Assembly: GCF_014803405.1 (NCBI RefSeq)
Contig: NZ_JACYFG010000057.1
Coordinates: forward strand, 1-49,779
Length of the DNA: 49,779 nucleotides
Source of the DNA: Pelagicoccus enzymogenes
GTDB taxonomy: Bacteria > Verrucomicrobiota > Verrucomicrobiia > Opitutales > Opitutaceae
Reading direction: 5' to 3'
In this document: positions 1 to 49,779 of the stretch, piece by piece
How the letters are laid out: every line of letters begins with the position of its first letter
Position numbering within the stretch: position 1 is the first letter of the stretch
Notes under the pieces: model-generated
Database searches by the model: none
Told to the model about the DNA's origin: nothing
The model's input: only the letters and a program-made list of their open reading frames with translations
Translations under genes and position numbers: made by a program

Positions 1-7
1 TCGAAGA

Positions 8-754
8 ATGAATTTAGATTGGGCAGAGCTTTTGTGTAAGATCAACGACATGTTCGTTAATCTCACTCGCGAGAAGATTTTCAAGAAGGAAACGAACGAC
101 TTTAAGAAGCACGTAAGATCGTGCCTAAAATTAAACGACGAAAGTGATTGGAACTACATTCTCGCCTCAGAAGACATTCTGGAGGATTCAAACGCTGCCA
201 TTCAGAACTTCCTAAAATTTGGCATTAGCGGCCCAACTAAGTATGACGAGTTGGGAGAAAAGTATTTGAGACTTTATGGCCTACTCAACGCGGTATACCT
301 GCAGCAAAATGCCCTGCTTAGCTTGGCGAAGTTCTTTCAGCATCCAAATTATTCCAAAATGAGAGAAGACTTAGAAAGTCTTCAAATCAGGCGTATCAGA
401 AATCAACTGGGGGCTCATAGTGTAGATTTCTTCGAGGAAGAAGGGTTCCCGAATAGAGCCTTTGTTCCAGTTCGGATCTCCTTAGAAGACTTCCATGTCG
501 AGTTCTTTGAGCACACTAAGGATGAGATGCATAAAGCAGACTTAAAAGAATCGATTGAAGAGCATCTAAAACTAGCATCACACGTATATCTGGACGTGAT
601 TGAGAAGTCCATTAGGACCATTTACAAAAACAACCCTGAAAAAATTGAATCCCTAATCGAAGCTTTCAGTCCGTTTAGGGAACGATTAAAAGGAAACATA
701 GTTTACGTGAGCCCGAATGGGGACGTACTCGTAATCCGCACAATTCAAACATGA
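8..754 (+). CDS. Orphan protein with HEPN-like Rx5H motif
   Basis: A 248-residue, mostly helical, hydrophilic protein that I do not recognise as a named family. No signal peptide or membrane segment is visible. Residues about 85-140 form a helical stretch ending in R131-N-Q-L-G-A-H137, which fits the Rx4-6H motif of HEPN ribonuclease-like domains, with the polar residue usual after the Arg. HEPN proteins are often RNases in toxin-antitoxin, abortive-infection or CRISPR contexts, but a single short motif is weak evidence. The gene is visibly AT-richer than the genes from 2 kb onward, and a toxin-antitoxin pair follows within 600 bp, so an acquired accessory patch is likely. No partner nucleotidyltransferase lies beside it in the window, although the left side is cut off at base 1. 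The ORF is certain; the function is only suggested. Confidence 0.6.
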   Translation: MNLDWAELLCKINDMFVNLTREKIFKKETNDFKKHVRSCLKLNDESDWNYILASEDILEDSNAAIQNFLKFGISGPTKYDELGEKYLRLYGLLNAVYLQQNALLSLAKFFQHPNYSKMREDLESLQIRRIRNQLGAHSVDFFEEEGFPNRAFVPVRISLEDFHVEFFEHTKDEMHKADLKESIEEHLKLASHVYLDVIEKSIRTIYKNNPEKIESLIEAFSPFRERLKGNIVYVSPNGDVLVIRTIQT

Positions 755-927
755 GTACGAATACAATATGTTCGAACCAGGCAGAGCTCACAACTCCGGA
801 CGCTGCGTGCCCTACGTCGTGAGTCTTTGGCGATATGCGAAGAATTGAATTCGGTAACCTATTGGTAACATTTACCTGATAGGATCAATGCCTTCACGCA
901 TTATAAATCTAAAATAAGTAAGATAAA

Positions 928-1122
928 ATGAAATCAGAGAAATCTAAAAAAATTCAAGCAGCCTCATTAGGAGCTTGTTTCGGCGTGGCTTTTGGTGCCG
1001 CAGCCAACACTGTCTTCGGAGACAGCATCCTGGGCGTTCCAGCACTTTCGATAGGACTACTAGCTGGTATGTGCTTGGGTTACGTTCTTGGTGATAAACT
1101 TACCAAAGGTTTCGATAACTAG
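928..1122 (+). CDS. Small glycine/alanine-rich membrane protein
   Basis: A 64-residue ORF with a basic N-terminus (MKSEKSKKIQ) followed by two hydrophobic, Gly/Ala-rich segments (about residues 11-29 and 35-55) and a short charged tail. This is a layout for a two-pass inner-membrane peptide with GxxxG-like packing (GACFGVAFGAA). No family is recognised. There is only a weak purine stretch in front of the start and no clear Shine-Dalgarno sequence. It stands alone between the HEPN-like gene and the toxin-antitoxin pair and shares their AT-rich flanks. It could be a holin-like or stress peptide, but nothing in the sequence decides this. Confidence 0.45.
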   Translation: MKSEKSKKIQAASLGACFGVAFGAAANTVFGDSILGVPALSIGLLAGMCLGYVLGDKLTKGFDN

Positions 1123-1172
1123 CTCTCTGTAACTGCTTTTCGTTTTACACATAAAATGTTGAAAATCCGGGA

Positions 1173-1200
1173 TTACATCCTTCCCAAGAATATGTATAAT
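1173..1200 (+). promoter_or_regulatory. Candidate promoter for yefM-yoeB
   Basis: A perfect -10 hexamer TATAAT (1195-1200) lies 16 bp after TTACAT (1173-1178, four of six matches to TTGACA). It would give a leader of roughly 145 bases before yefM. Matched by eye only. Confidence 0.4.
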
Positions 1201-1245
1201 ATAGCAAATAACATCACTCAAAATCTCATAACATGAGGCATATCA

Positions 1246-1293
1246 AGTCCTCGCTCACAACTCCAGGGGCTCCGCCCCCTTCGCGTGAGGACT
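1246..1293. repeat. GC-rich hairpin in the yefM leader
   Basis: GGGGC (1266-1270) and GCCCC (1274-1278) form a tight stem. It is nested in a longer imperfect inverted repeat (agtcctcgctcac at 1246-1258 against gtgaggact at 1285-1293). No T-tract follows, so it is not a standard terminator. It may be a REP-like palindrome or a leader structure between the candidate promoter and yefM. Confidence 0.4.
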
Positions 1294-1334
1294 CCACGTG
1301 GGCGAAGAATCGAAAATTGACTTTCGCGTCATTC

Positions 1335-1352
1335 TGGACACTTTCCTGTCCA
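1335..1352. promoter_or_regulatory. Palindrome before yefM, candidate operator
   Basis: TGGACA (1335-1340) and TGTCCA (1347-1352) form a perfect 6-bp inverted repeat with a 6-base spacer, ending one base before the yefM ATG. YefM/Phd antitoxins repress their own operon by binding short palindromes (the E. coli yefM operator has a TGTACA core). Position and symmetry suit this role, but binding is inferred. Confidence 0.4.
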
Positions 1353-1353
1353 T

Positions 1354-1611
1354 ATGAAAGCAATCACCTACACTGCCGCGAGAGAGAATCTCGCATCAAC
1401 CATCGATCGAGTCTGCAACGATCGAGATCCGGTCATCATCACTCGCAAGAGGAACCAGTCGGTCGTCATGATCTCCCTAGAGGACTACGAAGCCCTTGAG
1501 GAAACCGCCTATCTGCTCAGAAGCCCAGCGAACGCAAAAAGACTGATTTCGGCCATAGAAAACCTCGAGAAAGGAAAAGCAGAAGTGAAGGAGATCGATC
1601 TCGAGGCATGA
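1354..1611 (+). CDS. yefM: Antitoxin YefM (Phd/YefM family)
   Basis: An 85-residue Phd/YefM antitoxin. Residues 1-58 carry the family pattern: MKAITYTAARENLASTID, the PVIITRKRNQSVVMISLEDY segment, and then EETAYLLRSPANAKRLI. This is the DNA-binding, dimerising N-terminal domain. The acidic tail from about residue 60 is the expected toxin-neutralising segment, disordered until bound. The protein should bind YoeB and repress the shared promoter, with the palindrome at 1335-1352 as a candidate site. The stop overlaps the yoeB start by four bases (ATGA), the usual translational coupling of such pairs. The ORF beginning at 1233 in another frame overlaps this gene and is rejected. Confidence 0.93.
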   Translation: MKAITYTAARENLASTIDRVCNDRDPVIITRKRNQSVVMISLEDYEALEETAYLLRSPANAKRLISAIENLEKGKAEVKEIDLEA

Positions 1612-1862
1612 ATCTGATTTTCACCCCGGAAGCTTGGGAGGACTACGCCTACTGGCAAAAGACCGACAAGCGAATCACGAAAAGAATCCACCAGCTCATC
1701 AAGGACATTCAGAGAAGCCCCTTTGAAGGAATCGGCAAACCCGAAGCTCTGAGGCATAACCTGTCAGGATGCTGGTCTCGAAGAATCACAGAAGAGCACA
1801 GGATAGTCTATAAGGTCACAGACGAAGGAATCGCGTTCCTGCAAATGCGATACCACTACTGA
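1608..1862 (+). CDS. yoeB: Toxin YoeB, mRNA interferase of the RelE superfamily
   Basis: An 84-residue protein of the same length as E. coli YoeB and alignable end to end (W-E/D-D-Y-x-Y-W-Q near the N-terminus, then SRRITEEHRIVY). All residues needed for ribosome-dependent mRNA cleavage are present: Glu46, Arg59, Arg65, His83 and the C-terminal Tyr84 (ending MRYHY). The toxin therefore looks intact and active when freed from YefM. It cleaves mRNA in the ribosomal A site, slowing translation under stress. It overlaps yefM by four bases and is presumably co-transcribed from the same promoter. Confidence 0.95.
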   Translation: MNLIFTPEAWEDYAYWQKTDKRITKRIHQLIKDIQRSPFEGIGKPEALRHNLSGCWSRRITEEHRIVYKVTDEGIAFLQMRYHY

Positions 1863-1991
1863 AGAAAAGAATGCCCATCAATAAAGGGACCTTCGAACCG
1901 TAGATTCGCATTGGCCCATGCTTGAACAAGCCGCGGTCCAAGTCTTTATCAGTCGGATACGCTATGTACGTTTGTTGTTCGCTTACTCTTT

Positions 1992-2029
1992 CGCAGCTCG
2001 GTACCGAGACGTAGCGGACCGTAGCTGCG
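1992..2029. terminator. Hairpin between convergent yoeB and nitrilase genes
   Basis: CGCAGCT (1992-1998) pairs with AGCTGCG (2023-2029), continued inward by CGGT/ACCG, and a 12-bp palindrome CTCGGTACCGAG sits at 1997-2008. It lies between convergent genes, where a bidirectional terminator would be expected, but no T-run follows. Confidence 0.3.
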
Positions 2030-2049
2030 GCCTGTCCACGCCGAGTCCC

Positions 2050-3627
2050 TCACGAGAAGCGGACTCGCTTGATTCGCTTCTGCGGTCTTAAGCGGTATAG
2101 GTCTTCGCGCCGGGCGCCGAGGGGGCGTACCGTACCCACGTCGCGCTGCATGGCCAAGGTATTCAGGTCAAGGTCGCAAATGACCACCGTCTCCGCGTTG
2201 GGATCGGCCTCGCCAGCGATGGCGTCCACGGGAAAGGCAAAGTCGCTCGGCGTGAAGACAGCCGCTTGACCGTAGTTGATCAGATAGTTTTCGTAGGTCG
2301 GCAAGTTGCCCACGTTCCCTGCCATCACGACGTAAACATAGTTTTCCGTGGCTCGGGCTTGGGCGCAAAAGCGCACTCTATTGTACGCTTTCTTCTCATC
2401 CGTGCTGTAGGGCACGAAAATGACTTCGGCGCCTGCTAGAGCCAGCAAGCGCGACGCCTCGGGAAATTCGACGTCGTACGAGAGCTGGATGGCCACGCGA
2501 GCCATCGACGTATCGAAAATCTTGAGACAGTCTCCCGGTGTCATCCCCCATTCGTTCGCATCCGTCGGGGTGATGTGAAGCTTCTCCTGGAAATCGACCT
2601 GACCATCCGGACCGAAGAGGAAGCCTACGTTTTTGAGGGAAGCATCTTCGTTCACCACGGGAATCGAGCCGCCTACGATGTACAAGCCGTTTTCCTTGGC
2701 CAGGCCTTTGAGCAACTCGAGGTAGCGGTCCTTCATCTTGGCGAGCTCGCGAATAGCCACCTTGGGTTCCCAGTCCTGCGGCATCAGGCAAAACAGCTGG
2801 GCTGTGAACAGTTCCGGCAAAACGAGAAAGTGGCAGTGGTAACTGCTCGCCGTGGAAACAAAGAACTTGACCGTCGCCTCGAACTCTTCCCAGCGATGGA
2901 TTCGCCGCATCTCCCACTGCGCCGCGCAAACGCGAATGCTGCGCACGGGGCGTTTGAGCGGGGCGGCCGCGATCATGCGGCGAGCCGGATCGAAGGTCGG
3001 ATTCGGCATCTCCAAATAGGTCGAGTAATTCATGCTCGACTCGTCCGCCATGAAGTCGAACAGGAGGCGCTTCACTTTGTAGCCCGCCCGCAAATGGGCC
3101 AAGAGGGCATAGTCCTTCAGCTCGCCCGCCGTGACCTTCTCCACGAACTCCTCCGGCGTCATGCGCCCCGCGAACTCGCTGTACTGGGGAATTCGGCCGT
3201 AGGCGACCATGCGGCGCAGGTTGTAACGGCTGAGCAACTCCTTGCGTTTCTCGTAGAGCAAGCTGGCGATTCGCCTGCCCCGGTAGTCCGGCCGTACCGC
3301 GATGTCCGCCCCGTAGAGGGTGTCTCCACTCGGCTCGTGCGTGCTGAAGGTGTAGCCCCCGGTGATTTCAGAGTAGGAGTAGACGTGCTTTTCGCCCAAG
3401 TCGTCCAGCTGCACGATGAGAGACGTGGCGTAGCCGACCACCTTGCCGTCCGCTTCGGCGAGGAACTGTCCCTCGGGAAAGGCTGTCATCTGCAGCTCGT
3501 GCAGGCGTTCGTCAAAAACCTCTTCGGGAGAGTAGTCCGGGTAAGCTGCCTCGTGGCAGTCCATGATCCCCGGAATGTCCTCCATCGTCCAGTTTCGCAC
3601 CACGATGGAGCTTTTAGGCGGTTTCAT
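2050..3627 (-). CDS. GNAT acetyltransferase fused to carbon-nitrogen hydrolase
   Basis: A 525-residue two-domain cytoplasmic protein. Residues about 8-170 are a GNAT N-acetyltransferase domain (VVRNWTMEDIPGIM at the start; YRGRRIASLLYEKR is the acetyl-CoA pyrophosphate loop). Residues about 230-510 are a nitrilase-superfamily domain. This fusion is a known architecture, but its substrate is not established. In the nitrilase domain Glu272 (LPELF) and Lys349 (EKLHITP) of the Glu-Lys-Cys triad are present. At the nucleophile position the sequence reads LSYDVEFPE where most members have ICYDxxFPE, so residue 383 is Ser (codon TCG at 2481-2479), not Cys. The second domain may therefore be a non-catalytic pseudo-hydrolase or a divergent enzyme. 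It is a single-gene unit, divergent from the exported-protein gene at 3773. Confidence 0.88.
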   Translation of the reverse strand: MKPPKSSIVVRNWTMEDIPGIMDCHEAAYPDYSPEEVFDERLHELQMTAFPEGQFLAEADGKVVGYATSLIVQLDDLGEKHVYSYSEITGGYTFSTHEPSGDTLYGADIAVRPDYRGRRIASLLYEKRKELLSRYNLRRMVAYGRIPQYSEFAGRMTPEEFVEKVTAGELKDYALLAHLRAGYKVKRLLFDFMADESSMNYSTYLEMPNPTFDPARRMIAAAPLKRPVRSIRVCAAQWEMRRIHRWEEFEATVKFFVSTASSYHCHFLVLPELFTAQLFCLMPQDWEPKVAIRELAKMKDRYLELLKGLAKENGLYIVGGSIPVVNEDASLKNVGFLFGPDGQVDFQEKLHITPTDANEWGMTPGDCLKIFDTSMARVAIQLSYDVEFPEASRLLALAGAEVIFVPYSTDEKKAYNRVRFCAQARATENYVYVVMAGNVGNLPTYENYLINYGQAAVFTPSDFAFPVDAIAGEADPNAETVVICDLDLNTLAMQRDVGTVRPLGARREDLYRLRPQKRIKRVRFS

Positions 3628-3682
3628 AATTCGTACGTATTGAAAATTTAGCTACAAACTAGTCCTCATTTTTGAAAAATCC

Positions 3683-3704
3683 AGCGCAATTAGCGATTTG
3701 CGCT
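3683..3704. promoter_or_regulatory. Inverted repeat in divergent intergenic region
   Basis: AGCGCAA (3683-3689) and TTGCGCT (3698-3704) are perfect inverted copies with an 8-base spacer. They sit in the 145-bp gap between the divergent nitrilase-fusion and exported-protein genes. The geometry fits a regulator-binding site. No regulator is identified. Confidence 0.35.
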
Positions 3705-3772
3705 TCCCGACTTTTTGCATATGGTCCGCCGCTAAGTTTTCCCTTTTTTAAAATCCATCGTAGACCATCTAT

Positions 3773-4186
3773 ATGAAGCACTTCAACGCAGCCTTCCTTC
3801 GCTCACTTTTCGCCTTCTTCGCCCTCGCCCTCTGCGCCGCAGCGCACGGACAAGACGCCAACAAGACGGAATTCGGCCCCTACGTCGCCCTCACCCGCGA
3901 CGCCAACATCGTGCAAGACGTCAAGGTCGAGGAAAACGGGCGCATCTACCTGCTGCTCAATCCTGACTTCAAGGAAAAGGAAATCATCCTCAAGAATTCC
4001 TCCGCTCTCAAGTCCGGCTACCGCAAGTGGTTCAACGGCGAGTTCGAGCTCGTCTCCCCCGCCAACCAAGGCAAGGCTCCGGGCGAATACACGGACTGGG
4101 TCACGACTAGCGGCAACTACGTGGAGTACTACATGGAGGGCAAGCTGATCCTTCACCTCGCCAAGAAGTCGGTAGCGAATCGCTAG
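3773..4186 (+). CDS. Exported protein of unknown function
   Basis: A 137-residue protein with a clear Sec signal peptide: a basic-polar start, a hydrophobic core (about residues 9-22, SLFAFFALALCAAA) and a probable signal peptidase I site after AHG or GQ near residue 26-27. The mature part of about 110 residues is charged, with alternating hydrophobic residues that suggest a small beta-rich periplasmic domain (GRIYLLLN, FELVSP, YVEYYMEGKLILHL). No cysteine pair or enzymatic motif is visible, and I do not recognise the family. It lies about 170 bp upstream of the ion-transport operon on the same strand. Co-transcription is possible but not shown. Confidence 0.65.
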   Translation: MKHFNAAFLRSLFAFFALALCAAAHGQDANKTEFGPYVALTRDANIVQDVKVEENGRIYLLLNPDFKEKEIILKNSSALKSGYRKWFNGEFELVSPANQGKAPGEYTDWVTTSGNYVEYYMEGKLILHLAKKSVANR

Positions 4187-4357
4187 CGAGCTTTTGCCCC
4201 GCCCGCCCGGCAAGGCAGAGAATCCTACAGCGAAGCTCGCGCCGGCCGGATGGGCATCGGGCAACGCCCCGCACTTCCCGCACCTCCCCTCTACGCTTCC
4301 AAGGTCAAGCAAACCGCGCCCCTCGCCTCTCGCCCCAGAAACCTTCCCGCCCCTGCC

Positions 4358-5230
4358 ATGCCGGACTCCACCAAACAAGCCTTCGACTGGCGAAACGCTG
4401 TCGACCAAACCTACGACGAAGTTTCCCAACAACTTCTCGACTACCTTCCCCAGCTGCTCGGCGCCCTCGCCCTCTTCCTCTGCGGATGGGCGATTGCCTA
4501 CGTCCTGCGGCTGCTTACTCGCAAGCTCGTGCAGGGACTCAATTCCGTCTTCCGCAAAGTAGCGAAGGGCGACGGCGAAGAACGCAAACGGATCAAGGAG
4601 TCCTACTCCCTCATCATCAGTGGCCTCGTCTTTTGGTCCGTGCTCATCTTCTTCGTCGCGGCCAGCGCCAACCTGCTGGGCTGGAGCATGTTTTCCATTT
4701 GGCTGGATAGCATCGTCGGATTTCTCCCCAGTCTCGTCACGGGACTGCTCATCATCCTCGCTGGATACCTCATCAGCAATGCAGCCCGCTCCGCGATTTC
4801 CGGAGCCGCCGCCCGCTCCTCCATCCCTCGCGCCGCCGCCCTTCCGCGCCTCGTACAGACCGTCATCATTTTCGCCACCGTCATCATCGGAGCCGAGCAG
4901 ATGGGCCTCAACGTACACTTCCTCACCAACATCGTAGTCGTCACCAGCGGCATCCTGCTCGCCGGCGCCGCCCTCGCCTTCGCCCTGGGCGGACAAACCC
5001 TTGTCGCCAACACCCTCGGCGCCCGGCACCTCAACCAACATTGCCAAATCGGAGACCAAGTCGTCATCGGCGAACGGAAAGGCGAAATCGTGGAGGTGAC
5101 CCGCACCGCCATCATCCTCGACACTGCGGAGGGCAAGCTGGTAGTGCCCGCAAAATTCTTCGACGAACAGGCGACCCTCGTAACCTCGGAAGGCTTCCAG
5201 GCCAAATCCGCAGCCAGCCAAGATGAGTAA
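4358..5230 (+). CDS. MscS-like mechanosensitive channel, TM-helix type
   Basis: A 290-residue membrane protein. I chose the ATG at 4358 (MPDSTKQAFDW) over the upstream ATG at 4250 because the added 36 residues are low-complexity and unlike a family N-terminus. Hydrophobic segments lie at about residues 25-48, 88-110, 119-140, 162-183 and 188-215. The N-terminal part (LLDYLPQLLGALALFLCGW) matches the conserved TM-helix repeat of MscS-like proteins. The pore-lining part is followed by a short soluble beta segment (CQIGDQVVIGERKGEIVEV) typical of the MscS beta domain. Such channels release osmolytes or conduct ions at the inner membrane. The stop overlaps the next gene by 8 bp, tying it to two MgtE-related genes, so a role in magnesium or osmotic homeostasis is inferred. 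Confidence 0.82.
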   Translation: MPDSTKQAFDWRNAVDQTYDEVSQQLLDYLPQLLGALALFLCGWAIAYVLRLLTRKLVQGLNSVFRKVAKGDGEERKRIKESYSLIISGLVFWSVLIFFVAASANLLGWSMFSIWLDSIVGFLPSLVTGLLIILAGYLISNAARSAISGAAARSSIPRAAALPRLVQTVIIFATVIIGAEQMGLNVHFLTNIVVVTSGILLAGAALAFALGGQTLVANTLGARHLNQHCQIGDQVVIGERKGEIVEVTRTAIILDTAEGKLVVPAKFFDEQATLVTSEGFQAKSAASQDE

Positions 5231-6065
5231 ACGGAAAGCGACCCTCGCCCTTGCCTACCTCAAGGACCATCCCAAGTCGGCGGCCCGCACCCTCGAGCTC
5301 GCCCCACCGTCCGAAATCGCCAGCTTCCTGGCCGAAACCCCGGCCCCCTTCGCGGTCCTCGTCGTCGCCCACATGCTTCCCCACGTCGCCGCACGCGCCT
5401 GCCGGCTCATGCCCGTGGACGCGGCGGTAAGCCTGCTCTCGCTGCTCGAGCCCGTGACCATCGCAGCCATCTTTCGCTACCTCCCTCCCGAACTTCGACA
5501 GAAACTCCAGACGGAACTCCCCAGCCGCAAGCGCCGCGCCTCCGGAGCCCTGCTCGGCTACAGCCAAAACGCGGTCGGAAGCTGGATGATCCCCGACGCC
5601 CCGGTACTGCCAAGCGACGGAAAAGGAGCCCAAGCCCAGTCCATCATCGAAACGATGGAGGGCAGCCAAAAGGCGGACCACCTCTTCGCCATCGACAGGG
5701 ACCGCCACCTTGTCGGGCGTATCCACATTTCCGATGCGCTCGCCCTAAAGCCGGAACAAGACATCCTTCCAGCCCTCAAGCTGGACTGCCGCGCCCTCAA
5801 TGGCAGGACCCGGCTCGAGCAAGCTGCCGAACATCCCGATTGGGACAGCTACGATGTCATGCCCATCGTGGGACCCAACAACCGATACAACGGATCGCTA
5901 CGGCACGTCGACTTGCGACGCGGCCTGCGGCATCTCGCCAAGATGGCCCGTTCGCGAGACCTGGAGTCGGGCATCGGCAACAACCTTTCCGACTACCTAC
6001 ACAGCCTCCTGTCCACGCTTTCCGGAATGGCTCACATGATCGACTCAGACACCCGCAGCCCATGA
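5223..6065 (+). CDS. Soluble MgtE-N/CBS protein without channel domain
   Basis: A 280-residue cytoplasmic protein built like the regulatory half of MgtE. Residues about 15-100 are a helical repeat resembling the MgtE N domain (EIASFLAETP, AVSLLSLLEPVTIAAIF). Residues about 115-240 form a CBS-domain pair (HLFAIDRDRHLVGRIHISDAL and YDVMPIVGPNNRYNGSLRHVDL). There is no transmembrane part, and the gene ends after a short helical tail. In true MgtE the N and CBS domains close the pore when Mg2+ is bound, so this stand-alone copy could be a sensor or a hetero-partner of the adjacent channel (inference). It overlaps the upstream channel gene by 8 bp and full-length mgtE by four bases (ATGA), so all three are almost certainly one operon. 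Confidence 0.8.
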   Translation: MSKRKATLALAYLKDHPKSAARTLELAPPSEIASFLAETPAPFAVLVVAHMLPHVAARACRLMPVDAAVSLLSLLEPVTIAAIFRYLPPELRQKLQTELPSRKRRASGALLGYSQNAVGSWMIPDAPVLPSDGKGAQAQSIIETMEGSQKADHLFAIDRDRHLVGRIHISDALALKPEQDILPALKLDCRALNGRTRLEQAAEHPDWDSYDVMPIVGPNNRYNGSLRHVDLRRGLRHLAKMARSRDLESGIGNNLSDYLHSLLSTLSGMAHMIDSDTRSP

Positions 6066-7393
6066 ACACTGCCCCAGCCACCGAGATCAAAGAGGACCCC
6101 ATCTACAAGCTCAACCGGGACTACCTCCTCAACTTCACCACCGACGCCGCACGCCGCATCGAAGCCATGCGGTCCAGCGAAGCGCTCGACGTCCTCGAGG
6201 AACAGCCGGCGCACGTGCTCGCCCGCGTCTTCGAACGCCTCAACCCCGGAGCCGCGGACAACCTGCTGAAGCAGCTTCCCGAAGCGGTCGCCACCGAACT
6301 GCTCAAGACGATCGACATCCGCAGCGGCTCCGCTCTGCTCAGCCGTTGCCCCCAAGAAAGGCGCGAAGCGCTGCTCGCCCGCATGGACAAAGGGATAGCC
6401 AAGGAGTACGCCTCGCTGCTGGAGTACCCGGAGGATTCCGCGGGCCGCATCATGCAACCGCATGTCGTCGCTTTCAATCAGAGCGTCACCGTCGACGCCG
6501 CCATCAGCCAGATCAAGCGTCGCAAGGTGTCCAGCCTCCACCACTTGCTCTTGCTCGACGACAACTTGCGCCTGGTCGGCTCCGTCGATATCCAACGCAT
6601 CGCCTTGGCCGACGGTCACGAAACGCTTGCATCCCTGTCCAGCCCAGTAAAGGCCGTCGTGCAAAGCCTCGATCCCCGCGAAGACGTAGTCGCGAAAATG
6701 GAGAAGCACCGAGTCGACGCCATCCCGGTCGTCGATATGGATAACCGCATCCTCGGCGTGATCGAAGGCCAAAACCTCATTGACGCCCTGCGCGAAAACC
6801 TCGCCTCGGACATGCAGACCATGGTGGGCGCCAGCAAGGACGAACGAGCCCTCTCCAGCTCCGTCTTCGCCGTCAAGCGCCGCCACCCGTGGCTGCAGAT
6901 CAACCTCCTTACCGCCTTCCTCGCCGCCGCAGTCGTGGGAGCCTTCGAAGGCATCATTACCAAGTACACGGCCCTCGCCATCCTCCTTCCTATCGCCGCC
7001 GGCCAATCGGGCAACGCCGGCGCCCAGGCCCTCGCCGTCACCATGCGCGGCCTCACCTTGCGCGAGATTTCCATGCGACACTGGCTGCGGGTCATGCTCA
7101 AAGAATGCGGAGCCGGCCTGCTCAACGGCTTGGGAATCGCCATCACCTGCTCCGCCGGGATCTACCTCTGGAGCCGCAGCTTCGGGCTCGCGCTCGTGAT
7201 GGCCCTCGCGATGATCGTGTCCATGACCATCGCCGGAGTCTCCGGAGCCGTAGTGCCGATCCTGCTCAAACGCTTCGGAATGGATCCCGCCCAATCCTCC
7301 TCCATTGTCCTCACGACCGTGACCGACATCGCCGGCTTCATGTCCTTTCTCGGTATCGCCACCCTCCTTTCCCCCTTGCTGGAAGCGGGCTGA
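6062..7393 (+). CDS. mgtE: Magnesium transporter MgtE
   Basis: 443 residues, the usual MgtE length, from the ATG that overlaps the preceding stop by four bases. The longer frame opening at 5840 runs through that neighbour and is rejected. Domain order is complete: N domain (about 10-130), CBS pair (about 135-260, with AGRIMQPHVVAFNQSVTV and DAIPVVDMDNRILGVIEG), connecting helix, and five membrane segments (about 285-440). Channel signatures include AGQSGNAGAQALAVTMRGL and the near-C-terminal TTVTDIAGFMSFLGIA, whose Asp lies at the cytoplasmic Mg2+ site of characterised MgtE. It should be a homodimeric inner-membrane Mg2+ channel gated by intracellular Mg2+. The extra soluble paralogue next door is the unusual feature. 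Confidence 0.93.
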   Translation: MNTAPATEIKEDPIYKLNRDYLLNFTTDAARRIEAMRSSEALDVLEEQPAHVLARVFERLNPGAADNLLKQLPEAVATELLKTIDIRSGSALLSRCPQERREALLARMDKGIAKEYASLLEYPEDSAGRIMQPHVVAFNQSVTVDAAISQIKRRKVSSLHHLLLLDDNLRLVGSVDIQRIALADGHETLASLSSPVKAVVQSLDPREDVVAKMEKHRVDAIPVVDMDNRILGVIEGQNLIDALRENLASDMQTMVGASKDERALSSSVFAVKRRHPWLQINLLTAFLAAAVVGAFEGIITKYTALAILLPIAAGQSGNAGAQALAVTMRGLTLREISMRHWLRVMLKECGAGLLNGLGIAITCSAGIYLWSRSFGLALVMALAMIVSMTIAGVSGAVVPILLKRFGMDPAQSSSIVLTTVTDIAGFMSFLGIATLLSPLLEAG

Positions 7394-7397
7394 ACTT

Positions 7398-7426
7398 TTG
7401 ACAGTTCACGCCATTGAGCATATCCT
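7398..7426 (+). promoter_or_regulatory. Candidate sigma-70 promoter after mgtE
   Basis: A perfect -35 hexamer TTGACA (7398-7403) is followed by a 17-bp spacer and TATCCT (7421-7426, four of six matches to TATAAT). It lies just after the mgtE stop and about 128 bp before the ATG of the next gene, so that gene is probably transcribed on its own. Confidence 0.5.
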
Positions 7427-7553
7427 GCTTTATCGAGGACGTGCCTTACCAGTCCGGCCCAGCCCCAGCGCCCCGTCCCCGTCTCAGCACAGTGGATACA
7501 GAACCCAGCTTTTAATTGAGAATAATACTGACCCAGTTTGTCCCAATCTTTCA

Positions 7554-8279
7554 ATGACACACAAATTTCTACTCAAAGTCGTAAGCTTCGAAACCGTGGA
7601 TGAAATCCCGAGCACCTGGCCCGAAACGGAGTGCCGCGCCCTGCTCCGGCACTTGGAGTTCTCCGACGCCGAAAGCGTCGACTCCGAGCAACTCCGGGAC
7701 TATGCGGTCATGGCCCTGCAAGACCTGGAAATCGACGAAGCCGCCCGGGCCCTGCTCGAATTCGTTTTCGCAGACAAGCTCGCCAAGGGCAAAAAGCAAA
7801 ACATCGCCGAGGACATCCAGAAGGAACCGCTCTGGGAGGAATACCCGGATCTCGCCCTGCACGAGCCCATCTTCAATATCCAGCGACTCTTCAACCTCGC
7901 CTTCGACAGCGCCCCTAAACCCCAAGTCAACCGTATCCAGATCTCTCTACACCCCACGGACGCCCCCTCCCAAGCGTACCTTTCGCAAATCTTGGCCTCA
8001 GCTAAGCCCGAAGCCTTTCTCGTCCGCTGCATGGCCGCCGCCCTGCCAGACGACGCCATCCTTAACCGCCTCTTCGAGGACCCGATCGCAAAGGCCGCCT
8101 TTCCCGAAGCAGAGCATATCGTTTGGCACGTCCAGAGCGAACCGAGCCCCCAACAAGTCGGAGGCCGCCCGGGCCACCTCCTCACTCTGTACAGTCCCCA
8201 ACGCTGGTCGAACGAACTCGAGGACGCCGACGAGACGCTTTGCCAGCCTTACCTCGACGAACCAAGCAATGTAAACTAA
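7554..8279 (+). CDS. Unrecognised cytoplasmic protein
   Basis: 241 residues from the ATG at 7554 (MTHKFLLKVVSFETV). The in-frame upstream start at 7398 would translate the candidate promoter and a Pro/Ser-rich stretch, so it is rejected. The protein is acidic, with no signal peptide, membrane segment, Cys/His cluster or known motif. Residues about 10-75 are helical and leucine-rich; residues about 110-220 alternate hydrophobic residues in a way that suggests an alpha/beta fold (NRIQISLHPTD, AFLVRCMAAALPDDAIL, GHLLTLYSPQ). It is flanked by its own near-consensus promoter and a long non-coding stretch, so it looks like a single-gene unit. I cannot assign a function. Confidence 0.65.
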   Translation: MTHKFLLKVVSFETVDEIPSTWPETECRALLRHLEFSDAESVDSEQLRDYAVMALQDLEIDEAARALLEFVFADKLAKGKKQNIAEDIQKEPLWEEYPDLALHEPIFNIQRLFNLAFDSAPKPQVNRIQISLHPTDAPSQAYLSQILASAKPEAFLVRCMAAALPDDAILNRLFEDPIAKAAFPEAEHIVWHVQSEPSPQQVGGRPGHLLTLYSPQRWSNELEDADETLCQPYLDEPSNVN

Positions 8280-8807
8280 TGACGTGTGATGCACCAAAGG
8301 CAGCGCCGCGCTTTAGCCGAGATCCACGCCGCAGGATCCGATATATAACTGTAGGTCTGTCGCTCGCGACACGCCGCGGCGGCATGATCCTGCAGCGTGG
8401 TGCGGCGCAAGCGCCTCTCCTAAGGGACGATCCTCTGCGGCCGCTCGCTTTCGCCTTCGCTAAAGCTGCGGACAGGACTTCGAAAGCGAGGGTTTTCGCC
8501 TCCTGGCCACAGCGCTACGTCGCATACGCCATTCAACCCGTAACAGGACACTGGCCCAACGCAGACGATGCGAAACGCGACTGTCAAAACGCGTCCACGC
8601 CCGTATTCCTGATCAGCGAACTGCGTACGGATCCAACCCACTCCGCCGCATAGAAAACCCAGCCACCGAATTCTTCCGAAAACCCAACTTTAGCGCTTGC
8701 ACTTTGCGAAAAAGAGTCGATGTCTCAGCCCGTAAATCGCGGCGTTGCCACCTACGAGCAAGAGAACGCCCTGCGAGTGCTTATCCTACTTCCGTCGCAC
8801 ATCGAAA
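8280..8807. other. Non-coding stretch with REP-like palindromes
   Basis: About 530 bp without a credible gene. The open frame 8123-8653 overlaps the preceding gene and lacks protein-like composition. The first half is rich in palindromes: a 15-bp imperfect inverted repeat (8324-8338 against 8386-8400, one mismatch) enclosing a perfect TGTCGC/GCGACA stem (8358-8363/8366-8371), and a 10-bp perfect inverted repeat CTCGCTTTCG/CGAAAGCGAG (8444-8453/8481-8490). The second half holds nothing I recognise beyond the upstream region of the amidoligase cluster. Confidence 0.55.
8324..8400. repeat. REP-like palindromic element
   Basis: Outer arms ccacgccgcaggatc (8324-8338) and gatcctgcagcgtgg (8386-8400) are inverted copies with one mismatch. 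Between them lies tgtaggtctgtcgctcgcga (8350-8369), which matches 16 of 20 bases at 48444-48463 beyond enolase. A second occurrence in another intergenic region suggests a dispersed REP-type repeat. Confidence 0.5.
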
Positions 8808-9260
8808 ATGTCACATAGCCACCCAACCCTCATCGGTTGGAAAGAGTCTATCGACCTCCCAGATTGGGGGATTTCAGACATCACTGCCAAAACAGATACC
8901 GGCGCCCGCCGCTCCGCCATCGACGTTGAGAACATCGTCGAACTCCCGGGAAACCGCGTCCAATTCGAGGTCGCCGCGGATCGACGCACCGGACAACTGA
9001 AAAAAACCGTCATCGCCGACATCGAGCATCAAACGCACGTGCGCTCCAGCAATGGACAGCAACATGAGCGCTACTTCGTTGCCACGCGGGTACGGGTCGG
9101 CGAAACTGAAAAAAAGATCGAGCTCAGCCTCAGCAACCGCAAGCACATGCAGTGTCGCATGCTGCTCGGGCGACTCGCCTTGAGCGGCGACTTCCTGGTC
9201 GATTGCTCCAAGTCGTTCGTGACCCGACCCAATCGAAAGCCAAAAGTCCGCAAACGCTAG
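8808..9260 (+). CDS. Retropepsin-like protease of the RimK-associated family
   Basis: 150 residues from the ATG at 8808 (MSHSHPTLIGWKES); the upstream in-frame ATG at 8745 adds an unrelated-looking extension. The protein matches the family once called ATP-dependent zinc protease (PF05618), now regarded as retropepsin-like. It has WGISDITAKTDTGARRSAID near the N-terminus with the catalytic-type D-T-G-A, then a beta-rich body and RKHMQCRMLLGRLAL near the end. In Pseudomonas the homologue RimB acts with RimK to control glutamate tails on ribosomal protein S6. A rimK-like gene starts 35 bp downstream here, the same pairing. The inferred role is trimming of amino-acid tails or cleavage of an amidoligase product. 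Confidence 0.82.
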   Translation: MSHSHPTLIGWKESIDLPDWGISDITAKTDTGARRSAIDVENIVELPGNRVQFEVAADRRTGQLKKTVIADIEHQTHVRSSNGQQHERYFVATRVRVGETEKKIELSLSNRKHMQCRMLLGRLALSGDFLVDCSKSFVTRPNRKPKVRKR

Positions 9261-9295
9261 AGCTAACTTAGAAACACGCTCCAACCCACCTCACC

Positions 9296-10513
9296 ATGGA
9301 CCCATTAAAGATCGCCATCCTTTCCCGAGGCCCTCGCCTCTACAGCACTCGCAGGCTACGCGAGGCCGCCGAAAAACGCGGCCATAAAGTCAAGGTGCTC
9401 GATACCATGAAGTTCGCCCTCTACATCGAGGCCGGACAACCCGACCTCACCTTCGGCGGCAAACCGTTGAGCAGCTACGACGCCATCATTCCGCGTATCG
9501 GAACTTCCCTTACCTTCTTCGGCTCATCCGTCGTGCGGCAGTTCGAGCAGATGGGTACCTACTGTTTGAATACAGCCGACGCCATTCTCGCATCCCGCGA
9601 CAAGCTCGCCTCCATGCAGGAGCTCTCCAGCCATAACGTCGGCATCGCCGAAACCGCCTTCGTGCGCAATCCCACCGACGTGCTCAAGGCCATCCAAGCC
9701 ATGGGCGGGGCTCCTGTCGTCATCAAGCTCCTACAAGGCACCCAAGGCATCGGCGTCATCCTCGCCGAGACCAACAAGGTCGCCGAAGCGATCATCGAAA
9801 CCCTCAGCGCGGTTAAGCAGAACGTGCTCGTGCAAAAATTCGTGGCCGAGTCGAAAGGCCGCGACATTCGCGCCTTCGTCGTGGGCGACCGCGTGGTCGC
9901 CGCCATGCGTCGTACCGCAGCCGGACAAGAGTTTCGCTCCAACGTCCACCGCGGAGGAAATACCCAGTCCGTCACCCTCGATCCCGAATACGAACGCACT
10001 GCCGTCAAGGCCGCCCAGATTCTCAACCTAAGCGTCGCCGGCGTCGACATGCTCGAAGGCGCCGACGGCCCCGTCATCATGGAAGTCAATTCCTCGCCCG
10101 GACTCGAAGGCATCGAAGGCGCCACCGGCGTCGACATCGCCGGGGAGATCATCCAGTTCATGGAGGAACAGATTCGCTTCGGAAACATCGACGTGCGTGA
10201 GCGCCTGGCCTTGACCCGCGGCTACTCCGTCACCGAGTTCGCGGTCGAGCCCAACTCCGAGTTCGTGGGCAAGACCATCCGGGAATCGGGGCTGCGCGAG
10301 CGCGACATCGTGGTGATGCGTCTCGTCCGCGGACAAGACCACATCGCCAACCCCAAGGGAACCCGCATCATCGAGGCGGGCGACCATCTCCTTTGCTACG
10401 GCTTCCGCGCCGCGTTGCAAGGGCTCTTGCCCGCCTTCGCCAAGAGCAAGCGGCGCAAGAAAAAGAGCTCCCTCACCAAGAAGGCCACCAAGCCGGCAGA
10501 CCCGAATTCCTAA
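9296..10513 (+). CDS. rimK: RimK-type ATP-grasp ligase with C-terminal RCK_C domain
   Basis: A 405-residue protein, about 100 residues longer than typical RimK. Residues 5-295 are a complete RimK: N-terminal domain (KIAILSRGPRLYSTRRL), ATP-grasp core (VVIKLLQGTQGIGVILAE, DIRAFVVGDRVVAAMRR) and the metal-binding end (GADGPVIMEVNSSPGLEGIE). RimK adds glutamate to C-terminal glutamate residues, classically of ribosomal protein S6, using ATP. Residues about 314-375 form an RCK_C/TrkA_C domain (NSEFVGKTIRESGLRERDIV, IIEAGDHLLCYG), normally a ligand-binding regulatory module of ion-transport proteins. A lysine-rich tail follows. The RCK_C part suggests allosteric control by a small ligand (inference). 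The stop abuts the ATG of the next gene with no gap. The true substrate in this organism is unknown. Confidence 0.88.
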   Translation: MDPLKIAILSRGPRLYSTRRLREAAEKRGHKVKVLDTMKFALYIEAGQPDLTFGGKPLSSYDAIIPRIGTSLTFFGSSVVRQFEQMGTYCLNTADAILASRDKLASMQELSSHNVGIAETAFVRNPTDVLKAIQAMGGAPVVIKLLQGTQGIGVILAETNKVAEAIIETLSAVKQNVLVQKFVAESKGRDIRAFVVGDRVVAAMRRTAAGQEFRSNVHRGGNTQSVTLDPEYERTAVKAAQILNLSVAGVDMLEGADGPVIMEVNSSPGLEGIEGATGVDIAGEIIQFMEEQIRFGNIDVRERLALTRGYSVTEFAVEPNSEFVGKTIRESGLRERDIVVMRLVRGQDHIANPKGTRIIEAGDHLLCYGFRAALQGLLPAFAKSKRRKKKSSLTKKATKPADPNS

Positions 10514-11587
10514 ATGCCAAAAGCCAGAAACAGCGCACTGAAAATCGGCGGCGTCACCATCCGAGCCGGCGAGACTAAAGACATCGGGCTCAATCTGTCC
10601 GAAACCTATACCGGCGACACCATTCGCATGCCAGTGCGGGTTATCCGCTCGAAAAAGGCGGGACCTCGCGTCTTCGTCACGGCCGCCATCCATGGCGACG
10701 AAATCAACGGCACCGGCATTATTCACGACTTCCTCTTCGGCCAGTCCTGCGAACTGAAGTGCGGCACCTTGATTCTCGTCCCGGTGGTGAACGTGCTCGG
10801 CTTCGAGAACAACCAGCGCTACCTTCCCGACCGGCGCGACCTAAACCGCTCCTTCCCCGGCTCGCAAAACGGCAGCATGGCGGGCCGCATCGCCTACAAG
10901 CTGATGAACGAAATCGCTAAGAAGTGCGACTACGGGATAGACCTGCACTCCGCCGCCTTCCAACGTACCAACTACCCGAACGTGCGGGCCGACTTAAGCA
11001 GCCCAAACATTCGCAAGCTGGCTTCCGCTTTCGGCTGCGCCCTCGTCATCGACGGAAAAGGTCCGCTCGGCTCTTTTCGTCGCGAAAGCGCCCGCGCCGG
11101 CACGCCCACCATCATCCTGGAAGCGGGCGAACCGTGGAAGATCGAGCCCAGCGTATTGCAAATCGGGGTACAAGGAATTCGCAACGTGCTCGTCCACCTG
11201 GGCATGCAGGACGGCCAGCCCTCGCCTCCCCCCTTCCAAGCCACCATCCGCAAAACCCTGTGGCTGCGGGCCACCGTGGGCGGAATCCTAAAGTTCCACA
11301 TCAGCCCGGGCGCCTTCGTACGCGAGGGCGAGGCGATCGCCACGAACTACAGCATTCTCGGCGAGGAGCAAAATATCATTACCAGCCCGACCCACGGCAT
11401 CGCGATCGGCATGGCCACCATGCCAGCAGTCAAGCCGGGCGAGCCCGTCTGCCACATCGCCAAACTCTCGGAAAGCCAAATCAAGCGCTACGAGAGAAGC
11501 CTCAACAAAGACAAGTCCGATCCCTACAAGCAGGCCCAGTCCGATCTCGCCACCAACCTCGACGTGGTCGAAGTGAACGAGTCGTGA
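10514..11587 (+). CDS. AstE/aspartoacylase-like zinc deacylase
   Basis: A 357-residue member of the succinylglutamate desuccinylase/aspartoacylase family (M14-like zinc hydrolases). Metal-site motifs are clear: AAIHGDEINGTG supplies His60 and Glu63, and YGIDLHSAA supplies His145. DRRDLNRSFPG (about 106-116) is the conserved substrate-binding segment, and Glu203 in TIILEAGE is the probable catalytic base. The C-terminal 120 residues form the beta-barrel subdomain (GGILKFHISPGAFVREGEAI). Members remove acyl groups from N-acyl amino acids; those next to rimK are thought to act on peptide-like amidoligase products. It starts on the base after the rimK stop and ends 17 bp before ppk2, so one operon is likely. 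The substrate is not assigned. Confidence 0.87.
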   Translation: MPKARNSALKIGGVTIRAGETKDIGLNLSETYTGDTIRMPVRVIRSKKAGPRVFVTAAIHGDEINGTGIIHDFLFGQSCELKCGTLILVPVVNVLGFENNQRYLPDRRDLNRSFPGSQNGSMAGRIAYKLMNEIAKKCDYGIDLHSAAFQRTNYPNVRADLSSPNIRKLASAFGCALVIDGKGPLGSFRRESARAGTPTIILEAGEPWKIEPSVLQIGVQGIRNVLVHLGMQDGQPSPPPFQATIRKTLWLRATVGGILKFHISPGAFVREGEAIATNYSILGEEQNIITSPTHGIAIGMATMPAVKPGEPVCHIAKLSESQIKRYERSLNKDKSDPYKQAQSDLATNLDVVEVNES

Positions 11588-11604
11588 GCCTTCCCGATCG
11601 TGCC

Positions 11605-12357
11605 ATGAGCACCGAAACGAACGAAGCTTACCTCCTGGAGTTAAGAAACCTCCAACGGGAACTCGTGCTCCTGCAGCAGTCGGTCCAAAGCGAAGGCCGT
11701 CGTTTGCTCGTCATCTTCGAAGGCCGCGACACCGCTGGGAAAGGCGGCGCTATTCGTCGTTTTTCCGAACACCTCAACCCACGTTTCCTGAAAATCATCG
11801 CCCTCGCAAAACCGAGCGAGATCGAAACGAAGCAGTGGTTCTTCCAGCGCTACCTGAGGCACCTTCCCAACGCAGGAGAGATCGTATTTTTCGACCGCAG
11901 CTGGTACAACCGCGCCGTGGTGGAACCCGTCATGAACTTCTGCACTGCCCAGCAGTACGAACGTTTCAAAAGCCAGGTGCTCACCGTCGAGAACATGCTG
12001 ATCGACGACGGCATCCAATTGATAAAGCTCTGGTTCTCCATCAACCGCGAGGCCCAATCCCAACGCATCGAACGCCGCAGCTCCGACATACTCTACCAAT
12101 GGAAACTCAGCACCATCGACGCCCTCGCCCAGGAAAAGTGGAACGACTTCACCCACTACAAGGAAAAGATGTTTGAGAGCACCCATAGCGAAAAGTCGCC
12201 TTGGATCATCATCGACGGAAACGACAAGGCGACCGCCCGCATGGAAGCCATCCGCTACGTCCTCTCCCAATGCGACTACCACCGCAAAGGCGAACTCAAG
12301 GTGTCGCTCACTCCCGACTCTAAAATTGTGACTCGCTACCAGAGTCGCGAGAAGTAA
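11605..12357 (+). CDS. ppk2: Polyphosphate kinase 2
   Basis: 250 residues from the ATG at 11605; the long frame opening at 10924 is an out-of-frame shadow of the preceding gene. It is a PPK2-family P-loop kinase of one-domain size. The Walker A motif EGRDTAGKGGAIRR spans residues 39-52. The Walker B/lid motif FFDRSWYNRAVVEPV has Asp97. The C-terminal half keeps WSIN-type and HYKEKM features. PPK2 enzymes use inorganic polyphosphate to phosphorylate nucleoside mono- or diphosphates, or the reverse; the subclass cannot be fixed by eye. It lies inside the amidoligase cluster, 17 bp after the AstE-like gene and 45 bp before the C39-like peptidase gene, so it may regenerate ATP for the three ligases (inference). 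Confidence 0.9.
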   Translation: MSTETNEAYLLELRNLQRELVLLQQSVQSEGRRLLVIFEGRDTAGKGGAIRRFSEHLNPRFLKIIALAKPSEIETKQWFFQRYLRHLPNAGEIVFFDRSWYNRAVVEPVMNFCTAQQYERFKSQVLTVENMLIDDGIQLIKLWFSINREAQSQRIERRSSDILYQWKLSTIDALAQEKWNDFTHYKEKMFESTHSEKSPWIIIDGNDKATARMEAIRYVLSQCDYHRKGELKVSLTPDSKIVTRYQSREK

Positions 12358-12387
12358 AACTAAACCGCAAATCAAGGCATCCCCTTC

Positions 12388-12394
12388 GAGGAGG
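12388..12394 (+). promoter_or_regulatory. Strong Shine-Dalgarno before the C39-like gene
   Basis: GAGGAGG (12388-12394) lies eight bases before the ATG at 12403. Most other genes here lack a recognisable Shine-Dalgarno sequence, so this site fixes the start and suggests strong initiation for the second half of the cluster. Confidence 0.7.
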
Positions 12395-12402
12395 CCTAAG
12401 CA

Positions 12403-13110
12403 ATGAAACCGAATCCCATGCGCCGAGAACTTAAAATGCAGGCGCAACCTACCGAAACCAGCTGCGGCCCGACTTGCCTGCAAGCCGTGTATCAACATTT
12501 CGAGGACGTGTATCCCCTCGAGAGCATCATCTCCGACATTCCGGAAAACCCAGATGGCGGCACCTACTCCGTCATGCTCGCCAACCACGCCCTCAAACGC
12601 GGGTACCAAGCCACCATCTACAGCTACAACCTACGCGTGTTCGACCCGACTTGGGCGGAGCTGGAAGCCGAAGAAATTGCCCCGAAGCTGGCTAAGCGCC
12701 GCGAACACAGCAGCAGCAAACGAGCCCGGACCAATCTCTCCGCCTATATCGAATTCTTGGAGCAAGGAGGCGAAATTCGCTTCGACGAGCTCGACTCCGC
12801 CTTGCTTGCCATGCTGCTGGCCAAAGGCAACCCCGTCATCGCTGGACTCAACTCGACGCACCTCTACCGCAGTTCTCGCCTTAAGAAGAACGGGAAAGAA
12901 GACGACGTTAACGGTGACGTCGAAGGACACTTCGTTACGCTTTTCGAATACGACCACGCCAACAAACAAATCTTGGTTGCCGACCCATACCAAAAAAACC
13001 CACTCTCAGAGTCGCTGATCTACGCGATCGATCCTCAGCGACTCATCAACTCCGTCATGCTCGGCATCGTCACCTACGACGCAAACCTCCTTCTCATCGA
13101 CAAAAAGTGA
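12403..13110 (+). CDS. C39-like thiol peptidase of an amidoligase cluster
   Basis: A 235-residue papain-fold protein of the C39-like group, without an ABC-transporter part. QPTETSCGPTCLQAVY supplies the catalytic Cys21, the following C25 matches the family pattern, EGHFVTLFEYD supplies His176, and ILVADPYQ supplies Asp194, so a full Cys-His-Asp triad is present. There is no signal peptide, so it should act in the cytoplasm. Stand-alone C39-like proteins of this kind are repeatedly found beside RLAN-RimK and GCS2 ligases in genome comparisons. The next gene starts with GTG inside this stop (GTGA overlap) or at an ATG two bases later. A role in cutting or processing the peptide-like product or its protein carrier is inferred. 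Confidence 0.82.
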   Translation: MKPNPMRRELKMQAQPTETSCGPTCLQAVYQHFEDVYPLESIISDIPENPDGGTYSVMLANHALKRGYQATIYSYNLRVFDPTWAELEAEEIAPKLAKRREHSSSKRARTNLSAYIEFLEQGGEIRFDELDSALLAMLLAKGNPVIAGLNSTHLYRSSRLKKNGKEDDVNGDVEGHFVTLFEYDHANKQILVADPYQKNPLSESLIYAIDPQRLINSVMLGIVTYDANLLLIDKK

Positions 13111-14585
13111 AAATGAACTCCCAAGACTCTAGCTTTCGCATCGTCGTCGACTCGCTCTCAAAAATCCCCAAGCGATTTGAAGAGCTGCCACTCATAACCT
13201 CCAGCGAGTACTTGTCCTCCGAATACGCGGATAAGAAGCGTATCAAGGTCATTAACCTGTGCTCCCACAAGAAGTCGCTTTCCACCAGCTACTACGTTTC
13301 CCTGCTTGCCGACGCCCGCAGCCACCGCTGCCTTCCTGAAGCGAAAACGCTCCACCAAATCGAAAGCAAGGTCCTCATCCGAGACGCCATACGCGAACAC
13401 GACGAGCTGATCCAAAGCTCATTCAAACGCCTCGCCACCCACGAATTCACTCTCAGCGTCTATTTCGGCAAGAACCTGGCGAAGAGCTACGACAAGCTCG
13501 CCAAGCGCCTCTACTCGATCTTTCCCTGCCCGCTGGCCCGCTACGAGTTCCACAAGCGCGAAGGGAAATGGAAGCTGCACGAGATTACGCAACTAGGCCT
13601 GCACCAAGTTCCCGACGAACACCACGAATTCATCGAGACAGAACTCAACAACCTGTTCCACAAGCGATGGAGACGCGACCAATCCAACAAGACCTACCGC
13701 TACGAGATTGCGATCCTCGCCAACGAACAAGAAGCCAACGCCCCTTCCGACAAAGGGGCCCTCGAGGCGTTTTGCAAGGCGGCAAACCAACTGGACATGC
13801 GCGCGGAAATCATCACCCCCCGCGACCTGCCGCGGCTCATGGAGTTCGACGCGCTCTTCATCCGCGAGACCACTCGGCTAGACAACCATACCATGCGCTT
13901 CGCCCTCAAGGCGGACCGCTCCGGCATGGTAGTCATCGACGATCCCGAATCCATTCGCCGCTGCTGCAACAAGGTATTTCTGGCGGAACTCCTTCGTACC
14001 CACAATATACCTACACCTAACTCGACGCTTGTCACCCGGCGTAACGTGGGCGAACTTGCCGAGCAGTTCCACTACCCCATCGTGGTAAAGATTCCCGACG
14101 GATCCTTTTCCATCGGCGTACACAAGGTGCGATCCGATGTGGAATTCCACACCCTCTGCAAAAAGCTGCTGCAAACTTCCAGCATTCTCATCGCCCAAGA
14201 GTTCGTGCCCACCGAATTCGACTGGCGCATCGGCATCATCGACGGCACTCCGCTTTACGCCTGCCGCTACTACATGAGCAAAGGACACTGGCAAATCTAC
14301 AACCACGCCGTCAAAGGCGACGACTGGTGCGGCGACAGCAATGGCGTTCCCATCGCCAACGTTCCTGCCTGCGTACTCGACACTGCCCTCAAGGCCGCCG
14401 CTCTCATCGGCAACGGCTTCTACGGAGTCGATCTCAAGCAGCACGGAGACACCGCTCTGGTAATCGAAGTGAACGACAACCCGAGTATCGACGCCGGCGT
14501 GGAAGACGAACTTATAGGCGAGGAACTGTATCTCGCGGTCATGAACACTTTCCTTAAACGCCTCGAATCCAAACACGCCCGCTAA
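13107..14585 (+). CDS. RimK-like ATP-grasp ligase with RLAN N-terminal domain
   Basis: 492 residues from the GTG at 13107 (four-base overlap with the C39-like gene); an ATG at 13113 would give 490. Residues about 10-190 match the RLAN domain, the N-terminal domain of a distinct RimK-like branch (SYYVSLLADARSHRCLP, YFGKNLAKSYDKLAKRLY). Residues about 200-485 are an ATP-grasp ligase: FDALFIRETTRLDNHTMRFA, YPIVVKIPDGSFSIGV (phosphate loop region), FVPTEFDWRIGIIDG, and the metal-binding VIEVNDNPSIDAGVEDE. It should form an amide bond between a carboxylate and an amine using ATP. This branch has been placed by comparative genomics in gene sets with C39-like peptidases, GCS2 ligases and N-formylglutamate amidohydrolases, exactly its neighbours here. 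No substrate is known to me. Confidence 0.87.
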   Translation: MKMNSQDSSFRIVVDSLSKIPKRFEELPLITSSEYLSSEYADKKRIKVINLCSHKKSLSTSYYVSLLADARSHRCLPEAKTLHQIESKVLIRDAIREHDELIQSSFKRLATHEFTLSVYFGKNLAKSYDKLAKRLYSIFPCPLARYEFHKREGKWKLHEITQLGLHQVPDEHHEFIETELNNLFHKRWRRDQSNKTYRYEIAILANEQEANAPSDKGALEAFCKAANQLDMRAEIITPRDLPRLMEFDALFIRETTRLDNHTMRFALKADRSGMVVIDDPESIRRCCNKVFLAELLRTHNIPTPNSTLVTRRNVGELAEQFHYPIVVKIPDGSFSIGVHKVRSDVEFHTLCKKLLQTSSILIAQEFVPTEFDWRIGIIDGTPLYACRYYMSKGHWQIYNHAVKGDDWCGDSNGVPIANVPACVLDTALKAAALIGNGFYGVDLKQHGDTALVIEVNDNPSIDAGVEDELIGEELYLAVMNTFLKRLESKHAR

Positions 14586-14618
14586 GGCCCGAAGCAAACC
14601 CATCCCAAAACAACATCA

Positions 14619-15851
14619 ATGAAAACGCTCTCACTCTTTGAGGCCTTCGGCATCGAGCTGGAATACATGATCGTCGATTGCGACACGCTACGACCTCGCC
14701 CCATCGCGGAGTCGATACTTCTGGACGAAGACGGCAATACCACTCAGGAGATTTCGCTGGGAACCATCGACGTATCCAACGAACTCGCCACCCATGTGCT
14801 GGAGTTCAAGACTGCCGTTCCCACTTCAGACTTGGAAAAGCTGGAAAGGGACTTCCATGACGCCATCACGGAAATGAACGAGCGACTCGCTCCGTTCAAC
14901 GCGAAGCTGGCGCCGGGAGGCATCCACCCGTTTATGGACCCAAGCGTCGAAGGAAAGACCTGGAGCGAAGGTGACCGCACGATCTACGATGCCTACGACC
15001 GCATCTTCGGCTGCAGCAGCCACGGGTGGTTCAACCTGCAGAGCTGCCACATCAACTTGCCTTTCGCAAACGAAGAGGAATTCGCGCGCCTTCACGCAGC
15101 TATCATTCTCATTCTCCCTTACTTGCCAGCGCTCTCTGCGAGCAGCCCCATCATCGAGGGCGAATATCGTGGTTTCTTGGATACACGCATCGACGTCTAC
15201 AAAAACAATCAAATCAAGGTTCCAGAAATCGCCGGCAACATCATCCCCGAGCCCATTTTCAGCTTCAAGGACTACCAGACCGAAATCTTGCAGAAAACCT
15301 ACAAAGCTATCGCCCCTTACGATCCGGATGGAATTCTGCAGCACGAGTGGCTGAATTCCCGCGGAGCGATCGCTCGCTTCGACCGTAACGCGATAGAAAT
15401 CCGACTTTTGGATACGCAAGAAAACCCGACCCAAGACATCGGGATTTGCAGTTTGATAATCGCACTCCTCGAAAGCCTTTGCGCCCTCGATATCGAGACG
15501 CTGAAAGATTTTGCCACTCGCTACACGCCCAAAGAGCGGAAGGAACAGCTCATGGCTATCGCCCGAGACGGCTATGAAGCGGACTTGCTCCTGAGGGACC
15601 TCGCGGAACTCTTCGGCCTCAAATCCAATGAAACCTCCGTAGGAGAGCTTTGGGCAAAAATCGTGGACGCGCTCAAGAACCATCCACGAGTCGCAAAGCG
15701 TACCGAAGCGCTCGGCTACATTTTGCAAGAAGGCAGCCTTGCGGAACGAATCCTAGCCCGCGTGGGCAAGACCCCGACGCAAGAACAGCTAAAAGATACG
15801 GTCGAACATCTGAGCAATTGTCTCGCTAACACCGAAGCATTTACAAACTAA
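14619..15851 (+). CDS. GCS2/YbdK-like carboxylate-amine ligase
   Basis: A 410-residue member of the glutamate-cysteine ligase 2 family (glutamine-synthetase-like fold). Signature segments: FGIELEYMIVD near the N-terminus (metal-binding Glu residues), THVLEFKT, PGGIHPF, and NLQSCHINLPFANEEEF, where GCS2 proteins carry the QSxHINLPF motif. YbdK-type members make gamma-glutamyl-type amide bonds in vitro, but most have no proven product. It starts 33 bp after the RLAN-RimK gene and ends ten bases before the N-formylglutamate amidohydrolase gene. It is the third ATP-dependent ligase of the cluster. The C-terminal 120 residues are helical and variable, as in other cluster-associated members. Confidence 0.86.
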   Translation: MKTLSLFEAFGIELEYMIVDCDTLRPRPIAESILLDEDGNTTQEISLGTIDVSNELATHVLEFKTAVPTSDLEKLERDFHDAITEMNERLAPFNAKLAPGGIHPFMDPSVEGKTWSEGDRTIYDAYDRIFGCSSHGWFNLQSCHINLPFANEEEFARLHAAIILILPYLPALSASSPIIEGEYRGFLDTRIDVYKNNQIKVPEIAGNIIPEPIFSFKDYQTEILQKTYKAIAPYDPDGILQHEWLNSRGAIARFDRNAIEIRLLDTQENPTQDIGICSLIIALLESLCALDIETLKDFATRYTPKERKEQLMAIARDGYEADLLLRDLAELFGLKSNETSVGELWAKIVDALKNHPRVAKRTEALGYILQEGSLAERILARVGKTPTQEQLKDTVEHLSNCLANTEAFTN

Positions 15852-15860
15852 GGCAAATGG

Positions 15861-16559
15861 ATGAGCGCATCCTACCGTTTCATCGTCACTGCGGAACACG
15901 CTTCCCCAGAAATTCCCGCTAAGCACCAAAGCGTTCTCCAAGAATACGCGTCCGCATGCGAGCTGCACCAGGTCTACGATCCCGGTACTAAAGCGATCGC
16001 CGAAGAACTTGCTCGCAGACTCGACTGCCCGCTCCAGCTCGGAAACTACACGCGACTCCTCATCGACCTCAACCGATCCATCGGAAACTCCAGCCAGTTC
16101 TCACCACCCGTTTTCGGGCTTTGCGAAACAGAAAAAGCGAAACTCATTGCCGAGATCTTTGAGCCCTTCCGAGCCGCTGCGCTTCAGAGCATCGAATCAG
16201 CTCACCACGATGGCTACACAGTGGTTCACCTCTCCATTCACTCCTTTACCAAGACCTTTAAAGGCCAGAGACGTGAGGTCGACCTGGGAATCCTCTACGA
16301 TGACGATCGCCCCGCTGAGAAGGCCTTCGGCAAGAAACTGGCGACCTTCCTCAGAATGGTCCTGCCAGAACTGAACATTCGATCCAACGAACCTTATTTG
16401 GGCAAGGACGACGGACATACAACCGCTCTCCGCAGGCGTTATCCAAATAATAACTACATCGGAATCGAATTCGAATTTAGCCAAGACTTGGACCTCGACC
16501 TCGACGCCGAGTCCTACGCAACCATCCTCGCCAAAGCGCTTAAAGCCGCAATTCGTTAA
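15861..16559 (+). CDS. N-formylglutamate amidohydrolase family protein
   Basis: A 232-residue zinc-dependent hydrolase of the FGase family. Conserved pieces are VTAEHASPEIP (metal His), YTRLLIDLNRS (family DLNRS), VHLSIHSFTK (second His) and VDLGILYDDDR. Classical HutG-type enzymes cleave N-formyl-glutamate in histidine degradation, but no hut gene is present here. The setting beside GCS2 and RLAN-RimK points to hydrolysis of an N-acyl-glutamate-like or peptide-like compound made by the cluster (inference). It is the last gene of the run. Its 3' end overlaps the convergent rhamnosidase gene by 20 bp, which leaves no room for a terminator. Confidence 0.83.
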   Translation: MSASYRFIVTAEHASPEIPAKHQSVLQEYASACELHQVYDPGTKAIAEELARRLDCPLQLGNYTRLLIDLNRSIGNSSQFSPPVFGLCETEKAKLIAEIFEPFRAAALQSIESAHHDGYTVVHLSIHSFTKTFKGQRREVDLGILYDDDRPAEKAFGKKLATFLRMVLPELNIRSNEPYLGKDDGHTTALRRRYPNNNYIGIEFEFSQDLDLDLDAESYATILAKALKAAIR

Positions 16560-18939
16560 CGCCAGCTGCCAAGGGATAGGCCGCTCCCTCCCAGACGAAT
16601 TCTCCTGTCACGCCCGAAGGCAAATCGATCTCCACATCCAAAGCGCCTTCCTCGAGCCGGTAGCTCACCGAGAGCGTTCCCGCCGGATGAGGAATCGATC
16701 CGCTCGCCTCTTGAAGCTCGCCAAGGTGTGGCTCGATGCGCACGCGCTGCCAGCCAGGAGCGGCACTGTCAATTCCTAGAACAATGCGAAAAAACTCGAT
16801 ATTCGGACTGGATCCCCATGCGTGACAGTCCGAGCGACTGCTCTCTACCTCCGATTTCTCCGCCCAAGTCGTGAGCCCAAGTTCCATATTTTCCCGCCAC
16901 TTGTCCAACCAAGTGAGGTAATCGTTTCCGAAACCTGCCTTCGCCAAAGCCAAGTGAAGGTAGTATTTAAAGTAGATAGTCGCATGAGCCATCCCCTCGC
17001 CTTTCTGCAAGACCGGAGCCAGAGCCCGTGACTCTTGGCCGTCAAGCACCTCCGTGAGAATCGCAAGGGCATTGGCATGCTGAGAAAGCTGCGAATGATC
17101 AGCTGTATCGAAAACGATGTTACGCTCGGGGTCGTAGTAGTGACGGCGTATCGAATCCTGCAGTAGCTTCGCAGCGTCATCGTAGCGCTGAGCGAAGACC
17201 GGCAATCCCAAGGTTTCCTCCAATTCAGTAGCTAGTTGCAAGGCCCATAAGAGCGTCAGGTCCAAAATAGCTGACTCTCCATCGCCGCCCAAAGGCGGCT
17301 CCCCGGAATCCCAACCGTTGCCGTCATTCACCCAATCCGTAAATTTCCAATACGGAACCTTCGCCAAGCGACCATCCTCGCCTTGAAAGTTCTCGAAGAA
17401 AGCCAGAACTGAGCGAACGCCATCAAGTTTTTCGCGCACGAACGGCTCGTCGGCTCCATACATCCAGTAGTCGTGCAACATACCGATATACCACAGCGAA
17501 AACGTCGAGATGATTTGCGGAGTGTGACTGGGGTGGCGACTCATGGTTACGCCTTCCGCAATACGCGACTGGTCCATCAAATCGAGGGCGTTCTTCAACA
17601 ACCGATCGTCGCCGGAATTATAGAGCGACACCAAAGCCTGGATACGCGTATCCCCAATATACTGTAGCTGCTCATAGTAGGGACAATCCATATACGTCTC
17701 CACCGCACACAAGCGGGCCGTCCGCCAGCCAATTTCCAGCATCTCGGCGAGCGAAGCATCTTCTGTCACGAAGCTGGACTTTAACTCGAAGGGATAGCCC
17801 ACAAAAACGCTATGGAAATCATCTATCACCAATGCTTCGGCTCCTGTTTCAACCTCAATGCTGACATAGCGAAACGTGCGCCAGCTCAGGGGCTCGAAGC
17901 GTTGCCCCACCTCGCCGCTAGAAAGCAAGCGATCCCTCCGCCCCGCGATCACCTTGTCCTCTACCTCGTTCCGATTCCCTTTCAGCGGTGAATCCCATTG
18001 CGGAATCTCCTCAAAAAGCGATTCCGCGTAAACGAGCTCTATCTTGGCATGGGATCCTTTGCTGAATTCAAGAACTGGATACGCATTGGTAAGCGTCGCG
18101 TTGTCTACCAGGATAGTGGCTCTGCTATGCGGAGCCACGCTTACGCTTCCTGCTCCCTGGATCCATTCACCCTCTACCGTAGCTCCCTCGGATTTTCGTA
18201 CCGAATGAAAGCGTTGCGGTCGCAGCTCCAGCTGGGGAATCTGCCTCGGGACCAAATTCCACTCAGAACCGAGACGCACCCCCTTGGGCTTTCCGCCCGT
18301 TGGCCAGCCGACTTTCAACTCGACGGCCGAACCCCACTGCGAGTCGTCGAAACTCGGGCTTTTCCAACCGCTAGGGTATAGCCTGAAGTCCAACTCCTCG
18401 CCCGGTCCTGCCACATAATACCCGCTGTGCCCAATGCCCCAAACCGGGCGATGCGCCTGCGAGCGTATCGCTTTCCAGCTGCTATTGGTGTTGATGACAC
18501 TTTCCGCTTCGCCATCCCCTTGCAGGATGAATCCCGTGCGAAACGAAATTTGAAATTCGGGGCGCCTTTCACCCTCGTTCCAAACAAGGGATGCTATCTG
18601 GTTCGCGCCCTTTTTCAAATGAGGAGCCAAGTCCACGGTTTCAAAGTTCCAATGAAAAAAGTCTCCTGCAGCCGGCCCTTCAGAAACCAGAGATCCATTC
18701 ACATACAACTTATAGCGGCAATCCCCTGAGACATGAACGATAAAGCTTTCCGGAACGCTCGAAAGTTCGAACCCTTTCCTGTAGTGATAGACTCCATACT
18801 CGTGATTCGAACGATCCTCCGCGCCAATCCATTTCGCATTCCACAAGCCATCGAGAATGCCAGCGCTCAACGACCTCGTTTCACCGCCGCAAATTAGAAC
18901 GGTTGCTGCCAATAGGACGATAGCTAGCCTATTCCTCAT
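16540..18939 (-). CDS. Secreted GH78 alpha-L-rhamnosidase-like protein
   Basis: 799 residues with a Sec signal peptide (about 1-26). N-terminal beta domains (about 30-370) include the jelly-roll binding segments usual in the family (YKLYVNGSLVSEGP). An (alpha/alpha)6 catalytic domain covers about 380-720. The GH78 catalytic pattern is intact: MDCPYYEQLQYIGD gives Asp418, Glu423 and Asp430, spaced exactly as D567, E572 and D579 in the characterised Bacillus enzyme. Glu694 in TTWAEK is a good candidate for the fourth acidic residue, followed by SRSDCHAWGSSP. A C-terminal beta-sandwich closes the protein. It should release rhamnose from polysaccharides outside the cytoplasm. Its start overlaps the upstream TMEM175-like gene by 11 bp. 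Unsaturated-sugar or related hydrolases of the same fold are less likely. Confidence 0.87.
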   Translation of the reverse strand: MRNRLAIVLLAATVLICGGETRSLSAGILDGLWNAKWIGAEDRSNHEYGVYHYRKGFELSSVPESFIVHVSGDCRYKLYVNGSLVSEGPAAGDFFHWNFETVDLAPHLKKGANQIASLVWNEGERRPEFQISFRTGFILQGDGEAESVINTNSSWKAIRSQAHRPVWGIGHSGYYVAGPGEELDFRLYPSGWKSPSFDDSQWGSAVELKVGWPTGGKPKGVRLGSEWNLVPRQIPQLELRPQRFHSVRKSEGATVEGEWIQGAGSVSVAPHSRATILVDNATLTNAYPVLEFSKGSHAKIELVYAESLFEEIPQWDSPLKGNRNEVEDKVIAGRRDRLLSSGEVGQRFEPLSWRTFRYVSIEVETGAEALVIDDFHSVFVGYPFELKSSFVTEDASLAEMLEIGWRTARLCAVETYMDCPYYEQLQYIGDTRIQALVSLYNSGDDRLLKNALDLMDQSRIAEGVTMSRHPSHTPQIISTFSLWYIGMLHDYWMYGADEPFVREKLDGVRSVLAFFENFQGEDGRLAKVPYWKFTDWVNDGNGWDSGEPPLGGDGESAILDLTLLWALQLATELEETLGLPVFAQRYDDAAKLLQDSIRRHYYDPERNIVFDTADHSQLSQHANALAILTEVLDGQESRALAPVLQKGEGMAHATIYFKYYLHLALAKAGFGNDYLTWLDKWRENMELGLTTWAEKSEVESSRSDCHAWGSSPNIEFFRIVLGIDSAAPGWQRVRIEPHLGELQEASGSIPHPAGTLSVSYRLEEGALDVEIDLPSGVTGEFVWEGAAYPLAAGVNELRL

Positions 18940-19678
18940 GCGCCTTTTCCAGTTCGTTTTTCAAGTTCCTTAGCCTGCGGCTGAAATACTTGCCGTTCAG
19001 GATCATAGCAAAAGGAATTAGAAAGTAGATGAACCCTGCCATTACCCCAAGCTTCGCAGGAAGCAGCAGTGCCCACAGAGCGGATACCAATCCGATCACG
19101 CTTTGCGAAAGCCAGGCGCCAATGCCGCTCTTTGTAATGAGCACCTCTTCTTCATCGAGCAACAACTGTTCTGAACACCTCAACGCCCGGTAAAACAGGG
19201 ACGCCAACACACCCGCCAAAACGAAAAAGCCAATTCCATAGATTCCCAACAGGGCCTGCACCTCCCAGGCGCTTTCGGCTATAAAATCGGTTGGCAGCCA
19301 ACCTCCGCTCGCCCAGGAGAGAAAGGTAGAGAACATCAGACGAAGCGGAAAAACGTAAACCAGTATGGTAAAAATCATGCCCAAAGTGAGTCCCGTCGTC
19401 CACCCATCTTCTAAGCCATAACGTCGACTCCAGCCGCGGTGGGCCAACCAAAACAGGCCTATCTGAGCGAAACTCAAGGCAAAGGCCGGCACTCGCTTCA
19501 AGGCTTCTATCAGCTCGGGCAAGTCCCCCGGAATGCTGCCCACCGACACCACAAGTGTCGTCAAGGCGAAAGCGAAAGCGGCGTCGGAAAACACCTCGAG
19601 TCGTGTCATCGCTTCGCCACGCATCCGAAATCCGTTTCGACGGGGCAAAGGGGAGAGGGTTTCTGGGGTCCAAGGCAT
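18929..19678 (-). CDS. TMEM175-type potassium channel protein (DUF1211)
   Basis: Up to 249 residues; the start is uncertain. ATGs at 19678, 19624 and 19609 are all possible, and the first transmembrane helix begins right after the last one. The helix opens with RLEVFSDAAFAFALTTLVVS, the RxxxFSD signature of bacterial TMEM175 channels, which conduct K+ as tetramers of six-helix subunits. Six hydrophobic segments follow in a typical layout (about 28-46, 61-80, 92-115, 137-165, 185-205, 208-228). The C-terminus is charged. The gene end overlaps the start of the GH78 gene by 11 bp, so they are probably co-transcribed despite unrelated functions. Confidence 0.8.
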   Translation of the reverse strand: MPWTPETLSPLPRRNGFRMRGEAMTRLEVFSDAAFAFALTTLVVSVGSIPGDLPELIEALKRVPAFALSFAQIGLFWLAHRGWSRRYGLEDGWTTGLTLGMIFTILVYVFPLRLMFSTFLSWASGGWLPTDFIAESAWEVQALLGIYGIGFFVLAGVLASLFYRALRCSEQLLLDEEEVLITKSGIGAWLSQSVIGLVSALWALLLPAKLGVMAGFIYFLIPFAMILNGKYFSRRLRNLKNELEKAHEE

Positions 19679-19780
19679 AAGTCAGGAGGAACGCCTTAAG
19701 AAGCAAACCATCAAAACAAAAAGGGGCAACGGTTTATTCCTCTCCGAACCAAAGACTCAGCCACCTGCAAACATCAGGGG

Positions 19781-19805
19781 GGCTCGCGAGCTTCCCTCGC
19801 GGGCC
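19781..19805. terminator. Hairpin after the molybdopterin oxidoreductase gene
   Basis: GGCTCGCGAG (19781-19790) and CTCGCGGGCC (19796-19805) form a 10-bp stem with one G-T pair and a five-base loop, 47 bp beyond the minus-strand oxidoreductase stop. There is no T-tract, so it may be a factor-dependent terminator or mRNA 3' stabiliser. Confidence 0.35.
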
Positions 19806-19852
19806 GATCTCGGGAAAGAACCTGACGCCTCCTTCCGAAGCCTTACCTCGGC

Positions 19853-22141
19853 TCAACGTTTCCTGATTTCAACCTGTACCGACTTCGAAGCTGGCGTCTC
19901 GCTTCCGGTCGCAATGTGGTCGATCGGCACCAAGGTGTTCGCTTCCGGAAAATACATCGCCACACAGCCTTCAGGTATGTCGTAGGGAACCAATCGATAC
20001 ATGCGAGAGACCCGCTGCTTCCCGTTGAAGAAAGAGACCACATCTACAATATCGTCGCCCGACAATTCTAAGCGCTTCATGTCCTCCGGATTCGCAAACA
20101 CGATGCGGCGCTCCCCTTTTACTCCGCGATAACGATCGTTCAAGCCATAGACCGTAGTGTTGAACTGGTCATGGCTTCGAATCGTCATCAAAAGCAAGCG
20201 GCCTTTCTCAGCTCGCTCGATGTCGAGCGGGGCGACGGAGAAGTTCGCCTTTCCCGTATCCGTCTCGAAACGACGCTCCTTAACCGGATTCGGTAAATAG
20301 TAGCCACCTGGCTGCCTTGCCCGCAGGTTGTAGTTTTCAAAGCCCGGCACCACCCGCTCGATTGCCGAACGAATCGATGCGTAGTCCGACTCGAATTCGC
20401 TCCAGCCTATGGAAATGTTCCGATCAGCCAAAACCTTGCGAGCCAAGCCGCAGACGATCGCCACTTCGCTCTTGAGCTGCGGCGACGCGGGCGGGATTTG
20501 CCCTGAAGAGGAGTGCACGATTCCCATGGAATTTTCAACGCTCACCCACTGGGCCCCGCTTTTTTGCTCGTCCTTTTCGGAACGCCCCAAGCACGGCAAG
20601 ATGAGAGCTTTCTTTCCCGTTATGAGGTGAGAACGATTGAGTTTCGTAGACACGTGAACCGTCAAGCTACAGTTTCGCAAGCTCTGGGCGGTGTATTCAG
20701 TATCTGGAGTCGCAGACAAAAAATTGCCACCTAAAGCGAAAAAGACGCACCCTGACGTCTGCTTCATGTAGCGAATCGCTTGCACAGCGTTTAAGCCAAC
20801 TGCTCTCGGACACTCTATGCCAAACTCCTTATCGAGCGCCTTGTAGAACCACTCCGGCATGTGCTCGTAGATTCCCATGGTACGATCTCCCTGCACGTTG
20901 CTGTGCCCACGTACCGGGCACATACCGGCTCCTTTGATTCCGATCGCTCCTCGCAACAAATGGAGGTTGGTCAGGTCGCGGATGGTGGCGACCGCGTTCC
21001 GATGTTGCGTTAGCCCCATCGCCCAGCAAGAGATGATACGCTTTTTCGAAGCAAACGCTGCAGCGAGCTCGTTGATCACCGACCGCTCCAGCCCACAAGC
21101 GTCCAGCAAGCTTTCCCACGACTTCGCTTTAAGCGAATCGCGATAAGCGCCCAAACCAGCCGTGTATTCATTAACGAAATCGCAATCCAGCACGCTCCGT
21201 CCCGAGGCCTCCATTTCGAACAAACGCTTCCCTATCGCCTGAAACAAAGCCTGGTCTCCATTGGTACGAATCTTCACGAAAGTGTCCGCCAATGGCGTCT
21301 TTCCCCCTAGCACCTGAGTGACGCGCTGCGGATGACTGAAAGCAACGAGACCAGCCTCTCGTAACGGATTAATAGATACAATTCGAGCCCCCTTCTCTTT
21401 GGCCTGCTGCAAGGTCGACAACATGCGCGGATGATTGGTGCCCGGGTTTTGGCCGATGACCAAAATAAGTTCCGCCTCGCGCAAGTCTTCAAGCGTCACC
21501 GTTCCCTTGCCCACGCCAATTGACTGCTTCAAGGCGAGACCGCTGGATTCGTGGCACATATTGGAGCAGTCCGGCAAGTTGTTGGTACCAAAGGCCCGCA
21601 CGAACAGCTGATACAAGAAAGCCGCTTCGTTGCTGGCCCGTCCAGAGGTGTAGAATACGGCGTCATTCGGGCTCGACAGCTTCTTCAGCTCGTCGGCAAC
21701 TAACTCGAATGCCCCCTCCCACGAGATGGGCTCGTAGTGAGAGCGCCCCTCCCGCAAAACCATAGGCTCCGTCAAGCGACCTTGCTGATCGTGCCAATGA
21801 TCACTCCGATCCGCGAGTTCCGATACCGAATGGCGGGCGAAGAACGCCGCGTCGATGCGACTTGCTGTCGTCTCGCTCGCCACCGCCTTTGCTCCGTTCT
21901 CGCAAAACTCGAAAGCGCTGCGATGCCCGTCCGGATCTGGCCAGGCGCAACTGGGACAATCGAATCCGCTTTTCTGGTTCAGCTTGGTCAAGGCAGCCTT
22001 GGCCCGAGCCACCCCAGCCTTTCCCACTGCGTGGCGCATGGCATGGTAAACGGCTCCCGCGCCTCCCGCTTTGTCAGCCGGCGCGGATACGTTCAATTTC
22101 TCGAATTGTTCAGGGGTATTTTCGTTCGGGGTCGCGGACAT
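19853..22141 (-). CDS. YdeP/FdhF-like molybdopterin oxidoreductase
   Basis: A 762-residue catalytic subunit of the molybdopterin oxidoreductase superfamily, YdeP branch. It has the N-terminal FDCPSCAWPDPDG motif of this branch, the Mo-region NMCHESSGLALKQSIGVGKG, the cofactor-binding stretch LILVIGQNPGTNHPRML, and a C-terminal molydopterin-dinucleotide-binding domain (from about residue 640; MTIRSHDQFNTTVYGLNDRY). There is no selenocysteine, no N-terminal CxxC cluster-binding set for an Fe-S centre of the formate-dehydrogenase type, and no twin-Arg signal, so it should be cytoplasmic. E. coli YdeP is linked to acid resistance but its substrate is unknown. The fdhD gene sits ten bases upstream on the same strand and supplies the matching maturation factor. 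Confidence 0.87.
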   Translation of the reverse strand: MSATPNENTPEQFEKLNVSAPADKAGGAGAVYHAMRHAVGKAGVARAKAALTKLNQKSGFDCPSCAWPDPDGHRSAFEFCENGAKAVASETTASRIDAAFFARHSVSELADRSDHWHDQQGRLTEPMVLREGRSHYEPISWEGAFELVADELKKLSSPNDAVFYTSGRASNEAAFLYQLFVRAFGTNNLPDCSNMCHESSGLALKQSIGVGKGTVTLEDLREAELILVIGQNPGTNHPRMLSTLQQAKEKGARIVSINPLREAGLVAFSHPQRVTQVLGGKTPLADTFVKIRTNGDQALFQAIGKRLFEMEASGRSVLDCDFVNEYTAGLGAYRDSLKAKSWESLLDACGLERSVINELAAAFASKKRIISCWAMGLTQHRNAVATIRDLTNLHLLRGAIGIKGAGMCPVRGHSNVQGDRTMGIYEHMPEWFYKALDKEFGIECPRAVGLNAVQAIRYMKQTSGCVFFALGGNFLSATPDTEYTAQSLRNCSLTVHVSTKLNRSHLITGKKALILPCLGRSEKDEQKSGAQWVSVENSMGIVHSSSGQIPPASPQLKSEVAIVCGLARKVLADRNISIGWSEFESDYASIRSAIERVVPGFENYNLRARQPGGYYLPNPVKERRFETDTGKANFSVAPLDIERAEKGRLLLMTIRSHDQFNTTVYGLNDRYRGVKGERRIVFANPEDMKRLELSGDDIVDVVSFFNGKQRVSRMYRLVPYDIPEGCVAMYFPEANTLVPIDHIATGSETPASKSVQVEIRKR

Positions 22142-22150
22142 AGCTTGCGA

Positions 22151-23020
22151 TTAAGATTGTTCCGTAAATTGGATACGCTGCGGACAGCTGTACACGTTGA
22201 AGCGTTCGCCACGTAAAAAGCCCACCAAAGTCACCTTGAACAAGTTAGCCAACTCCACCGCAAAGCTGGAAGGGGCTCCAATGCTGACCAGAAACGGGCA
22301 GCCCACAGCGAGCGCCTTTTGCATCAGGTCGTAGCCCAAGCGTCCACTGAAGAGGATTGCCTGCTCGCTCCAGGGAACGTCCGCCTCCTTGAGCCATTCG
22401 CCGACCAGTTTGTCCATGGCATTATGGCGACCGATATCCTCCGCTGATGCGATGATTTCGCCGTTCGCGCCAAAGCGCGCCGCCGCGTGCAAGCCGCCAG
22501 TCCGCAAAAAGTCCGACTGCCGCTGCAACAGCTTTCGGGGAAATCCCATCACTTCCGCTTCGGAAAAGCTCAGCCCCTCGCTTTCGCGAAATCGTTCTTC
22601 GCGAGGGATCCGCAACGACTCCAACGCGCTTTTTCCGCATGCGCCACAGGCGGAACTGATCGGAAAGGCTCGCCCATGGCGTTCCTGCTCAAGCGTCACA
22701 TTTTCCGCAACCCTCACCATCACCCTCCAAGCCGGCATGGTCGCCCCCTTCTCTTGCGTGAAACGCATCGACAGGACGTCCTTTGGGGAGCTGATGATTC
22801 CTTCGTTGAAGAGCATGCCCAAGACAAGAGCCTCGTCTTCGCCCGGAGTACGGAACGCTACGCCTAAAGGCAGTGTCGTCTTGCTGTTACGAACCGCTAT
22901 CTCTAACGGTTCCTCGACCGTAAGCCGATCTTCGTCGGGAAAAGCTCTGCCTTCCTCGAATCGCACTATTCGCGAACGTACCGTAGTCGTTCCCTTGTCT
23001 GAAATGTCGTTGATAGGCAC
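22151..23020 (-). CDS. fdhD: FdhD sulfurtransferase for molybdenum cofactor
   Basis: I place the start at the GTG at 23020, giving 289 residues (V/MPINDISDKG). An ATG at 23092 would add 24 residues unlike the family. FdhD carries sulfur from IscS-type desulfurases to the bis-MGD cofactor of formate-dehydrogenase-like enzymes. The essential CxxC is present as Cys125 and Cys128 (SACGACGK). Other signatures are FRTGGLHAAARF, EDIGRHNAMDKLVGEW and FSGRLGYDLMQKA. The gene is followed after nine bases by its probable client, the YdeP-like oxidoreductase, in a two-gene operon. Confidence 0.92.
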   Translation of the reverse strand: MPINDISDKGTTTVRSRIVRFEEGRAFPDEDRLTVEEPLEIAVRNSKTTLPLGVAFRTPGEDEALVLGMLFNEGIISSPKDVLSMRFTQEKGATMPAWRVMVRVAENVTLEQERHGRAFPISSACGACGKSALESLRIPREERFRESEGLSFSEAEVMGFPRKLLQRQSDFLRTGGLHAAARFGANGEIIASAEDIGRHNAMDKLVGEWLKEADVPWSEQAILFSGRLGYDLMQKALAVGCPFLVSIGAPSSFAVELANLFKVTLVGFLRGERFNVYSCPQRIQFTEQS

Positions 23021-23142
23021 AATGATTCGCGTTTCCCAGCTGCAGGGGGCAAATTGACTTATCCAGATTAAGCCACCGCATCTCGCAAACAAATTCCCCT
23101 TCTACCGTAAAAGCTGCCACCTAAACCGCCCAACTCCGCGCC

Positions 23143-25758
23143 ATGCTCCCGCCAGCCTTCCGATCTATCGCTATCTTCGCCGGCGCCGTTTGCGTCGCCA
23201 CGGCCAATGCCCAACGCGTCGCCAACGAAACCCTTAACCTACCGGCCGAATTCTCTACCGGCAGCTACGAACTGGAGGAGTTGCTCGCCGTCACCGCGAT
23301 CCTCGCCATCGCCAGCCCCCAAGACGACAGCGGATACCTTTACCTCGCCGAGCGGGAAGGACGGGTAACCGTGGTCACCGATCTCGACAACGGCGTTACG
23401 GCAGCCACTCCGTTCCTCGACATCACTTCACGCGTCACCACCCATTCGGAAAACGGGCTGCTCGGGCTCGCATTCCATCCTCAGTACCAAAACAACGGCT
23501 ACTGCTACGTTTTCTACACCACCAACGCGAGCGGACAAGCCACCAACCGCCTATCTCGCTTCACGCGTTCAGCCGAAAACCCGCTGAGGGCGGACAGCGA
23601 ATCCGAAGTCATCCTCTTCGACCAACACGACCAAGCTGCTAACCACAACGGCGGCGCCCTGAACTTTGGCTTGGACGGATACCTCTATGTCGCCGTGGGC
23701 GACGAGGGAGGCGGTGGCGACAACTACCAAAACGGTCAACGCATCGACCGCGACCTTTTCGCGGGATTGCTGCGACTCGACGTCGACAAGAAGCCCGGCA
23801 GCGTGGAGCCGACCGAGCATCCTGCCATCCCACGGAACGAGGAAGGACAAGCCGCCTTCAGCATCCCGCACGACAATCCACTCGTGAGCCACTGGCAGGA
23901 AGCTGGGGCAGACCCGGCATCCGAGCTTCGACTTGAGTTCTTTGCCATCGGCCTACGCAACCCTTGGCATTTCGACATCGACCCGCTCACCGGCGAGATC
24001 TGGCTTTCGGACGTTGGCCAAAACTCCTACGAAGAAATCAATCTCATCGAAAAGGGAGGCAACTACGGCTGGCCAAATCGAGAGGGCGCCCACAACTACA
24101 GCCAAAACCGCACCGTACCGCCCGAGTTCGGTCCCTTGATCGATCCGGTATTTGAATACGGCCGAGATTTTGGAGCTTCCGTGTCGGGCGGCATCGTTTA
24201 CCGCGGTTCCGACTTCCCTGAACTTTACGGCTCCTACCTTTTTTCCGACTTCTATCAAAACCACGTTTGGGCAACTCGCTGGGATGCGGAAGCAAACAGC
24301 TACCAAACGTCGCGAATCGCGTCCTTCGCCAGCGTCTCCGCCTACGGCCGCGACCCGCGAAACGGTGAATTACTCGCCGGCAACATCTGGGGAGGGCTCG
24401 GCAAGATGATACGGAGCGAGGGATCCAATCCACCGGCCTTCCCCCCTACTCTCAGCGAAACAGGGGCATTCAGCGACCTGAGCGCGCTGCAGCCCGAAGA
24501 CGGCATCTATCCCTATTCCCCCAAGCTCCCTTTTTGGTCAGACCACGCCCGAAAGACCCGCTGGGTCTCCATCCCCGGAGAAACCCAGGTCGGATTCGCC
24601 ACCGACGCGAACTGGGAGTTCCCCACAGGCTCGGTTTGGATCAAACACTTCGACCTGGAAACCGAGCGCGGCAACCCTGCCAGCCGCAAACGCATCGAAA
24701 CGCGCTTTCTGGTGAAAACCGATTCCGGAGCCTACGGCCTCAGCTACCAGTGGAACCAAGCTGAAACGGAAGCCTACCTTGTCCCCGCAGAGGGATCGAG
24801 TATCGACATTTCCATTACAACGGGCGATCAAACGAGCGCTCAAACATGGAATATTCCATCCCGCCAACAATGCCTTGGCTGCCACACTCCCGCCGCTGGC
24901 TACGCTCTAAGCTTTAACACCCGCCAGCTCAATACCCTCGGTCAGCACGACGAGCAAGCAGAGAACACCTTATCCTACTTTTCGCGTCTTGGCGTTTTGG
25001 ATACCGAAATCACGGCACCAGCAGAGCTGCCGCGACACTTTCACCCCGCGGACGCAAACGCTTCCCTCGAGCAAAAAGCTCGCTCCTATTTAGCCGTCAA
25101 TTGCGTATCCTGCCACCAACCTGGCGGAGGTACGCCTGCGTCCTGGGACGCTCGCCCTCACCTCTCACTTGAAGCAACTGGCCTGCTCGACGGCATCCCC
25201 AACGACAACGGGGGCGATTCCAGCAAGCGAATCATCGCCCCCGGTTCTCCCGAAAGGTCCCTCTTGATCGATCGCATGGCCGCGGGCAGCGGCTTTAAAC
25301 GCATGCCGCCATTCGGCAGCTCCCTCACCGACGAAGCAGGCGTGAGCCTACTGAGCCAATGGATTGTCGAACTGGGAGCCGATAGTCTCTTCCGCGAGTG
25401 GCAGACGCTCCATTTCGCAAGTCCCACCGACCCGAGGGCCGCTCCGCAAGCCGATCCCGATTTGGACGGCAACAGCAACCGCTTGGAATTCCTGACCAAC
25501 ACCCTGCCATTGGACCCCAACAGCAGATGGATTCCTCAGTTCACCCGCGAGCAGGACTCGCTGACCATTCGCTTTCCCATGGTTCCGGAACGCAGTTTCG
25601 TTATCCAACGCAGCGCCGACCTAAGCAACTGGACCGAATGGGACGTTACCGGAAATCCACCTCAGCCCGATTCCGAGCAAGGTGGCGAAGCCCTCATCCA
25701 AGGCGATCTCGACCTTCAGGACGGCAAGTCATTTTTCCGCGTCACCGTGGACGACTAG
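23143..25758 (+). CDS. PQQ-type sugar dehydrogenase with c-type heme sites
   Basis: An 871-residue secreted protein (signal peptide about 1-24, cleavage near ANA|QR). Residues about 40-430 form the six-bladed propeller of the soluble glucose/aldose dehydrogenase family: ENGLLGLAFHPQYQNNGYCY, NHNGGALNFGLDGYLYVAVG, IGLRNPWHFDIDP. Residues about 440-760 contain CLGCH (Cys577-His581) and CVSCH (Cys654-His658), two c-type heme attachment sites. The last 100 residues resemble the C-terminal tail common in Verrucomicrobiota secreted proteins (ADPDLDGNSNRLEFLTNTLP, then a beta domain with SFVIQRSADLSNW). The protein probably oxidises a sugar in the periplasm and passes electrons through its own hemes. 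Whether PQQ is really bound is not proven. Confidence 0.85.
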   Translation: MLPPAFRSIAIFAGAVCVATANAQRVANETLNLPAEFSTGSYELEELLAVTAILAIASPQDDSGYLYLAEREGRVTVVTDLDNGVTAATPFLDITSRVTTHSENGLLGLAFHPQYQNNGYCYVFYTTNASGQATNRLSRFTRSAENPLRADSESEVILFDQHDQAANHNGGALNFGLDGYLYVAVGDEGGGGDNYQNGQRIDRDLFAGLLRLDVDKKPGSVEPTEHPAIPRNEEGQAAFSIPHDNPLVSHWQEAGADPASELRLEFFAIGLRNPWHFDIDPLTGEIWLSDVGQNSYEEINLIEKGGNYGWPNREGAHNYSQNRTVPPEFGPLIDPVFEYGRDFGASVSGGIVYRGSDFPELYGSYLFSDFYQNHVWATRWDAEANSYQTSRIASFASVSAYGRDPRNGELLAGNIWGGLGKMIRSEGSNPPAFPPTLSETGAFSDLSALQPEDGIYPYSPKLPFWSDHARKTRWVSIPGETQVGFATDANWEFPTGSVWIKHFDLETERGNPASRKRIETRFLVKTDSGAYGLSYQWNQAETEAYLVPAEGSSIDISITTGDQTSAQTWNIPSRQQCLGCHTPAAGYALSFNTRQLNTLGQHDEQAENTLSYFSRLGVLDTEITAPAELPRHFHPADANASLEQKARSYLAVNCVSCHQPGGGTPASWDARPHLSLEATGLLDGIPNDNGGDSSKRIIAPGSPERSLLIDRMAAGSGFKRMPPFGSSLTDEAGVSLLSQWIVELGADSLFREWQTLHFASPTDPRAAPQADPDLDGNSNRLEFLTNTLPLDPNSRWIPQFTREQDSLTIRFPMVPERSFVIQRSADLSNWTEWDVTGNPPQPDSEQGGEALIQGDLDLQDGKSFFRVTVDD

Positions 25759-25822
25759 AGGTCTCACTCGCCGATGTCCCGGTCAACGGGTAGCCACCGC
25801 CGTCCCTGCGTCCGCCTACCAA

Positions 25823-26719
25823 TCAAGCGCGCTCCAAATGCTTGGCAAAAAATGCGAGCGTGCGTTCCCATGCCAAGGCGGCGGCTTCCTCATCGAAACG
25901 CGGAGTCGTATCGTTGTGGAAACCATGATTTGCCCCTTCATAAAAGTAGGCTTCGTAGTCCACCCCGTTGGCCTGGAGCGCCGCTTCATAAGCCGGCCAG
26001 CCCGCATTGACTCGCTCGTCCAATCCCCCGTAATGCAGCTGGATGGCTGCCTTGATGCGAGCCGTCTCCTCCGCCGTAGGCTGGCCGCCATAATAAGGTA
26101 CGGCCGCTTTGATCAAATCCGGCAAATGCACAGCGAGCCGATTCGACATCCAGCCGCCAAAACAAAAGCCAACTACCCCAATGTTTCCGTTGCAGCTGTG
26201 ATGCCCCGCTAGATGGCGCGCTCCCGCTATGAAATCCTTGACGATAAGGCCGCGATCGAGCTTACGCTGCATGACGCGGCCTTCGTCATCCGTTCCTGGA
26301 TATCCGCCCAGCGGCCAGAGCGCGTCTGGCCCGAACGCCACGTACCCCGCCTTCGCCAAACGCCGTACCACATCCTCCACGTACGGATTTAAGCCGCGGT
26401 TCTCATGCACCACTAAAACGCCGGGCAGCTTGCCTTTCGCCGCTTTGGGCCGCACCAAATAGCCACGCATTTCACCGTTCCCCTCGGGCGAGGAATAGGT
26501 CTCGTATCCAGCCTCCAAGGACTCGTCCGCCGGATCGACCTGTTGGGCCCAAGCGTAATTCGGGCTCAAGCTGTCCAGTATTCCAGCTACCGTCAGACCT
26601 CCGATCGCGTACTTGCTGGCTTCCTTGACGAAAAAGCGGCGATCGACCAGCCCGTGTACGTATTGGTCGAAAAGATCGAGGAGGCCTTGGTCGAAGTCGG
26701 ACGCTTTTTTACGTTTCAT
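25823..26719 (-). CDS. Tat-exported dienelactone hydrolase family protein
   Basis: A 298-residue alpha/beta hydrolase. The DLH triad is complete: Cys186 in GFCFGG, Asp234 in GGLDERVN and His265 in GANHGFHND, plus the regulatory-type Glu106 in VVHENRG. In front of the catalytic domain is a segment with twin Arg27-Arg28 followed by [13 protein letters not shown] and a hydrophobic run, ending at WAQQ near residue 60. This fits a Tat signal with a long n-region, so it is probably periplasmic. Family members hydrolyse dienelactone or various esters; no aromatic-degradation gene lies nearby, so the real substrate is open. It is a single gene, divergent from the DUF1080 gene. Confidence 0.85.
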
Positions 26720-26886
26720 GGAGCAAAGGAGTCAAGGGTTGCGGGTACGGCACAAGCTAGACGAACCGAGGCCGAAAGACAATGCGCAACGAATTTCAAT
26801 TTGGACGGTCGATCATTGCAAAGCGCTAAGAGCCCTTGCCAGCGATGGGCAAGCCGCTACGCTTCTAGACAGCCCCCACTATTGCT

Positions 26887-27576
26887 ATGAAAATACGAAG
26901 CCTACCTCTCGCCGCAGCCGCTATCGCCCTCTCCAGCATCGCCAACGCCGACGACGGCTGGACTTACCTTTTCCAAGATACCGATCTCAATGAGTTCTAT
27001 TTCGATTTCGTAGAGGAAACCGAACCCGAGGACGTCTTCGAAATAAAATCCGACGGAACGCTCTCTATCAAGGGGGAAGGTAAGCCGGAAGGTTACATTC
27101 AAACCTTGGACGAGTACGAAAACTACGAAATCAAGTTCGAATACCGTTGGCCTGCTAAGCCAGGGAAAAGCGGTATCCAAATTCACAGTACGTCCGACAC
27201 CGCTCACGGCGTGTGGCCCGAGAGCATTGAAATACAGCTGGAGCCGGAGCGATCCGGCGACTTCTGGGTACTGAATACGACAATCGACGTCGAAGAAGAG
27301 CAAATGCCAAGCAAGTCCGCCGAACGCAACCGACGCATTCGCCTCACCCCCAAGCCCGAACCGCGAGACTACGGAAAGCCTAAGAAAAAGCTCGAGAAAG
27401 AGCCCGACCAATGGAACGCCATGCACATCGTTGCGGAAGGAGACACGATCAAAGTCTACCTCAACGAAAAGTTGGTAAACGTGGCCAAGAACGCATCCGT
27501 GAGCTCCGGATTCATCACCATCCAAGCCGAGGAGTCCGACCTCGATATTCGCAACTTCCGCATCCGGGAGCTCTAG
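26887..27576 (+). CDS. Secreted DUF1080 protein (3-keto-glycoside hydrolase-like)
   Basis: 229 residues with a Sec signal peptide (about 1-21, cleavage at ANA|DD). The rest is one DUF1080/LamG-like beta-sandwich: WTYLFQDTDLNEFYFD, TLSIKGEGKPEGYIQT, YEIKFEYRWPAKPGKSGIQI, then WNAMHIVAEGDTIKVYLN and FITIQAEESDLDIRNFRI at the end, all in canonical order. The family is expanded in Planctomycetota and Verrucomicrobiota; several members hydrolyse 3-keto-disaccharides or 3-keto-glucosides. No oxidoreductase of the GFO/IDH type is adjacent. A strong terminator follows at 27676-27700. Confidence 0.86.
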   Translation: MKIRSLPLAAAAIALSSIANADDGWTYLFQDTDLNEFYFDFVEETEPEDVFEIKSDGTLSIKGEGKPEGYIQTLDEYENYEIKFEYRWPAKPGKSGIQIHSTSDTAHGVWPESIEIQLEPERSGDFWVLNTTIDVEEEQMPSKSAERNRRIRLTPKPEPRDYGKPKKKLEKEPDQWNAMHIVAEGDTIKVYLNEKLVNVAKNASVSSGFITIQAEESDLDIRNFRIREL

Positions 27577-27675
27577 ACTTGATCACCTTGGGTGGGACGG
27601 CCGCTCCGCGGGCGTCAAGGTCTACCCAATTGATTGAATCGAGAGGCTGTGGGAGGAGAACCGCCTTAAAAAAGA

Positions 27676-27700
27676 AAACGGGCGGCTGCACCGCCCGTTT
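27676..27700 (+). terminator. Intrinsic terminator after the DUF1080 gene
   Basis: AAACGGGCGG (27676-27685) and CCGCCCGTTT (27691-27700) form a perfect 10-bp stem with a 5-base loop, A-rich before and T-ended after. It could stop transcription in both directions. Confidence 0.8.
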
Positions 27701-27913
27701 GACGCTTTCATCCCCTGGATGCTCGTATTTGGCAGAGCCAGGCACCGCGCCTTCTTAACTTTTCAGTGAGATCAGTTAACGCCATCGCGGCGATGGAGTC
27801 AACGCACACCGGCGTGCGAAAAAGAGGTATTAGAAAAAGCTCTCCATGCATGCGAGTCGCTAATTTCCTGGGCGTTTTCATCCCTCAGGTCGCGAACTCT
27901 AGAAACAAGAAGA

Positions 27914-27939
27914 CCGGGGCGGTCCCACATCCGCCCCGG
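27914..27939. repeat. Strong GC hairpin in non-coding region
   Basis: CCGGGGCGG (27914-27922) and CCGCCCCGG (27931-27939) are a perfect 9-bp inverted repeat with an 8-base loop. The A-rich left flank (aaacaagaaga) would read as a T-rich tail on the minus strand, so it may terminate leftward transcription, though no leftward gene is evident. Confidence 0.5.
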
Positions 27940-28227
27940 CCAAGCAACGACTCAGTTTTGGAACTAAAATCAGTCTAAAATTTCTTTATGCTGCTTTCGT
28001 TTCCTGTCCGCTCGTTTTCTTGAGCGTGCCCAAAGATTACCAAAAACCGTGAATTTGCACAATCCGTGAAGGATACCGTTTTGCGCGTGTCTTTCCGCAA
28101 AACCGCTGAGCGCTGCCCGCAAATCGGCCCGAGAGCGTCCTCGATCCGCGGATTCTGCCGATTTTCCCGCTTTGAGGCAGAAAATGAATGGACACACCGC
28201 TTTCTCCAGCTACCAATTCTCCCCGTT

Positions 28228-28467
28228 ATGTCCAAAGTGCTTAAAATAACGCCTAAAACTATCGCCTTCGACATCCTTCTCGTCGCCATTGTCTGGGTGC
28301 TCTTCACCCTCTGGTTCAAACCGCATGTTCCGAGCGAAGACGAAACCATCGTCACTCTGGTGGCCGCTTTCACCGCGCTTCCCGGGGCCGGCACGTTCTA
28401 CTTCTGCCTGCAGATGTTCAAAGTCACCCTCGCGCACCAGCGCAAGCTCAAGGCCGAGAAGAACTAA
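28228..28467 (+). CDS. Small two-helix membrane protein
   Basis: 79 residues from the ATG at 28228 (MSKVLKITPKTIAFD). The frame stays open upstream to 28066, but that part is arginine-rich and unlike the rest. It has two hydrophobic segments (about 15-33 and 44-63) joined by an acidic loop (VPSEDET), with a basic C-terminal tail (HQRKLKAEKN) predicted to stay in the cytoplasm. No family is recognised. A good intrinsic terminator follows 31 bp after the stop, which supports a genuine short transcription unit. Confidence 0.65.
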   Translation: MSKVLKITPKTIAFDILLVAIVWVLFTLWFKPHVPSEDETIVTLVAAFTALPGAGTFYFCLQMFKVTLAHQRKLKAEKN

Positions 28468-28498
28468 CTTCTATCCGATCCTATAAGATTTTCTTAAG

Positions 28499-28527
28499 AC
28501 CGGCGCCCTTCGCGGAGCCGGTTTTTT
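28499..28527 (+). terminator. Intrinsic terminator after the small membrane protein
   Basis: ACCGGC (28499-28504) pairs with GCCGGT (28517-28522), followed by a run of T through 28527. It separates the small gene from the convergent minus-strand operon that ends at 28558. Confidence 0.75.
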
Positions 28528-28557
28528 CGTGCCCCGCTCCGCTTGGACAAGGCTGCT

Positions 28558-29220
28558 TTAACCCAACAAGTCCATCTGCGAGTCTTTCACCAAGTCGAAG
28601 TTTTTCAGAATACGAAGCGTCTGCAGCAGGTCCGACTTTTCGTAGACTTGCTTGGTGTCGACTCGATCGATCAGGTCCAAGGCCATTGACTTGAAGGAAA
28701 CGATCCCGTGCACGCCCTTCTCCTGCAGCAACTCGATGCACTGGGAGCGGTGCGGTTCCTGAGTGGGAAAAACCGGGGCCACCAAAACGTGCATGGGCGG
28801 TACTCGCGTTCCAAAGGTAACTGCCGGATCGTAAGCGAACCACTTGTCGACCTTCTTGAAAACGTAGGTTTCCAGGTACTTCACGATTTCCGCCCCGCTG
28901 CTCATGCTCGCGAGGGAAGCCTTGTCGCCAAACCAACCTCGCACACAGACAATCGCACTTTCTAGGTAGCGCAGCTCGCTGGAGAACAGCAGGAAGTTCG
29001 GATCACGGCTGCCTTCGCGAAAAACCATGTTGCGAACGTACAGGTCCAGCCCCTCCTCATAGCCTTTCTTGGTATGCGACCTGGATTTGCGCAGCGGCCG
29101 CACCAGAAAACCATTCTGTTCGAAGTATTCACTGACGATGGCTTCTTCGACGCAGGACATGGCTTTCAAGCTTTGCTTAACGAACTCAAGAGGCTCCGCA
29201 CTGACGCCAAATCTCTTCAA
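28558..29220 (-). CDS. Conserved-looking protein of unknown function after aroB
   Basis: Up to 220 residues; the ATG at 29220 overlaps the aroB end by 35 bp, while the ATG at 29160 (MSCVEEAIVSEYFEQNGF) would give 200 residues and start 25 bp after aroB. I cannot choose firmly. The protein is soluble with no signal peptide. The pattern EEAIVSEYFEQNGF, EGLDLYV, then SSELRYLESAIVCVRGW recalls the alpha-helix plus D..E-strand order of PD-(D/E)xK nuclease-like folds, but the catalytic Lys is not evident and this is only a suggestion. The second half (MHVLVAPVFPTQ, LLQEKGVHGIVSFKSMALDLI) also looks alpha/beta. It is the last gene of the minus-strand aroB operon. Confidence 0.6.
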   Translation of the reverse strand: MKRFGVSAEPLEFVKQSLKAMSCVEEAIVSEYFEQNGFLVRPLRKSRSHTKKGYEEGLDLYVRNMVFREGSRDPNFLLFSSELRYLESAIVCVRGWFGDKASLASMSSGAEIVKYLETYVFKKVDKWFAYDPAVTFGTRVPPMHVLVAPVFPTQEPHRSQCIELLQEKGVHGIVSFKSMALDLIDRVDTKQVYEKSDLLQTLRILKNFDLVKDSQMDLLG

Positions 29221-30277
29221 TCAGGGCCATGTCGGCAGACTCGATTGTCGCAGCTTGGCCAATACGCTTCATAATTACAAAGCGAATTACTCCCGCCTTC
29301 ACCTTCTTGTCCAAGCGCATCGCGGCCATGAGCCTTGCGATAGGCAAAGCCTCCCTCAACTCGGTGGGCAAGTTGTGCTCTGAAACCACTTTTCGGATAC
29401 GCGCAACGTCATCCGCGGCGATAAACCCTAGGCTCTCGCTCAAGAGGGCTGCCGCAACGAGGCCGACCCCGATCGCTTCGCCGTGCAGGTACTCGCCATA
29501 TCCCGCCACGTTTTCGATAGCATGACCAAAGGTGTGACCGAGATTCAAAAGGGCTCGTCCTCCGCTGGCCGCCGTCTCCTTCTCGTCAGCGTTAACGACT
29601 GATGCCTTGATCTTGCAATTCCACTCGACCACCGACTCCAGGCGTTCGTCTTCCGGCCCTACAATCGGATTCGCTTCCAACAGATCGAGGAGGGCTGCGT
29701 CCTGCAGCATCCCGTGCTTGATCACCTCCGCCATTCCAGAGGCAAACTCGCGCGGCGGCATGGTCTTGAGCATCTCGATATCTGAATACACCGCGATAGG
29801 CTGATGGAACGCCCCTACGAGATTCTTGCCGGCGGAAATGTTGATCCCGGTTTTTCCTCCCACCGAACTGTCAACCATGGCCAACAGCGTGGTCGGCACT
29901 TGGATAAAACGCACCCCTCTCAAGTAGGACGCGGCCGCGTATCCAGCGAGATCTCCCACGACTCCACCGCCAACCGCTAAAACCACGCCGCCTCGATCCA
30001 GCTTGCTGGCAGCTAAAAAATCGAGCACCTCCCCGAATTGCGATACGCTCTTGCTCGTCTCGCCCGCAGGCACGGTCAGCACCGGAACACGATCGCCCAA
30101 AGAATCAAACCACGCAGCTTGCGCCATGCGCACATTGCTGTCGGTGACCGCGGCGATGCGAGCGCCCTTGGCCATCAGTTCCTCAATTTCCCCGAGCAAC
30201 TTCGAGCCAAGGGAACGACCGACGTGAATCGGATAGCTGGATAGGGAAGTTTCTACGATTACCTGTTTTGTGGACAC
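29186..30277 (-). CDS. aroB: 3-dehydroquinate synthase
   Basis: 363 residues, the normal AroB length. It converts DAHP to 3-dehydroquinate, the second step of the shikimate pathway, using NAD+ and a divalent metal. Signatures are VLAVGGGVVGDLAGYAAAS (NAD+-binding), QVPTTLLAMVDSSVGGKTGI, KNLVGAFHQP, the metal-ligand region GMAEVIKHGM, and GHTFGHAIENVAGYGEYLHG with its His residues. It is the middle gene of a minus-strand group, 26 bp after the DUF362-like gene and overlapping or abutting the unknown gene that follows. No other aro gene is in the window. Confidence 0.95.
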   Translation of the reverse strand: MSTKQVIVETSLSSYPIHVGRSLGSKLLGEIEELMAKGARIAAVTDSNVRMAQAAWFDSLGDRVPVLTVPAGETSKSVSQFGEVLDFLAASKLDRGGVVLAVGGGVVGDLAGYAAASYLRGVRFIQVPTTLLAMVDSSVGGKTGINISAGKNLVGAFHQPIAVYSDIEMLKTMPPREFASGMAEVIKHGMLQDAALLDLLEANPIVGPEDERLESVVEWNCKIKASVVNADEKETAASGGRALLNLGHTFGHAIENVAGYGEYLHGEAIGVGLVAAALLSESLGFIAADDVARIRKVVSEHNLPTELREALPIARLMAAMRLDKKVKAGVIRFVIMKRIGQAATIESADMALIEEIWRQCGAS

Positions 30278-30303
30278 GGCGTATTCAAAAATCTGATCGG
30301 TGG

Positions 30304-31416
30304 CTAGTTCGCCCGAATCAGGTCCATCAACGCTATGTCTCTATCGCCCAATCCGAGCTGCTCGGAAAATTCGAGGATCTTCATCTCTTCCGGCAAGGGG
30401 GCAAACCCATTTTTCGAACGATGGTTGTTGATGCGTTGCGCCATCAGCGAATCAAGCATCACTGGATTGTCGCTCAGCAATACGTACGGCTCGGATACGG
30501 TGTAGAGAGAATTGAAGATCGGTCCTCCGATGTACTGGTAGCGCTCGAGGCTCACGATATTGAGCTGCCAAGTCTCGCGCAGCTCTGGGATGGCGCCCAT
30601 CTCAGCCACCGCGACCGGAGCGTTCGCCGGACTGTTGAGGAAGCGCGTCGTGTTGCTGGCGTTCCACAAGGTCGCGTTCATGAGAGCGCCATTGACGCCC
30701 AGAACCGGATGGTCCGAGTAGCAAGGCAAGTTAATCCAAAAGTCGACCTCGTGAAGCAATGGCACCGGCAAGTAGCTCTTGCGAGCCAGCTCGTCCTCGT
30801 CCTTAGCCGGAAACGGGTTTTCTTGGGCCACGTTGATCCAGTACTTGGCCGACTTCGCTGGCAGAGGACTGTCGTAGAACCACTTTTCATGGTAGTATTG
30901 GCCCGAGTCGAGCGAGCGCACGAAGACCTGATGGAAATCGTAGGCCCGCTTGCTCAGCGGCGGCAAGAAACCGGAGTCGCGCAGCTTGATGGCGCTCATG
31001 CCGATAATGAAGATCTCGTTGCGGGCGAAACCGCGTTTTTCGAGCGCCCGCACCACCGCTTCGACCAGAGGTTCCGGCGTGCTCAAGCCTGGCCCCGAAT
31101 CGCTGTAGACCTTAAGCCCCACTCGTCCCTTCGCCCCCTTTTCCAGCTTCTTGTCATTCGCTTGCTCGAAAAGGTTGATCATGTCCTCCACCGCTACGGT
31201 GTAGTGAGCCAGGTCGAATTCCTTCAATTCGTACTCGAAAATTCGATTCGAGGGCGGGGGCGGCACGTCCGCAAACAAGTCGAGTTGATCTTGTCCGCGC
31301 AGGGATTCCACAGTGCCGACCAACAAGACGACGAGGCCAAAAAGCGACTCGAATCGAAGGTACCGGCGGAGCTTGATTGAAAAGAAAATGGGGAAGGTCT
31401 TAGTCACTTGAGGCAA
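30304..31416 (-). CDS. DUF362-like exported or membrane-anchored protein
   Basis: 370 residues. An N-terminal basic stretch and hydrophobic run (about 24-38, LFGLVVLLVGTVESL) suggest a signal peptide or anchor. The body resembles DUF362 proteins: RVGLKVYSDSGPGLSTPEPLVEA with a following EIFIIGMS, and later DFWINLPCYSDHPVLGVNGALMN, the place where DUF362 members carry a conserved K/H-rich segment and a trailing alanine-rich helix. Family members are of uncertain function and are often annotated beside ferredoxins, but no Fe-S cysteine motif is seen here. It is the first gene of the aroB transcription unit, with 26 bp to aroB. The family call is by pattern only. Confidence 0.6.
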   Translation of the reverse strand: MPQVTKTFPIFFSIKLRRYLRFESLFGLVVLLVGTVESLRGQDQLDLFADVPPPPSNRIFEYELKEFDLAHYTVAVEDMINLFEQANDKKLEKGAKGRVGLKVYSDSGPGLSTPEPLVEAVVRALEKRGFARNEIFIIGMSAIKLRDSGFLPPLSKRAYDFHQVFVRSLDSGQYYHEKWFYDSPLPAKSAKYWINVAQENPFPAKDEDELARKSYLPVPLLHEVDFWINLPCYSDHPVLGVNGALMNATLWNASNTTRFLNSPANAPVAVAEMGAIPELRETWQLNIVSLERYQYIGGPIFNSLYTVSEPYVLLSDNPVMLDSLMAQRINNHRSKNGFAPLPEEMKILEFSEQLGLGDRDIALMDLIRAN

Positions 31417-31442
31417 ATCACTTTAGGTGAAACGGAGGGAGA

Positions 31443-31482
31443 CTGCGATTGATTCCGAACAGGATCAATTCGGAACTCGCAG
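31443..31482. repeat. Two-part hairpin in divergent intergenic region
   Basis: TTCCGAA (31453-31459) and TTCGGAA (31469-31475) are perfect inverted copies, extended by CTGCGA (31443-31448) and TCGCAG (31477-31482). It lies between the divergent DUF362-like and TPR genes. It could be an operator or leader structure; no T-run is present. Confidence 0.4.
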
Positions 31483-31509
31483 AACCCTGACACCACGGGC
31501 AAATAAAAG

Positions 31510-31539
31510 TTGTCAAAAATCGGCCCGCCTCACTACAAC
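31510..31539 (+). promoter_or_regulatory. Candidate promoter for the TPR-dnaG-rpoD block
   Basis: TTGTCA (31510-31515, five of six consensus matches) and TACAAC (31534-31539, four of six) are separated by 18 bp, about 63 bp before the TPR lipoprotein gene. Matched by eye only. Confidence 0.3.
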
Positions 31540-31601
31540 CTTCGTTGATCCTTACGGTAATCACTTAATGCTGCCGTAGACCTGACCGCTTTTCATCTTC
31601 A

Positions 31602-33128
31602 ATGTCCACCATGCAAAAGTCGCTCCAGCGAGCGCTGACACTTCTATCAATCGCAGTATTCGCTGCGGTCATCAGCGGCTGCGCCAGTCGCGAGGAAAAG
31701 ATCCAATCGGTCCAGGCGAAAGCCAACGAAGCCCTCTTTGCAGACCGGTCTGACCTCGCCATCGAAATCCTCGCCGACGGACTCGACACCTTTCCCGACT
31801 CCAACGAACTGCGCATCGCCCTTGCCCGGGCCTTGCAAAACTCTGGCAACCTGGAAGAAGCCGCCGCCTTGTTGGAAGAAGCCGTCAAGCTCGACCCCGA
31901 CGCGGACCAACTCTGGGTCAAGATCGGCGAAATCCGAGCCACGCTCGGCCAAAGCCAAGCCGCCATCACCGCCTTCGAAGCCTACCTGAAAAACCACGCC
32001 GGCGACTTCCTCGCCTGGAAAACCGTCGCTCTGGAAAACGAAAAGCTCGGCAAACTGACCGACGCGATCAAAGCGGCCAGCAAGTGGAACGAGATCACCC
32101 CCTCGTCCCAACCCGCTCTCAAGCTCGGCCAACTGTACCTCGCCAGCCGCAATACGGCCCAAGCGCGCTCCTGGTTCAGCCAAGCTGCCGCCTACGCGGA
32201 CGACGGCGCCTCCAAAGACGCCCTCGCGGAGCTCATCAAACTGGAAACGTCCCTCAAGCAATTCCAACAAGCCACCGTGTGGCTCACGAAGTACGGGCAG
32301 CGCTACGGTTCCGACTTCAGCGACCCGCGTATCCAAGAATCAAAGACAGTTCTCGATAGTTGGGACCGGGCTCGCCGCGAGATTGCAGCGGCAGCTGCCG
32401 AGCTGGAAAAAGAACGCGAGGAACTGGAAGCCCAACGCCTCGCCGAAGAAGAAGCCGAGGCGAAGCGCCAAGCCGAGGCCCTCGCCAGCAATGTCGCAAG
32501 CAAGAAACCCGCCGCGCAGGTCGAGCAAACGGCCCCGCAGGAGGACTCTGCCGCTGCAAGCGCCACTGTCGAACGCGCTCCCCTCGCTCTCTTCGACGAA
32601 GAAGAGCCCGCTCTTGGCGCGACGACGGACGCGCCTCGCGACGAAGCATCCGAAGCCGAAGGCAGCCTCGAGCTCTCTCCCTACGAAGAGGGAATCGCCG
32701 CCTACGAAGCAGGCAACTACGACGAGGCCATCGCCCTTTTCTGGGAACTGTTGGGCAACAACGACAACGATCCGCAAGTATGGTATCGATTGTCGCAGGC
32801 CTACTACGCACAGGGAAATTGGTATGATGCAGAGAACACCATACTGCAGGCTCGCAGCCGCGCCCCCCGCTCCGAGGTCATCGCCCATCAATACCTGCTA
32901 ACCATCGCCAACACGCAGAACACCACTCGCGTCCTGGAGGAGATCAAAGCCCTGCGCCTGCTGTTTCCCCAGAGCCCCGCCATCGCCCTGACCCTAGCGA
33001 ATACCCTGCGCAAAGCGAACGCGCCCCGCTCGATCATTGCGGCGGCCTACCGCGATTTCATGGCGATCGCCCAGCGAGGGACGCCCGGTTACGAAGAAGC
33101 GAAACAGTACTTGCAAAACGGCAATTGA
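31602..33128 (+). CDS. TPR-repeat lipoprotein
   Basis: 508 residues with a lipoprotein signal: a hydrophobic segment from about residue 11 and lipobox VISGC at Cys27 (a start at 31611 would make it Cys24). Several TPR-like helix pairs follow (ANEALFADRSDLAIEILADG, LRIALARALQNSGNLEEAAA, LWVKIGEIRATLGQSQAAI). A charged coiled coil lies at about 245-300 (EKEREELEAQRLAEEEAEAK), then an acidic linker, then a second TPR block (about 355-500; YEEGIAAYEAGNYDEAIALF). It should be a scaffold for protein complexes at the cell envelope. It starts the block leading to dnaG, 33 bp downstream. No specific partner can be named. Confidence 0.82.
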   Translation: MSTMQKSLQRALTLLSIAVFAAVISGCASREEKIQSVQAKANEALFADRSDLAIEILADGLDTFPDSNELRIALARALQNSGNLEEAAALLEEAVKLDPDADQLWVKIGEIRATLGQSQAAITAFEAYLKNHAGDFLAWKTVALENEKLGKLTDAIKAASKWNEITPSSQPALKLGQLYLASRNTAQARSWFSQAAAYADDGASKDALAELIKLETSLKQFQQATVWLTKYGQRYGSDFSDPRIQESKTVLDSWDRARREIAAAAAELEKEREELEAQRLAEEEAEAKRQAEALASNVASKKPAAQVEQTAPQEDSAAASATVERAPLALFDEEEPALGATTDAPRDEASEAEGSLELSPYEEGIAAYEAGNYDEAIALFWELLGNNDNDPQVWYRLSQAYYAQGNWYDAENTILQARSRAPRSEVIAHQYLLTIANTQNTTRVLEEIKALRLLFPQSPAIALTLANTLRKANAPRSIIAAAYRDFMAIAQRGTPGYEEAKQYLQNGN

Positions 33129-33161
33129 TACGGATTCTGCGCGCTACTTCGTCGGGCCCTC

Positions 33162-35048
33162 ATGCCAGCAATCAAACCCAGCAGCATTCGCGATCTCAAA
33201 GACCGTATCAACATATACGACGTCGTTTCGCGCGAGGTGACCTTGAAAAAGGCCGGCGCCGACTACAAAGGCCTGAGCCCCTTCAACAACGAGAAGACCC
33301 CTTCTTTCTACGTTTCCCCGGATAAGGGCTTCTACAAATGCTTCAGCTCCGGCAATTCTGGCGACGCCATCTCGTTCGTCATGGAAACCGAGCGGCTGAC
33401 CTTTACCGAAGCTGTCGAAACCTTAGCCAAGCGCTTCAACTTCGAGCTGGAATACGAGCAGGGAAACAGCCGCGCCCGCGAAGAACGCAGCCTGCGCCAA
33501 GAGCTCTTCGAACTGCACGAACTCGCCGCCGACTTTTTCCGCGAACAGTTTCTAGCAACCGACAAAGCTGGCGAATGGATTCGCAAGTACTGGACAGATG
33601 GCCGCAAGTTCTCCCTGGAAACAGCGGAGGAATTCAAAATCGGCTTTGCCCCCATCAATGGCGTCAAGCTTGGCGAACTCGCGGTGAAAAAGGGATTCTC
33701 CAAGGAAGCCATGGAAGCCTGCGGCCTCTTCTACGCTAAGCGTGGCATAGACCCGCACCGCATGGGCTACCGTTTTCGCGGTCGCCTGATGATCCCTATT
33801 CGCGACCACCAAGGCCGCGTCACCGCCTTCACCGCTCGCCAGCTGGAAATCACGCCCAAGGACGACCCCAGCCACGAGGCTAAGTACATCAACTCCCCGG
33901 AAACCCCTATTTTCCACAAGGGAAACCTGCTCTTCAACCTCGATCGCGCCCGCATGGAGGTGAAGCCGGAAACTCCCTTCGTCATGGTGGAGGGGCAGCT
34001 CGACGCCATCCGCTGCTGGTCCGTCGGCATCACTACCGCCGTGGCTCCGCAGGGAACCGGGATCACCGAATCGCAGCTTCGCCTGCTCAAGCGCTACGAA
34101 TCTCGCCTCATCGTTTTGCTCGACGGCGATTCCGCAGGCCAAAAGGCCGCCCTGCGTATGCTTCCCCTCGCCCTCGCCCAAGGAGTCGAAGCCGCCTTCA
34201 TCCCCCTCACCGACAAGGAAGATCCGGACGACATATTTCTGGAGGGCGGGCACGAAGCGCTCGACACCCTGCTCCAGCGCGAGTTGGAACCCATCCAATT
34301 CGCTTGCAAGGCCCACATGCCCCCCGGCGAACGCCTCACCCCGCAAGGCAAGGCCAAAGCCATTCGCGAAGTCTTCTCTATAATACAGAGGGCGGATTCC
34401 CAAGCGACCCAGATCGAGTTCGTGAAACAAGCCGCAGCAGCCTTCGAGCTCGACGAGGACGCCACCATAAACGATTTCCAAAGATTTGCCGGCCAACAAA
34501 CGCCTCAGGCCAGCCCTCCTCCTGCTCCCGCTCCCACGCCCATCCCCGCTCCCGTCCAACAAATCCCGGTCCAAGGCGAACCAAAGCGTCGCAGAGCTGT
34601 CTCTTCCGTGGAGCAAGACTTGCTAGCCCTTTGCATGCTTGAGCCTGAGATCGGCAGCCAAGTCGCCCACGTAGTTGACCCCGAGTGGATTGATCGCACA
34701 TTACCGGAAGGGAAACTACTCGATTTCGTGCTGAACGAATTCCTCAACGACATGTGGGATGGCCCTAATTCCCTTAACGAACACTTGGAAAGCGCCGATC
34801 AGAAGACCCTCGCCTCCTCCATCTACTTCGAAGCCAAACCGCAAGAAAACCCAGAGCGATTCGCAAACGCAGCCCTCAAGCAACTGGCCACCAAGTTCGT
34901 AGAAAGAAAGAGCAAGGAAATAAGACTTGAAATCGGAAGAAAAGAGGCAACCAATGACCACCCCGCCGCGAGTGCCCTCCTCGGAGAACTATTTGCATTA
35001 AACCAACTGAAGCATAAACCGCCTCAGATTGGTTCTTTATTTTCATAA
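33162..35048 (+). CDS. dnaG: DNA primase DnaG with degenerate zinc finger
   Basis: 628 residues with the normal primase layout: N-terminal zinc-binding-type domain (1-100), RNA polymerase core (about 120-330) and a C-terminal helicase-binding region (about 465-628). TOPRIM motifs are intact ([27 protein letters not shown]), as is the core motif [19 protein letters not shown]. In the zinc domain three of four canonical ligands are replaced: Ser39 for the first Cys ([13 protein letters not shown]), Asn42 for His, Cys60 retained ([11 protein letters not shown]), and Ser63 for the last Cys. The surrounding fold residues are conserved, so the domain may work without zinc, with altered template recognition. 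It makes RNA primers at the replication fork. It sits between the TPR gene and rpoD, as in macromolecular-synthesis operons. Confidence 0.94.
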
Positions 35049-35068
35049 GACAGCACCAGACTCAGAAC

Positions 35069-36799
35069 ATGCCACGCAAGAAGAAAAGCGAAGAAGAGAA
35101 GAAGCCTAGCCTTAGCAAGCATCAGGTCAACGAGCGCATCCGCTACCTGATCCGCCAGTCCAAGGAACAGGGCTACCTCACGCACGGCGACATCAACGAA
35201 GCTCTCCCCGAGGGGGTCGATAGTCAGGACGACATCGACAACGTAATCTCCATCCTGCAAAACCTAGAGATCGACATTCTCGATCCGGAGGAGGTGGACA
35301 ACTTCAAGGCCAAGCAAGAGGAGGCCGAAGAAGAACAGACCAAGACCAGCCAGCACGATATCCTGGACGACCCCGTTCGCATGTACCTCAAGCAGATGGG
35401 CCAGGTTCCGCTGCTGACACGCGAACAGGAAGTCGAAATTTCCAAGCGTATCGAAAACGCCGAGCAAAAGGCGCAGGAAGAACTCTTTTCCGTCGCCATG
35501 ATGGCCGAGTTCACCATCGACCTCGCGGAAAAGCTGCTCAATCGCGAGGAACGCTTCGACCGCATCGTTATCGACAAAAAGATCGAGAACCGCGAAACCT
35601 TCTTCAACGACCTCCCCGTCCACGTCGAAAAGAGCCAGAAGACCTACAGCCGCATGATGGCGAGCTGGGAAGAGCTCCAGGAAGAAAGCGATCCCGAGCA
35701 AAAGAAGAAAATCCGCTCCCGCTTCCGCAAGCAGGAGAACACCTTGCGGGCCTTCTTCCCGAAGTTTTTCTTTAAGCTAAAGGTTTTCGAAGAGTACATC
35801 GACGAAACCATCAGCAAGGACCTCAGCCGCATCAACGCGATCTACCGCAAGCTCGAACGAGCCAAGAAGCCGAAGACGACCGCGGATACCCTCATCAAGA
35901 CCGAGCCCTTGCTCGAGGAGCTAGAGGCCTACCACAACACCTACCGCCTCGAGCCGGACAAGCTGGTCGACCTCATCGCCAACGTGCGCAAGCACCTCAA
36001 GGCAGCCCACAAGGCCAAGACCGAGATGGTCGAAGCCAACCTGCGCCTTGTGATCTCGATCGCCAAGAAATACACCAACCGCGGCCTCTCCTTCCTCGAC
36101 CTAATCCAAGAAGGAAACATGGGCCTGATGAAGGCGGTGGAAAAGTTCGAGTACCGCCGCGGCTACAAGTTCTCCACCTACGCGACTTGGTGGATCCGCC
36201 AAGCGATCACCCGCTCCATCGCGGACCAAGCCCGCACCATCCGCATCCCGGTCCACATGATCGAAACCTTGAACAAGGTGATGCAGGTGCAAAAGCAGCT
36301 CCTCCAAGAGTACGGCCACGAGCCCACTCCTGAAGAGGTAGCGGAAGAAATGGCCCTGCCTGTCGAACGCGTGCAGACCATCATGAAGATGGCCCAGCAA
36401 CCCATCAGCTTGCAAAGCCCAGTCGGCGACGGCGACGACACCAACTTCGGTGACTTCATCGAGGATAAGTCCGCGGAAAACCCCTACGATCAAACCGCTT
36501 TCAGCCTGCTGCGCGAGAAGATCATCGACGTTCTTGACTCGCTCACCGAGCGCGAACGCCGCGTGCTTTCGCTGCGCTTCGGGCTGGTCGACGGCTACAG
36601 CCGCACCCTCGAAGAAGTCGGAAAACAGTTCAAGGTCACTCGCGAGCGTATTCGACAGATCGAGGCCAAGGCCCTCCGCAAGATGCGCCACCCAACCCGT
36701 ATCCGCCAACTGCACGGCTTCTTCGAAAACGAGCAGTTCGACGGCCCCAATACCTTCCTTTCCGGAGCCGAAGAGGGCGGCAAGGAAGAAAAGAAGTAG
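35069..36799 (+). CDS. rpoD: Primary sigma factor RpoD
   Basis: A 576-residue group-1 sigma-70. Region 1.1 (about 10-75) begins after a lysine/glutamate-rich start. Region 1.2 is [21 protein letters not shown] non-conserved helical insert of about 200 residues follows. Regions 2.1-2.4 run from [20 protein letters not shown] through [19 protein letters not shown] (-10 recognition). Region 3 is [20 protein letters not shown], and region 4 has [15 protein letters not shown] and the helix-turn-helix [20 protein letters not shown] (-35 recognition). The residue pattern is that of a housekeeping sigma, consistent with TTGACA/TATAAT-like promoters seen in the window. It begins 20 bp after dnaG. Confidence 0.97.
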
Positions 36800-36871
36800 C
36801 CAGCTTCCCCACCAGCTCGCCTCGGAAATTGGCTTTACACCGACGAGCGCTAACGATTCAACCACATCTAG

Positions 36872-37129
36872 ATGCAAGCAAGTAACGCAGTCCTCGGATT
36901 CATGAACATGGGATGGCCCGAAATCACGATCGTCATCGTGATCTTCATCCTGCTCTTCGGAGCAAAAAAGCTCCCCGAACTCGCCCGCGGGGTGGGCAAG
37001 TCCATCAAGGAATTCAAGAAGGCCACCAGCAACATCGAGGAAGAGGTTCGCAACGCGATCGAAGAGGAGCCTAAGTCGAGCGCTCCCAAGCCTACCGTCG
37101 AGAAGGAGAAATCTTCCGCCGAAAAGTAG
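36872..37129 (+). CDS. tatA: Twin-arginine translocase subunit TatA
   Basis: Up to 85 residues; ATGs at 36872, 36902 and 36908 are possible, and the last two put the Tat domain at the very N-terminus as is usual. It has the single transmembrane helix, hinge FGAKKLPELARGVGKSIKEF, amphipathic helix, and an acidic then Lys/Glu/Pro-rich tail. With TatC it forms the pore that exports folded proteins carrying twin-Arg signals; the dienelactone hydrolase at 25823-26719 is a possible client in this window. No tatC is present here. A strong terminator follows. Confidence 0.9.
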   Translation: MQASNAVLGFMNMGWPEITIVIVIFILLFGAKKLPELARGVGKSIKEFKKATSNIEEEVRNAIEEEPKSSAPKPTVEKEKSSAEK

Positions 37130-37166
37130 AGCCGCCAAATCGTCTCCGTATCTTAACTACGCTTTC

Positions 37167-37201
37167 AAGCCAGTCGACCTCGGGCCGACTGGCTTTTTTT
37201 T
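37167..37201 (+). terminator. Intrinsic terminator after tatA
   Basis: AAGCCAGTCG (37167-37176) and CGACTGGCTT (37186-37195) form a perfect 10-bp stem with a 9-base loop, followed by T-rich sequence through 37201. It ends the dnaG-rpoD-tatA block. Confidence 0.88.
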
Positions 37202-37361
37202 GATCCGCAAAACAAGTTTTCCCTACTCCCTTGGATCTCTTGACCTTCTACAAGGTCCTCCCCATCCACTCTCAAATAAAAGGTTTAACTGACAAAAATG
37301 CATTTGCCTAGGGCCGCGTTTAAACACTTGCTTCGAAAGGTCCTTTTATTGAGCATCTTAG

Positions 37362-38399
<1,038 letters not shown>

Positions 38400-38440
38400 G
38401 GCAGCAGCGACCCATCCCATAACTCGGTTCCCCGAAAGCT

Positions 38441-38445
38441 AAGGA
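38441..38445 (+). promoter_or_regulatory. Shine-Dalgarno that fixes the mreC TTG start
   Basis: AAGGA (38441-38445) lies seven bases before TTG at 38453. No ATG in this frame gives the family's N-terminal helix, so the site supports a rare TTG start for mreC. Confidence 0.55.
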
Positions 38446-38452
38446 TTGAGCC

Positions 38453-39289
38453 TTGTACAGAAAGCGACTCGGTCAATTCAAGCCCCTCATCGTCCTTGGA
38501 GTCGCAACCATGGCTTGGTTGACGCTTCCCGTCGTCTTCAAGTCTTTCGCAAAGACGAGCTTCTACGAGTTTCAGGCCCCCGTCTCCTTAACCAGCTCCT
38601 ACGTGCGCGACCTGCAGGACTTTTGGGCTGCTCGCACGAAATCCAAGAACGAGCTCTACGAAGCCGGCCAAGGTCTCGCGCGCCTCAACGCCGCCTACGA
38701 ACTGACGGCGCTTGAAAACAATACCTTGAAGGACGAGATCGCTCGCCTCGAAGACCTGCTGCAACTCCCTTCCCGTCCTGATTACCAGTACGAGATCGCT
38801 CGGGTGGTGGAGCGTGACTTCAATGCCTGGTGGCAACGCATCATCATTCGCAAAGGCCGAGACTACGGAATTCCCGTCGGAGCTCCAGTGGTCTTCGTCG
38901 GTGGCGTGGTAGGCCGCGTGAGCGAGGTGCACGCCTACACCTCGACCGTCGACATCATCAGCAACAACCACTTGCGGCTCGCCGTCGTCATCGAAGGTGA
39001 CAATCGCCCTCTTAGCTACCGAGGTGGCGGTGCCGAAACCTTCGCCACTCCCGTCGGTATTGCTGAGTTCATTCCCGTCGACATCCAAATTGCGGATACA
39101 GAAAACCTTCCCACCCTCGTGACTTCAGGAATGGGAGGCGTCTATCCCGCCGGCATTCGGGTCGGAGAAATTCGACGTCTCAAGCAAGGCGCCGGCGGAA
39201 TGTTCTACGACGGCGAGGTCGTGCTCGACGAACGGCTCGCCTCGCTCACCGAAGTCGCCGTCATGATACAAATCCCGCCAGAGCAATGA
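38453..39289 (+). CDS. mreC: Rod-shape determining protein MreC (TTG start)
   Basis: 278 residues from a TTG codon. It has one N-terminal transmembrane helix (about 11-27), a coiled coil (about 60-105; LNAAYELTALENNTLKDEIARL) and two beta barrels (about 110-275; WWQRIIIRKGRDYGIPVGAPVV, then GMGGVYPAGIRVGEI). This is the canonical MreC order. MreC dimers in the periplasm bind MreD and activate PBP2. The start lies 53 bp after mreB and the end overlaps mreD by four bases (ATGA). Confidence 0.94.
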   Translation: MYRKRLGQFKPLIVLGVATMAWLTLPVVFKSFAKTSFYEFQAPVSLTSSYVRDLQDFWAARTKSKNELYEAGQGLARLNAAYELTALENNTLKDEIARLEDLLQLPSRPDYQYEIARVVERDFNAWWQRIIIRKGRDYGIPVGAPVVFVGGVVGRVSEVHAYTSTVDIISNNHLRLAVVIEGDNRPLSYRGGGAETFATPVGIAEFIPVDIQIADTENLPTLVTSGMGGVYPAGIRVGEIRRLKQGAGGMFYDGEVVLDERLASLTEVAVMIQIPPEQ

Positions 39290-39822
39290 TCAGCTTCTCG
39301 AACAACCGATGGTTGCTGGTTGCGCTAGGGCATTACATCACCCTGTTTTTCCTGTCCCAGGCGAATCACTACCTTTCATCATCCGGTATCCAGGTTTTTG
39401 CCTTGGGAATGCTAATCTCCTTCAGCGCGCTGGAACTCAACTACAAGCAGGGCCTGCTTTCCATAGCTCCGGTTACCCTTACGATCGACAGCAAGCTGCC
39501 GCTGCCCTTCGGCTTCACCTTTATTGCCAGTATCACCCTATTCACGATCGCTCACGTACTGCGTTCGAGGGTTCGCCGCGAGATCACTGCATCGGCCTTG
39601 GCAACGTCCGTTCTGCTCAATCTCGCGTCCTTCGGAGCCTATACTTTCGGAGCCATTCGCTACCTTGGCGGCGAAGCGATTCATTTTGGACCACTCGCCC
39701 TGAACCTTTTGGCCAGCACGCTTGTCATTCTAGCCCTCAACCGGATTTTCTTCGATACGCAAATCGGAGTCCTATCCATTTTCGGAATCAACCTAGCAGA
39801 GGAGCAACGCGAAGCGCGATGA
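39286..39822 (+). CDS. mreD: Rod-shape determining protein MreD
   Basis: A 178-residue integral membrane protein with five to six hydrophobic segments (about 9-25, 33-50, 57-66, 74-89, 101-120, 137-152). Sequence conservation in MreD is low, so the call rests on size, topology and position: it starts in the mreC stop (ATGA) and ends in the mrdA start (ATGA). It bridges MreC to the rest of the elongation complex in the inner membrane. Confidence 0.87.
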   Translation: MISFSNNRWLLVALGHYITLFFLSQANHYLSSSGIQVFALGMLISFSALELNYKQGLLSIAPVTLTIDSKLPLPFGFTFIASITLFTIAHVLRSRVRREITASALATSVLLNLASFGAYTFGAIRYLGGEAIHFGPLALNLLASTLVILALNRIFFDTQIGVLSIFGINLAEEQREAR

Positions 39823-41771
39823 AAGCAGAGGAAAAGATGAAGTACCAGGGGCGCCTGCTGCTCTTCTACGCCCTGCTCGGCCTTATGATCGCCACGCTGC
39901 TTGTCGGAGTGGGCTATCGCCAGCTCATAGAGACCGATGAATTCTCGGAGCGGGTGAAAGTGCAAAACCACCGCCGCATCGTCACCCCCGCTCCCCGTGG
40001 CAACATCTACGATCGAGAGGGTCGACTGTTGGTCGGAAACAAGCCGAAGTTCTCCGCTGTCGTCTATCTCTCGGACGCAGGCGTGCGCAAAGCCTTCCGC
40101 AACGAGTACCGTATCCTCGTGCGCGACTATCGAGAACGCCACGAAGACTACAAAACAGGCCGACTGCAAAAGCAGGCTCGAGCCAACGTAATCCAGACCT
40201 ATCTGGACGACGTAAACCGCATGCTGGGACGCGACGACAAGGTAAACGTCGAAAAAGTATCAACCCACCTCAACTACAACCCGCTGCTTCCCTTTCCCAT
40301 CATAGACGACCTAACCCGCGAAGAGTTCGCGGTCCTTCTGGAATCTCTCCCCGTCCAGTCACCTGTCCAAGTCTACGTTTCCAACCAACGAAACTATCCG
40401 TACGAATCGACTGCGTCCCATACGCTTGGATATGTTTCCTCTACCGTCCTGACGCCTGACGAAGGCCTTCCCGGCGAGGACCTGACCACCTTTGCGGAAA
40501 AAGGAACTTTCGGACGTTCCGGCGTGGAAAAGCAATTTGACGACGTCTTGCAAGGCGAAATGGGCATGGAGATTTGGGTGGTCGACCCCTACGGCTTCCA
40601 GGTGGAGAGCCAAGAGCGTCGCTACCCGACCAAAGGCAACGACATCCAACTTTCCTTGGACATCGACATCCAAAACGCTGCCGAGGAGGCCTTCAAATAC
40701 ACCGATTCGAGCGACAACGAAGAGAAAGAAAACATCGGAGCCGCGGTGATGCTCGACGCCAATACGCTAGAAGTCTTGGCCATGGTCAGCAAACCCGACT
40801 ACGACCTCAACGACACCACCCCCTTCATCAGCACCGCAACTTATGAGAAGATGAAGGAAAACAGCGGCCTGCAGAACCGTGCCATCCAAGGCGTCTACCC
40901 TCCGGGCTCGCCATTCAAGCTACTCACTTCCGCAGCAGCACTGAAGGCGAACATCATAACCGCAGAAACCGAACACTATTGCCCTGGCTATTATCGCTTC
41001 TCAAGCGGAGCTGTGCAACGCTGCTGGAAACGCTCTGGACACCAAGAGGAAATCCTTTGGGAGGCAGTGCGTGACAGTTGCAACGTCTACTTCTACCTCA
41101 CCGGACTCGACACGGGCGTCGATATCATCAGCAACGAAGCCACTTATTGGGGACTTTCCAATCGCACCGGCATCGACTTGCCTCACGAAACGAGCTCGAT
41201 GCGAGTCGGCACGAAAGAGTACAAACGAAAAATCACCGGCCAAGGTTGGTACGCCGGCGACGACACCAACCTTGCCATCGGACAAGGCTTCACTCGCGTC
41301 ACCCCTCTGCAAATGGCAGTCTTCGCCGCCAGCGTTGGTCGCAACGAGATCGTAACCAAACCCAGCATTTTGCGGCTCAGCCCCCAACAGGTTGCTCAGC
41401 GCCCACCGCCTAAGCCGACTGGGCTCACTGCGGAACAACACCAGATCTTGGTGGACGGGATGATCGCCTCCGCCCAAATGGGAAGCAGCAAGCGAATCCG
41501 CGTAGACGGCCTCTCCATCGCCGCCAAAACAGGCACCGCAGAGGTCGCCAAGGACGGAGGCAAGATCGAACTCGCCTGGATCGTGGCCTTTGCCCCGGTC
41601 GAAAACCCACAGGTTTCGCTCGCCGTCATCATCGAAGGACAAGAGCTAAATGTGGACTTCTTCGGTGGCGTCCACGCCGCTCCCATCGCTCACGCGATGC
41701 TCAAGGCATACGTTGAGAAGCACCCCGACGCCCTCACGCCTCCTCCTACCGCAAGCGTCGCGCTTCCCTGA
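39819..41771 (+). CDS. mrdA: Penicillin-binding protein 2 (transpeptidase)
   Basis: 650 residues from the ATG overlapping the mreD stop; the frame open from 39309 is a shadow of mreD. It has an N-terminal transmembrane helix (about 10-30), a pedestal domain with NHRRIVTPAPRGNIYDREGR, and a transpeptidase domain (about 260-640). Active-site motifs are intact: Ser364-x-x-Lys367 in PGSPFK (PGSTFK is more common), Ser420-Cys-Asn422 as SxN, and Lys570-Thr-Gly in AAKTGTAEV. It cross-links lateral-wall peptidoglycan in the elongasome. Its usual polymerase partner rodA is not next to it. The 3' end overlaps the convergent transglutaminase gene by 26 bp. Confidence 0.94.
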   Translation: MKAEEKMKYQGRLLLFYALLGLMIATLLVGVGYRQLIETDEFSERVKVQNHRRIVTPAPRGNIYDREGRLLVGNKPKFSAVVYLSDAGVRKAFRNEYRILVRDYRERHEDYKTGRLQKQARANVIQTYLDDVNRMLGRDDKVNVEKVSTHLNYNPLLPFPIIDDLTREEFAVLLESLPVQSPVQVYVSNQRNYPYESTASHTLGYVSSTVLTPDEGLPGEDLTTFAEKGTFGRSGVEKQFDDVLQGEMGMEIWVVDPYGFQVESQERRYPTKGNDIQLSLDIDIQNAAEEAFKYTDSSDNEEKENIGAAVMLDANTLEVLAMVSKPDYDLNDTTPFISTATYEKMKENSGLQNRAIQGVYPPGSPFKLLTSAAALKANIITAETEHYCPGYYRFSSGAVQRCWKRSGHQEEILWEAVRDSCNVYFYLTGLDTGVDIISNEATYWGLSNRTGIDLPHETSSMRVGTKEYKRKITGQGWYAGDDTNLAIGQGFTRVTPLQMAVFAASVGRNEIVTKPSILRLSPQQVAQRPPPKPTGLTAEQHQILVDGMIASAQMGSSKRIRVDGLSIAAKTGTAEVAKDGGKIELAWIVAFAPVENPQVSLAVIIEGQELNVDFFGGVHAAPIAHAMLKAYVEKHPDALTPPPTASVALP

Positions 41772-43950
41772 ATACAAGGCGGGCGTTTGGCCAACTTTCC
41801 TTCGCCCCAAAGCGCAGGCGCTGCAAATCGGCAATCACTCTAGAGAATCGTTCAGTGTCCCGATAGTCCCGCTCCGAAATACGAACGAGCAACTTGCTTG
41901 CCTTGCGGCGAATCGGATCTCCTCGCCTAAACGGAGCCAACACCAACTCCCTGACGTTAAGCGTCATGTTGCGCTGAATCATGAAGGCAGCCGCCAGGAT
42001 GATGCCTAGGAAGACCATATATAGGATTCGCCAGAATCCCCAAGGCGAAGTCACCCAAAAGTACATGTAGTCACCCGTATTTTTGGCCCAACGCTCCGCC
42101 ACAGAAACATAAGCGAGGAAAAAGTCCTTCAACTGAATCGCCGCTTCCTTCTGAGCCGCTTCGTCGAAATTGACGATCCGGCGATACCAGAGCAGGCGCA
42201 GGCTGTCCAGGAAGGCCGAGGAATCCGCCTCGCCATAGCGTTGGCTTACGAGTTCCGTCATCGGGTTGATGGCCGGAGTCTCCGAACCAGGAGTTGGGTC
42301 AACCCGTATCCACCGTCCAACTCCATCGTAAATCTCAGCCCAAGCGTGAGCATCGGCGTTTCTTACCATAAAGTACTTTTCGTAAGGATTCCATGTACCA
42401 CCTTTGAATCCCACTACCACGCGAGCGGGATAGCCCGCCGCTCGGGCGGTCAAAACGAAAGAGGACGCGAAGAACTCGCAATGCCCCGGCAGGTCCGAAC
42501 TAAACCAACGCGCAACTGGGTCCTCCATCTCCTGCACCTGAGGGAGCGTGACCGACATAGAATAGCTATGCTGCTTCCAAAGGTAACCGACCGCCCTACG
42601 AGCAAAATCCAGAGGAGGTAGACGCTCCCCTCCCAGAATTTCATTCGCCGCCGCCCTGAATATTGCAGTCGCCGGCTGTTCCTCAGGCAGAGAAAGCAAG
42701 GTTTCCGGATACTTGATCCGGCTCCGCTGAGGTTCGTCCACAAAGGAATCTGTCAGGAACTTTGGATACGAATTCGCTGGAACATCCGGAACAGACCCAG
42801 AGAAATCGACCGCTTCCAGCTGGTAGGAAACCATCTTGGAATTCGTTTCCTTCAAGGCCACCGAGTGCATGTGAGGATCGATCGCAATGTCCGTGAGGCT
42901 CGCTACCGTCATGTGTTTGAACGTTCCCAATATAGGAAGATAACGACTTACCTCCGGTTCTAGAAAGAAGGTCCAACGATCGCGGTCTTGCGTGGAAGGA
43001 GTCTGGGCAATGCGCCGGTCTGGCCAATAGCGGACGGAATGGTAAGGCGATGCGAGCGGACTCTTCTGCAGGGCGCTTAAGCTTTCGGAAAGCTTGAAAG
43101 ATCCGCTCTTGTATTCATCCAACGCCAACATTCTCCAATAGGGAGTCAAAGGCACCGAGGCATCCGCTGGAACATCCACTCGCAAGGCTACGCTGTCGTC
43201 GTTCTTGATATCCGTCACCTCTCCCAACTGGATGCTATCGCTGAAACCAGACAAGGACTCCTTCGACTTCATCTTGAAGAGGCTAACCTTGTCTTCGATG
43301 TCGATTCGCGGAATTGCGATAAAAACGATGGCTGCGACAAAAAGCATCGACGCAAACATCGATGTTCCAAGAAACAAGAACCGGGTAGAGAGAACGGAGC
43401 CCAAAGCTCGCAGAAAATTCATCTCATGCGTTTTGCGCATGCCTTCCAGCATTTCGTAGTCGCCTTCCGCCTTCGTCTCGATCGAGGTATTGATCAACAA
43501 GTAGAAGATAGCTAAGGCAGAAAATAGTAGTAGTTGCAACCCAAATACAAGCGTCGCCGTCAAGATACCTGTCATGATGATCAAGAACAGGCACAGGAGC
43601 GCTAGCTGCATTTCCTCGCGGCGCTTGTTGTGATTCAAGCAGCGAAACAGAATCAGCCATGTATTCAGGTCAAGCAAAGCGGGGATCGTATCTTTGGCAA
43701 GCACGTCGATCAAGACGAGCGGCACGATTGCTATAGCATATCCCTTCCAAACGATTTGCGGCACGCGGGCGATCCATGAGGGCTTGATCAGCGCCAGAGC
43801 CACTACCGAACTGGCGATGATGGCAGGGATCTTGTTGTGGCCGCTTATGTTGAACAACGTCGTGATACACACCAGCCCCATCAAGGCGCCGAGCATCCAT
43901 TTCAGAGCGAGAAGATCCTCTAGACTATGCCTGTCCGATTTGGATTTCAT
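41746..43950 (-). CDS. TgpA-like transglutaminase with membrane domain
   Basis: 734 residues: an N-terminal membrane region of about five to six helices (about 17-215, DUF3488 type), a periplasmic beta region, and a transglutaminase-like domain (about 440-560). The catalytic triad is complete: Cys491 in PGHCEFFASSF, His535 in DAHAWAEI and Asp551 in WIRVDPTPG. One further membrane helix lies at about 630-652 (FWRILYMVFLGIILAAAF), followed by a cytoplasmic tail. TgpA of Pseudomonas is essential and linked to the envelope; the exact substrate is unknown. It is the last gene of a MoxR-DUF58-transglutaminase group, overlapping the DUF58 gene by 26 bp. Confidence 0.88.
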   Translation of the reverse strand: MKSKSDRHSLEDLLALKWMLGALMGLVCITTLFNISGHNKIPAIIASSVVALALIKPSWIARVPQIVWKGYAIAIVPLVLIDVLAKDTIPALLDLNTWLILFRCLNHNKRREEMQLALLCLFLIIMTGILTATLVFGLQLLLFSALAIFYLLINTSIETKAEGDYEMLEGMRKTHEMNFLRALGSVLSTRFLFLGTSMFASMLFVAAIVFIAIPRIDIEDKVSLFKMKSKESLSGFSDSIQLGEVTDIKNDDSVALRVDVPADASVPLTPYWRMLALDEYKSGSFKLSESLSALQKSPLASPYHSVRYWPDRRIAQTPSTQDRDRWTFFLEPEVSRYLPILGTFKHMTVASLTDIAIDPHMHSVALKETNSKMVSYQLEAVDFSGSVPDVPANSYPKFLTDSFVDEPQRSRIKYPETLLSLPEEQPATAIFRAAANEILGGERLPPLDFARRAVGYLWKQHSYSMSVTLPQVQEMEDPVARWFSSDLPGHCEFFASSFVLTARAAGYPARVVVGFKGGTWNPYEKYFMVRNADAHAWAEIYDGVGRWIRVDPTPGSETPAINPMTELVSQRYGEADSSAFLDSLRLLWYRRIVNFDEAAQKEAAIQLKDFFLAYVSVAERWAKNTGDYMYFWVTSPWGFWRILYMVFLGIILAAAFMIQRNMTLNVRELVLAPFRRGDPIRRKASKLLVRISERDYRDTERFSRVIADLQRLRFGAKESWPNARLVFREARRLR

Positions 43951-45055
43951 TCACGTACGCACCAACGCTTCCGCCTTTTATTGGCTGGAAGCAGATTCGG
44001 TTGATTCCTCCGCTCTCCTTGTATCCATGCTCTAACTCTCCTGGCTGCAGCTCCGACAAGGCGTCGAAAAAACCTTCCAGGTCCGCAACTCGTTGAATCC
44101 GAAGGCTGGGTCCCCCTACGATGAGGCATGAGTCCAGCTTTCCCTCAAGGAACAGGTCTTCCGCTAAACTCGAGGCAAAGGAACACATCTTTTCGAAGGA
44201 CTCCTCGTCCTTCCACAGAAAGGAAGCAGGATCCACCACAATATCCAGAAGCGACTGCGTTTCGGTCGCGTTCTGCTTCACGATCAACCGTCCTTGTTTC
44301 GCGGATACCTTCCAATGGATGGAACGCTGGGCATCGCCCTTTTCATAGTGCCGCAAACCAATCAACTCTCCTGAAATGCCCTGTTTCTTGCTGCTTTTTC
44401 CTTGCAGCAATCCCGAAACCTCCGGGTTTCGATAGCGCGTGTAAGAGATGCGCCTGGGCCATACCCTGATTTCTGATTCGCACTCACCGGGAAGGAACTT
44501 GGAGAGAAAGCCAAAGGGAAAACTGGAAACCGCGTTCTCAATCACGATCTTGGTTTTCATGCGGCGAACGGGCTTGAAACGCCAGACCAGCGTCGTCTCC
44601 TCTCCGGGATCCAAGCGTTGCTTCATGTACAGGCGACGCTTCTCGTCGGTCGCTTCCGTGGTCAGCCCGAAGGAAACGCAAAACAAGGGGAATCGCTGCC
44701 GCGCATTCTCTAAAACGACTTTGGCCTGCCCTTCTTCTCCAACGCGAAAGGTGGAACTCGTCTCCAGCCTCCAGCGCGCGCAAAGCAAATTTCCCCAGCA
44801 CACCACCCCGCTCATGATAAGGGCAGCGATCAACAAGGCCAAGGCAGCAAACAAGATGTTGTTAACCGTGTTGTAGGCCGCCAAGCCGATCGTCAGGCCG
44901 ATGAAGATGAGCAGCATGCCCGAACCTGTCGGAATCACCTTGTGCCCTTTGGGCGGGACCACTTGCTCGATCAACTTTCGCAGCAGGGATCCCCGACGGT
45001 TCGCCACCGCTGGGCCCTTCCAGTCAAATCGCTCTTCTGCTACCGGAGCTGCCAT
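43925..45055 (-). CDS. DUF58 membrane protein
   Basis: 376 residues with two adjacent transmembrane helices (about 47-68 and 72-90) near the N-terminus, followed by a beta-rich part and the DUF58 signature LRHYEKGDAQRSIHWKVSAK (about 230-250) that precedes a vWA-like half. A MIDAS motif is not obvious. DUF58 proteins are nearly always encoded with MoxR ATPases, which are thought to act as chaperones for vWA-type partners. Here the gene starts 12 bp after moxR and overlaps the transglutaminase gene, so the three are one operon. Confidence 0.9.
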   Translation of the reverse strand: MAAPVAEERFDWKGPAVANRRGSLLRKLIEQVVPPKGHKVIPTGSGMLLIFIGLTIGLAAYNTVNNILFAALALLIAALIMSGVVCWGNLLCARWRLETSSTFRVGEEGQAKVVLENARQRFPLFCVSFGLTTEATDEKRRLYMKQRLDPGEETTLVWRFKPVRRMKTKIVIENAVSSFPFGFLSKFLPGECESEIRVWPRRISYTRYRNPEVSGLLQGKSSKKQGISGELIGLRHYEKGDAQRSIHWKVSAKQGRLIVKQNATETQSLLDIVVDPASFLWKDEESFEKMCSFASSLAEDLFLEGKLDSCLIVGGPSLRIQRVADLEGFFDALSELQPGELEHGYKESGGINRICFQPIKGGSVGAYVNEIQIGQA

Positions 45056-45067
45056 CGGCTCGCTTCC

Positions 45068-46042
45068 TTACTTGGGTTGCGGAATCGCGTTGAGCAAACG
45101 TGCCAGGATTCCTTCCACCATGCGTCGCTCCTCCAAGGCGTCCGAAGAAGGACGGCGCAGGTTGAGGCGATGCCCCATCACGGATTGAGCCACCTGCAAA
45201 ACGTCCTCCGGAATCACAAAATCGCGACCGAGGTAGAGCGCCCGGGCCTGCGACGCCACCTTGAGGGCGATCCCCCCGCGGACGCTGATGCCGGCCTTGA
45301 ATTCGCTTTCCGTACGGGTCGCGGTGATGAGCTTGAGCATGTACTCCAAGATGGAGTGCTCGATAAATACCTTCTTCACGGTGGCCTGCATGACTTCGAT
45401 CGCCGCCGGTTCCACCGCGTCTTCCACCACCATCTCGTCGTAACTGGGATTGCCGTCGGCCAAGATCTGCAGCTCGCTCGCCGGGTCGGGATAGCCCATC
45501 TGCAAACGCATCAGAAAGCGGTCCATCTGGCTCTCGGGCAGCGGAAATGTGCCCTCGTAGTCGACCGGATTTTGCGTGGCGATCACCATGAAGGGGTTGC
45601 CCACTTCGTAGGTGCTGCCGTCAACCGTTACCTTCCCGTGGTCCATCACCTCCAAAAGGCTTGACTGTGTCTTGGGCGTGGCGCGGTTGATTTCGTCCGC
45701 CAAGACGATATTGGAAAAGATGGGTCCCGGCTTGAAGTGGAACTCGCGATCGCGCTCGTCGTAGATCGAGACGCCCGTCACGTCCGTCGGCAACATGTCG
45801 CTGGTGAACTGGATGCGCTTGAACTCGGTATCCATGGCCTTCGCCAAGCAATAGGCCAAAGTCGTTTTACCCACCCCTGGCAAGTCCTCGATCAAAACGT
45901 GCCCACCGGCCGCTAAGCAAATAAGCGCTTGATCGATAACGTCTTCCTTTCCCTTGATCCGGACGAGCATGGCGTCGCGCAAGCGACTAAGGGTCGTGCG
46001 AGACTCGCTAAGGGCGTTGGCAGGAAGAAATTCGCTCATCAT
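45068..46042 (-). CDS. MoxR-family AAA+ ATPase
   Basis: 324 residues, complete for the family (alternative start at 46039). Motifs are Walker A LIEDLPGVGKTTLAYC, Walker B NIVLADEINRATPKTQSSLL, sensor 1 MVIATQNPVDYEGTFPLPES and QMDRFLMRL, and sensor 2 in SVRGGIALKVASQARAL. MoxR proteins are chaperone-like ATPases that mature or activate vWA-domain partners, here presumably the DUF58 protein. It is the first gene of the moxR-DUF58-tgpA operon. The roughly 170 bp upstream to the phosphorylase gene have no clear feature. Confidence 0.94.
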   Translation of the reverse strand: MMSEFLPANALSESRTTLSRLRDAMLVRIKGKEDVIDQALICLAAGGHVLIEDLPGVGKTTLAYCLAKAMDTEFKRIQFTSDMLPTDVTGVSIYDERDREFHFKPGPIFSNIVLADEINRATPKTQSSLLEVMDHGKVTVDGSTYEVGNPFMVIATQNPVDYEGTFPLPESQMDRFLMRLQMGYPDPASELQILADGNPSYDEMVVEDAVEPAAIEVMQATVKKVFIEHSILEYMLKLITATRTESEFKAGISVRGGIALKVASQARALYLGRDFVIPEDVLQVAQSVMGHRLNLRRPSSDALEERRMVEGILARLLNAIPQPK

Positions 46043-46210
46043 AAGATCTTAGGAAGTAACAGTTTAGCTAAAGTGGTTCGAACCTCCTCTTTATCGACAA
46101 TCGAAAGCCCAAATTTACCGAAGACTGAGGGGAATTCCGCAACCATGACCAACACGCAAGCCTTGGCTCCAGCGCTCTCATCCATCCTTCGAAGTCAAGG
46201 GAAGAAGACC

Positions 46211-46909
46211 CTAAGAGCAATCGCTCAAATAGTCCACCACGTCCGCAAGGAATTGGTTGATCGTGTCCTGGTTTTTCGCAACCAGGGCCTGGAACGCCTC
46301 CATCGAGAGTTCGCTGGACCTGACGCCGTGGGCAAAGTTGTCGACCATGCAAAAGGGCGTCAGCTCCAGTCCACGCTCCAAAATCAGGTCCGCCTCGTTG
46401 GCGAACGTCATACCTACCACATCGCCTCCCAGCACTTGGATCGCCCGCACCTCCGCTCTTGTCTCGAAGCGAGGCCCCCGCGTCTGCATGTAGACCTTGC
46501 CCCTAACAATCGGCAATTCCGTGCAGGCGGCAATCCCATCCAGATGAGGATTGCCGATGACTGGAGCGAAAGCGCTCATCCGGTCGTCAACAAAGGTCTT
46601 CGGCGCGAAACTCATGTAGTCCTCGCACGAAACGAGACTTCCCGGCGGAATCTCCTCCCGCACCGAGCCCACCGAGCTCAGCGTAACCACAGACGTCACC
46701 CCCAACTGGCAAAGAGCCTCGACGTTGGCCCGATAGTTGATCGCGTGCGGCGGCAGGGCATGCTCGAAGCCGTGGCGGTTCATAGCCACCAGATTGCCCT
46801 GCTCCTTTACGAGTATCTCCCCATGCAACGTCTCCAGCCGATGCTCTCGCCAGCCCGCAAAGGTATCCGCCCGTTCAATGCTGGTTCCACTAATGATTGC
46901 AATCTTCAT
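46211..46909 (-). CDS. MTAP/PNP-type nucleoside phosphorylase
   Basis: A 232-residue member of the trimeric purine nucleoside phosphorylase/MTA phosphorylase family. It opens with KIAIISGTSIERAD, keeps AMNRHGFEHALPPHAINYRANVEAL (phosphate and ribose region), VTLSSVGSVREEIPPG, and the base-binding stretch QTRGPRFETRAEVRAIQ followed by VVGMTFANEADL. It is slightly shorter than usual MTAPs (about 260-290). It should cleave a purine nucleoside or methylthioadenosine with phosphate; the exact substrate cannot be set by eye. Single gene, divergent from enolase. Confidence 0.84.
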   Translation of the reverse strand: MKIAIISGTSIERADTFAGWREHRLETLHGEILVKEQGNLVAMNRHGFEHALPPHAINYRANVEALCQLGVTSVVTLSSVGSVREEIPPGSLVSCEDYMSFAPKTFVDDRMSAFAPVIGNPHLDGIAACTELPIVRGKVYMQTRGPRFETRAEVRAIQVLGGDVVGMTFANEADLILERGLELTPFCMVDNFAHGVRSSELSMEAFQALVAKNQDTINQFLADVVDYLSDCS

Positions 46910-47066
46910 GGCTTATCGAACTAGCTCCCCCAAAGCCCGCTTTCAAACCCCGAAAATGCAAAATCTCCGACACACGCGATTGTTGCGTTCCCCAGCCTTG
47001 CATTTCCCCGAAGCCCGGTCATAAGTTCCAGCCCTTCGTCGGGACCTACCCGCGGAAAATCGTTAA

Positions 47067-48371
<1,305 letters not shown>

Positions 48372-48406
48372 TCCGTAGTCGCCGTTTCACTACGCGAAAC
48401 CTTTCC

Positions 48407-48437
48407 AAGGCCCGACGCTCCCGCGTCGGGCCTTTTT
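48407..48437 (+). terminator. Intrinsic terminator after enolase
   Basis: AAGGCCCGACGC (48407-48418) and GCGTCGGGCCTT (48423-48434) form a perfect 12-bp stem with a 4-base loop and a T-run to 48437. Confidence 0.93.
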
Positions 48438-48443
48438 CGTATT

Positions 48444-48463
48444 TGTAGGGCTGCCGCTCGCTG
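48444..48463. repeat. Second copy of the REP-like core
   Basis: tgtagggctgccgctcgctg matches 16 of 20 bases of 8350-8369. It lies between the enolase terminator and the insertion sequence. Confidence 0.4.
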
Positions 48464-48491
48464 TTTAGCGCAAGGACATAGTTAACACATG

Positions 48492-49724
48492 TTAAGGTAC
48501 ATGGTTAACGCTTTTCAGGTGGGCTTCTTGCTCCCCCTGGACGCCTAGGCGTCCAGGGGGAGCAAGAAGCGCGTTGTAGTTGTTTCTAGGCTTGGTCGCG
48601 CGGCTCAGGTCGATCATCCCCAAGCTTTTCCAGCAGTAGAAAACTTCCCAGCGAAGATCGTCGAACTGGTTTATCGCCACGCTTTCCCCGATGAAGGCCC
48701 TTCCGATGAAGAAGCTGCGTCCCTTGAACATCAGGTCGCCTTTGCTCTTCACCTTGCGCACCTGCTCGGCCTCGCCGTAGAAGCTCAGGCAGTGGGGTAT
48801 GGTCGCGGGCAAGGCTCGCTCCGAGGCGCGGTAGCGGTCGGCGGGGCAGTCGAGATCGAGCGAGCGGTGCGGGCGGACGTGGTTGTAGGTCTCGCGAAAC
48901 CGGGCGAACTCCCGGTCGCAATGCTCGAGGTCGCGCCACAGCGTGGTCCTGCCCAGCAGCTCGTGCTTGAGGGTCTGGTGGAAGCGTTCCTCCTTGCCTT
49001 GCGTCTGGGGGTGCAGGGGGCGGCCGTGGATCGTCTCCACCCCCAGGCGCAGCAGCCAGGCCTCCAGCTCGCTGGCCGCCCCGAACCCCCGCCCCCAGGG
49101 CGAACCGTTGTCGCAGAGGATGGCCCAAGGCAGCCCGTACTTGCCGAAGCATGACAGCAGGCATTCCTGCACCGTGGAGGTCCTCTCGTCCTCGCAGGCC
49201 TTGAGGATGAGGTTGAAGCGGGAGTGGTCGTCGCAGGCGGTGAGCGGGTGGCAGCGCTTCGACCCGGCCATCTCGAAGTGCCCCTTGAAGTCCATCTGCC
49301 AAAGCTCGTTGGGCTGCGAACGCTCGAAGCTCCTGGGCGCCACGCACGGGCGAGAGCCTTGGCCGAGCAAGCCGGCGCGGCGGATGATGTTGTGCACGGT
49401 GGTCGCCGAGGGAAGCTCCTTTTCCCCGGCGTTTTGCAGCAGGCGGCGCAGCTTGCGCGCTCCCCAGCAGTCGTGCTTGCGGCGAAGCTCCAAGACCTTC
49501 CTCTCCACCTCGGGGCAGCTCTTGTTGGGCTGCCCCGCCGGCCGACGCGAGCGGTCCTCCAGACCAGGCAAGCCTTCCTTGCGGTAGCGCTCCAGCCACT
49601 TGTAGGCAGTCGGCGGGCTTATGCCGAAACGGCGGATCAGCTCGCGTTTGTTCGCTCCAGGCTTCGATGCCAGGAAGACGAAATCTCTTCTTTGGGTTAT
49701 CTTATCGGTCTCCATCCACGGCAT
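48492..49724 (-). CDS. IS481-family transposase (DDE integrase)
   Basis: 410 residues. N-terminal helix-turn-helix part (about 14-60; ELIRRFGISPPTAYKWLERY), a second DNA-binding part with KLRRLLQNAGE, then an rve-type DDE core (about 140-290): the first Asp in WQMDFKGHF, the second in ILCDNGSPWG, and the Glu in QGKEERFHQTLKHE. The C-terminal region includes VFYCWKSLGMIDLS. No frameshift or stop interrupts it, so it appears active. Starts at 49724 or 49715 are possible. The stop codon lies inside the left terminal repeat. Residues about 385-401 are encoded by a perfect 48-bp palindrome, which is unusual. Confidence 0.92.
   Translation of the reverse strand: MPWMETDKITQRRDFVFLASKPGANKRELIRRFGISPPTAYKWLERYRKEGLPGLEDRSRRPAGQPNKSCPEVERKVLELRRKHDCWGARKLRRLLQNAGEKELPSATTVHNIIRRAGLLGQGSRPCVAPRSFERSQPNELWQMDFKGHFEMAGSKRCHPLTACDDHSRFNLILKACEDERTSTVQECLLSCFGKYGLPWAILCDNGSPWGRGFGAASELEAWLLRLGVETIHGRPLHPQTQGKEERFHQTLKHELLGRTTLWRDLEHCDREFARFRETYNHVRPHRSLDLDCPADRYRASERALPATIPHCLSFYGEAEQVRKVKSKGDLMFKGRSFFIGRAFIGESVAINQFDDLRWEVFYCWKSLGMIDLSRATKPRNNYNALLAPPGRLGVQGEQEAHLKSVNHVP
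48523..48570. repeat. Perfect 48-bp palindrome at the transposase 3' end
   Basis: Two 24-base arms with no spacer: the left arm starts GCTTCTTGCTCCCCC (48523) and meets its exact reverse complement at 48546/48547 (centre CCTAGG), ending at 48570. The symmetry stops at once outside (G at both 48522 and 48571). RNA from either strand would fold into a very stable hairpin. Confidence 0.95.
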
Positions 49725-49779
49725 ACAGAAGTGTTAACCATGTCTGTTAACACCTGTTAACCATGTATCTTGACCAGAC

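Follow-up and report, generated by a model that had tools for sequence, protein, structure and literature searches.

Two widely conserved amide-bond modules are joined at one locus in the genus Pelagicoccus

Results

Gene content and packing of the cluster

The window analysed here is a stretch of 49,779 nucleotides from Pelagicoccus enzymogenes (contig NZ_JACYFG010000057.1). ORF calls combined with a Pfam profile search place eight open reading frames on its forward strand between positions 8808 and 16559 (Table 1), and for the first (8808) and the fourth (11596) of them the start codon was picked within a longer ORF. Each gene was assigned to its best Pfam family, always above the curated cut-off, and all eight identities agree with those given in an earlier note on this DNA. 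The operon-like packing and the joining of two ligase sets described there were found as well, as the intergenic gaps on this one strand amount, in order, to 35, 0, 8, 45, −4, 33 and 9 bp, with no gap above 45 bp and one 4-bp overlap, and a RimB–RimK–AstE set (module 1) and a C39–RLAN/RimK–GCS2–FGase set (module 2) lie end to end. The catalytic motifs, reported as intact, appear as invariant columns in homologue alignments, and these residues are probably the catalytic ones: D30-T31-G32-A33 in the RimB-like protein (20 aligned sequences), H60/E63, N111-R112, H145 and E203 in AstE (23 sequences), Q15, C21, H176 and D194 in the C39 peptidase (21 sequences), residues including E454 and N456 in RLAN-RimK (32 sequences), and E12-H13, N71-R72, H123 and E205 in the FGase-type enzyme (16 sequences).

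Within the cluster, terminator-like sites occur at chance level (12 against 12.5 expected, both strands counted), the sole one on the forward strand lying inside the PPK2 gene, and promoter-like sites do so too (1 against 2.1 expected). Such predicted sites are compatible with one transcript or several and neither show nor exclude either arrangement. None of the eight proteins matched a PADLOC anti-phage defence component at E 0.001.

Table 1: Genes of the cluster and its ion-transport neighbours, with coordinates in the window and profile matches.
Feature	Position	Strand	Profile match
MscS-type mechanosensitive channel-like protein, upstream of module 1	4250..5230	+	PF05552 56 bits
Two MgtE-type genes	5223..7393	+	PF03448, PF01769, PF00571
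RimB-like retropepsin protease, DTGA motif	8808..9260	+	Zn_protease PF05618 72.2 bits, cut-off 27
RimK alpha-L-glutamate ligase with C-terminal RCK_C (TrkA_C)	9296..10513	+	RimK PF08443 189 bits; Rimk_N; TrkA_C PF02080
AstE/AspA-type zinc deacylase	10514..11587	+	AstE_AspA_cat PF24827 116 bits
Class I polyphosphate kinase 2	11596..12357	+	PPK2 PF03976 277 bits; TIGR03707 321.5 bits, cut-off 301.8
C39/papain-like cysteine peptidase	12403..13110	+	Peptidase_C39_2 PF13529 38 bits; PF03412
RLAN-RimK ATP-grasp amide ligase	13107..14585	+	RLAN PF14401 136 bits, cut-off 25; RimK domain 33.5 bits
GCS2/YbdK-type carboxylate-amine ligase	14619..15851	+	GCS2 PF04107 99 bits
N-formylglutamate-amidohydrolase-type (M14-like) zinc hydrolase	15861..16559	+	FGase PF05013 79 bits

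Module 1 and its ion-transport neighbours

Across the phylum RimK is present at 26 of 32 AstE loci (the P. enzymogenes cluster excluded), and 25 of these 26 also hold RimB. Counted by genome, 28 of 33 with AstE possess RimK, 27 of them beside AstE and one elsewhere; the remaining five, whose AstE proteins are mostly distant relatives, have no RimK of this kind, and it is also missing from all 23 AstE-free genomes examined (E 1e-30). Of six annotated plasmid places examined, five carry the complete triad (Salinivibrio, Phaeobacter, Vibrio and Acaryochloris), and in the sixth, a Haloferax plasmid, neither RimK nor RimB adjoins AstE. The RimB-like protein reaches 77.7 bits against NF052261, under the equivalog cut-off of 200. 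For Pseudomonas fluorescens the available text of PMC11957791 describes poly-α-L-glutamate as the product of RimK and a RimB that both boosts this synthesis and cleaves polyglutamate.

The RCK_C domain of RimK spans residues 312–369 (50.1 bits, cut-off 27), and profile matches of this tail are KhtT and KtrC, with which, as with KtrA, RimK shares the RCK_C/TrkA_C domain characteristic of these regulated proteins. Judged by alignment extent, 11 of 33 RimKs do not have it. A c-di-AMP synthase (DAC) domain is encoded in the P. enzymogenes genome. The MgtE pair upstream consists of an N domain alone (5223–6065) and a full Mg2+ transporter with CBS (6062–7393), and MscS- and MgtE-type genes also adjoin the triad in Salinivibrio and in Vibrio europaeus, where the gene string reads RimK-AstE-RimB-MgtE-CorA-MscS. 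Genes for MscS, MgtE, CorA or CNNM lie near 9 of 28 RimK-bearing AstE loci (10 of 34 when all AstE loci are counted) versus 12 of 123 module-2 loci (p 0.005 and 0.009), in a comparison for which several query proteins were drawn from module-1 loci and whose control set contains at least three duplicate places; on rough genus grouping the enrichment drops to p 0.03–0.05.

Module 2 and the additional PPK2 gene

Among 80 C39 loci RLAN was found at 78, GCS2 at 70 and FGase at 48, and by record titles the order C39–RLAN/RimK–GCS2–FGase recurs across more than 10 phyla; no description of the product of this operon was found in the literature among the matches listed. The AlphaFold model of the C39 protein (pLDDT 90) has PeiR, the C39 domains of PCAT1/ComA and the phytochelatin synthase Alr0975 as top Foldseek matches (TM-scores of about 0.4–0.5 by query), and in the RLAN-RimK model (pLDDT 85, pTM 0.60) the ATP-grasp part resembles Ddl, ArgX/LysX and RimK. 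GCS2 satisfies its Pfam model and remains below the cut-off of the YbdK model TIGR02050 (57.1 versus 176.4 bits); it is distant from every solved GCS, with a weak YbdK structure match (E 6e-4). The FGase-type hydrolase gave no NCBIfam match. A GCS2 enzyme paired with an ATP-grasp ligase follows the logic of GshA and GshB. The GSH-S_N domain of glutathione synthetase was found in none of 47 genomes, P. enzymogenes included, and as it is missing with and without module 2 alike, a replacement of glutathione is not indicated.

PPK2 occupies its position at the junction in three of eight Pelagicoccus genomes and belongs to neither module at the other loci. It is an extra copy in P. enzymogenes, where the next one, located at G000:C39, is 67% identical.

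The modules are joined in Pelagicoccus

In four of the eight Pelagicoccus genomes the modules are contiguous, in one (G677) two genes including a divergent one lie between them, and in another (G620) both are present and apart, with the downstream neighbour about 70 bp after AstE and no trace of module 2 there; of the last two, one has module 1 without C39 and one has neither. Five of the six genomes with both modules therefore carry them at one shared locus. Contiguity within the genus holds down to 63% C39 identity, and in G687 AstE and C39 are about 49 bp apart. Upstream neighbours of the joined modules vary and the downstream flanks are partly syntenic. Outside Pelagicoccus no join was seen at any of 32 AstE loci (26 with adjoining RimK), 46 RLAN loci (of which 45 gave a protein match), 14 C39 loci within the order or 77 C39 loci elsewhere, and in one such genome (G271) the modules are about 100 kb apart.

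Halves always lying far apart in relatives had been named beforehand as an observation that would refute a meaningful cluster. At the loci examined outside the genus the halves were never joined, whereas inside it five of six genomes keep them at one locus, which points to two systems that are each viable alone and have been brought together at the level of the genus. The cluster is thus composed of two separate, widely conserved modules joined in one genus and is not a general eight-gene system. It is nevertheless more than chance, since each half is found again as a module in many genomes and most Pelagicoccus genomes that have both retain the junction.

Discussion

The earlier note had proposed one make-and-unmake system, that is, a single pathway in which the two sets of ligases would work one after the other on the same peptide-like metabolite or tail and the four hydrolases would reverse their work. 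The two joined sets, their tight packing and their conserved motifs stood up. In favour of the pathway, the modules are contiguous in half of the Pelagicoccus genomes, and RLAN is present in 16 of 33 AstE genomes versus 30 of 354 others drawn from the phylum (by genera 12 of 24 versus 20 of 174, raw counts that ignore ancestry). Against it, RLAN is missing from 17 of the 33 AstE genomes and AstE from 10 of 14 genomes with C39-type RLAN, and 12 of the 16 co-occurring genomes carry the other RLAN class, which has neither C39 nor GCS2 neighbours. Since the join is confined to Pelagicoccus among the loci examined, the proposal is only partly supported, and we regard one integrated eight-gene pathway as quite improbable. 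That the joining is a neutral rearrangement accident, functionally meaningless, would fit the separate modules in G620 and the two intervening genes in G677; also, some persistence of the join is to be expected anyway, as the downstream flanks are partly syntenic. However, the shared locus persists despite changing upstream neighbours, the AstE–C39 spacing in G687 is short, and PPK2, located at the junction, has the same orientation and leaves the gene string unbroken, so that we consider this explanation unlikely.

Two further explanations concern the acceptor used by module 1. RimK and RimB are known to act on ribosomal protein S6 (RpsF), as the earlier note points out, and module 1 could be a polyglutamylation switch of the Pseudomonas/E. 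coli type with module 2 as an unrelated neighbour, all the more as RimK passes NF007764 (S6--L-glutamate ligase; 336.4 bits, cut-off 331). But no S6 ends in Glu or Asp in 33 module-1 genomes or in 22 module-1-free genomes. The P. enzymogenes protein ends in MIQKA, its last 13 residues are identical in a Pelagicoccus genome without RimK, and the E. coli control shows a longer acidic tail ending in SEE. The acid-free ends in the 33 genomes and the unchanged tail in the RimK-free relative disfavour S6 as the target, and such a switch is very improbable here; in its available text PMC11957791 allows for other functions of RimK where S6 has no terminal Glu. Instead, RimK might put glutamate tails on a small cofactor, like MyfB on methylofuran or MptN on tetrahydromethanopterin. 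ATP-grasp ligases of the superfamily make polyglutamate side chains on coenzymes, according to the part of PMC8141765 available, and the MptN model is matched with 175 bits; yet its cut-off is 350, no cofactor-pathway gene was recognised among the Pfam-named neighbours (a minority of the neighbour clusters), and RimB in the studied case acts on protein-bound or free-chain polyglutamate, which makes cofactor tailing very doubtful.

The reading we favour, tentatively and a little short of calling it probable, is that of two self-contained amide-bond systems, one making and trimming poly-α-glutamate and the other being glutathione-like, which were joined in one genus for joint expression. It builds on what was established directly, namely the gene families and their conserved motifs, the conservation of each module, the joining within the genus and the S6 tails, and from these we infer products, regulation, co-transcription and the roles of AstE, FGase and PPK2. 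In module 1, RimK would polymerise α-linked glutamate onto an acceptor or as a free chain, RimB would stimulate RimK and cut internally, and AstE, as an M14-type enzyme, might remove end residues or a cap. K+ state or c-di-AMP could set the ligase rate through RCK_C, and module 1 perhaps answers to ion or osmotic state, as the RCK_C domain and the MscS–MgtE genes adjoining it here and in some Vibrionaceae may suggest. In module 2, GCS2 would form a first, γ-glutamyl-type amide and the RLAN enzyme would attach a second residue, with the papain-like C39 enzyme performing cutting or transpeptidation and the FGase-type zinc enzyme releasing acyl-glutamate. The spare PPK2 may recycle nucleotide triphosphates for the ATP-hungry ligases, and together with the joined modules it might be expressed under one stress signal. 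Presumably the joining serves co-expression; joint expression is not required, given the separate modules in G620 and the divergent gene in G677. A bolder version, which we rate as quite unlikely, would see RimK-RCK_C/RimB/AstE as a glutamate polymer switch gated by c-di-AMP or K+ beside MscS/MgtE, through which free glutamate would be polymerised or released, changing osmolyte number while keeping the K+-balancing charge, and module 2 as the source of a new non-ribosomal γ-glutamyl peptide across many phyla, both drawing on a shared glutamate pool and forming one operon in Pelagicoccus.

Comparison with known systems

The rlo operon of P. aeruginosa, which is linked to osmotic tolerance, likewise combines a retropepsin-like protease (RloA) with an ATP-grasp ligase (RloC); in the available text of PMC12239564 a signal peptide is described for RloA and RloB is characterised as transglutaminase-like and membrane-bound, whereas no RloB-type membrane protein was matched among our eight genes with Pfam and NCBIfam. 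With Pseudomonas rimBK/rimABK the cluster shares a RimK whose profile matches P. aeruginosa RimK (7qyr) with 508 bits and an adjoining RimB-like DTG protease, but here RimK carries RCK_C, AstE is a neighbour, S6 has no acidic tail, RimB stays under its equivalog cut-off and RimA, the EAL-domain partner, is not among the eight genes in the Pfam search. The RimK-RCK_C-AstE form would explain in concrete terms why genomes whose S6 lacks a glutamate tail retain RimK, and it points to a specific candidate effector.

RLAN-RimK systems (PF14401) reportedly occur with a GNAT-papain protein, as the 2009 survey of Iyer et al. and the Pfam text are said to describe. The cluster shares with them the fusion of RLAN to ATP-grasp and a C39/DUF3335-like peptidase, and differs in that this peptidase has no GNAT match and GCS2 and FGase follow in fixed order; the GNAT-DUF3335 type adjoins RLAN in other genomes examined. 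With glutathione and phytochelatin metabolism module 2 has in common the GCS-family and ATP-grasp ligases and a papain-like enzyme that is modelled as structurally near phytochelatin synthase, unlike in the missing GSH-S_N domain and in the FGase-type hydrolase, for which we know of no counterpart there. Should module 2 truly be glutathione-like, a common bacterial peptide awaits discovery.

Results and Discussion

The earlier note had described eight genes lying closely together on one strand, and this observation could be confirmed: eight open reading frames carry all the named families, the top-scoring family of every one exceeds its Pfam cut-off, and the gaps between them are 35, 0, 8, 45, -4, 33 and 9 bp. 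They comprise module 1 (RimB, a RimK with an RCK_C/TrkA_C domain, AstE) and module 2 (C39, RLAN-RimK, GCS2, FGase), with PPK2 between them. The window is the whole of contig C56 in a genome of 6.2 Mb, and genes for an MscS-type channel and MgtE adjoin the cluster. A role in anti-phage defence was dropped as a PADLOC search of the cluster proteins gave no match.

Coordinates of the cluster and of features in the window and in fetched loci (L)
Sequence	Coordinates	Strand	Feature	Remark
Window	8808-16559	+	Eight-gene cluster	
Window	10229-10402		RCK_C/TrkA_C (K+-channel-type)	RimK residues 312-369; Pfam
Window	16540-18939	-	alpha-L-rhamnosidase-like gene	Convergent, 20 bp overlap with FGase end
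Window	18929-19678	-	TMEM175-type potassium channel gene	Next after the alpha-L-rhamnosidase-like gene
L166	7344-8606		Glutamate dehydrogenase gene	Next to module 1 or a few genes away
L164	14745-16004		Glutamate dehydrogenase gene	Next to module 1 or a few genes away
L198	4067-5326		Glutamate dehydrogenase gene	Next to module 1 or a few genes away
L291 (Pseudobacteriovorax MAG)	6766-9372		RimK gene and two divergent ORFs, one MscS-like	Immediately upstream of module 2; RimK at 1.7 kb

To place the cluster among its relatives we used 387 genomes sampled from the phylum, 46 of which contain RLAN. At the 46 RLAN loci besides the window (one of them, L077, has an RLAN with an internal stop and is without any protein match) C39 was found in 13, and among these 13 GCS2 in 12 and FGase in five. 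The eight families do not recur together at these loci: RimB, RimK-TrkA_C and AstE were found at none of the 46, and PPK2 gave a single weak match on the opposite strand. AstE relatives are present in 33 of the 387 genomes. Their 32 loci besides the window have RimK in 26 cases, 25 of them with RimB too, and in 23 of these 25 the genes are direct neighbours sharing one strand, arranged in one of three orders; the remaining six loci (L130, L131, L136-L139) have AstE without this RimK beside it. C39, RLAN, GCS2 and FGase were found at none of the 32, and such absences of neighbours are lower bounds because many loci stop at contig ends.

Some further genes recur beside one or the other module. 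An M42 glutamyl-aminopeptidase-type gene (assigned by Pfam on the L109 copy only) lies upstream of RimB or RimK and precedes module 1 at L108, L109 and L110, and in one family of the order genes for an HflX GTPase and a DUF4149 protein (Pfam on the L170 copies) follow GCS2 at L170, L172 and L176. The other RLAN class, with neither C39 nor GCS2 as neighbour, adjoins either a GNAT gene or one coding for a GNAT-DUF3335 (C39-like) fusion at L034, L048 and L074, which is the arrangement in the Pfam description.

An order-wide search found C39 in 24 of 372 genomes, and of 18 further C39 loci obtained in this way both modules were present in three of the four from the genus Pelagicoccus and in none of the 14 others. 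In a further set of C39 loci, taken from named genomes as the 80 best among at least 558 relatives, RLAN was present in 78, GCS2 in 70 and FGase in 48, and the RimB-RimK-AstE triad lay near C39 in three Pelagicoccus/DG1235 records only. The record titles, grouped into taxa by eye, name Verrucomicrobia, Spirochaetes, Planctomycetes, Hydrogenedentota, desulfo- and deltaproteobacteria, Bacteroidetes/Balneolaceae, Acidobacteria, Omnitrophota, Nitrospinota, Nitrospirae, myxobacteria, Fibrobacter, Auribacterota and Tectomicrobia. Near-miss joins among the 77 non-genus loci of these best 80 were L291, where two divergent ORFs, one of them MscS-like (75 bits), separate RimK from module 2, L276 (AstE divergent to C39), L286 (AstE downstream of FGase at a distance of about 3.5 kb) and L323 (a weak RimK-like match of 43 bits), none of the four having the full triad. 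The arrangement in L291 loosely resembles that in Verrucomicrobiae bacterium DG1235.

Across the 387 genomes either module is often found on its own. RLAN occurs in 16/33 genomes with AstE vs 30/354 others, or by genus in 12/24 vs 20/174, and AstE in 4/14 genomes with C39-type RLAN vs 29/373 others (p 0.02), ancestry not being corrected for in any of these comparisons. In our reading the co-occurrence reflects a common ecology or a common pool of metabolites and not a single pathway.

A comparison of eight genomes of the genus allowed us to follow the history of the join. All eight genes are present in the same order in the window's genome and in Pelagicoccus sp. SDUM812005 and SDUM812002. G687 lacks PPK2 but keeps the other seven, with about 49 bp from AstE to C39, and in DG1235 a glutamate dehydrogenase gene and a divergent MscS channel gene lie between the modules. 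G620 has them on separate contigs, and the gene that follows the cluster in its relatives comes about 70 bp after its AstE; G663 has module 1, but C39, the one module-2 gene sought there, is missing; and in G685 AstE, RimK and C39 are all absent. In G271, from the same family, the two modules are about 100 kb apart. G620 branches later than G687 in the module-1 tree, is closest to the window line in the module-2 tree and pairs with G687 in the RLAN tree; its position thus differs between the three, yet it falls among the joined genomes in all of them, and the simplest account is therefore that the modules were joined in the genus and later came apart in G620, while PPK2 was inserted in the line of the three eight-gene genomes. 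The C39/GCS2-type label needs six changes on the RLAN tree (4 of 65 RLAN proteins omitted for length), at least three of them forced by starred branches, so that a single origin of this RLAN type was rejected and the module must have been gained or lost more than once. The glutamate dehydrogenase copies in three genus genomes form one cluster (Pfam on the L164 copy), and the window's genome has a 35% identical relative elsewhere and no closer one.

PPK2 had been counted as a component of the system. It is better described as an extra gene, being at the junction in three of the eight genus genomes with PPK2 matches elsewhere in all eight, and we rejected it as a core part on these grounds. The cluster copies of the other two genomes are 81-82% identical to that of the window, and the best non-cluster copies from these and other genus genomes 65-67%. 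In the other loci PPK2 matches were limited to two opposite-strand genes (78 to 88 bits), each some 6 to 8 kb away from the anchor gene.

The earlier note pointed to ribosomal protein S6, on which RimK and RimB are known to act. The RimK scores 508 bits against Pseudomonas RimK and narrowly passes the cut-off of the S6-ligase model. We inspected 55 S6 C-termini (G155, without an S6 match, was left out), and a terminal Glu/Asp was found in 0/33 from module-1 genomes and 0/22 from genomes without module 1, while the control from E. coli ends in ...AGDSEE. S6 of the window's genome ends in ...LVSHKMIQKA, a tail identical to that of a genus member without RimK. S6 modification is thus disfavoured as the main role, and judged from these sequences an S6 route for module 1 is unlikely here.

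AstE is M14-like, and its H..E, NR, H, E set is intact. This RimK was absent from all 23 AstE-free genomes examined and present in 28 of the 33 AstE genomes of the phylum draw, 27 times beside AstE and once elsewhere. (The 33 genomes of the RimK/S6 survey were chosen for RimK beside AstE; the six remaining AstE genomes were searched separately and one had this RimK.) Co-occurrence is therefore not perfect, which slightly weakens the link to AstE: of the five genomes without RimK, four have only distant relatives of AstE (E 7e-39 to 1e-21) and the fifth is G320, where a strong RimK is absent genome-wide. An in-frame stop splits the AstE of G320 (L130), and three weak RimK-like genes lie upstream of it. 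Tubulin polyglutamylase and deglutamylase are a ligase/eraser pair, and by analogy the co-occurrence suggests that AstE is likely an eraser or de-capper, which would trim or de-cap the RimK product.

By alignment extent the RimK carries RCK_C in 22 of 33 module-1 genomes (one partial copy included) and lacks it in 11. Solved relatives over the RimK tail include KhtT and KtrC, ligand-gated K+ regulators of which KhtT is gated by c-di-AMP; a DAC domain is present in the window's genome. Ion-transport genes also occur near module 1 in Salinivibrio (MscS, Mg transporter on the other strand, RimB, RimK, AstE), Vibrio nigripulchritudo (RimK, AstE, RimB, MscS), Vibrio europaeus (diguanylate cyclase, RimK, AstE, RimB, MgtE, CorA, MscS) and G172 (CorA after RimB, L119). 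No such match was found near module 1 in Photobacterium (L346, unannotated) or Acaryochloris, and a Haloferax AstE lacks both RimK and RimB as neighbours. With the plasmid loci L342 and L344 excluded, 10/34 AstE loci (p 0.009) and 9/28 RimK-bearing AstE loci (p 0.005) have an ion-transport gene in the fetched flank vs 12/123 module-2 loci, in which at least three places occur twice. A rough grouping into genera by hand (7/24, 6/19 and 12/109, the control side incompletely reduced) gave p 0.03-0.05. As some of the query proteins were themselves taken from module-1 loci and the controls contain duplicates, the association is suggestive only.

For module 2, the ATP-grasp part of the RLAN model resembles Ddl, ArgX/LysX and RimK, and the model of C39 (pLDDT 90) is similar, at modest TM-scores, to pseudomurein endoisopeptidase, C39 leader peptidases and phytochelatin synthase. 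In FGase an NR pair like that of carboxypeptidases and the metal ligands are conserved. Our best inference for the product is a short gamma-glutamyl or N-acyl-glutamyl peptide, which the two ligases would build and the two hydrolases undo. Replacement of glutathione by this product is not indicated, as glutathione synthetase (GSH-S_N) was absent from all 47 genomes examined irrespective of module 2.

Conclusion

In summary, the proposal that the eight genes are one make-and-unmake system is partly supported: two sets are indeed joined, but the joining is at genus level and the modules are of known type. Among the matches listed from a mainly open-access literature we found work on Pseudomonas RimK/RimB and no description of a C39-RLAN-GCS2-FGase operon or a RimK-RCK_C fusion. 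The chief interest lies in the RCK_C-bearing RimK and in the widespread, uncharacterised module 2, whose pair of GCS-family and ATP-grasp ligases resembles glutathione synthesis, where a GCS-family ligase acts before an ATP-grasp ligase.
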